64,000 nucleotides of DNA, taken from the NCBI GenBank assembly GCA_964036155.1, contig OZ038422.1, positions 74,113,201 to 74,177,200 on the forward strand. The letters run 5' to 3'. Source of the DNA: Diploscapter coronatus. Lineage: Eukaryota > Nematoda > Chromadorea > Rhabditida > Rhabditidae. The position numbers were made by a program, and so were the translations under genes. Shown here in pieces: positions 1-64,000 of this stretch. Under the pieces are notes generated by a model that ran no database searches, was not told the origin of the DNA, and saw only the letters and a program-made list of their open reading frames with translations. The stretch's first letter is position 1, and every line of letters starts with the position of its first letter.

Positions 1-3000
1 GAAAGATATTCGGTAATTTCAAGGATTGTTATGAAAATCTCACCTCCTTCTTCAGTTTGTCGGCTTCGGCCTTGGATTTGGCGTCCTGCTGAAATCAGTG
101 GGTCGTATTTTTCACAATGCAATTCTAAATCACTCACGTCTTTCTTCGCCTTCTCGGCCTTCTCGGCTTCGGCCTTGGTCTTCTCAGCCTCGGCCTTGGT
201 CTTCTCAGCCTCGGCCTTGGCCTTGGCTTCTTCCTGAAAGACATTCGTTGATTTCAAGGAACGATTTAGAAATCTCACCTCCTTCTTCAGTTTGTCGGCT
301 TCGGCCTTGGCCTTGGCTTCTTCCTGAAAGACATTCGTTGATTTCAAGGAACGATTTAGAAATCTCACCTCCTTCTTCAGTTTGTCGGCCTCGGCCTTGG
401 ATTTGGCGTCCTGCTGAAATCAGTGGGTCGTATTTTTCACAATGCAATTCTAAATCACTCACGTCTTTCTTCGCCTTCTCGGCCTTCTCGGCTTCGGCCT
501 TGGTCTTCTCAGCCTCGGCCTTGGTCTTCTCAGCCTCGGCCTTGGCCTTGGCTTCTTCCTGAAAGATATTCGGTAATTTCAAGGATTGTTATGAAAATCT
601 CACCTCCTTCTTCAGTTTGTCGGCTTCGGCCTTGGATTTGGCGTCCTGCTGAAATCAGTGGGTCGTATTTTTCACAATGCAATTCTAAATCACTCACGTC
701 TTTCTTCGCCTTCTCGGTCTTCTCAGCCTCGGCCTTGGTCTTCTCAGCCTCGGCCTTGGCCTTGGCTTCTTCCTGAAAGACATTCGTTGATTTCAAGGAA
801 CGATTTAGAAATCTCACCTCCTTCTTCAGTTTGTCGGCCTCGGCCTTGGATTTGGCGTCCTGCTGAAATCAGTGAGTCGTATTTTTCACAATGCAATTCT
901 AAATCACTCACGTCTTTCTTCGCCTTCTCGGCCTTCTCAGCCTCGGCCTTGGTCTTCTCAGCCTCGGCCTTGGCCTTGGCTTCTTCCTGAAAGACATTCG
1001 TTGATTTCAAGGAACGATTTAGAAATCTCACCTCCTTCTTCAGTTTGTCGGCTTCGGCCTTGGCCTTGGCTTCTTCCTGAAAGACATTCGTTGATTTCAA
1101 GGAACGATTTAGAAATCTCACCTCCTTCTTCAGTTTGTCGGCCTCGGCCTTGGATTTGGCGTCCTGCTGAAATCAGTGGGTCGTATTTTTCACAATGCAA
1201 TTCTAAATCACTCACGTCTTTCTTCGCCTTCTCGGCCTTCTCGGCTTCGGCCTTGGTCTTCTCAGCCTCGGCCTTGGTCTTCTCAGCCTCGGCCTTGGCC
1301 TTGGCTTCTTCCTGAAAGATATTCGGTAATTTCAAGGATTGTTATGAAAATCTCACCTCCTTCTTCAGTTTGTCGGCCTCGGCCTTGGATTTGGCGTCCT
1401 GCTGAAATCAGTGAGTCGTATTTTTCACAATGCAATTCTAAATCACTCACGTCTTTCTTCGCCTTCTCGGCCTTCTCGGCCTCGGCCTTGGTCTTCTCAG
1501 CCTCGGCCTTGGCCTTGGCTTCTTCCTGAAAGACATTCGTTGATTTCAAGGAACGATTTAGAAATCTCACCTCCTTCTTCAGTTTGTCGGCCTCGGCCTT
1601 GGATTTGGCGTCCTGCTGAAATCAGTGAGTCGTATTTTTCAAATGTGGAAATTGTTATATCACTCACGTCTTTCTTCGCCTTCTCGGCCTTCTCAGCCTC
1701 GGCCTTGGTCTTCTCAGCCTCGGCCTTGGCCTTGGCTTCTTCCTGAAAGACATTCGTTGATTTCAAGGAACGATTTAGAAATCTCACCTCCTTCTTCAGT
1801 TTGTCGGCTTCGGCCTTGGCCTTGGCTTCTTCCTGAAAGACATTCGTTGATTTCAAGGAACGATTTAGAAATCTCACCTCCTTCTTCAGTTTGTCGGCTT
1901 CGGCCTTGGATTTGGCGTCCTGCTGAAATCAGTGGGTCGTATTTTTCACAATGCAATTCTAAATCACTCACGTCTTTCTTCGCCTTCTCGGCCTTCTCGG
2001 CTTCGGCCTTGGTCTTCTCAGCCTCGGCCTTGGTCTTCTCAGCCTCGGCCTTGGCCTTGGCTTCTTCCTGAAAGATATTCGGTAATTTCAAGGATTGTTA
2101 TGAAAATCTCACCTCCTTCTTCAGTTTGTCGGCTTCGGCCTTGGATTTGGCGTCCTGCTGAAATCAGTGGGTCGTATTTTTCACAATGCAATTCTAAATC
2201 ACTCACGTCTTTCTTCGCCTTCTCGGCCTTCTCGGCTTCGGCCTTGGTCTTCTCAGCCTCGGCCTTGGTCTTCTCAGCCTCGGCCTTGGCCTTGGCTTCT
2301 TCCTGAAAGACATTCGTTGATTTCAAGGAACGATTTAGAAATCTCACCTCCTTCTTCAGTTTGTCGGCTTCGGCCTTGGCCTTGGCTTCTTCCTGAAAGA
2401 CATTCGTTGATTTCAAGGAACGATTTAGAAATCTCACCTCCTTCTTCAGTTTGTCGGCCTCGGCCTTGGATTTGGCGTCCTGCTGAAATCAGTGGGTCGT
2501 ATTTTTCACAATGCAATTCTAAATCACTCACGTCTTTCTTCGCCTTCTCGGCCTTCTCGGCTTCGGCCTTGGTCTTCTCAGCCTCGGCCTTGGTCTTCTC
2601 AGCCTCGGCCTTGGCCTTGGCTTCTTCCTGAAAGATATTCGGTAATTTCAAGGATTGTTATGAAAATCTCACCTCCTTCTTCAGTTTGTCGGCCTCGGCC
2701 TTGGATTTGGCGTCCTGCTGAAATCAGTGAGTCGTATTTTTCACAATGCAATTCTAAATCACTCACGTCTTTCTTCGCCTTCTCGGCCTTCTCGGCCTCG
2801 GCCTTGGTCTTCTCAGCCTCGGCCTTGGCCTTGGCTTCTTCCTGAAAGACATTCGTTGATTTCAAGGAACGATTTAGAAATCTCACCTCCTTCTTCAGTT
2901 TGTCGGCCTCGGCCTTGGATTTGGCGTCCTGCTGAAATCAGTGAGTCGTATTTTTCAAATGTGGAAATTGTTATATCACTCACGTCTTTCTTCGCCTTCT

Positions 3001-6000
3001 CGGCCTTCTCAGCCTCGGCCTTGGTCTTCTCAGCCTCGGCCTTGGCCTTGGCTTCTTCCTGAAAGACATTCGTTGATTTCAAGGAACGATTTAGAAATCT
3101 CACCTCCTTCTTCAGTTTGTCGGCTTCGGCCTTGGATTTGGCGTCCTGCTGAAATCAGTGGGTCGTATTTTTCACAATGCAATTCTAAATCACTCACGTC
3201 TTTCTTCGCCTTCTCGGCCTTCTCGGCTTCGGCCTTGGTCTTCTCAGCCTCGGCCTTGGTCTTCTCAGCCTCGGCCTTGGCCTTGGCTTCTTCCTGAAAG
3301 ATATTCGGTAATTTCAAGGATTGTTATGAAAATCTCACCTCCTTCTTCAGTTTGTCGGCTTCGGCCTTGGATTTGGCGTCCTGCTGAAATCAGTGGGTCG
3401 TATTTTTCACAATGCAATTCTAAATCACTCACGTCTTTCTTCGCCTTCTCGGCCTTCTCGGCTTCGGCCTTGGTCTTCTCAGCCTCGGCCTTGGTCTTCT
3501 CAGCCTCGGCCTTGGCCTTGGCTTCTTCCTGAAAGACATTCGTTGATTTCAAGGAACGATTTAGAAATCTCACCTCCTTCTTCAGTTTGTCGGCCTCGGC
3601 CTTGGATTTGGCGTCCTGCTGAAATCAGTGGGTCGTATTTTTCACAATGCAATTCTAAATCACTCACGTCTTTCTTCGCCTTCTCGGCCTTCTCGGCTTC
3701 GGCCTTGGTCTTCTCAGCCTCGGCCTTGGTCTTCTCAGCCTCGGCCTTGGCCTTGGCTTCTTCCTGAAAGATATTCGGTAATTTCAAGGATTGTTATGAA
3801 AATCTCACCTCCTTCTTCAGTTTGTCGGCTTCGGCCTTGGATTTGGCGTCCTGCTGAAATCAGTGGGTCGTATTTTTCACAATGCAATTCTAAATCACTC
3901 ACGTCTTTCTTCGCCTTCTCGGTCTTCTCAGCCTCGGCCTTGGTCTTCTCAGCCTCGGCCTTGGTCTTCTCAGCCTCGGCCTTGGCCTTGGCTTCTTCCT
4001 GAAAGACATTCGTTGATTTCAAGGAACGATTTAGAAATCTCACCTCCTTCTTCAGTTTGTCGGCCTCGGCCTTGGATTTGGCGTCCTGCTGAAATCAGTG
4101 AGTCGTATTTTTCACAATGCAATTCTAAATCACTCACGTCTTTCTTCGCCTTCTCGGCCTTCTCAGCCTCGGCCTTGGTCTTCTCAGCCTCGGCCTTGGC
4201 CTTGGCTTCTTCCTGAAAGACATTCGTTGATTTCAAGGAACGATTTAGAAATCTCACCTCCTTCTTCAGTTTGTCGGCTTCGGCCTTGGATTTGGCGTCC
4301 TGCTGAAATCAGTGGGTCGTATTTTTCACAATGCAATTCTAAATCACTCACGTCTTTCTTCGCCTTCTCGGCCTTCTCGGCTTCGGCCTTGGTCTTCTCA
4401 GCCTCGGCCTTGGTCTTCTCAGCCTCGGCCTTGGCCTTGGCTTCTTCCTGAAAGACATTCGTTGATTTCAAGGAACGATTTAGAAATCTCACCTCCTTCT
4501 TCAGTTTGTCGGCCTCGGCCTTGGATTTGGCGTCCTGCTGAAATCAGTGGGTCGTATTTTTCACAATGCAATTCTAAATCACTCACGTCTTTCTTCGCCT
4601 TCTCGGCCTTCTCGGCTTCGGCCTTGGTCTTCTCAGCCTCGGCCTTGGTCTTCTCAGCCTCGGCCTTGGCCTTGGCTTCTTCCTGAAAGATATTCGGTAA
4701 TTTCAAGGATTGTTATGAAAATCTCACCTCCTTCTTCAGTTTGTCGGCTTCGGCCTTGGATTTGGCGTCCTGCTGAAATCAGTGGGTCGTATTTTTCACA
4801 ATGCAATTCTAAATCACTCACGTCTTTCTTCGCCTTCTCGGTCTTCTCAGCCTCGGCCTTGGTCTTCTCAGCCTCGGCCTTGGTCTTCTCAGCCTCGGCC
4901 TTGGCCTTGGCTTCTTCCTGAAAGACATTCGTTGATTTCAAGGAACGATTTAGAAATCTCACCTCCTTCTTCAGTTTGTCGGCCTCGGCCTTGGATTTGG
5001 CGTCCTGCTGAAATCAGTGAGTCGTATTTTTCACAATGCAATTCTAAATCACTCACGTCTTTCTTCGCCTTCTCGGCCTTCTCAGCCTCGGCCTTGGTCT
5101 TCTCAGCCTCGGCCTTGGCCTTGGCTTCTTCCTGAAAGACATTCGTTGATTTCAAGGAACGATTTAGAAATCTCACCTCCTTCTTCAGTTTGTCGGCTTC
5201 GGCCTTGGATTTGGCGTCCTGCTGAAATCAGTGGGTCGTATTTTTCACAATGCAATTCTAAATCACTCACGTCTTTCTTCGCCTTCTCGGCCTTCTCAGC
5301 CTCGGCCTTGGTCTTCTCAGCCTCAGCCTCGGCCTTGGTCTTCTCAGCCTCAGCCTTGGCCTTGGCTTCTTCCTGAAAGATATTCGGTAATTTCAAGGAT
5401 TGTTATGAAAATCTCACCTCCTTCTTCAGTTTGTCGGCTTCGGCCTTGGATTTGGCGTCCTGCTGAAATCAGTGGGTCGTATTTTTCACAATGCAATTCT
5501 AAATCACTCACGTCTTTCTTCGCCTTCTCGGCCTTCTCGGCTTCGGCCTTGGTCTTCTCAGCCTCGGCCTTGGTCTTCTCAGCCTCGGCCTTGGCCTTGG
5601 CTTCTTCCTGAAAGATATTCGGTAATTTCAAGGATTGTTATGAAAATCTCACCTCCTTCTTCAGTTTGTCGGCTTCGGCCTTGGATTTGGCGTCCTGCTG
5701 AAATCAGTGGGTCGTATTTTTCACAATGCAATTCTAAATCACTCACGTCTTTCTTCGCCTTCTCGGCCTTCTCAGCCTCGGCCTTGGTCTTCTCAGCCTC
5801 GGCCTTGGCCTTGGCTTCTTCCTGAAAGACATTCGTTGATTTCAAGGAACGATTTAGAAATCTCACCTCCTTCTTCAGTTTGTCGGCCTCGGCCTTGGTC
5901 TTCTCAGCCTCGGCCTTGGCCTTGGCTTCTTCCTGAAAGACATTCGGTAATTTCAAGGATTGTTATGAAAATCTCACCTCCTTCTTCAGTTTGTCGGCTT

Positions 6001-9000
6001 CAGCCTTGGATTTGGCGTCCTGCTGAAATCAGTGGGTCGTATTTTTCACAATGCAATTCTAAATCACTCACGTCTTTCTTCGCCTTCTCGGCCTTCTCAG
6101 CCTCGGCCTTGGTCTTCTCAGCCTCAGCCTTGGCCTTGGCTTCTTCCTGAAAGATATTCGGTAATTTCAAGGATTGTTATGAAAATCTCACCTCCTTCTT
6201 CAGTTTGTCGGCCTCGGCCTTGGATTTGGCGTCCTGCTGAAATCAGTGAGTCGTATTTTTCAAATGTGGAAATTGTTATATCACTCACGTCTTTCTTCGC
6301 CTTCTCGGCCTTCTCAGCCTCGGCCTTGGTCTTCTCAGCCTCGGCCTTGGCCTTGGCTTCTTCCTGAAAGACATTCGTTGATTTCAAGGAACGATTTAGA
6401 AATCTCACCTCCTTCTTCAGTTTGTCGGCCTCGGCCTTGGATTTGGCGTCCTGCTGAAATCAGTGAGTCGTATTTTTCACAATGCAATTCTAAATCACTC
6501 ACGTCTTTCTTCGCCTTCTCGGCCTTCTCAGCCTCGGCCTTGGTCTTCTCAGCCTCGGCCTTGGCCTTGGCTTCTTCCTGAAAGACATTCGTTGATTTCA
6601 AGGAACGATTTAGAAATCTCACCTCCTTCTTCAGTTTGTCGGCTTCGGCCTTGGCCTTGGCTTCTTCCTGAAAGACATTCGTTGATTTCAAGGAACGATT
6701 TAGAAATCTCACCTCCTTCTTCAGTTTGTCGGCCTCGGCCTTGGATTTGGCGTCCTGCTGAAATCAGTGGGTCGTATTTTTCACAATGCAATTCTAAATC
6801 ACTCACGTCTTTCTTCGCCTTCTCGGTCTTCTCAGCCTCGGCCTTGGTCTTCTCAGCCTCGGCCTTGGCCTTGGCTTCTTCCTGAAAGACATTCGTTGAT
6901 TTCAAGGAACGATTTAGAAATCTCACCTCCTTCTTCAGTTTGTCGGCCTCGGCCTTGGATTTGGCGTCCTGCTGAAATCAGTGGGTCGTATTTTTCACAA
7001 TGCAATTCTAAATCACTCACGTCTTTCTTCGCCTTCTCGGTCTTCTCAGCCTCGGCCTTGGTCTTCTCAGCCTCGGCCTTGGCCTTGGCTTCTTCCTGAA
7101 AGACATTCGTTGATTTCAAGGAACGATTTAGAAATCTCACCTCCTTCTTCAGTTTGTCGGCTTCGGCCTTGGCCTTGGCTTCTTCCTGAAAGACATTCGT
7201 TGATTTCAAGGAACGATTTAGAAATCTCACCTCCTTCTTCAGTTTGTCGGCCTCGGCCTTGGATTTGGCGTCCTGCTGAAATCAGTGGGTCGTATTTTTC
7301 ACAATGCAATTCTAAATCACTCACGTCTTTCTTCGCCTTCTCGGCCTTCTCGGCTTCGGCCTTGGTCTTCTCAGCCTCGGCCTTGGTCTTCTCAGCCTCG
7401 GCCTTGGCCTTGGCTTCTTCCTGAAAGATATTCGGTAATTTCAAGGATTGTTATGAAAATCTCACCTCCTTCTTCAGTTTGTCGGCTTCGGCCTTGGATT
7501 TGGCGTCCTGCTGAAATCAGTGGGTCGTATTTTTCACAATGCAATTCTAAATCACTCACGTCTTTCTTCGCCTTCTCGGTCTTCTCAGCCTCGGCCTTGG
7601 TCTTCTCAGCCTCGGCCTTGGCCTTGGCTTCTTCCTGAAAGACATTCGTTGATTTCAAGGAACGATTTAGAAATCTCACCTCCTTCTTCAGTTTGTCGGC
7701 TTCGGCCTTGGATTTGGCGTCCTGCTGAAATCAGTGGGTCGTATTTTTCACAATGCAATTCTAAATCACTCACGTCTTTCTTCGCCTTCTCGGCCTTCTC
7801 GGCTTCGGCCTTGGTCTTCTCAGCCTCGGCCTTGGTCTTCTCAGCCTCGGCCTTGGCCTTGGCTTCTTCCTGAAAGACATTCGTTGATTTCAAGGAACGA
7901 TTTAGAAATCTCACCTCCTTCTTCAGTTTGTCGGCCTCGGCCTTGGATTTGGCGTCCTGCTGAAATCAGTGAGTCGTATTTTTCACAATGCAATTCTAAA
8001 TCACTCACGTCTTTCTTCGCCTTCTCGGCCTTCTCGGCTTCGGCCTTGGTCTTCTCAGCCTCGGCCTTGGTCTTCTCAGCCTCGGCCTTGGCCTTGGCTT
8101 CTTCCTGAAAGATATTCGGTAATTTCAAGGATTGTTATGAAAATCTCACCTCCTTCTTCAGTTTGTCGGCTTCGGCCTTGGATTTGGCGTCCTGCTGAAA
8201 TCAGTGGGTCGTATTTTTCACAATGCAATTCTAAATCACTCACGTCTTTCTTCGCCTTCTCGGCCTTCTCGGCTTCGGCCTTGGTCTTCTCAGCCTCGGC
8301 CTTGGTCTTCTCAGCCTCGGCCTTGGCCTTGGCTTCTTCCTGAAAGATATTCGGTAATTTCAAGGATTGTTATGAAAATCTCACCTCCTTCTTCAGTTTG
8401 TCGGCTTCGGCCTTGGATTTGGCGTCCTGCTGAAATCAGTGGGTCGTATTTTTCACAATGCAATTCTAAATCACTCACGTCTTTCTTCGCCTTCTCGGTC
8501 TTCTCAGCCTCGGCCTTGGTCTTCTCAGCCTCGGCCTTGGCCTTGGCTTCTTCCTGAAAGACATTCGTTGATTTCAAGGAACGATTTAGAAATCTCACCT
8601 CCTTCTTCAGTTTGTCGGCTTCGGCCTTGGATTTGGCGTCCTGCTGAAATCAGTGGGTCGTATTTTTCACAATGCAATTCTAAATCACTCACGTCTTTCT
8701 TCGCCTTCTCGGCCTTCTCGGCTTCGGCCTTGGTCTTCTCAGCCTCAGCCTTGGCCTTGGCTTCTTCCTGAAAGATATTCGGTAATTTCAAGGATTGTTA
8801 TGAAAATCTCACCTCCTTCTTCAGTTTGTCGGCTTCGGCCTTGGCCTTGGCTTCTTCCTGAAAGACATTCGTTGATTTCAAGGAACGATTTAGAAATCTC
8901 ACCTCCTTCTTCAGTTTGTCGGCCTCGGCCTTGGATTTGGCGTCCTGCTGAAATCAGTGAGTCGTATTTTTCAAATGTGGAAATTGTTATATCACTCACG

Positions 9001-12000
9001 TCTTTCTTCGCCTTCTCGGCCTTCTCAGCCTCGGCCTTGGTCTTCTCAGCCTCGGCCTTGGCCTTGGCTTCTTCCTGAAAGACATTCGTTGATTTCAAGG
9101 AACGATTTAGAAATCTCACCTCCTTCTTCAGTTTGTCGGCCTCGGCCTTGGTCTTCTCAGCCTCGGCCTTGGCCTTGGCTTCTTCCTGAAAGACATTCGG
9201 TAATTTCAAGGATTGTTATGAAAATCTCACCTCCTTCTTCAGTTTGTCGGCCTCGGCCTTGGATTTGGCGTCCTGCTGAAATCAGTGGGTCGTATTTTTC
9301 ACAATGCAATTCTAAATCACTCACGTCTTTCTTCGCCTTCTCGGCCTTCTCGGCTTCGGCCTTGGTCTTCTCAGCCTCGGCCTTGGCCTTGGCTTCTTCC
9401 TGAAAGACATTCGTTGATTTCAAGGAACGATTTAGAAATCTCACCTCCTTCTTCAGTTTGTCGGCCTCGGCCTTGGATTTGGCGTCCTGCTGAAATCAGT
9501 GAGTCGTATTTTTCACAATGCAATTCTAAATCACTCACGTCTTTCTTCGCCTTCTCGGCCTTCTCAGCCTCGGCCTTGGTCTTCTCAGCCTCGGCCTTGG
9601 CCTTGGCTTCTTCCTGAAAGACATTCGTTGATTTCAAGGAACGATTTAGAAATCTCACCTCCTTCTTCAGTTTGTCGGCCTCGGCCTTGGTCTTCTCAGC
9701 CTCGGCCTTGGCCTTGGCTTCTTCCTGAAAGACATTCGGTAATTTCAAGGATTGTTATGAAAATCTCACCTCCTTCTTCAGTTTGTCGGCTTCAGCCTTG
9801 GATTTGGCGTCCTGCTGAAATCAGTGGGTCGTATTTTTCACAATGCAATTCTAAATCACTCACGTCTTTCTTCGCCTTCTCGGCCTTCTCGGCCTCGGCC
9901 TTGGTCTTCTCAGCCTCGGCCTTGGCCTTGGCTTCTTCCTGAAAGACATTTGTTGATTTCAAGGAACGATTTAGAAATCTCACCTCCTTCTTCAGTTTGT
10001 CGGCCTCGGCCTTGGATTTGGCGTCCTGCTGAAATCAGTGAGTCGTATTTTTCACAATGCAATTCTAAATCACTCACGTCTTTCTTCGCCTTCTCGGCCT
10101 TCTCAGCCTCGGCCTTGGTCTTCTCAGCCTCAGCCTTGGCCTTGGCTTCTTCCTGAAAGATATTCGGTAATTTCAAGGATTGTTATGAAAATCTCACCTC
10201 CTTCTTCAGTTTGTCGGCTTCAGCCTTGGATTTGGCGTCCTGCTGAAATCAGTGAGTCGTATTTTTCACAATGCAATTCTAAATCACTCACGTCTTTCTT
10301 CGCCTTCTCGGCCTTCTCAGCCTCGGCCTTGGTCTTCTCAGCCTCAGCCTTGGCCTTGGCTTCTTCCTGAAAGATATTCGGTAATTTCAAGGATTGTTAT
10401 GAAAATCTCACCTCCTTCTTCAGTTTGTCGGCTTCAGCCTTGGATTTGGCGTCCTGCTGAAATCAGTGAGTCGTATTTTTCACAATGCAATTCTAAATCA
10501 CTCACGTCTTTCTTCGCCTTCTCGGCCTTCTCGGCCTCGGCCTTGGTCTTCTCAGCCTCGGCCTTGGCCTTGGCTTCTTCCTGAAAGACATTCGTTGATT
10601 TCAAGGAACGATTTAGAAATCTCACCTCCTTCTTCAGTTTGTCGGCCTCGGCCTTGGATTTGGCGTCCTGCTGAAATCAGTGAGTCGTATTTTTCACAAT
10701 GCAATTCTAAATCACTCACGTCTTTCTTCGCCTTCTCGGCCTTCTCGGCCTCGGCCTTGGTCTTCTCAGCCTCGGCCTTGGCCTTGGCTTCTTCCTGAAA
10801 GATATTCGGTAATTTCAAGGATTGTTATGAAAATCTCACCTCCTTCTTCAGTTTGTCGGCTTCAGCCTTGGATTTGGCGTCCTGCTGAAATCAGTGAGTC
10901 GTATTTTTCACAATGCAATTCTAAATCACTCACGTCTTTCTTCGCCTTCTCGGCCTTCTCAGCCTCGGCCTTGGTCTTCTCAGCCTCAGCCTTGGCCTTG
11001 GCTTCTTCCTGAAAGATATTCGGTAATTTCAAGGATTGTTATGAAAATCTCACCTCCTTCTTCAGTTTGTCGGCCTCGGCCTTGGATTTGGCGTCCTGCT
11101 GAAATCAGTGAGTCGTATTTTTCAAATGTGGAAATTGTTATATCACTCACGTCTTTCTTCGCCTTCTCGGCCTTCTCAGCCTCGGCCTTGGTCTTCTCAG
11201 CCTCGGCCTTGGCCTTGGCTTCTTCCTGAAAGACATTCGTTGATTTCAAGGAACGATTTAGAAATCTCACCTCCTTCTTCAGTTTGTCGGCCTCGGCCTT
11301 GGATTTGGCGTCCTGCTGAAATCAGTGAGTCGTATTTTTCACAATGCAATTCTAAATCACTCACGTCTTTCTTCGCCTTCTCGGCCTTCTCGGCTTCGGC
11401 CTTGGTCTTCTCAGCCTCAGCCTTGGCCTTGGCTTCTTCCTGAAAGATATTCGGTAATTTCAAGGATTGTTATGAAAATCTCACCTCCTTCTTCAGTTTG
11501 TCGGCTTCGGCCTTGGCCTTGGCTTCTTCCTGAAAGACATTCGTTGATTTCAAGGAACGATTTAGAAATCTCACCTCCTTCTTCAGTTTGTCGGCTTCGG
11601 CCTTGGATTTGGCGTCCTGCTGAAATCAGTGGGTCGTATTTTTCACAATGCAATTCTAAATCACTCACGTCTTTCTTCGCCTTCTCGGCCTTCTCGGCTT
11701 CGGCCTTGGTCTTCTCAGCCTCAGCCTTGGCCTTGGCTTCTTCCTGAAAGATATTCGGTAATTTCAAGGATTGTTATGAAAATCTCACCTCCTTCTTCAG
11801 TTTGTCGGCTTCGGCCTTGGCCTTGGCTTCTTCCTGAAAGACATTCGTTGATTTCAAGGAACGATTTAGAAATCTCACCTCCTTCTTCAGTTTGTCGGCT
11901 TCGGCCTTGGATTTGGCGTCCTGCTGAAATCAGTGGGTCGTATTTTTCACAATGCAATTCTAAATCACTCACGTCTTTCTTCGCCTTCTCGGCCTTCTCG

Positions 12001-15000
12001 GCTTCGGCCTTGGTCTTCTCAGCCTCAGCCTTGGCCTTGGCTTCTTCCTGAAAGATATTCGGTAATTTCAAGGATTGTTATGAAAATCTCACCTCCTTCT
12101 TCAGTTTGTCGGCTTCGGCCTTGGCCTTGGCTTCTTCCTGAAAGACATTCGTTGATTTCAAGGAACGATTTAGAAATCTCACCTCCTTCTTCAGTTTGTC
12201 GGCTTCGGCCTTGGATTTGGCGTCCTGCTGAAATCAGTGGGTCGTATTTTTCACAATGCAATTCTAAATCACTCACGTCTTTCTTCGCCTTCTCGGCCTT
12301 CTCGGCCTCGGCCTTGGCCTTGGCTTCTTCCTGAAAGACATTCGTTGATTTCAAGGAACGATTTAGAAATCTCACCTCCTTCTTCAGTTTGTCGGCCTCG
12401 GCCTTGGATTTGGCGTCCTGCTGAAATCAGTGAGTCGTATTTTTCAAATGTGGAAATTGTTATATCACTCACGTCTTTCTTCGCCTTCTCGGCCTTCTCG
12501 GCCTCGGCCTTGGTCTTCTCAGCCTCGGCCTTGGCCTTGGCTTCTTCCTGAAAGATATTCGGTAATTTCAAGGATTGTTATGAAAATCTCACCTCCTTCT
12601 TCAGTTTGTCGGCTTCAGCCTTGGATTTGGCGTCCTGCTGAAATCAGTGAGTCGTATTTTTCACAATGCAATTCTAAATCACTCACGTCTTTCTTCGCCT
12701 TCTCGGCCTTCTCAGCCTCGGCCTTGGTCTTCTCAGCCTCAGCCTTGGCCTTGGCTTCTTCCTGAAAGATATTCGGTAATTTCAAGGATTGTTATGAAAA
12801 TCTCACCTCCTTCTTCAGTTTGTCGGCCTCGGCCTTGGATTTGGCGTCCTGCTGAAATCAGTGAGTCGTATTTTTCAAATGTGGAAATTGTTATATCACT
12901 CACGTCTTTCTTCGCCTTCTCGGCCTTCTCAGCCTCGGCCTTGGTCTTCTCAGCCTCGGCCTTGGCCTTGGCTTCTTCCTGAAAGACATTCGTTGATTTC
13001 AAGGAACGATTTAGAAATCTCACCTCCTTCTTCAGTTTGTCGGCCTCGGCCTTGGATTTGGCGTCCTGCTGAAATCAGTGAGTCGTATTTTTCACAATGC
13101 AATTCTAAATCACTCACGTCTTTCTTCGCCTTCTCGGCCTTCTCGGCTTCGGCCTTGGTCTTCTCAGCCTCAGCCTTGGCCTTGGCTTCTTCCTGAAAGA
13201 TATTCGGTAATTTCAAGGATTGTTATGAAAATCTCACCTCCTTCTTCAGTTTGTCGGCTTCGGCCTTGGCCTTGGCTTCTTCCTGAAAGACATTCGTTGA
13301 TTTCAAGGAACGATTTAGAAATCTCACCTCCTTCTTCAGTTTGTCGGCTTCGGCCTTGGATTTGGCGTCCTGCTGAAATCAGTGGGTCGTATTTTTCACA
13401 ATGCAATTCTAAATCACTCACGTCTTTCTTCGCCTTCTCGGCCTTCTCGGCTTCGGCCTTGGTCTTCTCAGCCTCAGCCTTGGCCTTGGCTTCTTCCTGA
13501 AAGATATTCGGTAATTTCAAGGATTGTTATGAAAATCTCACCTCCTTCTTCAGTTTGTCGGCTTCGGCCTTGGCCTTGGCTTCTTCCTGAAAGACATTCG
13601 TTGATTTCAAGGAACGATTTAGAAATCTCACCTCCTTCTTCAGTTTGTCGGCTTCGGCCTTGGATTTGGCGTCCTGCTGAAATCAGTGGGTCGTATTTTT
13701 CACAATGCAATTCTAAATCACTCACGTCTTTCTTCGCCTTCTCGGCCTTCTCGGCTTCGGCCTTGGTCTTCTCAGCCTCAGCCTTGGCCTTGGCTTCTTC
13801 CTGAAAGATATTCGGTAATTTCAAGGATTGTTATGAAAATCTCACCTCCTTCTTCAGTTTGTCGGCTTCGGCCTTGGCCTTGGCTTCTTCCTGAAAGACA
13901 TTCGTTGATTTCAAGGAACGATTTAGAAATCTCACCTCCTTCTTCAGTTTGTCGGCTTCGGCCTTGGATTTGGCGTCCTGCTGAAATCAGTGGGTCGTAT
14001 TTTTCACAATGCAATTCTAAATCACTCACGTCTTTCTTCGCCTTCTCGGCCTTCTCGGCCTCGGCCTTGGCCTTGGCTTCTTCCTGAAAGACATTCGTTG
14101 ATTTCAAGGAACGATTTAGAAATCTCACCTCCTTCTTCAGTTTGTCGGCCTCGGCCTTGGATTTGGCGTCCTGCTGAAATCAGTGAGTCGTATTTTTCAA
14201 ATGTGGAAATTGTTATATCACTCACGTCTTTCTTCGCCTTCTCGGCCTTCTCGGCCTCGGCCTTGGTCTTCTCAGCCTCGGCCTTGGCCTTGGCTTCTTC
14301 CTGAAAGATATTCGGTAATTTCAAGGATTGTTATGAAAATCTCACCTCCTTCTTCAGTTTGTCGGCTTCAGCCTTGGATTTGGCGTCCTGCTGAAATCAG
14401 TGAGTCGTATTTTTCACAATGCAATTCTAAATCACTCACGTCTTTCTTCGCCTTCTCGGCCTTCTCAGCCTCGGCCTTGGTCTTCTCAGCCTCAGCCTTG
14501 GCCTTGGCTTCTTCCTGAAAGATATTCGGTAATTTCAAGGATTGTTATGAAAATCTCACCTCCTTCTTCAGTTTGTCGGCCTCGGCCTTGGATTTGGCGT
14601 CCTGCTGAAATCAGTGAGTCGTATTTTTCAAATGTGGAAATTGTTATATCACTCACGTCTTTCTTCGCCTTCTCGGCCTTCTCAGCCTCGGCCTTGGTCT
14701 TCTCAGCCTCGGCCTTGGCCTTGGCTTCTTCCTGAAAGACATTCGTTGATTTCAAGGAACGATTTAGAAATCTCACCTCCTTCTTCAGTTTGTCGGCCTC
14801 GGCCTTGGATTTGGCGTCCTGCTGAAATCAGTGAGTCGTATTTTTCACAATGCAATTCTAAATCACTCACGTCTTTCTTCGCCTTCTCGGCCTTCTCGGC
14901 TTCGGCCTTGGTCTTCTCAGCCTCAGCCTTGGCCTTGGCTTCTTCCTGAAAGATATTCGGTAATTTCAAGGATTGTTATGAAAATCTCACCTCCTTCTTC

Positions 15001-17120
15001 AGTTTGTCGGCTTCGGCCTTGGCCTTGGCTTCTTCCTGAAAGACATTCGTTGATTTCAAGGAACGATTTAGAAATCTCACCTCCTTCTTCAGTTTGTCGG
15101 CTTCGGCCTTGGATTTGGCGTCCTGCTGAAATCAGTGGGTCGTATTTTTCACAATGCAATTCTAAATCACTCACGTCTTTCTTCGCCTTCTCGGCCTTCT
15201 CGGCTTCGGCCTTGGTCTTCTCAGCCTCAGCCTTGGCCTTGGCTTCTTCCTGAAAGATATTCGGTAATTTCAAGGATTGTTATGAAAATCTCACCTCCTT
15301 CTTCAGTTTGTCGGCTTCGGCCTTGGCCTTGGCTTCTTCCTGAAAGACATTCGTTGATTTCAAGGAACGATTTAGAAATCTCACCTCCTTCTTCAGTTTG
15401 TCGGCTTCGGCCTTGGATTTGGCGTCCTGCTGAAATCAGTGGGTCGTATTTTTCACAATGCAATTCTAAATCACTCACGTCTTTCTTCGCCTTCTCGGCC
15501 TTCTCGGCTTCGGCCTTGGTCTTCTCAGCCTCAGCCTTGGCCTTGGCTTCTTCCTGAAAGATATTCGGTAATTTCAAGGATTGTTATGAAAATCTCACCT
15601 CCTTCTTCAGTTTGTCGGCTTCGGCCTTGGCCTTGGCTTCTTCCTGAAAGACATTCGTTGATTTCAAGGAACGATTTAGAAATCTCACCTCCTTCTTCAG
15701 TTTGTCGGCTTCGGCCTTGGATTTGGCGTCCTGCTGAAATCAGTGGGTCGTATTTTTCACAATGCAATTCTAAATCACTCACGTCTTTCTTCGCCTTCTC
15801 GGCCTTCTCGGCCTCGGCCTTGGCCTTGGCTTCTTCCTGAAAGACATTCGTTGATTTCAAGGAACGATTTAGAAATCTCACCTCCTTCTTCAGTTTGTCG
15901 GCCTCGGCCTTGGATTTGGCGTCCTGCTGAAATCAGTGAGTCGTATTTTTCAAATGTGGAAATTGTTATATCACTCACGTCTTTCTTCGCCTTCTCGGCC
16001 TTCTCGGCCTCGGCCTTGGTCTTCTCAGCCTCGGCCTTGGCCTTGGCTTCTTCCTGAAAGATATTCGGTAATTTCAAGGATTGTTATGAAAATCTCACCT
16101 CCTTCTTCAGTTTGTCGGCTTCGGCCTTGGATTTGGCGTCCTGCTGAAATCAGTGGGTCGTATTTTTCACAATGCAATTCTAAATCACTCACGTCTTTCT
16201 TCGCCTTCTCGGTCTTCTCAGCCTCGGCCTTGGCCTTGGCTTCTTCCTGAAAGATATTCGGTAATTTCAAGGATTGTTATGAAAATCTCACCTCCTTCTT
16301 CAGTTTGTCGGCTTCGGCCTTGGACTTGGCATCCTGCTGAAATCAGTGGGTCGTATTTTTCACAATGCAATTCTAAATCACTCACGTCTTTCTTCGCCTT
16401 CTCGGCTTCGGCCTTAGCCTTGGCCTCTTCCTGAAAGACATTCGGTAATTTCAAGGATCGACTTAGAAATCTCACCTCCTTCTTCAGTTTGTCAGCCTCG
16501 GCCTTGGATTTGGCGTCCTGCTGAAATCAGTGGGTCGTATTTTTCACAATGCAATTCTAAATCACTCACGTCTTTCTTCGCCTTCTCGGCCTTCTCAGCT
16601 TCAGCCTTGGTCTTCTCGGCTTCGGCCTTGGCCTTGGCTTCTTCCTGAAAGACATTCGGTAATTTCAAAGATCGATTTAGAAATCTCACCTCCTTCTTCA
16701 GTTTGTCAGCCTCGGCCTTGGATTTGGCGTCCTGCTGAAATCAGTGGGTCGTATTTTTCAAATGTGGAAATTGTTAAATCACTCACGTCTTTCTTCGCCT
16801 TCTCGGCCTTCTCGGCTTCGGCCTTGACCTTGGCTTCTTCCTGAAAGATATTCGGTAATTTCAAGGATCGACTTAGAAATCTCACCTCCTTCTTCAGTTT
16901 GTCAGCCTCGGCCTTGGATTTGGCATCCTGCTGAAATCAGTGGGTCGTATTTTTCACAATGCAATTCTAAATCACTCACGTCTTTCTTCGCCTTCTCGGC
17001 CTTCTCAGCTTCAGCCTTGGTCTTCTCGGCTTCGGCCTTGGCCTTGGCTTCTTCAGCCTTGGTCTTGGCTTCTTCCTGAAAGATATTCGGTAATTTCAAA
17101 GATCGATTTAGAAATCTCAC
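1..17120 (-). CDS. ttn-1: Titin coiled-coil region: about 160 micro-exons in a tandem array, partial at the left
   Basis: Each unit has exon Q (45 nt, QDAKSKAEADKLKKE), a 45-nt intron A, exon E (54, 75 or 96 nt: EEAKAKAEAE + 0-2 copies of KTKAEAE + KAEKAKKD) and intron B (49 or 52 nt). Example at the left edge: exon Q 44..88, intron B 89..137, exon E 138..233, intron A 234..278. At the right edge: exon E 16980..17075, intron B 16931..16979, exon Q 16886..16930, exon E 16787..16840. Nineteen units carry an extra 45- or 66-nt exon (EEAKAKAEADKLKKE or one heptad longer) and another intron A. All exons are phase 0. The product is a long Ala/Glu/Lys helix, TolA-like in composition, roughly 3000 residues in this window. 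Alternative: a non-coding satellite. I reject that because splice sites and frame are kept throughout. Confidence 0.8.
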
Positions 17121-20100
17121 CTCCTTCTTCAGTTTGTCGGCCTCATCAACTTTTTTCTGCTCTTCTATTTTCTTCTGGTCATCAATCTGAATTATTGAAA
17201 TGATATTTCTTGGTAGCGATGCACGCTTTCATGATATTTCGTAATCGCCTAATTACAAATTATCTTTACCTTCTTCTGTTTTGCTTCATCTACTCCTCGA
17301 GCTTCATCTTCACTCGATTTTTCCTAAATTTCGTATTTCACTTGTTAACTCATTTTCTCGCTCTACTAGCATTTAGCGTTTTACCTACGTATTATTAGCT
17401 CTCATGCTATGCTTGCCATTTGAATTTGCTATCGTTAATTTGAGTATAATATTGTAATAATAAATTGTTTATGGCATTTTCTCAAAGTTATCTATTCTTA
17501 AAGCTTTAATATTATAGATTTAAATTTTTTTAGACTGCCGAGATTTGATAAAGTAGTCATGTAACCACCAGACAATCGTATAGATCCTAGATAAGGTTGG
17601 GCAAGATCTTTTATAATATCGTTCTCATGAGGTTTCTTCTGGTGGCTACCTAGATCTGCTACTTTTCCAAATTGATTTTAAGTGATTCTGCATGCACTTA
17701 ACTCAAAATTGAAATGAAAAAGAACTTTTATTAGAAAGCTTCTAAATTATTCCACAGCACACAACTAAATTCTAAAATCACTACAAACGCCTATTCTAAT
17801 TTTCACAAGCGCTGGGTGCCTTCGTCTGAAATTACCTGCTCCAACTTGGCGACTTTTTCCATAACATCAACCTTTTCATCATCGTCTTTCAGTAATTGCA
17901 TCAATTCTTCCTGACTCATTTCACCTACATCTGTTTGCAAGTCACCGCTTGGGCCCTCAGATAATTTCCTACGCCTTTGTTTTGGCGCTTTGATATTTAG
18001 AGAAATGGCTTCAAAATGATCAGTGATGAGGTCAATTTCCAGTCCTGAACTATCGTCAGTCCTCTTGAACTCCGAGCTGATAGACACTTCAACAGAGTTC
18101 ACATCTGTTTTTGATGCTATTTCTTGATCCCTAGAAGAATCGATACCCGAATCTTGTGTTCCATCAATTTTTTGTTCTGATTTTGATTCGATTTTTCCAC
18201 TCGGCTGGTCTATCGATGGTTCCGGGACAATTTCCTGTTTCTCTTGAATTGTTGGTTCTGATTTTCTTCGAGGAGCAGATTTTATGTTCATTGATACGCT
18301 TTCGAAAATGTCTGCGAGAAGCTCAGCTTCTAGTGAGAAGCTCGATGGAGCATCATTGCTGAAGCTTAGGTCGACTTGGACTGCATTTCGGGTTTCTGAT
18401 AATGACAATTGCTCTTGAATTTTGAAAGAATCGTCCGTCGATGAATACAGCTGTTTGATATCCTCTTTGCTGCTTTCAATTTGTTGCTGATCTAATAACT
18501 GTTGAGGCTGACCTTCAACTGGTTGTGATTGATCAATTTGTTCATTCTTTGAGTCACTTGGCAGTGGCTCTGCCTTTCCTCGGTCGGATTTTCGAGGTGT
18601 TGATTTCAATGAGAGGATCATCGATTCAAAGATGTCGGTTTGAAGATCAACTTCCAGTCCTATCATTGATTCTAGCCTTCGGAATGACAATTCGATTGAC
18701 ACGTCTTGCAAGTCTTGCTGAGATTTTTCAACGTCATCCATTCTTTCGAGTTGCTGTTGGTCGATGATAAATTGTTCGCTGACCGTTCCACTCTCACTTG
18801 GCATCGAGTCTGCCATTCCGGAATCATCCATTCGTCCAATCTGTTGCTGCTCTAATAGTTGTTGAGGCTGATCATCACTGGGTTTGTCACTGATTTTCCC
18901 ACTATCACTTGGCAAAGATTCAACTTTCACCGGCTCCTCGGCCTTCTTGGATTCCTCAACTTTCACTGGTTCCTCGGCCTTCTTGGGCTCTTCGACTTTC
19001 GCTTTGGTTGGCTGCGATTTCAATGAAATCGATACAGCTTCGAAGATATCCACCAACAAATCAACTTCCAGACCTAATTGGCTCTCATCGTGTTTGAATT
19101 GTAAATCGACGATGACATCGCTGATCTGTTCTTGAGAGATGCTTTCAGAAATTTGAATTTCCTCAACTTTCACCGGTTCCTCGGCCTTCTTGGGCTCTTC
19201 GATTTTCGAGGGTTCCTCGGCCTTCTTGGATTCCTCAACTTTCACCGGTTCCTCGGCCTTCTTGGATTCCTCGACTTTCACCGGTTCCTCGGCCTTCTTG
19301 GGCTCTTCGATTTTCGAGGGTTCCTCGGCCTTCTTGGGCTCTTCGATTTTCGAGGGTTCCTCGGCCTTCTTGGATTCCTCAACTTTCACCGGTTCCTCGG
19401 CCTTCTTGGATTCCTCAACTTTCACCGGTTCCTCGGCCTTCTTGGGCTCTTCGATTTTCGAGGGTTCCTCGATCTTCTTGGATTCCTCAACTTTCACCGG
19501 TTCCTCGACCTTCTTGGATTCCTCGACTTTCACCGGTTCCTCAGCCTTCTTGGGCTCTTCGATTTTCGAGGGTTCCTCGGCCTTCTTGGATTCCTCAACT
19601 TTCACCGGCTCCTCGGCCTTCTTGGATTCCTCAACTTTCACCGGTTCCTCGGCCTTCTTGGATTCCTCAACTTTCACCGGTTCCTCGGCCTTCTTGGATT
19701 CCTCAACTTTCACCGGTTCCTCGGCCTTCTTGGGCTCTTCGATTTTCGAGGGTTCCTCGATCTTCTTGGATTCCTCAACTTTCACCGGTTCCTCGACCTT
19801 CTTGGATTCCTCGACTTTCACCGGTTCCTCGGCCTTCTTGGGTTCCTCAACTTTCACCGGTTCCTCGACCTTCTTGGATTCCTCGACTTTCACCGGTTCC
19901 TCGACCTTCTTGGATTCCTCGACTTTCACCGGTTCCTCGGCCTTCTTGGGCTCTTCGATTTTCGAGGGTTCCTCGGCCTTCTTGGGCTCTTCGATTTTCG
20001 AGGGTTCCTCGGCCTTCTTGGATTCCTCAACTTTCACCGGTTCCTCGGCCTTCTTGGATTCCTCAACTTTCACCGGTTCCTCGACCTTCTTGGATTCCTC

Positions 20101-23100
20101 GACTTTCACCGGTTCCTCGACCTTCTTGGATTCCTCGACTTTCACCGGTTCCTCGACCTTCTTGGATTCCTCGACTTTCACCGGTTCCTCGGCCTTCTTG
20201 GGCTCTTCGATTTTCGAGGGTTCCTCGGCCTTCTTGGGCTCTTCGATTTTCGAGGGTTCCTCGGCCTTCTTGGATTCCTCAACTTTCACCGGTTCCTCGG
20301 CCTTCTTGGATTCCTCAACTTTCACCGGTTCCTCGGCCTTCTTGGGCTCTTCGATTTTCGAGGGTTCCTCGGCCTTCTTGGATTCCTCAACTTTCACCGG
20401 TTCCTCGGCCTTCTTGGATTCCTCAACTTTCACCGGTTCCTCGGCCTTCTTGGATTCCTCAACTTTCACCGGTTCCTCGGCCTTCTTGGATTCCTCAACT
20501 TTCACCGGCTCCTCGGCCTTCTTGGGCTCTTCGATTTTCGCTTTGGTTGGCTGCGATTTCAATGAAATCGATACAGCTTCGAAGATATCCACCAACAAAT
20601 CAACTTCCAGACCTAATTGGCTCTCATCGTGTTTGAATTGTAAATCGACGATGACATCGCTGATCTGTTCTTGAGAGATGCTTTCAGAAATTTGAATTTC
20701 CTCAACTTTCACCGGTTCCTCAGCCTTCTTGGGTTCCTCAACTTTCACCGGTTCCTCGGCCTTCTTGGATTCCTCAACTTTCACCGGTTCCTCGGCCTTC
20801 TTGGATTCCTCAACTTTCACCGGTTCCTCGGCCTTCTTGGATTCCTCAACTTTCACTGGTTCCTCGGCCTTCTTGGGCTCTTCGATTTTCGCTTTGGTTG
20901 GCTGCGATTTCAATGAAATCGATACAGCTTCGAAGATATCCACCAACAAATCAACTTCCAGACCTAATTGGCTCTCATCGTGTTTGAATTGTAAATCGAC
21001 GATGACATCGCTGATCTGTTCTTGAGAGATGCTTTCAGAAATTTGAATTTCCTCAACTTTCACCGGTTCCTCAGCCTTCTTGGGTTCCTCAACTTTCACC
21101 GGTTCCTCGGCCTTCTTGGGCTCTTCGATTTTCGAGGGTTCCTCGGCCTTCTTGGGCTCTTCGATTTTCGCTTTGGTTGGCTGCGATTTCAATGAAATCG
21201 ATACAGCTTCGAAGATATCCACCAACAAATCAACTTCCAGACCTAATTGGCTCTCATCGTGTTTGAATTGTAAATCGACGATGACATCGCTGATCTGTTC
21301 TTGAGAGATGCTTTCAGAAATTTGAATTTCCTCAACTTTCACCGGTTCCTCAGCCTTCTTGGGTTCCTCAACTTTCACCGGTTCCTCGGCCTTCTTGGAT
21401 TCCTCAACTTTCACCGGTTCCTCGGCCTTCTTGGATTCCTCAACTTTCACCGGTTCCTCGGCCTTCTTGGATTCCTCAACTTTCACTGGTTCCTCGGCCT
21501 TCTTGGGCTCTTCGATTTTCGCTTTGGTTGGCTGCGATTTCAATGAAATCGATACAGCTTCGAAGATATCCACCAACAAATCAACTTCCAGACCTAATTG
21601 GCTCTCATCGTGTTTGAATTGTAAATCGACGATGACATCGCTGATCTGTTCTTGAGAGATGCTTTCAGAAATTTGAATTTCCTCAACTTTCACCGGTTCC
21701 TCAGCCTTCTTGGGTTCCTCAACTTTCACCGGTTCCTCGGCCTTCTTGGGCTCTTCGATTTTCGAGGGTTCCTCGGCCTTCTTGGGCTCTTCGATTTTCG
21801 CTTTGGTTGGCTGCGATTTCAATGAAATCGATACAGCTTCGAAGATATCCACCAACAAATCAACTTCCAGACCTAATTGGCTCTCATCGTGTTTGAATTG
21901 TAAATCGACGATGACATCGCTGATCTGTTCTTGAGAGATGCTTTCAGAAATTTGAATTTCCTCAACTTTCACCGGTTCCTCAGCCTTCTTGGGTTCCTCA
22001 ACTTTCACCGGTTCCTCGGCCTTCTTGGGCTCTTCGATTTTCGAGGGTTCCTCGGCCTTCTTGGGCTCTTCGATTTTCGCTTTGGTTGGCTGCGATTTCA
22101 ATGAAATCGATACAGCTTCGAAGATATCCACCAACAAATCAACTTCCAGACCTAATTGGCTCTCATCGTGTTTGAATTGTAAATCGACGATGACATCGCT
22201 GATCTGTTCTTGAGAGATGCTTTCAGAAATTTGAATTTCCTCAACTTTCACCGGTTCCTCAGCCTTCTTGGGTTCCTCAACTTTCACCGGTTCCTCGGCC
22301 TTCTTGGATTCCTCAACTTTCACCGGTTCCTCGGCCTTCTTGGATTCCTCAACTTTCACCGGTTCCTCGGCCTTCTTGGATTCCTCAACTTTCACCGGCT
22401 CCTCGGCCTTCTTGGATTCCTCAACTTTCACCGGCTCCTCGGCCTTCTTGGGCTCTTCGACTTTCGCTTTGGTTGGCTGCGATTTCAATGAAATCGATAC
22501 AGCTTCGAAGATATCCACCAACAAATCAACTTCCAGACCTAATTGGCTCTCATCGTGTTTGAATTGTAAATCGACGATGACATCGCTGATCTGTTCTTGA
22601 GAGATGCTTTCAGAAATTTGAATTTCCTCAACTTTCACCGGTTCCTCGGCCTTCTTGGGCTCTTCGATTTTCGAGGGTTCCTCGACCTTCTTGGATTCCT
22701 CAACTTTCACCGGTTCCTCGACCTTCTTGGATTCCTCGACTTTCACCGGCTCCTCGGCCTTCTTGGATTCCTCGACTTTCACCGGTTCCTCGGCCTTCTT
22801 GGATTCCTCAACTTTCACCGGCTCCTCGGCCTTCTTGGATTCCTCAACTTTCACCGGCTCCTCGGCCTTCTTGGATTCCTCAACTTTCACCGGCTCCTCG
22901 GCCTTCTTGGGCTCTTCGATTTTCGAGGGTTCCTCGACCTTCTTGGATTCCTCGACTTTCACCGGTTCCTCGGCCTTCTTGGATTCCTCGACTTTCACCG
23001 GTTCCTCGGCCTTCTTGGATTCCTCGACTTTCACCGGCTCCTCGGCCTTCTTGGATTCCTCGACTTTCACCGGTTCCTCGACCTTCTTGGATTCCTCGAC

Positions 23101-26100
23101 TTTCACCGGTTCCTCGACCTTCTTGGATTCCTCGACTTTCACCGGTTCCTCGGCCTTCTTGGGCTCTTCGATTTTCGAGGGTTCCTCGGCCTTCTTGGAT
23201 TCCTCGACTTTCACCGGTTCCTCGGCCTTCTTGGATTCCTCGACTTTCACCGGTTCCTCGGCCTTCTTGGGCTCTTCGATTTTCGAGGGTTCCTCGGCCT
23301 TCTTGGATTCCTCAACTTTCACCGGTTCCTCGGCCTTCTTGGATTCCTCGACTTTCACCGGTTCCTCGGCCTTCTTGGATTCCTCGACTTTCACCGGCTC
23401 CTCGGCCTTCTTGGGCTCTTCGATTTTCGAGGGTTCCTCGGCCTTCTTGGATTCCTCAACTTTCACCGGTTCCTCGACCTTCTTGGATTCCTCGACTTTC
23501 ACCGGCTCCTCGGCCTTCTTGGATTCCTCGACTTTCACCGGTTCCTCGGCCTTCTTGGATTCCTCGACTTTCACCGGTTCCTCGGCCTTCTTGGGCTCTT
23601 CGATTTTCGAGGGTTCCTCGGCCTTCTTGGATTCCTCAACTTTCACCGGTTCCTCGGCCTTCTTGGATTCCTCAACTTTCACCGGCTCCTCGGCCTTCTT
23701 GGATTCCTCAACTTTCACCGGCTCCTCGGCCTTCTTGGATTCCTCAACTTTCACCGGTTCCTCGGCCTTCTTGGGCTCTTCGATTTTCGAGGGTTCCTCG
23801 GCCTTCTTGGGCTCTTCGATTTTCGAGGGTTCCTCGGCCTTCTTGGATTCCTCAACTTTCACCGGTTCCTCGGCCTTCTTGGATTCCTCAACTTTCACCG
23901 GCTCCTCGGCCTTCTTGGATTCCTCAACTTTCACCGGCTCCTCGGCCTTCTTGGATTCCTCAACTTTCACCGGCTCCTCGGCCTTCTTGGATTCCTCAAC
24001 TTTCACCGGTTCCTCGGCCTTCTTGGGCTCTTCGATTTTCGAGGGTTCCTCGGCCTTCTTGGGCTCTTCGATTTTCGAGGGTTCCTCGGCCTTCTTGGAT
24101 TCCTCAACTTTCACCGGCTCCTCGGCCTTCTTGGGCTCTTCGATTTTCGAGGGTTCCTCGACCTTCTTGGATTCCTCGACTTTCACCGGTTCCTCGGCCT
24201 TCTTGGATTCCTCGACTTTCACCGGTTCCTCGGCCTTCTTGGATTCCTCGACTTTCACCGGCTCCTCGGCCTTCTTGGATTCCTCGACTTTCACCGGTTC
24301 CTCGGCCTTCTTGGATTCCTCAACTTTCACCGGTTCCTCGACCTTCTTGGATTCCTCGACTTTCACCGGCTCCTCGGCCTTCTTGGATTCCTCGACTTTC
24401 ACCGGTTCCTCGGCCTTCTTGGATTCCTCAACTTTCACCGGCTCCTCGGCCTTCTTGGATTCCTCAACTTTCACCGGCTCCTCGGCCTTCTTGGATTCCT
24501 CAACTTTCACCGGCTCCTCGGCCTTCTTGGGCTCTTCGATTTTCGAGGGTTCCTCGACCTTCTTGGATTCCTCGACTTTCACCGGTTCCTCGGCCTTCTT
24601 GGATTCCTCGACTTTCACCGGTTCCTCGGCCTTCTTGGATTCCTCGACTTTCACCGGCTCCTCGGCCTTCTTGGATTCCTCGACTTTCACCGGTTCCTCG
24701 ACCTTCTTGGATTCCTCGACTTTCACCGGTTCCTCGACCTTCTTGGATTCCTCGACTTTCACCGGTTCCTCGGCCTTCTTGGGCTCTTCGATTTTCGAGG
24801 GTTCCTCGGCCTTCTTGGATTCCTCGACTTTCACCGGTTCCTCGGCCTTCTTGGATTCCTCGACTTTCACCGGTTCCTCGGCCTTCTTGGGCTCTTCGAT
24901 TTTCGAGGGTTCCTCGGCCTTCTTGGATTCCTCAACTTTCACCGGTTCCTCGGCCTTCTTGGATTCCTCAACTTTCACCGGCTCCTCGGCCTTCTTGGAT
25001 TCCTCAACTTTCACCGGCTCCTCGGCCTTCTTGGATTCCTCAACTTTCACCGGTTCCTCGGCCTTCTTGGGCTCTTCGATTTTCGAGGGTTCCTCGGCCT
25101 TCTTGGGCTCTTCGATTTTCGAGGGTTCCTCGGCCTTCTTGGATTCCTCAACTTTCACCGGCTCCTCGGCCTTCTTGGGCTCTTCGATTTTCGAGGGTTC
25201 CTCGACCTTCTTGGATTCCTCGACTTTCACCGGTTCCTCGGCCTTCTTGGATTCCTCGACTTTCACCGGTTCCTCGGCCTTCTTGGATTCCTCGACTTTC
25301 ACCGGCTCCTCGGCCTTCTTGGATTCCTCGACTTTCACCGGTTCCTCGGCCTTCTTGGATTCCTCAACTTTCACCGGCTCCTCGGCCTTCTTGGATTCCT
25401 CAACTTTCACCGGTTCCTCGGCCTTCTTGGGCTCTTCGATTTTCGAGGGTTCCTCGGCCTTCTTGGGCTCTTCGATTTTCGAGGGTTCCTCGGCCTTCTT
25501 GGATTCCTCAACTTTCACCGGCTCCTCGGCCTTCTTGGGCTCTTCGATTTTCGAGGGTTCCTCGACCTTCTTGGATTCCTCGACTTTCACCGGTTCCTCG
25601 GCCTTCTTGGATTCCTCGACTTTCACCGGTTCCTCGGCCTTCTTGGATTCCTCGACTTTCACCGGCTCCTCGGCCTTCTTGGATTCCTCGACTTTCACCG
25701 GTTCCTCGGCCTTCTTGGATTCCTCAACTTTCACCGGTTCCTCGGCCTTCTTGGATTCCTCAACTTTCACCGGTTCCTCGGCCTTCTTGGGTTCCTCAAC
25801 TTTCACCGGTTCTTCAGCTTTCTGTTTGATGGTCAGAGTATCAGAAGTTTGAGGCTGATCAATGATAATTGTTGAATCAACACTAACGTCACCACTCTTT
25901 TTCATTGACGATTTGCATGAGAAAGAAATTGATTCAAAGGCATCCATCAATAAATCAACTTCTAATCCTAGTCTTCTTTCATCACATCGGAATTCCAAAT
26001 CCACGGTCTGATCTTGAACGCTTTCTTCTAATGTAGAGTCTAGAATTTGAGGCTGCTGATCTTCAGAGATGCTAGGGACGATTTGCTGCACACCCAATGA

Positions 26101-29100
26101 ATCTTCTTCTTTCAGTTGCCCGTCCCTCTTCTTGATGCACGTTGAAGATTTCAGCGAAATTGAGACTGACTCAAAGACGTCTGCCAAGAGATCGATTTCC
26201 AGACCCAACATGCATTGATCGCGTTGGAAGAATAGGTCAACAATTCTGTCCACGACGTCTTCGCTCGAACTTGGAACCATTGATTCTGGTTCGAAGACGC
26301 TGATGTCTGGGAGAACTATTTGCGTCTTCTTCACTGGACTTTCGGCCAATAGCTGGCTATCTGAGAGCGTCTGGGGGCTTTCTGATCTGTCTGACGGCGA
26401 CATCATTTTCAAATCGGATTCTTGACTACTGTCTCTGGGTAGCGATGGCGGTTGTGGGGTGACAACTTTCTTGGGCGAACAAGCTTTCGCATTGAATTGC
26501 GTATATTCGTAGATGTCTTTTGCGAAACTGATTTCACGACTGCTTATGCTTTCCTGCTTTGAAAATTGCAACTCGACTTCATGGCTTTGAACTAAGCTCA
26601 ATGGTTCTTGCGTTTGCACTATGTTTTCCTGGGAACTTATTTCTGGATGTACCTGTTCTAACGTTTGTTGCGGTTTAGGCATAACTCTTTCAACGCTTTC
26701 ACCGCTTGCTTGCAATACATCATCACTTGGTTGAGTTAGTTGCACTGACACTTGGGATTGGATGGGTTTGAGTACGAACGGCAATGCAATCGATTCAAAA
26801 ACGTCACACACTAAATGGATGTCAAGTCCGAGAGAGGACTCGGGGTTGCGGAAGTGCAGATCAACACTCGTGTCTGCGGGGGGTTCAGGCAGCACTTGTT
26901 CTTCATGCGGGATAGGGATAGATTGTGATAGTGATTGTGCAATGCCAGGGTGTGCACGGGATGTGTCATCCGCACTCACGTCACTTCGAAGCACACTCGA
27001 CAAATCGCTAACCTGAGTTATCGACTCCTCCACCAATTGCTGAAGGAGCTCCTGTTGCTGTTCCGATGTTACTGAAACGTCGTCCTTCGACTGCTGGTCC
27101 AATTTCGGCGCATCTTCGATTTTCTTCGGCGAGAATTTGATATTCATCTGGACTGATTCGAACACGTCCATGACCAAAACGACCTCCAATCCAGATAGGA
27201 TATCAGGCTTGTTGAATTGCAAATCCACGAGATGGTCGCTGATCAACAGCTTTTTCTCATCGGCGCTTGGAGTCTGGGGAGATGGCTGCTCAACGGAGAT
27301 CGGTATCTGAATTTCGGCTTGTTTACTCTCAGGGACAGACTAAATTGAATAAAATAGTTACTATTTCGCAGATTGCAACGCAAATACTGTAAACGCGTAT
27401 TGAGTACAATCTTATCAAAACATACATATCTTGGGAAAGCTACAGTTCAGTTCGACAAGAGTACGTACGTGTGATCTTTAAACATTTTCATATATGAACC
27501 TCCACATATATGTGAAATTTTGGATTTTCGATTTTTCTCATGCCAAGTTGAGAATTAGCACTAAATCGACAAAATAATACATATATTAAATCGTAAAGAG
27601 GTACGTTACAGAATGATATAAAAAACCAAAAAGACGTTTGGAGCTATAAATTACCGACTCTGATGAAACATTTGAACCCACAAAGGGTCGGCATATATGG
27701 AATGTCCAGTATAAAAAATTATATATCGAAATTTCGCGCCTTCAAAGCTAAGTAATGCGTGTCTACAGTATTTGAACACCATATAAAGAAAAAATACCGT
27801 TTCCTCTTGGCTCTGCATTTTGTCCGTCGACTGAGATGATTTCGTTTCAACGACTGCAACATCCTGCTTCACTTCTGGTTGAGGAACGCTGCTGGGTTGT
27901 TGCGACAATAATTTTCCCGATTTTGTTGTAAATTGGACCTGCTCGTACAAGTCCACGACGAGGTCCACCTCCAATCCGGAAATTTCTTCCTTTCTGCTGA
28001 AGGAAACGTCAATTGAAAGAGCGATTTCCTTCGAATCTGGCTCTGCTGTCATTGGAACCTTTCCATTAGGTTGACGCTGATGAGAATCTTCGACCACTTG
28101 AGGCTCAGAAACTTCTGTCGACAGTACGGAAGTCTCTTGGGGTACTTCGCTGGGGGTTTGCAAGCTCGGCTCTAATTTTGTAGGTTGCGCTTTTCCAATT
28201 GCTTTCACTGACAAAATGACATGGTCATATTCGTCGACGCACAAGTCGACTTCCAATCCGGACTTTTGCTCGTCTTTTGCGAAGACCAAGTCGACAGTGT
28301 GGTCAGAAATTAGACTTTCTAGTTTGACTTCTGGGACTGCCAGGTCACTGCTGACTTGTCGTTGTTGGGATACATCACTAATGGGCTCGGAAGATTTTTC
28401 TGCCAGCTGTTGACTTGAAATCTCTGATGGCTGTTGCTGTTGCTGAGGCTGGGTACTGTCGATTTTTTGCCCACTTGGTTTCTCCTGAGATTCCGAAGTC
28501 GGCAATTCACTGCTAACTTGTTGCTGTGGCTGCTGAGGAACTTCGACGATTGGCTCAGTTAATTTTTCTGACGGCTCTTGTTGTTGTTGGGTAGTGTCGA
28601 TTTTTTGCTCAACAGACTTCACCTCTTGGGGTTGACTTAAAATTTCTGAAGGTTGTTTCTGCTGGGGCTGGGTGCTGTCGATTTTTTGTTCGGTAGATTC
28701 CGGCTTGGGCATAGAGATTGATTTTCGCTTCTCAGCCTTCAAGCTGCATTGAACAGATTCGAAGATGTCAGCAAGGATGGAGCATTCGATTCCAGACTGA
28801 GGTTGATCTCGGTTGAATTGCAGATGGACGACGCAGTCGGATATTATCTTCTGTTCTGTTGGTGCTGCAAGAGCTTGCTGGTCTCCACTAACTCCTTCCT
28901 GTGGCTGTTGAATCTGACTGATTGGTTTTTGTGGAGCAGTGAAGAATCCCTCTACTCGCACATATTCGTCCATCAACAGTCCGATCTCCAAACCAGAATG
29001 GCTCTCTGGACATCTGAATTCCAGATCAGTCGTGCAATCCGAGATCAAGTCCTTAGTAATTTCTTGCGGTGGAACTACGTCATCATGCTTCTCTACAACA

Positions 29101-32100
29101 GTGGGGATTTGTTGCTGTAATTCCTGACTAGGTTGAGACTGAACTTCAGTACTTGGTTGCGAAATTTCCTGAGTGGATTGAGGTTGGATTTCAGTACTTG
29201 GTTGTTGTACTTGGCTGATGGATTTTCGCTTTTCAGATTTTACCGACAAGGAAACCTGTTCGAAAATATCAGCGAGAATTGCACATTCAATTCCAGAGAT
29301 TGACTCTTCGCGATTGAAGACCAAATGAACTACTGTAATATCAGATAGCGGTTCACGTTTTTCCTGCTCTGGAATTTCGGGCTGAGAACTTTGGTCTTGT
29401 TGAATCGTTTCAGGTGCACTGATACTCGGTTGCTCCGAACTTATGGGTTGGATCTGTTCGGATGGGGTCGAAATTTGCTCACTGATACCAACGTCTTTTG
29501 GCTTCTCTTGGATGGTGCTATCAATTGGCTTTTCTTCAACCTTGGGTTGAACTTGTTGCAGTTCCGGCTGAATTTGGCTGATGGATTTTCGCTTCTCAGC
29601 CTTCAAGCTGCATTGAACAGATTCGAAGATGTCGGTAATGATCGAACACTCGATTCCAGACTGAGGTTGATCTCGGTTGAATTGCAGATGGACGACACAG
29701 TCGGATATTATCTTCTGTTCTGTTGGTGCTGCAAGAGCTTGCTGGTCTCCACTAACTCCTTCCTGTGGCTGTTGAATCTGACTGATTGGTTTTTGTGGAG
29801 CAGTGAAGAATCCCTCTACTCGCACATATTCGTCCATCAACAGCCCGATCTCCAACCCAGAATGGCTCTCTGGACATCTGAATTCCAGATCGGTAGAGCA
29901 ATCCGAGATAATATCTCGCTTTTCCTCTGGAATGCTGATGGGCTGTTCAGCAATTTGAGATAGGACTTGCTCTGGTGGGATCGAAACTTGATCTTTCGTG
30001 GCTTCTGGAGTTGGCAAAGGTCCTTCTTCCTTCGATTCTGGAGCACTGGTGATAGATTGCTCTGATGGTGTAGGAATTTGGTCTTTCTGGAGTTCTGATG
30101 ATGGAATCGATTCTTCTTGTTTCGTTTCAGGAGAACTGATGGTAGGTTGCTCGATGTTTGCGACTTGAGGTTGGACCTGATCCCCGGAGGTCTGGATTTG
30201 CTCACTTGAACTCAAGTCTTTTGGTTTTTCTTCAACTATCGGCTGGGATGATGGCTGCTCAGGGGTTGAAACTTGAGCTTCTGGCGGAACCTGGCTAATG
30301 GACTGTCGTTTTACTGCCTTCAAGTTGCATTGCACAGATTCGAAGATGTCAGCAAGAATGGAGCACTCCAATCCAGACTGGGGTTGATCGCGATTGAACT
30401 GCAAATGAACGACGCAGTCTGAGATTCTTTCTGGTTCACTTGGAACTGAATCCTTCGAAATTTCAGGAACTTGTTGGCCCCCACTGCTGTCTTCTTGTGG
30501 CTGTTGAGTTTGTGGCTTCGAAAGTTTGGGAACTGCGAAGAATCCTTCGACCTTCACATATTCGTCCATGAGCAATCCAATCTCTAATCCCGATGCCTCA
30601 ATACTTCGGTTGAATTCCAAATCCACACTGCATTCGATTTCTCGGATTTGCTCGGGTTTGCTCGAGGGCGCCTCCTGGATTTGCTGAGAGCTTGAAGCTT
30701 CCTCTTGCTTCTCCTCGACAATGCTCGGGGCTGATTGTTCTTCAATCTTCTGAGCACTTTGGTCAGGAATAGATCCGCTACCTTTCTGAATCTGAGGAAT
30801 CGTCTGTGAAACTGATTCCTTGACAGGCTCGACGAATGAAGATTCGCTGCTGGCCTGCTCGCTCTCCTTCTGAAATTCGATTATTTAGAAAAGGTAATAA
30901 AAATATCGTGAAATTTTTGATACATTGTGAAATGAATGCAAATAATGCAGTCTATTGAGAGTAGAGGAAAGATCACGATGTTTCTAAAGCAATGCTACGA
31001 TATATATTAGTTACCTGGAAGCCTGATCCAGGCTGTTGTTGTTGCTGTGGTTGTGGTCGTGGTTGCACAGGCTCACTTGGTTTTGGAATTTCTTCAGATT
31101 TTCCAGACTTGCTTGATTCCAATGATAAAGCGACCGCTTCAAATACGTCAACAATTAGAGCGATCTCCAACCCTGACGTTTCTTCACGCCTCTGGAAGAA
31201 TAGGTCAGTCGTCGTATCGGATAGAATTGGCTGTTCTTGTTCACTGGGAATTTGTGGGATTTTGCTTTCTGGTACTGGAATTTGTTGTTGCGAGCTGTCA
31301 TCACTAGTCTTCGAAGTTTCTTGAGGTTGGGCTATTTCTTCAACTTTTGAGGAGTCAATTTGAGATGGCTGATCGATCTTGGTTTGGTCCGGTAAAGAAG
31401 GCTGATCGGTTTTTGACTGCTCTTGGGATAACGGCTGATCGATTTTCGGTAATTCTTGAGATGGTAGCTCTTCGATCTTGGACTGGTCTGGCAACGAGGG
31501 CTGTTCGATTTTGCCTTGATCTTGAATGGATTGGTCAACGATGCTTGACTGATCCTGAGATGGACTGGGCTGTTCGATCTTGGATTGGTCTTGGATAGAT
31601 TGATCGATTTTCGGTGAGGGTTGTTCGGCTTTTGGTAGATCCTGAGATGGCTGATCGTCGCTCTGTCGAATTTGAGACTGTTGTTCGGTAGTACTTGGTG
31701 ATTTATCCAATTTTGTACTGATCTTCGGTGCAGAGAAGGTTCCCTGTACTTGGATAAATTCATCGGTTACCAATCCAATGTCCAAGCCTGATGCCTCGTT
31801 ATCGTGTTTGAATTGGAGATGGACCATGCAGTCCGAGATAATTTCTGGCATCGGCTTCTCGCTAATACTGCCATCCGGTAACTGTTCGGTTTGAATGAGT
31901 TGTTTCTGTGATGCGGCGAAGAATCCCTCTACAAATACGTATTCATCTATTATCAGTCCAATTTCGAGACCAGAATAGCTCTCGGGGTTTCTGAATTCCA
32001 AATCGATGATGCAATCAGAGATAATTTCTCGCTTCTCCAACTCTTTCTGAATCTCTGGCTGCTGTGAAGTTGGTTCGTCACGCTTTTCTTCGGAACTGCT

Positions 32101-35100
32101 GAAGATGGGCTGGACGCTATCTTCAGATTTTGAAATTTCTTGAGAGGTGACATCGCTTGGCTTCTGAGTTTCCTGAGGAGTGACATCACTTGGCTTCTGA
32201 GTTTCCTGAGGAGTGACATCGCTTGGCTTCTGAGTTTCTGGTGGGCTGACATCACTTAGCTTCTGAGTTTCCTGAGGAGTGACGTCACTTGGCTTCTGAG
32301 TTTCCTGAGGAGTGACATCACTTGGCTTCTGAGTTTCTTGAGGGGTGACATCGCTTGATTTCTGAATTTCCTGTGACTGGACCGACTCTTGCTTTTCCGA
32401 AGATGGGGTTAGCAAAGCCTGGTCGGAGCTGAATAGCTCTTTCACCAACTTTGTAGATTTTGAAGCTGGGAAAGTTCCTTGCACTTGGACAAATTCGTCA
32501 GTCACCAATCCGATGTCAAGGCCTAAAATTAGAAAACCTATTGGCTTTATTTGAGGATAGTATGATATGAATTCTATGGTGGCATTATTGAACACTTCTA
32601 TTACTTAACAGTACTTCCCTAAAGTTTGTTCGCTATTTAGATAAGATATCTTGTATTGGGTCTTACAGATAAAAAATATTTCATGTTAAATGTGCTAAAA
32701 GTTTATACATTATTAAACTTTTGCTAAATACTTGACTACAAAAAATAAAATTTCTAATATCAAAACTTTATTAGTTATTGCATTTTCTACCTGATATGTC
32801 CTCAGTACGATTGAACTGTAGATGTACAATGCAGTCTGAGACGATTTCGGGCATCGGTTTCTCACTTATACTGCCATCCGGTAACTGCTCGGTTTGAATT
32901 ATTTGCTTCTGCGGAGCTGTGAAGAATCCTTCCACGCTCACGTACTCATCGACCATTAATCCAATTTCCAAACCAGAGCGGCTCTCTGGATTTCGGAATT
33001 CCAACTCTATAATGCAGTCCGAAGTTAGTTCTTTCGAAGTTTCGGGCTGAGGAACTATTTCATCGCGTTTCTCTTCCGAACTAATAACGGGTTGTTCGGA
33101 GCTTGGAATCGGAATTTGTTCAGAAGTCGACGAAATTTGTTCGGGCTGAGTTTGGCCCTTTTGGGTTTCTGGCTGGGAAACGACATCACTGATTTTATCT
33201 TCGGCGATCCCCTGGGGCGTTTGCTCGATTTGACTGCTTGGTGGAGAAACAGTCTCCTGCGGGACAACTCCCGGCTGCTTCTGGATGGATTTTGATGATG
33301 AAGTGGTTTCCAATTGGCAGCTCTCATACATATCCACTACCAATCCAATATCCAATCCTGAGACCTCGTCATCGTGTCTAAATTGAAGGTGAACGACACA
33401 GTCAGAAATCTTTTCTTGGATTGGCTGTTCACTGATACTTCCATCTGGTTGTTGCTGAAGTTGACTGGTTGGTTTTTGTGGAGCTGCGAAGAAGCCCTCC
33501 ACTCTGTCATACTCATCGATAACCAATCCGATATCAAGTCCTGAAGTCTGATCGCTTCGAGTGAATAGCAAATCCACATTGCAGTCTTGATCGCGTGGCG
33601 TTTCCAATGATGGTTCCTGGACTATTTGAGCGCTGGTCAAGGGCAAATCCTCTGATCGTTTTTCCTCAGAGATGCTTTCAATCGGCTTTTCTTCAATTTT
33701 TGGTTGGTCTAACAACTTTTCTTCAATACTTGGTTGAGGCAACTGTTCTCCATCGGAAACTGGAACCTCGGATTTTGGTTGACTGATCGATTTTCGCTTC
33801 TCAGATTTCAACGATAATTGAACTTGCTCGAAGATGTCGGCAAGAATGGCGCACTCGATTCCAGACTGGGATTGATCGCGATTGAATAATAAGTCCACAC
33901 TGCAGTCAGAGGTCGAGTCCTTCGGTAATTCTGATGGAGGAATTGCCTCATCTCGTTTTTCATCGGAAGCGCTTATAACTGGCTGTTGTTCACTTGGAGG
34001 GGGCAAAACCTGCTCCTGACTGCTTTGGATTTGTTCACTTTCACTGACGATATCCCTTGGAATTTCTGGCTGCGAAATAATTTCATCCTTTCGATCTTCA
34101 CTAGTGATTTGCTGGTGTTGCTCGATCTGGTCACTGGGGACAGGAGTTTGTTGACTTTCCTGTGAAGGCAATTCCGCTTTTGGCACGATCTTCGGAACAG
34201 ATTTTGCGTTCAATTGCACGGATTCGTACATATCCATGAGCAAACCAATATCCAAACCGGATGCTTCGTCATCGTGGCGGAATTGAAGATGGACCATGCA
34301 GTCGGAGATTTTCTCAGAAACTGGCTGTCCACTGATGCTTCCATCTGGCTGTTGAATTTGGCTAATTGGTTTTTGTGGAGCTGCGAAGAATCCTTCCACA
34401 CTCACGTACTCATCGACCATTAATCCAATTTCCAAGACAGAATGGGTCTCAGGATTACGGAATTCCAAATCGGTGATGCAATCCGAAATGAGTTCTTTTT
34501 GGATCTCTGGCTGTGAAATTATTTGGTCGTTACTTTCCTCGACCGGACTCGGCTGCGGCTGGACGACATCAGATGGCAAAGAGGTGTCCGAGGTCGGTAA
34601 TTGTTCACTTGGAATCTGGTCTTTCGAGATTTCCGGCTGCGATGAAATGGACTCATCTTTACGTTCTCCGATGCTAACTGGTACCTGTTGTTCGTCACTT
34701 CGCGCTGATAGCTGTTCAGGGCTCGATAGTTGATCTTTCTGAACATCTGGAGTGGGAATGACGTCACTCTTGCTTTCTTCGCTGGGAATCTGTTGAGGTT
34801 GCTCGACCTGGCTACTGGGGACAGAAACTTCCTGGGATGGTAGTTCGGACTTTGGCAAACCTTTTGGAATAGCCTTCACATTCAATTGGACTGCTTCGTA
34901 TATATCTACAAGTAAACCGATGTCAAGTCCAGATGCTTCATCATCGTGTTTGAATTGGAGGTGAACGACACAGTCAGAAATCTTTTCTTGGACTGGCTGT
35001 TCACTGATACTTCCATCTGGTTGTTGCTGAAGTTGACTGGTTGGTTTTTGTGGGGCTGCGAAGAAGCCCTCCACTCTGTCATACTCATCGATAACCAATC

Positions 35101-38100
35101 CGATATCGAGTCCAGAAGCTTGATCATTACTGCTGAATTGCAAATCAACGCTGCAATCCGAAATTATATCCTTCTGAACGATTTCCTGTGGAATTTCTGA
35201 AGGCTGAACGACATCACTTTGTTTCTGAGATTCAGGGCTGGTCAATGGTAATTCTTGGCTCGATGGAATAGAAATCTTTTCAGTGACTTCTCCTTGGTCA
35301 CTAATTTGGGACACAATTCCACTGGTCTCACTCGGAACTGGTTCTGATGATTTCTGCTGACTGTCCAATTCTTTCGATGGAATTGAAATCTTTTCAGTGA
35401 CTTCTCCTTGGTCACTAATTTGAGGCACAGTTCCACTGGTCTCACTCGGAACTGGTTCTGATGATTTCTGCTGACTGTCCAATTCCTTCGTTTCAGGGCT
35501 GGTCGATGGTAAGTCTTGACTTGATGGCATCGAGATTTTCTCTGTCACTTCACCCTGTTCAAGAATTAGTGGGACCGTTCCACTGATCTCGCTCGGAATA
35601 ATTTCTGGCTGCTTCTGTTGGCTGTCCAAATCTTTTTGCTCACTTGGTATTTGTTGAGACTCGACAGAGGGCTGAATTTGTCCAGAATCATCTCGTTTTT
35701 CCTCACCGGGCCAAATTTCGGAAACAATATCCTGAATTTTCGGCTCAACGATGGGCTGCTGCTGACTAGTCTGGGTGATTTCGGGTGATAATTTCTGGGT
35801 TTGAGGTTGTTGTTGAGATTCTGGAACTGGGATTTGAGATTGAGAAATTTCCTTGCTCTTTCCAGATCGGAATTCAACGCATGAATACTCATCTGTGACA
35901 AGAACGATTTCCAATCCACTGGCTTCTTCACGATGAACGAAGTACAGATCAGTTGAGGTTTCTGATTGAATCGACTCTGGTTCGCTAGGAGTTGGCAAAG
36001 TCTGGCTATCTTGCTGTTGTTGAATTTCTTGGGGCTTTTGGGTTTCTTCGATTGACTTTGGAATTTCTTGAGACTGGAGGGGTAAATCTTGTTGAATTGG
36101 TAATTCGCTTGGCAATGGCTGTTCCGAACTGACTGGAGGAATCTCTTGCGATTTGGAAATTTTTGGTGCCTTGAAACTGGCTTGGATCTGTTCATATTCG
36201 TCAGTCATCAATCCAATATCCAACCCTGAGGCTTCGTCATCGTGTCGGAATTGTAGGTGTACGACACAGTCCGAAATGATTTTCTCAGGGGTTTGAATTG
36301 GTTGCTCATCGCTTCCATCCTGTGACTGTTGAATTTGACTGGCTGACATCTGTGAGGCTGCGAAAAATCCTTCCACTCTTTCGTACTCATCGATCACCAA
36401 TCCGATATCCAAACCGGAACGACTTTCTTGATTTTTGAACAACAAGTCCACCGTGCAGTCGGAGATAATTTCTCCTTTCTCCAAATCCTGAGGAATTTCT
36501 GGCTGAGAAATTGCCTCATCGAGTTTTGTTTCGGGTTGACTGACGATAGGCTGGTCCGAGCTCTGTGGCTGAATTTGCTCTGATGACGAAATTTGTTGAT
36601 CAGGACTCGAAATTTGGTCTTGTTGCAATTGTTCCTGGCTGGTAACTTGATCCTTTTGAATTTCAGGAGTGGAACTTATTTCGCTCTTGCTTTCTTCGAC
36701 GATACTGGGCTGGGGCTGATCAATATCTGTCGATGGTGACGGATGTTCTGGACTTGATATTTGGTCCTTTTGGATTTGTTCAGGACTCGAAGTTATTTCA
36801 CCTGACTGGGGTTGTTCAATCTGACTGCTAGGAACGACAATTTCTTGCTGAGGAATGACCTGAGATTTGTCCACCTTCTTCGGGGATGTTGTTGTGAATT
36901 CGACATATTCATAAACGTCGATGAGTAAGGTGATATCCAGTCCTGCTCTGTCAGGAATGCAGTTAAATTGCAAATGAACGATACAGTCTGAGATTATTTC
37001 TGGAACTTGCTCTTGTCCACTGACGCTCCCATCCTGTGGCTGATCGATTTGACTGATCGGTTTCTGAGAAGCAGCGAAGAATCCCTCGACTCGTTCATAT
37101 TCATCAACGAGCAATCCGATATCGAGTCCATGACTTGGGTCTTGCATTTTGAATAAGAGGTCGACGGTGGTGTCATTCTGAAGCTCTATCGTTTCGATCT
37201 GGGAACTTGGCTTCTCGGTAGCTGATACTTCCTGAGTTGGCAATGATTCGACTGGATGTTGTTGCTGATCACTAATTGGCTGTTGGGATGGAGTTTCAGA
37301 ACTGGGTAGAGACTCTGGAATCTTTTCCTGTGGCAAGTCTTGACTTGGCTCGCTGATTTGTTGAATTTCTGGTTTGGACTCCTCGGCTTTCTTTCCTGAT
37401 GAACTAGTGCTGTACAAGATTGTTACAAATTCATCAGCGATCAATCCTATATCCAATCCGAGGCTTGCTTCAGGCTGTCTGAAGAGGAGATCCACTGTCA
37501 CATCATCCAAACTCTCCAAACTTCTTTCTTGAATTGGTTCCGGAATAGAGGGTTCTGGAACCAATGGCTGTTGAGAGTCGCTAGGCAAGGGCTTCTCTTC
37601 GATAGTTTGTGAACTCTCAATTTGCTGGTCACTGACGATTTGAGCTTGGATCTCTTCCACTTTTTTATCACTGCTAATAGATGGAGATTCTTGGGACAAT
37701 GACGGAACGTCACTTGGTTGAGATTCCGAAATTATCGGTTGTTGCTGTTGTTCGCTGACTATTTGAGCCTGTCCAGATGATGATATATTCATTTGAACTC
37801 TTTCGTATTCATCTACGAGTAGACCAATATCAAGTCCCAGGTTCGATTCTGGGTATCTGAAGTATAAATCGACAATAACATCTTGCATACTCTCTTTCTC
37901 CGGTGGCAAAATGTCAGGCTCTTCCATTTTTTGTTCTTGACTAGGCTCCGACGGTTGGATGGAGCTTGGTTCTTCTAATTTTTGGTCCTGACTTTGTAGT
38001 TCTGGCTGAGAGATGCTTTGGTCTTCCGATTTTTGAATTTGGGGCGTCTCAATTTGCTGGTCGCTAACGACTGGCTGGATTGAGGGGGTTTCAACCGGCT

Positions 38101-41100
38101 GGGTCGATGGAGTTTCAGCTGGTTGAATTGACGGGACTTCAACTGGCTGGGTCGATGGAGTTTCAACTGGTTGAGTTGGCGGGGCTTCAACTGGCTGGGT
38201 CGATGGAGTTTCAACTGGCTGGGTCGATGGAGTTTCAACTGGCTGGGTCGATGGAGTTTCAACTGGTTGAGTTGGCGGGGCTTCAACTGGCTGGGTTGAG
38301 GGGGTTTCAGCTGGTTGAGTTGGCGGGGTTTCAACTGGCTGGGTCGATGGAGTTTCAACTGGTTGAGTTGGCGGGGCTTCAACTGGCTGGGTCGATGGAG
38401 TTTCAACTGGCTGGGTCGATGGAGTTTCAACTGGCTGGGTCGATGGAGTTTCAACTGGCTGGGTCGATGGAGTTTCAACTGGTTGAGTTGGCGGGGCTTC
38501 AACTGGCTGGGTCGATGGAGTTTCAACTGGTTGAGTTGGCGGGGCTTCAACTGGCTGGGTCGATGGAGTTTCAACTGGTTGAGTTGGCGGGGCTTCAACT
38601 GGCTGGGTTGAGGGGGTTTCAACTGGCTGGGTCGATGGAGTTTCAACTGGCTGGGTCGATGGAGTTTCAACTGGCTGGGTTGAGGGGGTTTCAGTTGGTT
38701 GAGTTGATGGAGTTTCAACCGGCTGCTGAACTTGCTGATCACTGACGGCGGGTTGGAATGCTTGCTCTGATGATGGTGTTTCAGATGGGATAGATGCAGA
38801 AACTATCGGCTGTTCACTGATTATTTGAGCTTGTCCGGAAGAGGTGATCTTCATTGCAACAATGGCGTAATCATCGACTACTAATCCGATGTCAAGTCCC
38901 AGGTTCGATTCTGGGTATTTGAAGTATAAATCGACAATAACATCTTGCATACTCTCTTTCTCCAGTGGCAAAATGCTAGGCTCATCCATTTTTTGCTCTT
39001 GACTAGGCTCCGACGGCTGGATGGAGCTTGGTTCTTCTAATTTTTGGTCTTGACTGAGCTGAATTTGAGTTTCCTGAGACGAGACTTGTTGAGGTAAGAT
39101 TTCTGCGGTAGACGATTGATCTACGACAATTTGCTGGCTCTGTGGGATACTGCTGTCAATCATCATTTGTTGCTGAACTTCTGGGCTAGGTTTGATTTCC
39201 TGTGATGGAATTTGCTGAGGTAGGCTTTCAGAGTCTACTGGTTGACCTCCACTGATTTGTTGGCTTTGTGCGACGCTGCTATCAACGGTCGTTTGTTGCT
39301 GAATTTCAGTAGGCTGTTGTTGGATTTCTTGAATCTGTTCGCTCGGCTTCTGAACTTCAGATGGCAATTCTCCAGATTTTTGGTCTTCACCGGGCTGAAT
39401 CTGGGCTTCCTGCGATGGAATTTGTTGGGGTAAGCTTTCTGGGACAGATGGCTGATCACCAATTTGTTGACTCTGTAAAATAGTACTATCGATAGGGATT
39501 TGTTGTTGAAGTTCAGAAGCGAGCTGCTGTTGGATTTCTTGAATCTGTTCGCTCGGCTTCTGGATTTCAGATGGCAATTCTCCAATTTGCTTTCCTGAGA
39601 TTGTATTAAATGCGACAGTAAGAAACTCGTCGACCAATAATCCGATGTCCAATCCATGTGTTGCTTCTTGACGCATGAAGAAGAGGTCTACAATGACGTC
39701 TTGGGAGCCTTCTTCTCTTGGGATCTCGGAAACGGGCTCACTGATTATAGGGGTGGTAGAATCGACTTGTTGCGACTGGATATCACTAGGGATTTGATTT
39801 TGAATTTGTTCTGGGCTCGGTTGAATAGTTTCCTGGGATTTGTCGACAACTTCAGTAGCTGGCAACTCTAATTTGGGATGAATGAGTTCGCCAACTCGAG
39901 TGACGACCATTGAGATACTGATGTAGTCATCCATGACTAATCCAATGTCCAATTGCAAGGCCTGATCTTTATTCGTGAAAAGAAGATCAACTGTCTGGGT
40001 TTGGACGCTCTCGTCGATGATTTCTGGCTGTTTTGATTCTTCGATCATTGATTCGCTCGGGGAGATTTCTTGAGGTGATCCTGGCTCGATGATGATCTGC
40101 ACCGGACTGCGAACTTCTTCAGGTGCAGAAATCTGGCTTGAGTCGATAGGTGTTTGTAAACCACTTGATGGAATTTCGGATACAGCCTGCTGCTGGCTAA
40201 TATCCTCAATTTTCTGAGGGTGATCGGTCGGCGCTGGAGTCTGTGTGACTGGGCTAATCTCGGACACCGTCTGCTGCTGACTGACGTCCTCAATGTTCTT
40301 CGACTCATCAACTGATAATGGCGCACTTGAGGTTGTATCGGGAATTGCCTGCTGCTGGCTAATGTCTTCAATTTTTTGCGACTCGTCGATCGGGGTTGGA
40401 GTTTGCTGACTGACTTCGGACACAATCTGCTGCTGACTGACGTCCTCAATGTTCTTCGACTCGTCAACTTGCAAGGGCGCACTTGGGATGGTCTCGGAAA
40501 TTGCCTGCTGCTGCTTAATTTCCTGTGGTGCACTCTGCTTCGACTCGTCGATCTGGGGTGTCTCAGATACCTGCTGCGGACTGATATCTTTGGCACCTCG
40601 GCTATCAGTTGGAACACTGTCCCTTGGTTTTTCTTCTGATGACTTCACGATGTCACTGACTGGTTCGGCGATTCTCGTCTCCAATTTTCCTTGCTGCGAT
40701 AGGAAGATGTCGACGAGTTCAAAGTTGTCTGGAATAAGTCCGACGTCCAGTCCGTATACTGCATCTTTCCGGTAGAAGAATAAGTCCACATGCTGTACCT
40801 CTTCGTTCAGGAGATACTCTTCGAGCGAAGTAATTTCAGATAAAGTATCCGGGCTCAAGACGTCCTTTCTTCCGGTTGGAGAAAGTGGCTGTTCTCCTTG
40901 TTTGTCCCCCATGATTTGCTCCATTTCTGGTTCAATACCTCCGATTCTCTTCTCGATAGGTCTCGAAACGTCTGAAGGGAAGTGGAGAGACTCTGCATCA
41001 GATCTGGATCTCTCATCGAACGAGGCTATCAGTGATAGATACTGAGTGATTGCGATGCCTGCGTGCTCTTCGTGCTTTTGGAAGTTCAATGTGACTGTCG

Positions 41101-41470
41101 TCTGTTCGTCCTGGCGAATCGGAAGGAAGAATTCATCCGAATCGAGACTAGCCACGCGAATTGAGCATTCAGTCGACACTGAACCGTGCTCGTTGACTGC
41201 CTCGCATCGGTAGTTCGCAATTTCTGTCGGCTGGTTGATGACTTGCAGAATTGAGACCATCGAATTTTCGGTGAGGATGTGGTAGTTGCTGAAAACTTAT
41301 TTTATCACTTATTGAAAACAACCTTAAAAAGGTACTAAAAATCATTAGAAATGTGATGAAGTTCACTTCCTGTATTGTTTTTTTTTGCGAAATATTGAAA
41401 AGAAACTTTTGTGATAAGGAAAAAATTGGTAGTCTTGGATGATCCATTTTTGTTTGTAAATAATAATGAG

Positions 41471-41505
<35 letters not shown>

Positions 41506-44500
41506 CTTACCTATCATTCTCTTCAATGGGCTGTCCATTTACAGTCCAACTGAATTGAGGACTAGGGTTGCCGGTAGCGATGCACTTGACTTGGAATGGT
41601 CCTTCAGACCATTCGGCGTCCTGGAATTTAAAGAATAGCTATTGTTGGAAAATTAAGCTCTCTGGAAAAAGATGTAACATAGTATCGTAGTAATCTACGA
41701 AATAGTGAGGGTTGGTGAAAATAGCGATATAGCCTCATTTTTTCCAGATCACTGTAGTTCTGAACCTCTTTTTCGAAAAATAATAGGAGAAAAAAGAAGA
41801 CAGCAACTATAAAGGATCATTTTTCTCCATTCTATTTCGCACATGACTACGATAGTACAATTACTATTCCTTTAGATCGTTAAAAATAGAAATTAAAATT
41901 GGGGGTACCTCAAGAGGCTTGACCAACTCAGGTGCTGCATTGATGGGATTCGTTTCTCCTTCGATTCTTCTGACAGTTGCTTCGCACAAAGCTGATCCCA
42001 GTGCATTGACGGCGATGCATTGGATAAAGGTTTCGCCCAATTCCAATTCACACAAATCCAAAATAGCAATTCCGTCTTCGAATAGATATGTTCTCGTCCT
42101 AAAAATAGTATAATTTTCATATCTCTTCATAAATAAATGGAGCGACTTGATAGAAATGGTTTTTTATTTGCTAAGGAGAAAATTCCTACAAGCTTGGATA
42201 AATCGTGTTTCCATTCTCCTTCCAGATGATGTCGCCTGGCGGATTTGAGGCGACGATCGCCTTGAGGGTAACGCGATCGCTCTCCGTAGCAACGTCCTCG
42301 ATCGGTCTGACGAAGTGGGGCTGGCACTTGCTGTCGGCTTCGCTTATTTCCAATCCTGAATTTTAAATGAAAAGATGTCAGAAATGATATTTTAAGGTAC
42401 CGGTATCCTTTCGCACGATGCAGCTGCTTTCAGCAAGTCCGCGTTCATTCTCGGCAATGCAAGTGATGCGATGGCCCTCTTCAGTAATGTGATCCACTTC
42501 GATGATGGCAACTCCATCCTCATAAGTTCCTCTGAATAGGCGAATTTGTACAATTTGCTCATCTTTATCGGAAAGAAAATGCCTACTTTGGCTCAAACGG
42601 CTCCCCATCCAAGGTCCAATAGATATTGGGCAAGGGATTTCCGGTGACGATCGCCTTGAGCGTGTATCGGTCAGCCATGGTGAACACGTCCTTGAGTGGG
42701 ACGACGAAGTGAGGCTTCTGGGTGATTCCAGAAGAAGTCGTCGTCGACGTGGCTTCAGATTCAGATGCATCAGAGCGTCTCATCTTGCACGACGTCATCA
42801 CTCGACCTCTGTTGTTGAAAGCACTACATGTGATTTCCAGACGGTCTTCATCGATGTCGCTTATGCGGAGAATTGCAATACCATCCTCGAAAATCAGATG
42901 GTGTTTTCTGAAGATAAAATTTACCATATTATGACATTTTGAAAGAGTCCTAGCATCATAATATCGTAACCAGATGCATAATTATAGGAAAAGGTAAGGA
43001 TGATTTCCTTCCATGTTATTTTTATGTAACGGCCCCCTGTTCGGACTACCAACAGTTTACCCCCATCCAGTTATCTGATCTACCTACTTTTTTTTTTAAA
43101 ATCTTTTCATACCTCCCTTCTCTTCTCTTACAAAGAGTGGGTAGACAAGGCAAATAGATGTAGGTAGAATGTGGATAGTCGGAACAAGAGGCCTTATGCA
43201 ACTATATTACGACGTTAGATCTTTTCCGACTGAAATAATCTTACTCGTCCTCGTCGACTTTCTTTCCATTGACGGTCCACTCGACGTTGATGAGTGGTTT
43301 TGCCATCACAATAACCTTCAGCGTAAGACTATCGCCATAGTAGAACCCATCGTTCAGGGGCAAAATGAAAAAGGGACTCTAAAATGTTTAAAAATGAAAA
43401 TTTGATTTTAAATAGATTTTATACTTGTCCATCCTTCCATCTCTCTAGAGCTGGGAACGTCTGGGTGGTATCGCTGACGACTGGCTGCACCACAAGGACG
43501 TCCACATGGGTGTCGGCAATTTCCTTGTCGCAGATCACCTGCATTCGCACTTGTTCAACGCCGCGGTTGTCATCTGAAAAGTCATTTTCTTTCGATGATG
43601 AAATTTTTGGATGTTTGGTAATAATGAAATGCGAAATCACAGAATACGCTAGTTGGGTATATGCTTGAGAGGTGACTATGTGAAGACAGATATTACGAAT
43701 GGTGCATTTCTTCGTTAAGTTGGTTTTTTATTTGTAAATTCCAAAAATACATCCTCTTTTCATACCTTCAACAAAGACATAGCACGTCGTCGACTCCACG
43801 CCGAAATTGTTGGCGATGTTGCAAGTGTACGCTGCGCTGTCTTCCGCTTGCGTCGGGTCGATCTTCAGAATGGTGACTCCGTCTTCGCAGATGATTTGGT
43901 AGTGACTGAAAATTATATTGATTGCAAAAAATTCTCTTCAGTCACGATATCAAATTAGAAATTGGATATGATACTTTTAATGAGTAGATATTTCATGTTT
44001 TATTTCTAACAAATCAAAATGTTGGTTTTTTTTTTAATTTTCAATTACTATGTTTTCTAAAGACCATCTGATAGACACAACTCTCACCTCACGTCCACCA
44101 GCGTTCCATTCTTCTCCCATGTGACAGCCGGGAGTGGCTGTCCCGAAAATATGCATTTCAGGGTCAAAGTTTCGTTGGTCTAAAAGTAAATAAATGAATC
44201 CACTTCAATAATTTGATATATTTGTTTGTACCTGAGTGTAGATCTGCACTGGTAGTCTGCTGACGAATGTGGGTCCCGCGCCAGCGGCCGACGAACTCGA
44301 CTGAGAGATGAGGCTGGGCGAATCGGCACGACTCAACTCTCTCGGAGGATACTCTGCGGTCTCTTCTTCGGCTAAAAAACGTTGAATTGGGTCGAAATTG
44401 ATTTTTGTCAAATTGGCTTTCCAACATAATCATAGGAATAGAAGCGTTTTTGAAAGAATCATCTGTACCTGTAGGCTGGATCTGGTGCAGTTCACCGCAT

Positions 44501-47500
44501 GCATCGGCTTGCATGGGCACGGCACTCAGCTGGACATCGATGGCTTGTTGTTCAGCTAAAATTATTTTTAAACAACTAATAATAAGTCAACTTTTTCCCC
44601 ATTTTACCTGAGATGAGTTGAATCGAAGTCATCGTCCTGCGCGCTCCAGCCGAATTGGTAGCCTCGCAAACGAGCTGGCCCTCCCATTTGTGGCTAATCT
44701 TCGAGACGCAGAGCATGCACACTCCATCCTCGATTTGGATCGTGACGTCCTCCCTAAAATTCCCTTTAAAATATCTAATTTCTATACGAATTTCTTACAT
44801 TTGATTGTCGATCTTGTTGTCGTTCAGGTAGAACGATATCTTGGGCACTGGAATGCCCCGTACTGCGATATTCCAAACGAATTTCTCTCCTGGGATCAGG
44901 TCGTACTTCTCTTCAAACGCGGTGGCGAATTCTGGTGGAACGTAGGCATGGCTAGACGATAGAGAAGTCAGCGTGTCGGCTATCGTGGATGCTTCTAAAA
45001 TTTGAAATTAGAAAGCCGAATAATAGATATCGCTAATCTGGAAGGAATAAAATTATATTTCTGAATTAGTACATGAACAAATTGCATAAAGGAAAATTTG
45101 TTCATAATATAGCAATATTGCTACATTTAAAAGTTGCATGAATACCAACCATCGTCCTCGATGATTTCCGACAGAATGACAGCCGAGGTCTCGTCCTCGC
45201 CCCTTTTCACCAGTTCGACATGCATGTTGACGATGTTGGCTTCAGGGTTCGTGTCGACGTGCGCAATCAGCTTGACTTGTCTGGGTCGGCAGACAATCTG
45301 CTCCGCTTGCGACACTTCAACTGCGCGGTGGAAAATCAACTGTTCCGTGGTGTCGTGTGGCTTCAAACCAATGTCCTGTTCAAGTCTTGGAAGTTCTTTA
45401 AGCCCGTCCTCAGGCTTTCCTCCAGAGAGGTCTCTTGCTGCCTCCCTCTGGGCGACGTCGATCACCTGCTTCGAGATCTCATCGGCAATCTGCAATGACA
45501 TTTATTCTTCCTAATTGGTGCTAAATTTAGTCTATAGAATTTAGAGACATTCTAATACATATTTGCCAATAGTGGAGAAGAATAAATCGTTTCTTGCAAG
45601 ATAGCTCAATATTTTGTTTGCATGACTAATACTTTTTCAAGTGTTACACCCCCATCCTATGTGAACTGATGGTAATTCGAAATGCTTCATCCAGGATTTA
45701 AACCTGACTAAAAATATTCTTGCATATTGTACCTGATCTGCTGCCTTATGAAGCATTTCTTCGGCGTTTTCTGGGTGAACGTCTTCGGACTTCCTCAACT
45801 CCGCCGAGTCTCTCTGCTGCGACGATCTCACGGACTCGGCAGTGGTGAGTGAAGTGCGTTCCGCCATTTCTGCATCGACGGACTCCTTGAATTGTTCGGC
45901 GTTCAAGGAGACGTCCACCTCGGGTTCTTCGCTGATGGATTGAGTGATCACTTCGGGCACTTAAACAATACAGAATAAATCTCGAAAAAGAAACAATTTT
46001 GCCGCTTTGATGAAAAACCTATACTTTTTAATAAAATTTTAATTTGGAAAATTGGAATATTTTATGATGGAAGAGTGAAAGACTTCGAACTAAAAAAAAA
46101 CGTGACTATAATAGCACTTACAGATGACTTTGATCTTTGTTACTGTAGTATAGGTGCCGTCGAGAATGACACCATACTCTCCAGCATCAGAGGGCTGCAC
46201 GTTGCGAATCGTCAGCGAGTGCGTGTGTCCATCGGAGTTCAACTCGGTTCTGTCAGAGGCTGGCCCTCCGCTGACCGGACCCTTGTTCTAAAATTGGAAC
46301 CTCTTGTTTAAAATAGAAAATTCATTTATTCAATATCTGTCACCCTGCCTATTTTTAAAATAGGGTTTCAATAATTAGGTCACAAATTTAAATTGTTCTA
46401 GAAATTTATGGTATAATGTTAAAAATAAAGTGATGTTCGTTCTAAACATTCTGTCATGTTTTTGGCGAAGGAAAGCAGAGCCACGACATGAGTCAGAATG
46501 TTACAGAACCATTCACAGCCACGAGCAAGAGTTGGGACATGCTCCAAATAGCTCATTTCGAAAATTAGATCGAAATGGGCCTAAAATCGACACGGTATAG
46601 CGCCTTGGTCACGTTCACTGATAACTTGCAACCACTGTGCAGGGAAAAGTTCTTTATTAATGGAAATGAGAGTGTCTATTTTAATGTAAAAATATTCAGT
46701 TTTTTGTCAAAAAATATACGAATATAATGAAAACTAACGTGTCTCCATTCGATGTTGTACTGAACAGCTAACGTTTCGCATTTGATGGTGGCAGCAGCAC
46801 CCTGAGGGACGTTGGTCTCTTGAATTTCATCTTCACCTAAATTTTTATTTGCCTTTTCATTTTTAATTTTATTTAGATAATTTATATCGATAGTCAGCCA
46901 ATACAGTACACATTTTCACAAATTTACGAAGCATTTATTTATTTACAACTTTATTTGAATTGCACACAAATAATTTATTCGCCGATATCCTACAGATATA
47001 AGATATTTCCTTTAGAAATACATATGAAACGTTGATTGAAATTAGAATTTGAAAGATACTGTAGCTGGAAGCGTAGTGTAATATATGGAAATGGCAGTAC
47101 AATGAATGGATATTTAATACTGACAATGAAACATTTGAACTTTGGATAAATCGTATTAGGCAATGGTTATTGAAAGCTCACACTTCTATCAAGCAGTTTG
47201 ATCTTACCGAGTTCTCTCAAATTGCAAACTCTATTCATGTACAAATCAGACACTTTAATTTGAGAAAATACAGTGATTATTAGAACCTAAAAATCATGCT
47301 TAATGCAGACTAGAATTAGAAATGCGTTTTCGTTTGAGTCCCATTAGGGACGTTGTCATGTTATCGACAGCCAAGTGGGCCACGCGGAACTCTGTGTTAG
47401 CGATGCAAACCGAGTACAGACCGGAATCATCCGGCTGGGTGTCATGGATAACCAAGTAATGCTTCAGGCCATTCACAACATGCTCAGCTTTAGATGGGTT

Positions 47501-50500
47501 TTCGAAAGTCATTGTTTGACCGTCCTTCATCCACGAGAGCTCCCGTCGTTCCTGTCCCTGCTCCAGCTCGCAGGCAATCGTCGCAGTGCTGCCTGGCGGT
47601 ACGAGATACTCCTGCACGTCTTCGTCCTCGCTCTCAGTTCCAGACGCGATCACGGTAACCTCCTTCTCGTCAATCCTCTCTAAAAATTGACAAACATGGA
47701 GATGGAGTTCAATTTCCAGAATACCTTCAACAACAAGTGTGATGGGAACGCATTGCTCTCCTAGAACGGCGACGTACGTTCCTTGATCCGAGCACTTTGT
47801 GTCGGTGAAGAGAATTCGGTGATACCCGTCGGGGGTTGTGTCCAGCCGAATTCGATCTCCAAGTGGATCGAATGGCCTACGGTCCTTCATCCAATGCACA
47901 TTTTCTCCCAGCTGACTGACCAAGCAGCTGATTACTGTGGGCTGACCCTCCATGACAAATTGCGTCTGGGGAGGGGTCAGGATGTAGGCTGTCGTATCAG
48001 GATGCTCATCCACAGCCAAGTACGCGACTGGGAACATTTCATTATTGACTTTCAAGCTGTACAAGTCATTGTCCTGCATGTCCACGTTGGTGATTATCAG
48101 AACCTCGAGCAAATCATGGCTAATTCTGTCGAGTTTGCCAGGAATCCGGTCGAGTTTATTGTTGCCTCGATACCATTCAATATGAGAGTTTTGTGGCAGG
48201 TAATTGTTCAATTCGCAAGTGATTGTTGCTGTTGACCCCAATTTGATCACGTAACTTGGAATATTGATGCTCGTCGTACTCAAAGTGTTGCCATCTTCTG
48301 TCAGTGAGGTTTGTGATTCTTTCAGAGACGGTTGCGATGGCAGGGACTTTCTTTCATCTTGAGTCGATTCGGAAACGGTAACATTGAATTGGACTGAATT
48401 GACGCGGCTTTCGTCCTCGACACTCTGGTACATCAAGGGGGTGTCGGCTTCAGGAAGGCTCATTTGCACCTCGCCCCAGGGAATTTCTTCCAGACTTGCG
48501 TAGATATTGTCATGCACGCTTCTGGCGACGATCGACACTGTAATTCCAGTTCTGGGCTGAAGATCATCGGATTTCGATCGATCCGTCGCGTAATTCCTGC
48601 TTTGGTTTTGTCGGAAGCTGATTTCCTCCACATCTTCTTCGTCAGAGAGAATCGTCAATGAAGTGAAGTCAATTTGCTCGTCAATGATTCGGATGAAGAT
48701 GTTGTAAAATTCGGGCTCTGCCTCAATATCGATGTCGAATGAGTTGTCTGCAGAAATTGTGGCCGAAATTATCTTCTTAACGTTGAACGCGATCACGGCG
48801 ATAATTCGCTTTCGCTGCCCAGCCTTGACAAATGCGAATCCAACTTCAGTGTCGCAAGGCCTCACGGTATTTTCTGTTGTGTCCTCAGTGATGCTTGAAT
48901 CCGACAACAAGTCGGTTTCTCGTAGCGTAATCTTTTGCACCGAGACTTCTTCATTCGATTGAGTTTTCACCGAGGAGCCCATTTGTGACAACTGACCTTC
49001 TTCGAGGACCATCGTTTCGTTTGAAGGGAACTGCTTCTTCATATCGATTTTTCCTGATCCCGAGTCCTTCGGCTCAATCTCGGAAACCAGACTTTCTCGG
49101 CTGATGGCGATCGATGCCTCATGAATGTCCTCATTCGATCCAAGATTAGTCAATTCGACGTTGACTATGACATTTTCGATGAGCTCTTCTTCGTCCACGT
49201 TTTCTAACCTTGGTGAAGCCGAAGTCCTCTTCTGCGATGAAGTATCGAAGATCCGTGCACCTCCGCGGAAAACCGAGTCCGTATCTGTATGGGTGTCCTC
49301 GGATTCTTCGCATGTCATATTGATTGAGGGAATGTCGTCGGGAACGAATCGATTTATTCGAGAAGTTTGACTAAGGGGAATAATTTCTGATGCTGATAAT
49401 CGTTGATTATTCCAAAATGATGCGTCACAGCTGGCAACCGCCATCTTTGTAAGATTCACCTCATTTTTCGGCAGCTCAGTTTTCTCAGGAGCCAGGAATA
49501 TCGGCGTCTCCAATCTATTCGGGTCGGACTTCGAGGATTCTGACGAAATTTTTCGTTTTGAATCACCGACCGGAGATTTGGACTTGTCAGATTTTTCTTT
49601 CTTTTTCTTCTTCAAGTGGGACCACGGGCTGAGCTCGTTGAAATTCTTCAAAGCTTCGATCGCCTCATTCAAGTAGCCTTTTTTCTTCGGCTCATCTTTA
49701 GAAGATGGAACTTCGTCATAAATCGGGCTGCTTGTCAATTCACGGTCGTCTTTGATTCTCAGGGCCGTATCAGTCGATCGAGTCCTCTTTGTGCGTCGTG
49801 GTGGAACTGGAGGAGTCTCGATGATTTCAGGGACTGGCATAAGTTCCCTTTCAGTTTCAGGAATCTGGTCTCCACTTATGGTTCGGCGCTTGCGAGGCGG
49901 TGCAACTGGGGTGAAATTTGCTGTGGTCGTTGACCGTTGGACTTCGGCTTCTTCATCAACGATGAATGTCAACCTTGCTGCCTCGGAATCGTCGATGAAA
50001 GGTGTCCCTTCATTTGGCTCTCCAGGGGAGTATCGCCAAGTCTCGTCGGATGTCGTGTAGATGATAGAGCTGTGCTGGGTCGAGGTCTCCATTCCAGGAA
50101 TTGACGGCTTCTTGTAGACCATGATTCCAGTGATGCTCTCCGACAGCGAGGCTCTGTGGAATAAAACGTCGACACTTTCATCTGATTTGATTTTTCTTTC
50201 TTTATCAAGTTGCTCGATCGAAGGACTCTTCTTTCCAATGATGTAGAACGGCTGTCCTTTGCTCATTTTTGGAGATAATTTTGGGGATTCAGGAGTTGTG
50301 ACGGGTTGTAGCAATTCCTTTTCGGCGCTTTGTTGCTTTGAAATAACTTTTGAATTTTCTTCAACTTTCTGGTCTGGTTTTCGGATCATCTCTGGTTTTT
50401 TTGGAGGTAAGACGGGAGTGGTCGGCAGACTGGCTTCAAGCATGTCACGCTGGATCTGGAGACGTAATTCCTCTTCTCTACGCTCCCTTTCAAGGCGCTC

Positions 50501-53500
50501 CATTTCCTCCCACATTTCTTCCTGCTCTTCTTGCTGACGGTGGATGGCAGCTTGCATCTTCATCTGCTCGTATTCTAGTTTCTGCTGCATTCGACGTTTA
50601 TTTTCAAACTCCCTGTTAGCTAAGTCCTCAATTTCGTCTTGGCGCTCTTTACGGATCTCTTGAATCTCGTGCTGGATTTCCTCGATCATCTCCTGTTCCT
50701 TCTGAATAATTTTTTGTGCTTCGAGCTCTCGTTTCTTTGCGAGATGCATAACGTTCACGATACTGGTGACGTGCTTTCGGACCTTCTGCAAAACCTCCAT
50801 GACGGCATCAGCACCTTGGGGAGTTAGTTTCTTCTGGCAATAAGCTCGGATCACATTAATTTCGTTATTGATTTTTACGAAGAGATCGTGCAACTCTTGC
50901 TTCTTTGCTTCGTTCGCTCCGACTCCTCCCATCTGGTCATTAATCATTTCCTCCAAGCAGCTCAGCTGTTCCTTGATATTGCTAGTGACAGGTGTCATTC
51001 GCATGTATTCCATGCTTGGGACGCGTTTGATTTTGGGCGTAACTGATTCAGGCCGCAAATTCTTCGGCCTCGGAGCGTTGTCTGATCTCGGCAATGGTGC
51101 CGACTGGGCTTCAGAAATTTCGAAGACCTCAACGTCTTCCATAAGAGACTCCTCAATTTCGTTCAATTTCATCTTTAGCAAACGGATAGGTTCAGTCATT
51201 TGACGGCGTTCTTCCTCGATTGAAAACTTTCTGCCGGGATTCAGAATCATGTTTGCTAACGTAGTCCGCATAAGCTCTTCGTTTGCTTCTGCCTGAGCTT
51301 TAGTGATCGGCTTTTGGAGCATCAACTGTTCAGAGACACGGAAAATTGCCTCTTCGATTGACTTCGCATCATCAGATCGCTCCGAAATGGGATCCTTCCG
51401 ATCGGAATACGACTGGCTGATACTCTTCAATTGAAGCTCGACTTGAGCTGCAATTCTCTCGATTTCCTTCATTCGGCTTTTCTCCAATGAGCTGTCTTTT
51501 TCGACGAAGACGATTTGCTTATTTTCTGATGACTCGGATAGTTTTACAGTGGTCTGAGTTTTTCTTGGTTTCGCCTGCATGATTGGGGATTCAATTTTCA
51601 ATGAAGTGACTGTTCGATTTTCCTTTTCCAAGCTGCCATCCTTCTTGGTGATTGCAGGTTTGTCGACTTGTTTCACCGAGAGTCCGATTTCTTGTCCTTT
51701 GTAGGACAATTTCATCGGCAGATCAGGTATTCTTGGCCCGTCATTCGACAGACTTGAGGCATTTGAAGAGCGACGTTGATCGAGGCTGCTTGCGACTGAT
51801 AATTTTATTGCATCCGATTCTATCGGGTACGATTCGATACTACCGATGGATTTTCTCTGGTTGCTGAAGAATAGGTCGGTCGTCGAGGTTGCAACTTCAG
51901 CACGTTGCTCTCGAGAGGGCTGTGACATCTTTCGATCACGAGCCTCAACAACGGTCTCATTCGTACCGTTTGGATTGTGCATTTTCACATGGGCGTAGAG
52001 TTTCTCGTTGATCGGTCGTGAGTCTCGCACGCTCACGACCGTTTCCGCATTCTCGAAATACTTGCGAAATGCGTAGTGCTCAATTTCATCCATGTCGCTG
52101 GATTCTGAGCCTGAAACGAAATTGGTCAACATGCCATGAAACTAAAATGGATTGAATATGGGAAAGAAATGGCTATCGAAAGTCAAGCCAACAAAAGGAA
52201 GCCGATCCGTGAAAGTTCTAGAGAAAGTGTAAGTGTGTGTGTGGCATGGGAAGGCGTTCTCGAAATCGGGCTAGAGTTTAAAAGATTCGATCAATGTAAT
52301 TCGATACGCTCATATCCAGGACGCCGCACATGCCACACGTTTCATCCCCTCTCTAAACACACATAGGTAAAGAAAAGCAGTCATCAGTCACACGCACAGA
52401 GTCATAGCAGCACAAGCCACAAAACAAAACGTAGTAATAACCGAAAGGATATGTATACGTCTATTTTACTCTGTTTCTTACTAAAAATGATTTGAAAATT
52501 TGTACAAAGTGTTTTCGAGTAAAAATGTTAGAGTTGTAAGGAGGAAATGTTAAAATTCTTTGGAAAAATTGTCTGAAATGTTGTAACTAATAAGAGATAG
52601 AATATTTATGATATTCGAACGAACGCATCAATCAATCAACGTTTCATTTTGTAGTTTGTTCGTGCATTGTGCGTCGACAATACCGATACTTTTTCTTTAC
52701 TCACTATGCAATGTCTTCCGAGTGGTTACAATTTTCATATGATCATTTTTGCTGACTGACTATCGATACCCTGTTTGAAGCAGTTATTGCAAAATGACTA
52801 ACCTATAACTTTGAAGAAGCAACTAGTCATGGCACGCCCGTTGACGTTGACGGCCTCGCAGGAGTATTCTCCTTCGTCTTCAAGAAGAACCTTGAGGATT
52901 TTCAGAATGCAAATGCCATCTTCGTAGAGAATTTCGTATTCCCTGAAAGTTAAAGAAGGTACTTTTCCAAAATTTCTATTCTTACTCATTAGGCTTGATC
53001 TCATCCCCGTCGACCCTCCAGACGAAATCCGGAGTCGGAGTGCCCATGCAGATGCATTTCAGTTGGGCGGTGTTTCCAACCACCGCGCTATTATCCTGCA
53101 GTTGACGGAAGAACTTCGGTGGCTGATTTCCAATGGCACTCGAGGACTCCTCCAACGACTGGCTGGTCTCTGCGTCAATGAACTTGTCCTCGTCGATCGG
53201 GCGGTTGACGGAGGCGACGATCTCCACCGCCTGATCTGGGCAATTGGCCTCCACCTCGACAAAGACCGCGGTGACGTTGCGATCGTTCTCGTCCGTGAAA
53301 CGGGATCGACGCAACCAGACCTGCTGTTCTCGTCTCTCAGGAGGCTGTTCGTATACGAGATGCGCCAAATTGATATCGGCCGCTTCATCGGTGTTGCTCT
53401 CGTATTCGATCACCAGCTGCTGATGACTGGTATCGCCTTGTTTCATCAAGCTGACGGACACATTTTCGAGTTTCAACTTGCTAGCAGTTGCGGCGACTTG

Positions 53501-55463
53501 AAGCAATTCTGGGATAATCGCATCGGCATCCATGATAGTCAACACCTGCTCATTCTCTTCGTCTTGTCGTACCACCTCAACGTTTGTGACCGAGGATGCT
53601 TCATGGTCTGATGCCAATTTCTTGACTTTTCTCAAACTCCAAGTTATTGCATTTTGGAAGTTTTGCGATAGCCCCTCTAGAACGACTATACGATGTTCTG
53701 CATTTGCTGATTTCTTGGACTCGGCCTTCAGTAGAGTGTCCACGTTTGAAGAAGTTGACGGCTTTTGAAGAATTGTGTCGATGTCGATGAATTTCAACGG
53801 TGAAACAGCTGTGTTGAGATGCATCTTGTACTGTTCGACGGTGGGCTCGAGAACAGTGACCAGATGCTCGTAGTGGACTGGCGCTTGACGCACCTCGATG
53901 GTAGCTGATTCATCGTTGACGTGCTGTTCCTTCAAAGACATGGCAGTGCTCATCATTCGGTTGACTGCTTCCTGAGGCGACATGTTGTTCGCGGCATGCA
54001 CCAACTCGTACTCTTCTTCGATTTTTTTGACCTGAAAATTTCAGAGTGTAAAATTGCATGACGATTTCAAATATATCTAGCTTTTCATTCAGAAAGATTG
54101 GTTTGAAAGGAGAAAGACGCGTCCTTACTTCAAAACGGTAATTCTTACCTTTTCTTCATAGGACATCATTGGCTGTCGTACCACCTCGGCTTCTTCAGAT
54201 GGCATGGTTTTCTTGTCGACTGGAACGATGATCGTCTCTTCAGGCTGAAAATGAAATTTTCCCTTGGAACATATAAGAAAAATTGTTCTGATATTAATTG
54301 ACTGTAGATTTTTACCTGCGTAGGGATAAAGGGCTTTTCGAAGATCTAAATTTGTATTGTTTACATTGACGTTGAGAAATTTCCCATACCTGGCTCATCA
54401 TGCCCTCAACAAAAGATTCAGCGAACTTCGTAGCAACGCGAATCTCTTCTTCGCTGGGCTCGCGTTTCTCTCTCTGGCCTGGCAAAACCTCTTGTGGTAA
54501 TCCTTGTTCGACCGGCGGAATTAACTTTTGTGGTTCTTCTGAAAATATTCTACTCTTGTTTAGAACAAGAAATCTAATAAAAGAGTTGGATGGTGTATGA
54601 AGAAAGGAGGGATAATGTTATTTTCAAGAGACCCTTCTTTTACCATTATAATATCACGTTACAATGTTAAGAAGTTTACAGATATTTGCCAGAGTTCTCA
54701 AAGGGAGTTTCATGAGATCGTCATACCTTGAGAGTCGGTGACTTGAAGAGTTGGGACTTCAATCTTGAGAGGTTGATCTTCGGCAGTCTTGATTCCTTGC
54801 TGCTCAGCTATTTCTAAATTTATAACGTTTTTTTTGGAAACTAATGAAAACAGTGATAAGATCTCTTGGAGTAGTTCATGAGTTTCGAAATACACAAATT
54901 TCATAAGCTCGTGCTGTACTACTTTTATAAATGGGAGAATTTTTCTTAATTTCGAGCTAGGAAGAGAATTTACCTTTCGTCACCACACTAAGTCTGATAG
55001 ACTGGACCGTCGTTCCATGCGTGTTTGTGGCATGGATGTAATAGTTTCCGGCGTGCTGGAGCTCGGCCTTCTTCAGAGTCAGAGAGGCGACTCCTTTCTC
55101 GTAGGCCATTGAAATGGTTCTGAATATTTTATTTTTGAAACTCCTATGATTTGAAAAATATTTACTCGGTCACAGTGATCTTGTTCTCGCCCTGATACCA
55201 CTCAACGAAGGGCGTTGGGTTGCCACGAATCACAGCGCTCATTTTGACAGTTCCGTTTTCGATGACAGTGTAAGTGTCAGTCTGTACTTCGAGGGACGGA
55301 GCCACGATCGTATCGCTCATGACCGTCTCGAAGTCGGATTCCTGCAAAATTTTTCTTCAGGATCTATGATATTGGGTCATATATGGAATACAAGGCTGCA
55401 TACGCTTTGCAAGTGCGAAAAATCAAGCCACGCCCTCTTCGAAAATCAACTGCTCAACAAAAT

Positions 55464-55502
<39 letters not shown>

Positions 55503-58500
55503 CGTACTCTTTGTGAAGATCAATCATCTTACAGGACCATTTAACAAGAAAAATGGGGAGTAATTGAATTTCCGTTGCGAAAATTTACGTTTACGCCTAT
55601 TGACGCTGATTTACGGCCATTTACGTTTATGGGTGAATATTCGCCATTTTTGGGTCTATTTACGCTTACGCGACAATTTGCGTTGAGTCGGAAAAGTCAC
55701 TTACGAAATCTTAAAATTCATTTGCGTACACTTTGGCAAAAATGTAACTAACTATTGCAACTTAAATTTAATCCAGTCAGAATGTTTAATTTTTAATTAC
55801 CTCTTCACTTTCAGCTGCGATTCGTCTGGCTGCTTCTCTGACGGCCTCCACAAAGATATTGGCCACCAGCTCGCTGGCAACACTGTCTGCAACTTTCACC
55901 AGCAGTTTGAACTCTTCTGAAAAGTAGTTATATTTTTGATTTAAGCAAAAATTGTATCATTAGAAAATTGCAACTTCGTAATACAATAGCATACGAAATA
56001 TTATGGGAAATTAATCTCAACCCTAAATACCTCATTCTCTATACTAACCAATACCATTTCATATCTAGCAATGCTACGATGTTACGACATTTCCAAATTG
56101 GCAAAAAATTACCGTCTTTCTTCCTTAATTCGATGGCCTCATCGTCCTTCTTTTTCTGAAGCGCTGCAGCTGCTTCGTCTGATCTGGGGATAATCTCCAT
56201 GTCAGTGTCGATGTCGGTCTCCTTTAACTCGGCGGCATCGATGATTTCCGGCGACTCTCTAGGCAATTCGACTCCGACGCTGGTGTTTGTTAGGCCGTGG
56301 TCAGACTCTGCTTTGCACGAATAGACGCCTAAGAAATTTGGTTGAATTTTATATTAATGCGATTAAAGTACCTTCGTCATTCTGGTCTGGCCGATGCACT
56401 GTGAGGATCTGAGTGCCGTCGTCGAATTCGTACATTTCGTGTTTGTCCGAAGCAGCCAAAGGCTGACCGTCCTTCCACCACGTGATAATAACTGGGGCAG
56501 CGCTGGAAATTTTTCAATCATCTTAGATCTTCGTGTTGTTATTTCTCTGTACCTCGAAACTTTGGCGACGAGCCTGAAGTAGCCGAGATGTTTAATGCCA
56601 TCGACCTCCGCGAGGAGGGGTTCGACGAATTTGGGCGGCAGGATGATTTGCACGTCCTCAAATTGCGTCGAGGCTGACATCGATTCGGATGCCTCTTCGG
56701 AATCCTTGATGTAGGGGATTCCTAAAAGATGCTATATTTCTTGGAACATCCCAGTCTTCTGCTATTAATGAAAAAGATAGATTCTTGAGAGAACCACCTT
56801 TTGGTCTCACCGCGCAGAATTATCGATTTCTGTCGCGTTCATGAGAGAAAAGGTAAAAAAAATTCGATTTGTTAAATACACTTAAAGAATTCTTGATTTT
56901 TATATTAAAACACTACTATCCTACCTTCGACATTGATATAGGCAGCTGTCTCGGCTGTGCCATGTGGGTTGGTTGCCATGCATTTGTAGAGACCGGCATC
57001 CTCTGCGTAGCACTCTGGGTTGAGCAACTCGCACACCCCACCATCGAGGACCTGGAATTTAAGAATTTGAATTTTCTCAAAAAATAACCATTTAATACTT
57101 GAGTTGTGACGTCCTTATTGATGACCCAGTCCTCGACGTTGATTTCGTCCTTGGACCACACGATGCCAGCTGACGGCACTGCGTGGATCTTGCAGCGAAG
57201 TACCATTGGTTGGCCTAAATTTAACAGGGGATAACCAATGACTTGCGGACATTTTAGTAGAGAGTACCATCAATGAACGTGGCGGAATGGAGAGGTTCGA
57301 CGATCTTCGGCGCGCACTCCTCTGGCAGATCCAATGGCACCATCTCGAACGAACCCTCGTGAACTAAAACCCCCAATTTGGAATTATCCCCGCTAGGGCT
57401 ACGAATTACATTTGGTTTTAAATGTCTGGATAAAATCACTCGAAACTGAAGCTAAACAATAATCCACGAACTTAAATTAAAACGAAAAATGTACTCAAAG
57501 CTTTTGCTAGAGTTATGTGTGATTTTAATGAAGCCTTTGATTGAATTTCAAACTCACTCGGACTTTCTCTGCGCCACATTTCAGCTGATCTAGTAAGGTC
57601 TTCCAGCTGACTTTGGTCGTCAATGTCCATCCAGTCGACAGTTTCCTCGACCCTCATGATCGTTTCACATCTACCATCAGAGTTCTTTCCTTCAACGCGA
57701 ATCTCGGTGTCTTTTTCGAGTTTGCGTCTCAAGATCATTCTCGTTTCATTCTCTAGAATGATGATCTTGACGTGGTCGTCGTTGCCCACTTCCTTTCCAT
57801 TCAAGTACCACCGGAAGTTGAGAGGCTTCTTGGCAATCATGATCACTCTCAGCTCGATTTCACCATGTTCGTTTCGGTGAAGTTCAATGTCCTTTGATAT
57901 TTTCGGAATTTCTCTCGGTGGACTGTCTCCGTACACATGAATAACTTTGAAGGATTTACTATCCGATCCTAATTCATTTCTGGCGACTACCTCGAACTTT
58001 CCATGTGGGGGTTCGGGCATCGAGAGTTCCGATTCATTATCTCCTATTCTCGTTATGGCCACATTATTGACGCCGTGCTTCAGTTCGAAATTATTGAAGA
58101 ACCACTTGAAGTCGGCCTCTGGGATAGCATCTACTCTGCAGATGACCTTGATGGGAGTTCCTGGTGCCAAACGCATCGCCTCCGTTGGCAGTTCTACGAT
58201 TTTTGGCGCAATCGGCAAAGTTTTCTTGGGATAACTTCCAGATTTTTTGCCCAATTGGAACATCATGCGCTTCGTCGTGTCAATAGCTCCTTCCGATTTG
58301 CCACGCCAATCCGTGGTAAGTCTCAGACTGTCTGTGGTCACTTTACACATCGACGTTTCATACGCGTTCTCGCTCCAGATTTCTACTTTGTAGAGCGCAT
58401 CTTTGGGTTCGTCGATCTTGATCGAGCTTCCAGAAGACCACTCCTCGATGTGAATCTTATTGGTATTCCTCAGCTCGAAGTTATTCTCGAACCACTTGAA

Positions 58501-61500
58501 AGTACAAGGGAAGGCACAAACGACGCCAATCTCCAGAACGAGTTCTTCATTGGATCGTAAGTGCATGCGCCCAGGCAAGGGAGTTGTAATGTGGGGGCTT
58601 AAAGGTAGCATGGATTCGTCAACTGAGGCCTCTTTGACGGTTTCCTTCGAAGACCTCGATGATGCTGGGGACATTTGCTCCGAGTTTCGGGCGCTCGTCA
58701 CCGTGACAGCGGATTGGGTGATGTCGGGGCCATCGTGGTGAATTCTCATGGCAATAGAATCTCTACCTACGCGATTTGTAGCCTCTACCATATATCTACC
58801 CTTTCTAATTGGCGGTTGTACAACTAGCGTGGATTTATTCTGCTCATTAAGTACAGCTATGTTTTGCTCTGACTTGACGTCAACGTCATCGATGGTCCAT
58901 CGGAACTCCGCTGTAGGGATCGCGGAGACATCAGCCGACAGAACGAGACGCTCGTGATGGGCGACGTGAAGTGACTCAGGGAATGCGGTTATGAAGCGAG
59001 GTGTCTGAGCGTACTCCCCTACTGCCTCGAGATCGTGGATCAGTGTGGTGTCGCTCGCCGCTGAAATCATACATATACACTCGCACGCTAAGACTTTCAC
59101 ATTTTATTTGTGTGTGTGGATTGACAACGAGTTATCATCAAAATCGTTATTATTCAAAAGAATTAATGATAGCTCACTATCGGTGCTGATATTTTGGCAA
59201 GAAATAATAACTCTCAAAACAGAAGCGCACACATGCCACGAGAACTGAGATGATGGGCAACGAAATCCAACGTAAAGTCGATAAGATCTCATTGATTATC
59301 CATCTATGGGTGGGGGTAAGCGATTTTGATTAGCGCGTACTTTTGACCAACGAAATGACGATTACCTGCTCGGCGTCTTTCGGCATCGACAGAGGTCTGA
59401 CGATCGGGCGAATGACGTGCGACCTCGACATGGCGCTCCAGATGACGTACGCCACGAGGCACGCTGCTTGATCTCTGAGCGTAGTTCACTTCGTAAAGGT
59501 TTATGGTCTGAAAACGCATTTTGGAGAGCACTTCTAAATAAATATTATACCTGATGGGTTGTGATCGGCTCTTGGACAGATTCCTGGACTGGTGCGGCAG
59601 GATGGCTACTTGCCGACATCACAGATCGTGAGATGTGTTCACCAGGTGCCAAAGGAGGTCGAGTTTGACGTGGCGGGTTTACTATAAAATGCTTTATATG
59701 TGTTTCTCATGAATTTTCTTCTAACCTTGGAGGATCTCAACGTATCCACTGCTCATAGCCGACCCATGAGCGTTCGACGCCACCACTTTGTACTCGCCCG
59801 CAACTGGCAGTTTGAATTTGGCAACGCAACGATTCTCCTTCGGGTAGTAGATTTCGACGTTGCGCGTCGAGTCGCGGTACTCCTTTCCGTTGACGAACCA
59901 TCCGAATCGAGCAAATGGATTGGCGTCGACTTCCACGTCGATGATGACTTCGTTGCCTGGCTGCACAGTGAGATTTGGCACCTGGAATTTTCATAGATGA
60001 GCTAGACAGATTAGCATACATCGACGTTACACGCATGAAAAGAAGACATTTCCCCCCTTTCGTTCCCACTTCTCCTCCCACTGGTCCCTACCCTCGATGC
60101 CCAATCAGCATCTTATCGATCTAATTATCTAGAGGCCATAAAAGGCTCCTGATTCCATTCTCATCATTAGGTTTTGATTCGACAGTAGGCAAAATAAATT
60201 GTCCTTCCCAACTATAAGAGCTAATCAGCCTATTCGTCTGGGGATTTTTCTCGGAACAACAGCATCGACAAAGCGACAGACAGACAGACAGACTACTCGA
60301 CTGGGGCTTGCTACAGTAAGTGTTTGTCAAAGCAAAAAAAGTGTCGGTGCGTTGTGAAACAGCGTCTTTACTTTCGATCCCTGCCGCGTCGATGAGAAAG
60401 AACCGCGACCACTAATCATGCCATTTAACATAACCCACGAGCCCACAGGTGCATTTTTTTTAAATGAATGTTCCTTACTTGAGTAATGAATCTGGGCGCG
60501 GTGTTGTAGGTGATGCTGCGTTCTCCAGATTGTGATCTCGTCATACTCGTCATGCTCTCACTCATCTGCTGACTCTGGACAGACCATTCAGAGTAGCGAT
60601 TCTCGACTGCAAATATTATTAATGGAAATTTTTCGTGCAACTTGATCCTACAGTTGACTGTGATGTAGCCATAGCTGGTGCTGACACCCGCCGGGTTCCG
60701 AGCAGTGCACTTGTAGACGCCCTGCTCAGGCTGCTTCACCGTCAAGGTCGTGATGTTGATACCATGACGGGCTTGGAAGCGGCGGCGATCCTGAATTTTT
60801 AAAATAGGGGATTTTCTACTTCTTCAATTGTTTACTTGTAGTACGGGACGGTCGTTGCAGAACCACTCGAAGATGGCAGGAGGGTCCGATGCAACTTCGA
60901 CGACCAGAGTGGGCGTGTCCGAGGACATGATGCGATACGCTTTGATCACCTAAGGTTAAAATTTATTCAATGTTCCTTTTTCTATTTCCCAAGTTTCAAA
61001 AGGAGGAATTACTTTGAGAAAAGTTAAAATGATGATGGTTAGAAGAAAAAATAGCAGAGACGTATTAGTTAGTTTATAAAAAAGAATCTATTAACTATTG
61101 CTATGGAGTAGTGAAAAGGAAAAAGGAGAAAATTAGTTAGTATTTCGTCGCATGTTGACTTTATATCCTTAAGCACCTGAATGAATTTGGGTGGCGCTGC
61201 AGCGATGAAGCTGGTGATCTCGCTGCTCCAATGCTCCTCAGTGAATGATTGCGACTGGGAGCCAGTACTGCGTATCAGATGCGTCTCGGCGACGGTCGCA
61301 TTGCCGGAACGCAGCACCGTTTCTCTATCTGAACATCGATTGTTTCACGGACGATTTCTGGATTATTGGTTTACCAGTGGTGTAACTGGTTGCTGGACTC
61401 GACGGTGCAGTGATGACATTCCTCGGCGAGGGATCGATGGGCTGCCCAATTCCTGTCCAAGTTTGATCTGGAAAATGTATTTTCCAATTTTTTTTAGTTT

Positions 61501-61817
61501 CTAATGAATTAGATACTTATGATAACCAAATTTAAAAATCAATTATTTGGTAAGCCTCGCAAGTTCTGTCTCTAAACATACAAACTACTGGGAGCACCCC
61601 CATTGTGAGATTCCCACCTAAAATTAGAGAGAGATCCATACTAGTGGAATTCCCAGTTATTCGTAGATTCGGATATTGGATATTTTATATTTAAATTCTA
61701 TTTTTCAATTTTCAACGAATTACCCGGTCTTTGGATATTTTGTTGGCCGTCCGACGTGTCGACCCGAAGGCCTTCAGTCGGCGGCACCGCAGCAGGTGGT
61801 CGCTGCCCGTCGCTCAT
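1..61817 (-). CDS. ttn-1: Titin-like giant sarcomere protein, N-terminal and middle part; partial at the left edge, many exons
   Basis: A single multi-exon gene whose protein starts at an ATG at 61817 and is still open at base 1. Seen: about 20 Ig domains (W and YxCxAxN signatures), 49 copies of a ~35-residue module, PEVT-like and PEVK-like repeat tracts, and an Ala/Glu/Lys coiled-coil array. Exon phases join without a break over 48 exons to 17836 (11,921 residues), apart from one weak donor at 47311/47310. Known of the family: nematode titin has Ig domains, PEVT-type elastic repeats, coiled coils, and FnIII and kinase domains toward the C-terminus. Inferred role: elastic and scaffolding filament of body-wall muscle. 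Ig domain 1 (residues PPKFIQ...IFEWFCNDRP) looks titin-like rather than twitchin- or UNC-89-like, and no SH3-DH-PH start is present. The gene symbol is by family resemblance; orthology was not tested. Confidence 0.85.
3393..5230 (-). repeat. 919-bp higher-order repeat, two copies
   Basis: Units of 235, 235, 235 and 214 bp at 3393-4311 are repeated at 4312-5230 with the same unit-specific variants (for example the GGTCTTCTCAGCC form in the third unit). Confidence 0.8.
10737..16110 (-). repeat. 1753-bp higher-order repeat, about three copies
   Basis: Seven units of 217, 304, 304, 304, 193, 217 and 214 bp (sum 1753) recur in the same order: landmarks 11108, 12861 and 14614 begin successive copies, and 12430, 14183 and 15936 match. 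Homology ends near 16110. Identity appears complete or nearly so by eye. Confidence 0.85.
17121..17186 (-). CDS. ttn-1: Titin exon 49: entry exon of the coiled-coil array
   Basis: A 66-nt phase-0 exon encoding IDDQKKIEEQKKVDEADKLKKE in two parts (IDDQKKIEEQKKV, DEADKLKKE). Its last seven residues, ADKLKKE, match the end of every 45-nt exon in the array, so it is the diverged founder-like first unit. It joins exon 48 as ...KLEQ-IDDQKK. The donor GTGAGATTTC is shared with the array. Confidence 0.75.
17727..17732 (-). terminator. AATAAA polyadenylation signal after the 17803 stop
   Basis: A canonical AATAAA on the minus strand, 70 nt downstream of the TGA at 17803, a normal nematode 3'UTR spacing. 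It lies in the intron used by the longer splice form. Confidence 0.5.
17803..17835 (-). CDS. ttn-1: Alternative C-terminal extension VISDEGTQRL plus stop
   Basis: If the donor at 17835 is ignored, exon 48 reads ten more codons and stops at TGA (17803-17805). With the AATAAA 70 nt downstream this would be a complete 3' end, giving a protein of about 11,931 residues (about 1.3 MDa) that lacks the coiled-coil array. From memory, C. elegans titin has isoforms near 2.2 MDa, 1.2 MDa and 301 kDa; the mid-size class would fit, but that match is inference. Confidence 0.5.
   Translation of the reverse strand, partial: VISDEGTQRL
17836..27339 (-). CDS. ttn-1: Titin exon 48: PEVK-like repeat exon with sixteen modules
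   Basis: A 9504-nt exon if spliced at CAG|GTAATTTCAG (17836/17835), encoding 3168 residues. The order is five diverged modules, a long array of KKAEEPVKVEES/EEPSKIEEPKKA dodecapeptides, eight near-identical modules (IQISESISQEQISD then VIVDLQFKHDESQLG) spaced by short dodecapeptide runs, then three more modules and a short acidic tail (GEMSQEELMQLLKDDDEKVD). P, E, V and K dominate the array, the composition of the PEVK spring of vertebrate titin; here it is built from a different, nematode-type unit. If the donor is not used, the frame continues VISDEGTQRL and stops at 17803. Confidence 0.83.
19000..22620 (-). repeat. Higher-order repeat: eight near-identical modules separated by 36-bp units
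   Basis: The same ~160-bp module segment starts at eight places; a fixed point in it lies at 19132, 20671, 21022, 21301, 21652, 21931, 22210 and 22597. Spacings are 1539, 351, 279, 351, 279, 279 and 387 bp, and differences between spacings are multiples of 36. The copies look identical at the base level where I compared them, indicating recent spread or gene conversion. Confidence 0.85.
22620..25815 (-). repeat. 36-bp tandem array, about 88 copies, encoding the KKAEEPVKVEES dodecapeptide
   Basis: Uninterrupted 36-bp units with two main forms (VKVEESKKAEEP and SKIEEPKKAEEP) and an A/V variant at one site. Higher-order copies are visible: bases near 22720-23340 recur at +1620 bp (45 units), and 25141-25260 recurs at +360 bp (10 units). 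The unit number is the span divided by 36. Confidence 0.85.
27798..30869 (-). CDS. ttn-1: Titin exon 47: nine further modules in disordered linkers
   Basis: A 3072-nt exon, phase 0 at both ends (1024 codons). Nine modules are visible, from ECSVDLEFNRSIEASG through SIDVSFSRKEEISG. Two modules recur nearly unchanged (SDCTTDLEFRCPESHSG and SDCVVHLQFNRDQPQSG), showing duplication of a ~280-residue pair. Linkers are Gln/Ser/Pro/Glu-rich. The donor is ACG|GTATTT. Being symmetric, the exon could be skipped in frame. Flanking introns 27340-27797 (458 nt) and 30870-31014 hold nothing recognisable. Confidence 0.83.
31015..32522 (-). CDS. ttn-1: Titin exon 46: module-plus-linker region with an 11-residue repeat
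   Basis: A 1508-nt exon. It opens with the second half of a module (LDIGLVTDEFVQVQGTFPA), then about eight copies of an 11-residue unit (ETQKPSDVTPQ), and three further modules (SDCIIDLEFRNPESYSG..., SDCMVHLQFKHDNEASG..., SDTTTDLFFQRREETSG...). Between them lies an Asp/Gln/Ser/Lys-rich linker (PSQDQSSIVDQSIQDQGK). It ends at a Gln-rich stretch with donor CAG|GTAACT. Confidence 0.83.
32133..32372 (-). repeat. 33-bp tandem repeat encoding KPSDVTPQETQ, about eight copies
   Basis: In exon 46. Variants include LSDVSPPETQ and PSDVTSQEIS at the edge. Boundaries are approximate. Confidence 0.75.
32791..41288 (-). CDS. ttn-1: Titin exon 45: end of Ig 20, then 21 copies of the VxLxF/DEYExV module
   Basis: An 8498-nt intronless exon. 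The first ~45 residues finish Ig 20 (YRCEAVNEHGSVSTECSIRV). The rest alternates ~35-residue modules with 40-120-residue Ser/Gln/Pro/Glu-rich linkers. Typical module: SDCVVHLQFRHDDEASG followed by LDIGLLVDIYEAVQLN. Modules often come in pairs: one ends with DEYxxVEGFFAAPQKP, the next starts SDC(V/I/M)VHLQF. I count 21 in this exon, the last split by the splice site (exon 45 ends ...EDISG, exon 46 starts LDIGLVTDEF). One linker is expanded into the VETPSTQP array. Composition suits an elastic segment with small structured beads. I do not recognise the module as a named domain family. Confidence 0.85.
35226..35632 (-). repeat. Three tandem copies of a ~40-residue Ser/Glu-rich unit
   Basis: Within exon 45 the unit LDSQQKSSEPVPSETSG + VPQISDQGEVTEKISIPS occurs three times, the first (transcript order) more diverged (LDSQQKQPEIIPSEISG). 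The latter two are near-identical, so the duplication is recent. Confidence 0.8.
38072..38719 (-). repeat. 27 tandem copies of a 24-bp unit encoding VETPSTQP (PEVT-like)
   Basis: Octapeptide variants VETPSTQP, VEAPPTQP and AETPSTQP repeat 27 times with no interruption inside exon 45. The residue content (P, E, V, T, with S/Q) matches the idea of the PEVT elastic region described for C. elegans titin; that link is by composition only. Confidence 0.9.
41511..41620 (-). CDS. ttn-1: Titin exon 44: first half of Ig domain 20
   Basis: A 110-nt exon encoding DAEWSEGPFQVKCIATGNPS, PQFSWTVNGQPIEEND. The downstream intron begins with a 27-base T run on the minus strand (A run on + at 41479-41505) directly after the donor. 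Joining exon 45 in phase gives SNYHILTENSMVSILQ, the continuation of the domain. The preceding intron 41621-41908 holds nothing recognisable. Confidence 0.84.
41909..42531 (-). CDS. ttn-1: Titin exons 41-43: rest of Ig 18, Ig domain 19 and start of Ig 20
   Basis: Exons 42401..42531, 42190..42355 and 41909..42098. Exon 41 completes Ig 18 (GTYEDGVAIIEVDHITEEGH, RITCIAENERGLAESSC). Exon 42 and most of exon 43 form Ig 19: QPHFVRPIEDVATESDRVTL, GDIIWKENGNTIYPS, YLFEDGIAILDLCELELGET, FIQCIAVNALGSALCEATVR. Exon 43 ends APELVKPLE, the A strand of Ig 20. Confidence 0.85.
42587..43573 (-). CDS. ttn-1: Titin exons 38-40: Ig domain 17 and start of Ig 18
   Basis: Exons 43425..43573, 43245..43378 and 42587..42907. 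Exon 38 is a short β-rich linker (VRMQVICDKEIADTHVDVLV). Exon 39: SPFFILPLNDGFYYGDSLTL, INVEWTVNGKKVDED. Exon 40: HHLIFEDGIAILRISDIDED, EITCSAFNNRGRVMTSC, then a Ser/Thr linker and KPHFVVPLKDVFTMADRYTL, which opens Ig 18. The 337-nt intron 42908-43244 between exons 40 and 39 holds nothing recognisable. Confidence 0.85.
43766..44555 (-). CDS. ttn-1: Titin exons 34-37: linker and Ig domain 16
   Basis: Exons 44469..44555, 44232..44371, 44088..44179 and 43766..43905. Exons 34-35 are a linker ending GPTFVSRLPVQIYTQ. Exon 36 gives TNETLTLKCIFSGQPLPAVT and WEKNGTLVDV. Exon 37 gives YQIICEDGVTILKIDPTQAE and AYTCNIANNFGVESTTCYVF. Canonical Cys/Trp/Cys core. Confidence 0.85.
44608..44994 (-). CDS. ttn-1: Titin exons 32-33: Ig domain 15
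   Basis: Exons 44799..44994 and 44608..44753. The domain runs PPEFATAFEEKYDLIPGEKF, VWNIAVRGIPVPKISFYLND, VTIQIEDGVCMLCVSKISHK, and QLVCEATNSAGARRTMTSIQ. The C-strand Trp is replaced (ISFYLND), while the F-strand Cys is present. The 'EDGVCML' insertion matches the other Ig domains of this region. Confidence 0.83.
45150..45959 (-). CDS. ttn-1: Titin exons 30-31: charged helical linker
   Basis: Exons 45733..45959 and 45150..45489. Exon 30 has an unusual AAG acceptor (TTTAAG), but both phases agree. The sequence is rich in Ala, Glu, Gln, Ser (ERTSLTTAESVRSSQQRDSA; EEMLHKAADQ) then IADEISKQVIDVAQREAARD, suggesting helices. It ends with a β-rich part (VKLIAHVDTNPEANIVNMHV) that resembles the linker in exon 24 (LVIEYESNTDEA, AVFVEVEANCPDQ). 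Function unknown. Confidence 0.75.
46122..46836 (-). CDS. ttn-1: Titin exons 28-29: Ig domain 14
   Basis: Exons 46739..46836 and 46122..46287, separated by a 451-nt intron (46288-46738) with no other content I recognise. The domain runs ETNVPQGAAATIKCETLAVQ, YNIEWRH, then SLTIRNVQPSDAGEYGVILD and TVTKIKVI. The F-strand Cys is Val. The N-terminal half resembles the start of Ig 13 (EDVQEYLVPPGSTATIACE), suggesting domain duplication. Confidence 0.8.
46934..46955 (-). terminator. AATAAA polyadenylation-signal candidates downstream of the 47300 stop
   Basis: Two AATAAA hexamers on the minus strand, at 46934-46939 and 46950-46955, about 345 nt after the stop at 47300. They lie inside the intron 46837-47299, where AT-rich chance matches are likely, so confidence is low. 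Confidence 0.25.
47300..47679 (-). CDS. ttn-1: Titin exon 27: Ig domain 13, with a possible alternative C-terminus
   Basis: It follows a 45-nt intron (47680-47724) that is itself stopless and a multiple of three. The domain runs EYLVPPGSTATIACEL, LSWMKDGQTMTFEN, GLYSVCIANTEFRVAHLAVD. The frame then runs into SLMGLKRKRISNSSLH and a TAA at 47300-47302. Ending there gives a 3452-residue protein. To continue, the transcript must splice at about 47311/47310 (A|GTCTGC, weak donor), which restores phase with exon 28 and yields ISNS-SEDEIQETNVPQG. I cannot decide which is used; both may be. Confidence 0.6.
47725..52110 (-). CDS. ttn-1: Titin exon 26: long linker with coiled coil, Pro-rich motifs and Ig domains 11-12
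   Basis: A 4386-nt exon (1461 codons). From the N-terminus: a Ser/Arg/Lys-rich stretch, a helix at about residues 210-330, and a strong coiled coil at about residues 480-590 (EQEMIEEIQHEIQEIRKERQ... and EEMWEEMERLERERREEEL). Two Pro-rich basic motifs follow, APPRKRRTIS and PPVPPRRTKRTRS, of the type bound by SH3 domains. After them comes a Lys-rich cluster (HLKKKKKEKSDKSKSP) and about 400 acidic/Ser-rich residues. It ends with two Ig domains: INIPSYVIKLGSTATITCEL...IEWYRGNN and PPQTQFVMEGQPTVISCLVS...VHWMKDRRPF. Phases at both ends agree with the neighbours. The unstructured parts do not let me assign a binding partner. Confidence 0.82.
52111..52802 (-). other. 692-nt intron
   Basis: Between exons 25 and 26. 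AT-rich with a purine-rich patch near 52180-52240. No ORF with recognisable content; nothing else supported. Confidence 0.6.
52803..54031 (-). CDS. ttn-1: Titin exons 24-25: linker domain and Ig domain 10
   Basis: Exons 52986..54031 and 52803..52942. Exon 24 starts VKKIEEEYELVHAANNMSPQ and carries a ~270-residue region with no recognised fold but regular alternation of hydrophobic strands (for example QQLVIEYESNTDEA, VTAVFVEVEANCPDQ). It ends in Ig 10: PPKFFRQLQDNSAVVGNTAQ, LKCICMGTPTPDFVWRVDG. Exon 25 finishes the domain with YEDGICILKILKVLLEDEGE and YSCEAVNVNGRAM. The 'YEDGxxIL' insertion between strands D and E recurs in Ig 15-19, a signature of this titin. Confidence 0.83.
54149..54813 (-). 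CDS. ttn-1: Titin exons 20-23: Pro/Glu-rich linker in four small exons
   Basis: Exons 54727..54813, 54390..54538, 54316..54345 and 54149..54244. They encode a disordered-looking acidic linker: IKTAEDQPLKIEVPTLQV, then EEPQKLIPPVEQGLPQEVLP, the ten-residue micro-exon IFEKPFIPTQ, then PEETIIVPVDKKTMPSEEAE. Exons 22 and 23 are phase 0 on both sides, so either could be skipped without a frameshift. Confidence 0.72.
54974..55341 (-). CDS. ttn-1: Titin exons 18-19: Ig domain 9
   Basis: Exons 55166..55341 and 54974..55119. The domain runs APSLEVQTDTYTVIENGTVK, MSAVIRGNPTPFVEWYQGEN, SMAYEKGVASLTLKKAELQH, AGNYYIHATNTHGTTVQSIR. The C-strand Trp is kept. The F strand has YYIHATN instead of YxCxAxN, so the F-strand Cys is missing. 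Confidence 0.83.
55342..55800 (-). other. 459-nt intron with a T25 tract and TTTACG-rich patch
   Basis: Between exons 17 and 18. It contains 25 T in a row at 55471-55495 (+ strand) and, at about 55580-55690, a stretch dense in TTTACG/TTACGC words. No coding signal is seen. Confidence 0.6.
55801..55916 (-). CDS. ttn-1: Titin exon 17: helical linker
   Basis: A 116-nt exon in phase with its neighbours, encoding EEFKLLVKVADSVASELVAN and then an Ala/Arg/Glu-rich stretch. It looks amphipathic and helical and resembles the linker helices at 45733-45959 and 45150-45489, which also begin with Ala/Asp/Glu-rich repeats. Function unknown. Confidence 0.72.
56113..56721 (-). CDS. ttn-1: Titin exons 14-16: Ig domain 8 and charged tail
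   Basis: Exons 56553..56721, 56372..56502 and 56113..56328. An acidic lead is followed by PPKFVEPLLAEVDG, then VIITWWKDGQPLAASDKHEM, then GVYSCKAESDHGLTNTSVGV. Exon 16 continues into a charged, probably helical tail with EAAAALQKKKDDEAIELRKK. Introns are 50 and 43 nt. Confidence 0.83.
56925..57363 (-). CDS. ttn-1: Titin exons 11-13: Ig domain 7
   Basis: Exons 57268..57363, 57099..57214 and 56925..57051. The domain is split by two introns: CAPKIVEPLHSATFIDG, then QPMVLRCKIHAVPSAGIVWS (B-strand Cys and C-strand Trp), then AGLYKCMATNPHGTAETAAY (F-strand Cys). It has the canonical I-set Cys and Trp residues. The intron 56722-56924 that follows holds nothing recognisable. Confidence 0.85.
57558..59060 (-). 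CDS. ttn-1: Titin exon 10: four consecutive Ig-type domains (Ig 3-6)
   Basis: A single 1503-nt exon. Four I-set-like domains follow a short lead: TPRFITAFPESLHV...FRWTID...GRYMVEATNRVG; PHITTPLPGRMHL...FKWFENN...YKVEIWSENAYE; APKIVELPTEAMRL...FKWFFNN...GKFEVVARNELG; and PKISKDIELHRNEHG...FRWYLNGKEV...IRVEGKNSDGR. In all four the F-strand Cys position is not Cys, yet the Trp core is kept, so the set is divergent. An acidic tail (VDWMDIDDQSQLEDL) follows. Introns are absent from these four domains but frequent in their neighbours. Confidence 0.82.
59366..59681 (-). CDS. ttn-1: Titin exons 8-9: flexible linker
   Basis: Exons 59551..59681 and 59366..59507, separated by a 43-nt intron. Exon 8 is Pro/Ala/Ser-rich (VNPPRQTRPPLAPGEH). 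Exon 9 is Arg-rich (RSSSVPRGVRHLERHVEVAR). No fold is recognisable. Phases join Ig 2 (exon 7) to the four-Ig exon 10. The acceptor of exon 8 is TTTTATAG. The 305-nt intron 59061-59365 that follows holds nothing I recognise. Confidence 0.7.
59726..60606 (-). CDS. ttn-1: Titin exons 6-7: linker and Ig domain 2
   Basis: Exons 60479..60606 and 59726..59981. Exon 6 encodes a Ser/Gln/Met-rich linker (VQSQQMSESMTSMTRS) then APRFITQ, the A strand of Ig 2. Exon 7 completes it: VPNLTVQPG, FGWFVNGKEY, GEYKVVASNAHGSAMSSGYVEI. The F-strand Cys is replaced by Val (YKVVA), so this domain lacks the usual core disulfide pair, which is common in intracellular I-set domains. The 497-nt intron between the exons (59982-60478) holds a short GACA microsatellite and nothing else I recognise. 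Confidence 0.82.
60275..60293. repeat. Short (GACA)n microsatellite within an intron
   Basis: Just under five perfect tetranucleotide copies within the intron between exons 6 and 7. Confidence 0.8.
60652..60949 (-). CDS. ttn-1: Titin exons 4-5: Ig domain 1
   Basis: Exons 60836..60949 and 60652..60790 follow exon 3 in phase. The domain runs VIKAYR...VVEVASDPPAIFEWF (strand C Trp) to GVYKCTARNPAG (strand F Cys) and ends YGYITV. The donor after exon 3 (CAG|GTGCTT) and the acceptor CCTTAG are both acceptable. This is an I-set Ig fold typical of titin and twitchin family proteins, and it is among the segments that look most titin-like. Confidence 0.85.
61177..61817 (-). CDS. ttn-1: Titin exons 1-3: N-terminus and start of Ig domain 1
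   Basis: Exons 61724..61817, 61375..61467 and 61177..61328. The protein starts MSDGQRPPAAVPPTEG. This ATG was chosen because exon 1 (31 codons plus one base) joins in phase to exon 2, which begins with two bases completing an Asp codon, giving QRP-DQTWTGIGQ. Exon 2 is Pro/Ser-rich. Exon 3 runs through a Ser/Thr-rich stretch to AAAPPKFIQ, the first strand of Ig domain 1. Introns are 256 and 46 nt. The region is probably a flexible N-terminal tail. No signal peptide or membrane segment is seen, as expected for a cytoplasmic filament protein. Confidence 0.75.
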
Positions 61818-61954
61818 CGTTTCCGGATCGTTGTGTTAACCGCGTGCCGGAATCCGAGAGTCTTTGTGATTGTTCTGTGTTCGGTCGCTTGCGTATTCTC
61901 AGTTGAATACAATTCGCTCTGTGGGAATAGAGGTGGTACGATATCTCACAGATA
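61818..61954 (-). promoter_or_regulatory. Candidate 5' leader with a splice acceptor (cis or spliced-leader)
   Basis: On the minus strand a good acceptor, AAAACTTTCAG, ends at 61955, 137 nt before the ATG at 61817. No donor upstream can be fixed, so this could be a trans-splice site, as is common in nematodes, or a cis acceptor of a non-coding first exon. Confidence 0.35.
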
Positions 61955-64000
61955 CTGAAAGTTTTGTATCTTTTTATAAATCGATTTTTTGCAATTGTGA
62001 AAAAAGTGTTGGAAATAGTGCTTTGTCCCTAGTTCTTGTCTAGATCTCTTGAGAACAGGGCTGTTTGTGGTGTGGTTTGCTATTTCTTAAAATTCATGCG
62101 GTACGATGCGGTGCGCTAATTTGCAAAATATTGAAATCGCCTTATACGATTTTTGATGAAAAACGATGCGTATTTCAGCCTAAGCTATATCATATATTGC
62201 GTTTAGAGGCTAAAAATCGCTAATTCATCGCTTTAGAAAAGTTTCTCTTCGAAGTTGAGTGTTTAAAAGTTCTCTATTGCGATGCGCAAAATTTCGAAAG
62301 TACTGCAGTGGGGTGACCATTTTACTGCACCACAAACAGCCCTGGTTGAGGGAGATTTAAATTTCTAGAAAACTCTTTGCTCTTTAAAATTGTCGTCAAT
62401 ATCAACATTGTTTCAAAATAGCGACAAATGGTGTGTGCATGCGCGAGTATTACTGTATCGTAAACATTTGTAAAACTGGCTTGATGTGGTTGTGAAAGAG
62501 TGAAAGGAGAGAAAGGCAGACACTGATAGGTGATAAGATAAGAGTAAAGGGCCTTGGATGAATGAAAGGAACAATTGTCCGGACTTCAGCTGCAAGAGCA
62601 TTCTCGTTCAAAACTGCAGTTAAGAGAGAAAAAACTGATAAGAGTTGATAAGAGAAAAAGATAAAGTGACAAAAAGTGCAGCAGCAAGCGGACGGAAAAT
62701 CGATTTCGCAATTGGAAGATCAGGAGATTCATGCTTAGAATGAAAATATTTTCGTCTGCTCGAAGAAAGAAATGTAAAGTCCCTTGAGCACATGGTAAAA
62801 TCGATACGGAAGGAGGAAGATAAGGATCGGATATCAGACAAGACTACTTTATGTTCTGAAATCGCGAACATTCGGGGAATATACGAATGTAAAAACGGGC
62901 GAAGGTGATGCTAAAATTGTGATAGGCTCAAATATCTTAAATTCTGGGAAATTCGAGAAACTACCATTTTCAAGGATCTTGGGTCAGAATTGGAATGATT
63001 ATGCTAATTTTAGTGCAAAATGATAAGAGTTGATGATCCACGATAAAATCGATATCAACGATAAGCTATGCAACGACGCCGATCGTCATGAACAAATGAA
63101 TAGGGCTATTTGTGGCAGGAGTGAAATTCGAAATGTGTCCTATCGACTGCGCCTGTGTGCTTGTGTCGGTTGATCATAACGGAAGAGCCCTGAGCCCTCT
63201 CTGCTGATCCAAGCTAATTCCTCTTGTTTTGCACACTTTCTCACTACCTGCTTCTCGAACTCTCTCCAACACTTTTTGTAACTCTCTCATTGTCCTTTTT
63301 CTTTCATCATTCACTCTCAATTTCAGATATGCTATATCTTTATCTCATACGTGCACTATTTCCTACAATTTCTAATAGTCTAAACCTCGAAGTTTTAAGT
63401 AGTCCCTCATTTTCTGGCATCTCTAGCCCGCCTCCTTAACAACTGGCTCAAACCGCTTTCGCTCATCCAGGGAGGTTGTAATGCAAGAAGAGAGGAATCC
63501 CTTGTATCTTTCTCTAACACCCTCTCTCCCTCTCGCCAAAGACCCCTGAAACCTCGAAGCTATGCGAATTTCTTCGTGTTGTAAAGAGGGACTTTCATTT
63601 CAGTTCCACTTCGAAGTGATGAAATACAATGAAAAACTAGTAAAGTTATTCTAGTAAAATCATTATATTTATTTTTTGGAACATAAATTTGTAAAATAAT
63701 AGCTCAAATAAGATCATCAAGTTTTATGAGATGAACTAGAAAGGACCCGTAAGAATTAGTAGGAAATCAAGAGTTGACGTTCAACGAAAATCCCGCGAAA
63801 TGCATGCAAATTATGTTTTGGAAATGATAATAATTCAAAGACTTCCTGCATAATTCATCAAAGAATATCGCCACCTATTAGTAGGATTCATCAATGCTTG
63901 GGTTAGATAATCTATTGGAAAAAGTCTGATAAATTTTACAAATGGTGGTGTGATTTGCTGGCGAATATACAGGAGGTCTAAATCAAAGGAATGACGAAAT
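61955..64000. other. Upstream region without a recognisable gene
   Basis: About 2 kb 5' of the titin start. It is AT-rich, with short ORFs on both strands that lack codon structure or recognisable motifs. It may hold the promoter or a long first intron of a 5' leader. Apart from the inverted-repeat element at 62056-62344, I see pyrimidine-rich runs near 63220-63310 and 63500-63540 and nothing else I can name. Confidence 0.5.
62056..62344. mobile_element. 289-bp MITE-like element with 17-bp perfect terminal inverted repeats
   Basis: The ends are CAGGGCTGTTTGTGGTG at 62056-62072 and its exact reverse complement at 62328-62344. The interior has no ORF. Ends beginning CAGGG and an 8-bp flank comparison (CTTGAGAA left, GTTGAGGG right, 5 of 8 matching) suggest a non-autonomous hAT-type element with a decayed target-site duplication. 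The family assignment is inference; the inverted repeat is seen directly. Confidence 0.6.

What the first reader, a model, noticed from the sequence alone, without database searches (positions are those of the whole stretch)
1..17186. About 160 near-identical micro-exons and mini-introns in one gene
Seventy tandem units each carry two or more tiny phase-0 exons (45-102 nt) and introns of 45 and 49/52 nt, all with nearly identical splice sites. The introns were amplified together with the exons. Half or less of the array is coding, yet the frame survives throughout. How a spliceosome pairs the right sites among about 160 copies, and whether skipping is frequent, is an open and unusual question. 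Any skipped exon leaves the frame intact, so a population of rods of varying length is possible.
Basis: partly seen in the sequence, partly recalled or inferred. Interest (0 to 1): 0.92.

Follow-up and report, generated by a model that had tools for sequence, protein, structure and literature searches.

The report
Hundreds of copied mini-introns in titin
In what is likely the giant muscle-protein (titin) gene of a one-chromosome parthenogenetic nematode, 26,000 bases of tandem repeats are predicted to be spliced from 245 small coding pieces separated by 246 near-identical short introns, and the partner chromosome carries its own, differently built version of the same array.

Summary
The window has 159 array introns (45/49/52 nt) and 159 complete exons (45-102 nt), but it cuts the array. 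On this chromosome copy (C1) the main array has 246 introns over 26.4 kb; the homologous copy (C2) has 195 over 23.4 kb. All 245 and 194 internal exons are phase 0 and open, encoding 4,954 and 4,769 residues; no long frame is open without splicing. Variation is mostly at third codon positions and in intron middles. The two main arrays share no exact intron sequence (C1: 49/52-nt introns ending TTTCAG; C2: 48-nt ending TTTAG), so each homologue homogenised its own. Intron probes match only this locus: not introners. Titin-type Ig/Fn3 domains flank the array: likely a TTN-1-like gene of Diploscapter. A second array has GC-AG donors in 34 of 35 (C1) and 8 of 11 (C2) introns. Sites likely pair by intron definition: true partners lie 45-52 nt apart, the nearest one-exon skip needs at least 135 nt. 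Every single-exon skip keeps frame; most retentions do not. No RNA was available, so splicing and skipping are inferred. 'Micro-exon' and 'half or less coding' are corrected: small exons, 56% coding.

The parts
1..17120 (-). Part of the main exon-intron array inside the window: 159 introns (45/49/52 nt) alternating with 159 complete exons; continues 9.3 kb beyond window position 1 to C1:74103907
17121..17186 (-). Single-copy first exon of the array (IDDQKKIEEQKKVDEADKLKKE), phase 0, also present on C2
   Evidence: sequence and C1/C2 edge comparison
17076..17120 (-). First 45-nt array intron (type a), an edge variant
89..137 (-). Last complete 49-nt array intron (type b) inside the window
17187..17835 (-). 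Predicted single-copy intron joining the PEVK-like exon to the array (GTAATTT...AATTCAG), 94.3% identical between homologues
   Evidence: sequence
17836..27339 (-). PEVK-like open frame with SKKAEEPVKVEE 12-residue tandem repeats and no intron needed (upper end is the stop-to-stop bound)
32771..41296 (-). Large open frame with repeated 'GLDIGL..DEY..V' modules and an 8-residue TQPVETPS tandem array at 38070-38725
47300..52141 (-). Open frame with Ig I-set domains; relatives are nematode Ig/titin proteins including one of C. elegans
52982..54040 (-). Open frame ending in an Ig I-set domain
57472..59103 (-). Open frame with Ig I-set domains

Best explanation
The array is likely the rod-coding section of a nematode titin (TTN-1-like) gene, in which tandem copying has likely multiplied two short introns together with their exons, and the pre-mRNA is predicted to be spliced step by step across each tiny intron (intron definition). 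Shown by sequence: 246 intron-like elements on one homologue and 195 on the other, phase-0 open exons throughout, mostly third-position variation, constant intron ends, and homologue-specific introns. Inferred: (1) each 45-52-nt intron is recognised as a unit, so the nearest donor-acceptor pair wins over skipping; (2) nearly all exons are included, giving a charged helix of about 4,800-5,000 residues (roughly 0.7 micrometre if fully helical); (3) occasional skipping is tolerated because it stays in frame, whereas most intron retention truncates the protein; (4) unequal exchange or conversion within each homologue keeps homogenising units, introns included, so whatever splice site sits in the winning unit spreads through the array, as with the TTTAG acceptor on C2 and the GC donors of the second array.
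For: All internal main-array exons phase 0 and open, spliced product 4,954 aa (C1) and 4,769 aa (C2) with no stop; no long unspliced frame. Segregating sites at codon positions 1/2/3: 7/5/32 of 127 each (C1), 10/6/30 of 183 each (C2); variable sites of the 45-nt intron lie at positions 10-37 (C1) and 10-35 (C2). In the main blocks GTGAG occurs 246 and 195 times, exactly once per intron and never in an exon. Exon lengths are all multiples of 3, intron lengths 45/48/49/52 are not. No exact intron type is shared between the main arrays; within-subfamily distance 0-1.1%, between homologues 8.5-11%. Intron probes match only this locus: 205 and 247 genome hits equal the local counts. Ig domains on the 5' side, relatives including a C. 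elegans Ig-like protein and Haemonchus 'TITIN'; Ig+Fn3 on the 3' side with titin as best solved match; kinase matches further 3' on the same strand on both homologues. Helix: opposite-charge excess at i,i+4 far above shuffles; AlphaFold2 model of a 32-aa exon is one helix, pLDDT 93.7. Short-intron effect on small exons in C. elegans (PMC8378409, passages).
Against: No transcript was available; splicing, inclusion rate and protein are all inferred. The intron-finding pattern fixed the first and last six or more bases, so constant ends are partly built in; what speaks for them is that no intron was missed inside a main block (exon lengths 45-102 and 45-150, none holding a leftover intron). On C2, 100 of 194 main-block exons contain an internal CAG, a possible competing acceptor; on C1 none of 245 do. 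The spliced-array protein (461 aa typed) found no relative at E<=1e-20 among 7,991 scored candidates, and an open frame about 48 kb 3' of the array found none at E<=0.001. Copies share ancestry, so variable sites are not independent. One continuous gene from the Ig exons to the kinase is likely, not proven. Species is inferred.
Confidence: 0.78

Rival explanations
1. Frequent stochastic exon skipping: identical sites pair at random and the gene makes a broad population of rod lengths.
For: All single skips keep frame (245 of 245; 194 of 194); exons under 51 nt are often skipped in general (PMC8378409, passage); on C2 100 of 194 exons hold an internal CAG; even 1% skipping per exon would leave only about 8% full-length (0.99^245, arithmetic).
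Against: True introns are 45-52 nt and the shortest skip is 135-138 nt; an unusually short intron relieved a C. elegans microexon of the need for PRP-40. Exons carry few GT to compete as donors (3 in 259 exons on C1, 14 in 204 on C2).
Confidence: 0.12
2. Introner-like mobile introns inserted many times into a repetitive exon.
For: Near-identical introns in many copies.
Against: Probes for both intron types match nowhere else in 169.7 Mb; exons around them are equally alike; introns sit at the same positions of the repeat and the two chromosome copies each have their own versions.
Confidence: 0.02
3. Non-coding satellite or dead array that is removed as one 26-kb intron.
For: No RNA evidence; tandem repeats expand readily; no protein relative found for the spliced array.
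Against: Frame intact in 439 of 439 internal main-array exons, third-position excess, the same exon-intron pattern on both homologues despite 8.5-11% intron divergence.
Confidence: 0.06
4. Copy number is an assembly artefact.
For: C1 has internal exact repeats up to 3,659 nt and near-exact blocks spaced 1,753 nt; reads were not available.
Against: 3-kb stretches are unique at 94% of positions on C1 and 100% on C2; chromosome-size contigs suggest long reads; the arrays differ between homologues rather than being copies of each other.
Confidence: 0.05

Closest known systems
Vertebrate TTN PEVK exons and the TTN/NEB segmental-duplication (triplicate) regions
   Same: Sarcomere giant genes; repeated exons amplified together with introns; copy number varies between people (PMC9109913 and PMC9142044, abstracts; PMC6469411, passages).
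   Different: There: eight exons repeated three times (NEB), or 81-116 PEVK exons found per mammal species by one program. Here: 246/195 introns of 45-52 nt of a few sequence types only, in one uninterrupted block.
C. elegans titin TTN-1 (Ig/Fn3, PEVK-like and coiled regions; architecture recalled)
   Same: The 47300-52141 frame has a C. elegans relative (41% identity over 54% of the query); PEVK-like and charged helical regions with Ig/Fn3 on both sides.
   Different: Whether C. elegans has an intron-bearing rod array could not be checked: its genome is not held, and full-length TTN-1 (size recalled) exceeds the length limit of the protein search.
Introner elements
   Same: Many near-identical introns.
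   Different: Introners insert into many genes across a genome (PMC9860276, abstract in the listing; a passage search found nothing more); these introns occur in one locus only.
C. elegans microexons and PRP-40
   Same: Small exons whose splicing depends on flanking intron length.
   Different: Microexons there are <=27 nt and enriched in neuronal genes (PMC8378409, passages); here exons of 45-150 nt with short introns throughout.

Membership tests
Nematode titin (TTN-1-like) | Ig I-set domains 5' of the array with nematode Ig/titin relatives | tested here: met
   (11 proteins at E<=0.001 among 7,987 scored; one named TITIN, one C. elegans Ig-like protein)
Nematode titin (TTN-1-like) | Ig and Fn3 domains 3' of the array, titin-like | tested here: met
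   (best solved match Titin, 8g4l)
Nematode titin (TTN-1-like) | C-terminal protein kinase in the same gene | tested here: inconclusive
Nematode titin (TTN-1-like) | PEVK-like elastic segment | tested here: inconclusive
   12-residue SKKAEEPVKVEE array, by composition only; no Pfam family over its cut-off
Spliceosomal introns | GT-AG ends, phase-consistent exons, variable middle | tested here: met
Spliceosomal introns | Removed from RNA | not testable with these tools
   no transcript data held
Intragenic tandem exon duplication | Introns amplified with exons, locus-restricted | tested here: met
Introner elements | Copies in multiple unrelated genes | tested here: not met
Micro-exons | Exon length <=27 nt | tested here: not met
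   shortest array exon 45 nt; definition from PMC8378409
Single alpha-helix / charged helical rod | i,i+4 opposite-charge pattern and helix prediction | tested here: met
   2,092 against -4 +- 42 in shuffles on C1; 32-aa exon. Paired coil not excluded: like charges recur at i,i+7

The most novel reading that the evidence does not exclude
Array turnover, not selection on splicing, writes the splice sites of this gene: each chromosome copy has spread its own site through about a hundred introns at once, including a weak GC donor now in 34 of 35 consecutive introns, and the gene survives because every skip stays in frame, so one asexual animal makes two allelic families of titin rods of different intron number and slightly varied length.
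Probability: 0.3. Interest if true: 0.88.

Novelty: new variant of a known kind. Interest (0 to 1): 0.74.

Why it matters
It is a natural multi-copy splicing experiment: hundreds of near-identical introns in one predicted transcript, with two allelic versions whose introns all differ in sequence and could be told apart in reads from one animal. It would allow direct measurement of per-intron skipping and retention, of how intron definition works near the minimum intron size, and of whether tandem homogenisation can drive poor splice sites (GC donors) through a gene. In a lineage reported to reproduce without hallmarks of meiotic recombination (PMC9071541, passage), though with some gene conversion suggested (up to 11% of the D. 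pachys genome homozygous; PMC7953838, passage), it shows repeat homogenisation within each homologue with no shared intron type between the two main arrays.

Tried and rejected
Introners: rejected by genome-wide probes. Unspliced coding: rejected, at least 108 stops in every frame of each main array. Conventional micro-exons: rejected on length. Frame kept by chance: rejected. GT alternatives for the GC donors of the second array: none in frame with an intron of 35 nt or more in 34 of 34 (C1) and 8 of 8 (C2) units. Hydrophobic heptad coiled coil: no 3.5-residue period among the strongest in the spliced rod, but like charges recur at i,i+7, so single helix against paired coil is left open. One search used a length setting too strict for the second intron type; its list of 'bad' exons is an artefact and one search replaces it. 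Protein search with the spliced array gave nothing at E<=1e-20, and with an open frame about 48 kb 3' of the array nothing at E<=0.001; that frame and the 1,899-aa frame at C1:74086970-74092666 had no Pfam family. Literature: searches for tandem exon arrays with near-identical introns showed no comparable case in their listings (one search found 0 papers, one search listed microarray papers); only open-licence papers are held, so this does not show absence from print.
Full report
WHERE IT IS. The window is C1:74113201-74177200 of a 169.7-Mb genome in three contigs: C1 87.7 Mb, C2 82.0 Mb and, by subtraction, one of about 13 kb (mitochondrion-sized; inference). C1 and C2 are collinear: the listed single-copy pieces 3' of the array match at mostly 91-95% (only the first 150 long rows, minus those in the array, were printed) and the large open frames on the 5' side correspond in order. 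They read as homologues. Two homologous chromosome-size contigs totalling 170 Mb fit Diploscapter (D. coronatus 170.5 Mb, D. pachys 157.7 Mb, one chromosome pair, parthenogenetic: PMC9071541, passages; PMC11258339, passages). The species is inferred, not shown.

OBSERVATION. On the minus strand the array alternates exon A (QDAKSKAEADKLKKE, 45 nt), intron a (45 nt, GTGAGAT...TTTCAG), exon B (EEAKAKAEAEK...KAKKD and variants, 45-102 nt on C1, up to 150 nt on C2) and intron b (49 or 52 nt on C1, GTGAGTGAT...GATTTCAG), with some shorter a-a cycles on C1. The window holds 159 introns and 159 complete exons, 56.4% of the array being coding. The main block runs past the window edge: 246 introns at C1:74103907-74130320; on C2, 195 introns at 69259679-69283051. 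Smaller blocks of the same units lie further 3' (5 and 11 introns on C1, 4 and 8 on C2). One further 53-nt match on C1 (74099408) is not an array intron and is left out of these counts.

IS IT CODING AND SPLICED? All 245 (C1) and 194 (C2) internal main-array exons are phase 0 and open and join into products of 4,954 and 4,769 residues. Over all blocks, 259 of 262 (C1) and 204 of 206 (C2) gaps between detected introns are phase 0 and open; the five misses are gaps of 3.7-8.6 kb between blocks. Without splicing, each of the six frames has at least 108 stops and no open stretch exceeds 191 residues. Segregating sites fall at codon positions 1/2/3 as 7/5/32 (of 127 each) on C1 and 10/6/30 (of 183 each) on C2, counting exon classes with at least 4 copies; the 45-nt intron varies only at positions 10-37 (C1) or 10-35 (C2). 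A caution: the search pattern required the first and last six or more bases of each intron, so constancy there is partly imposed; but no intron was missed inside a main block, since GTGAG occurs exactly 246 and 195 times, never in an exon, and no exon holds a leftover intron. A simple test of central placement (0.0005 and 0.0008) is therefore only indicative. Exon lengths change only by multiples of three; intron b is 49/52 nt on C1 but 48 nt on C2, where its last codon would be an in-frame TAG. No RNA could be examined.

TWO HOMOLOGUES, TWO ARRAYS. In the main block no exact intron sequence is shared between C1 and C2 (8 and 3 distinct 45-nt types). Two intron-a subfamilies (a1, a2) occur on both homologues and so likely predate their separation, yet within each subfamily distances are 0-1.1% inside a homologue and 8.5-11% between them, against 5.7% in the single-copy intron just upstream (592 of 628 aligned bases identical, 25 gap columns). 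G at position 35 is in 97 of 98 main-block C2 introns, both subfamilies, and in none of 136 on C1. All 118 detected b introns on C1 end TTTCAG and all 104 on C2 end TTTAG (the pattern allowed only these two ends); the next three bases are CAG in 118 of 118 and 103 of 104 (one CAA), so a NAGNAG-like choice of one glutamine is possible. This reads as homogenisation within each homologue. Exon A differs by 1.7-1.9% within and 2.7% between homologues, and one exon type is shared. The array encodes nearly the same length on both copies (4,954 and 4,769 aa) although intron number differs by 51, while the neighbouring PEVK-like frame is 3,178 against 4,802 aa (stop to stop) and the second array 35 against 11 introns; a length constraint on the rod is an idea from one locus, not a test.

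SECOND ARRAY, GC DONORS. About 21-28 kb 3' of the main array lies another tandem array with mostly 132/135-nt exons (KTEVKPAETPAPTPVEQPPSGDDKGKKLTKRTPSQEKIAKPEEK and relatives) and 42-49-nt introns. The scan found 38 introns on C1 and 13 on C2; setting aside 3 and 2 flanking introns of unrelated sequence, 34 of 35 (C1) and 8 of 11 (C2) begin with GC, not GT, at the same boundary as the GT copies. All 37 and 12 exons between detected introns are phase 0 and open. No usable GT lies nearby. GC-AG introns are 0.6% of introns in C. elegans and 0.8% in Heterorhabditis (PMC5906903, passages). Together 297 (C1) and 218 (C2) array introns were counted in this predicted gene.

WHAT GENE. Ig I-set domains lie 5' of the array; the 47300-52141 frame has 11 relatives at E<=0.001 among 7,987 scored candidates; those named are nematode proteins except one marsupial one, and include one of C. 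elegans (41% identity over 54%) and a Haemonchus protein named TITIN. An Ig+Fn3 frame lies about 44 kb 3' of the main array, its best solved match being titin, and a kinase match lies further 3' on the same strand on both homologues (112 of 1,361 candidates scored). A PEVK-like 12-residue array adjoins it. The array joins single-copy exons in phase 0 on both sides. Two frames further 3' had no Pfam family and one of them no protein relative. I therefore read it as a TTN-1-like titin gene; the complete gene model was not built.

MECHANISM. Inferred: intron definition. The right acceptor is 45-52 nt from each donor; skipping one exon needs an intron of at least 135 nt (C1) or 138 nt (C2). In C. 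[quoted passage not shown] The exons are nearly free of GT (3 in 15,618 exonic bases on C1, 14 in 14,907 on C2), which follows from their E/A/K/D/T composition. Against a clean picture, 100 of 194 C2 main-block exons carry an internal CAG, C1 none of 245. Error tolerance is lopsided: a single skip is in frame in 245 of 245 and 194 of 194 cases, whereas a single retention is open and in frame in only 78 of 246 and 39 of 195. Even rare skipping adds up: 0.1% per exon would leave 78% full-length, 1% about 8% (arithmetic), so modest length variation is expected without any regulation. The product has an i,i+4 salt-bridge pattern and one exon is modelled as a helix: likely a long charged helical rod, single or paired.

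NOT INTRONERS, NOT OBVIOUSLY AN ARTEFACT. Probes for introns a and b with up to 3 mismatches hit the genome 247 and 205 times, exactly the local counts (144+103, 101+104). The longest exact repeat inside the array is 3,659 nt on C1 and 1,840 nt on C2, within reach of long reads; reads were not available.

VERDICT. A real and extreme case of intragenic tandem exon-plus-intron amplification, of the same kind as the NEB and TTN duplicated blocks in people (PMC9109913, PMC9142044, abstracts) but with hundreds of minimal introns and two separately homogenised alleles. Human TTN's 363 exons are recalled, not looked up; whether this gene exceeds them was not determined.

Noticed in passing
C1:74075786-74082438 and C2:69238259-69240462 (outside the window, same strand): Second tandem array of mostly 132/135-nt exons with 42-49-nt introns; 34 of 35 (C1) and 8 of 11 (C2) array introns start with GC instead of GT, after setting aside 3 and 2 flanking introns.
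   Followed up: partly
window 17836-27339: PEVK-like 12-residue tandem array in one open frame directly beside the intron-rich array; stop-to-stop frame 3,178 aa on C1 but 4,802 aa on C2.
   Followed up: partly
window 38070-38725: 24-nt tandem array (TQPVETPS) in the same predicted gene; the surrounding frame is 2,841 aa on C1 and 4,397 aa on C2.
   Followed up: no
window 22570-25875, plus strand: Antisense open frames up to 1,101 aa over the PEVK-like array, most simply a by-product of its codon composition.
   Followed up: no
window 11203-15827: Higher-order repeat: three near-identical blocks spaced 1,753 nt, giving the longest exact repeat (3,659 nt) on C1.
   Followed up: partly
C2:69259679-69283051: All 97 b introns of the C2 main block end TTTAG before CAG, against TTTCAG before CAG in all 110 of the C1 main block: a one-base acceptor difference present throughout each homologue's array.
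   Followed up: partly
C2 main-block exons: 100 of 194 exons carry an internal CAG (mostly GCAGA context) absent from C1, a possible competing acceptor on one homologue only.
   Followed up: no
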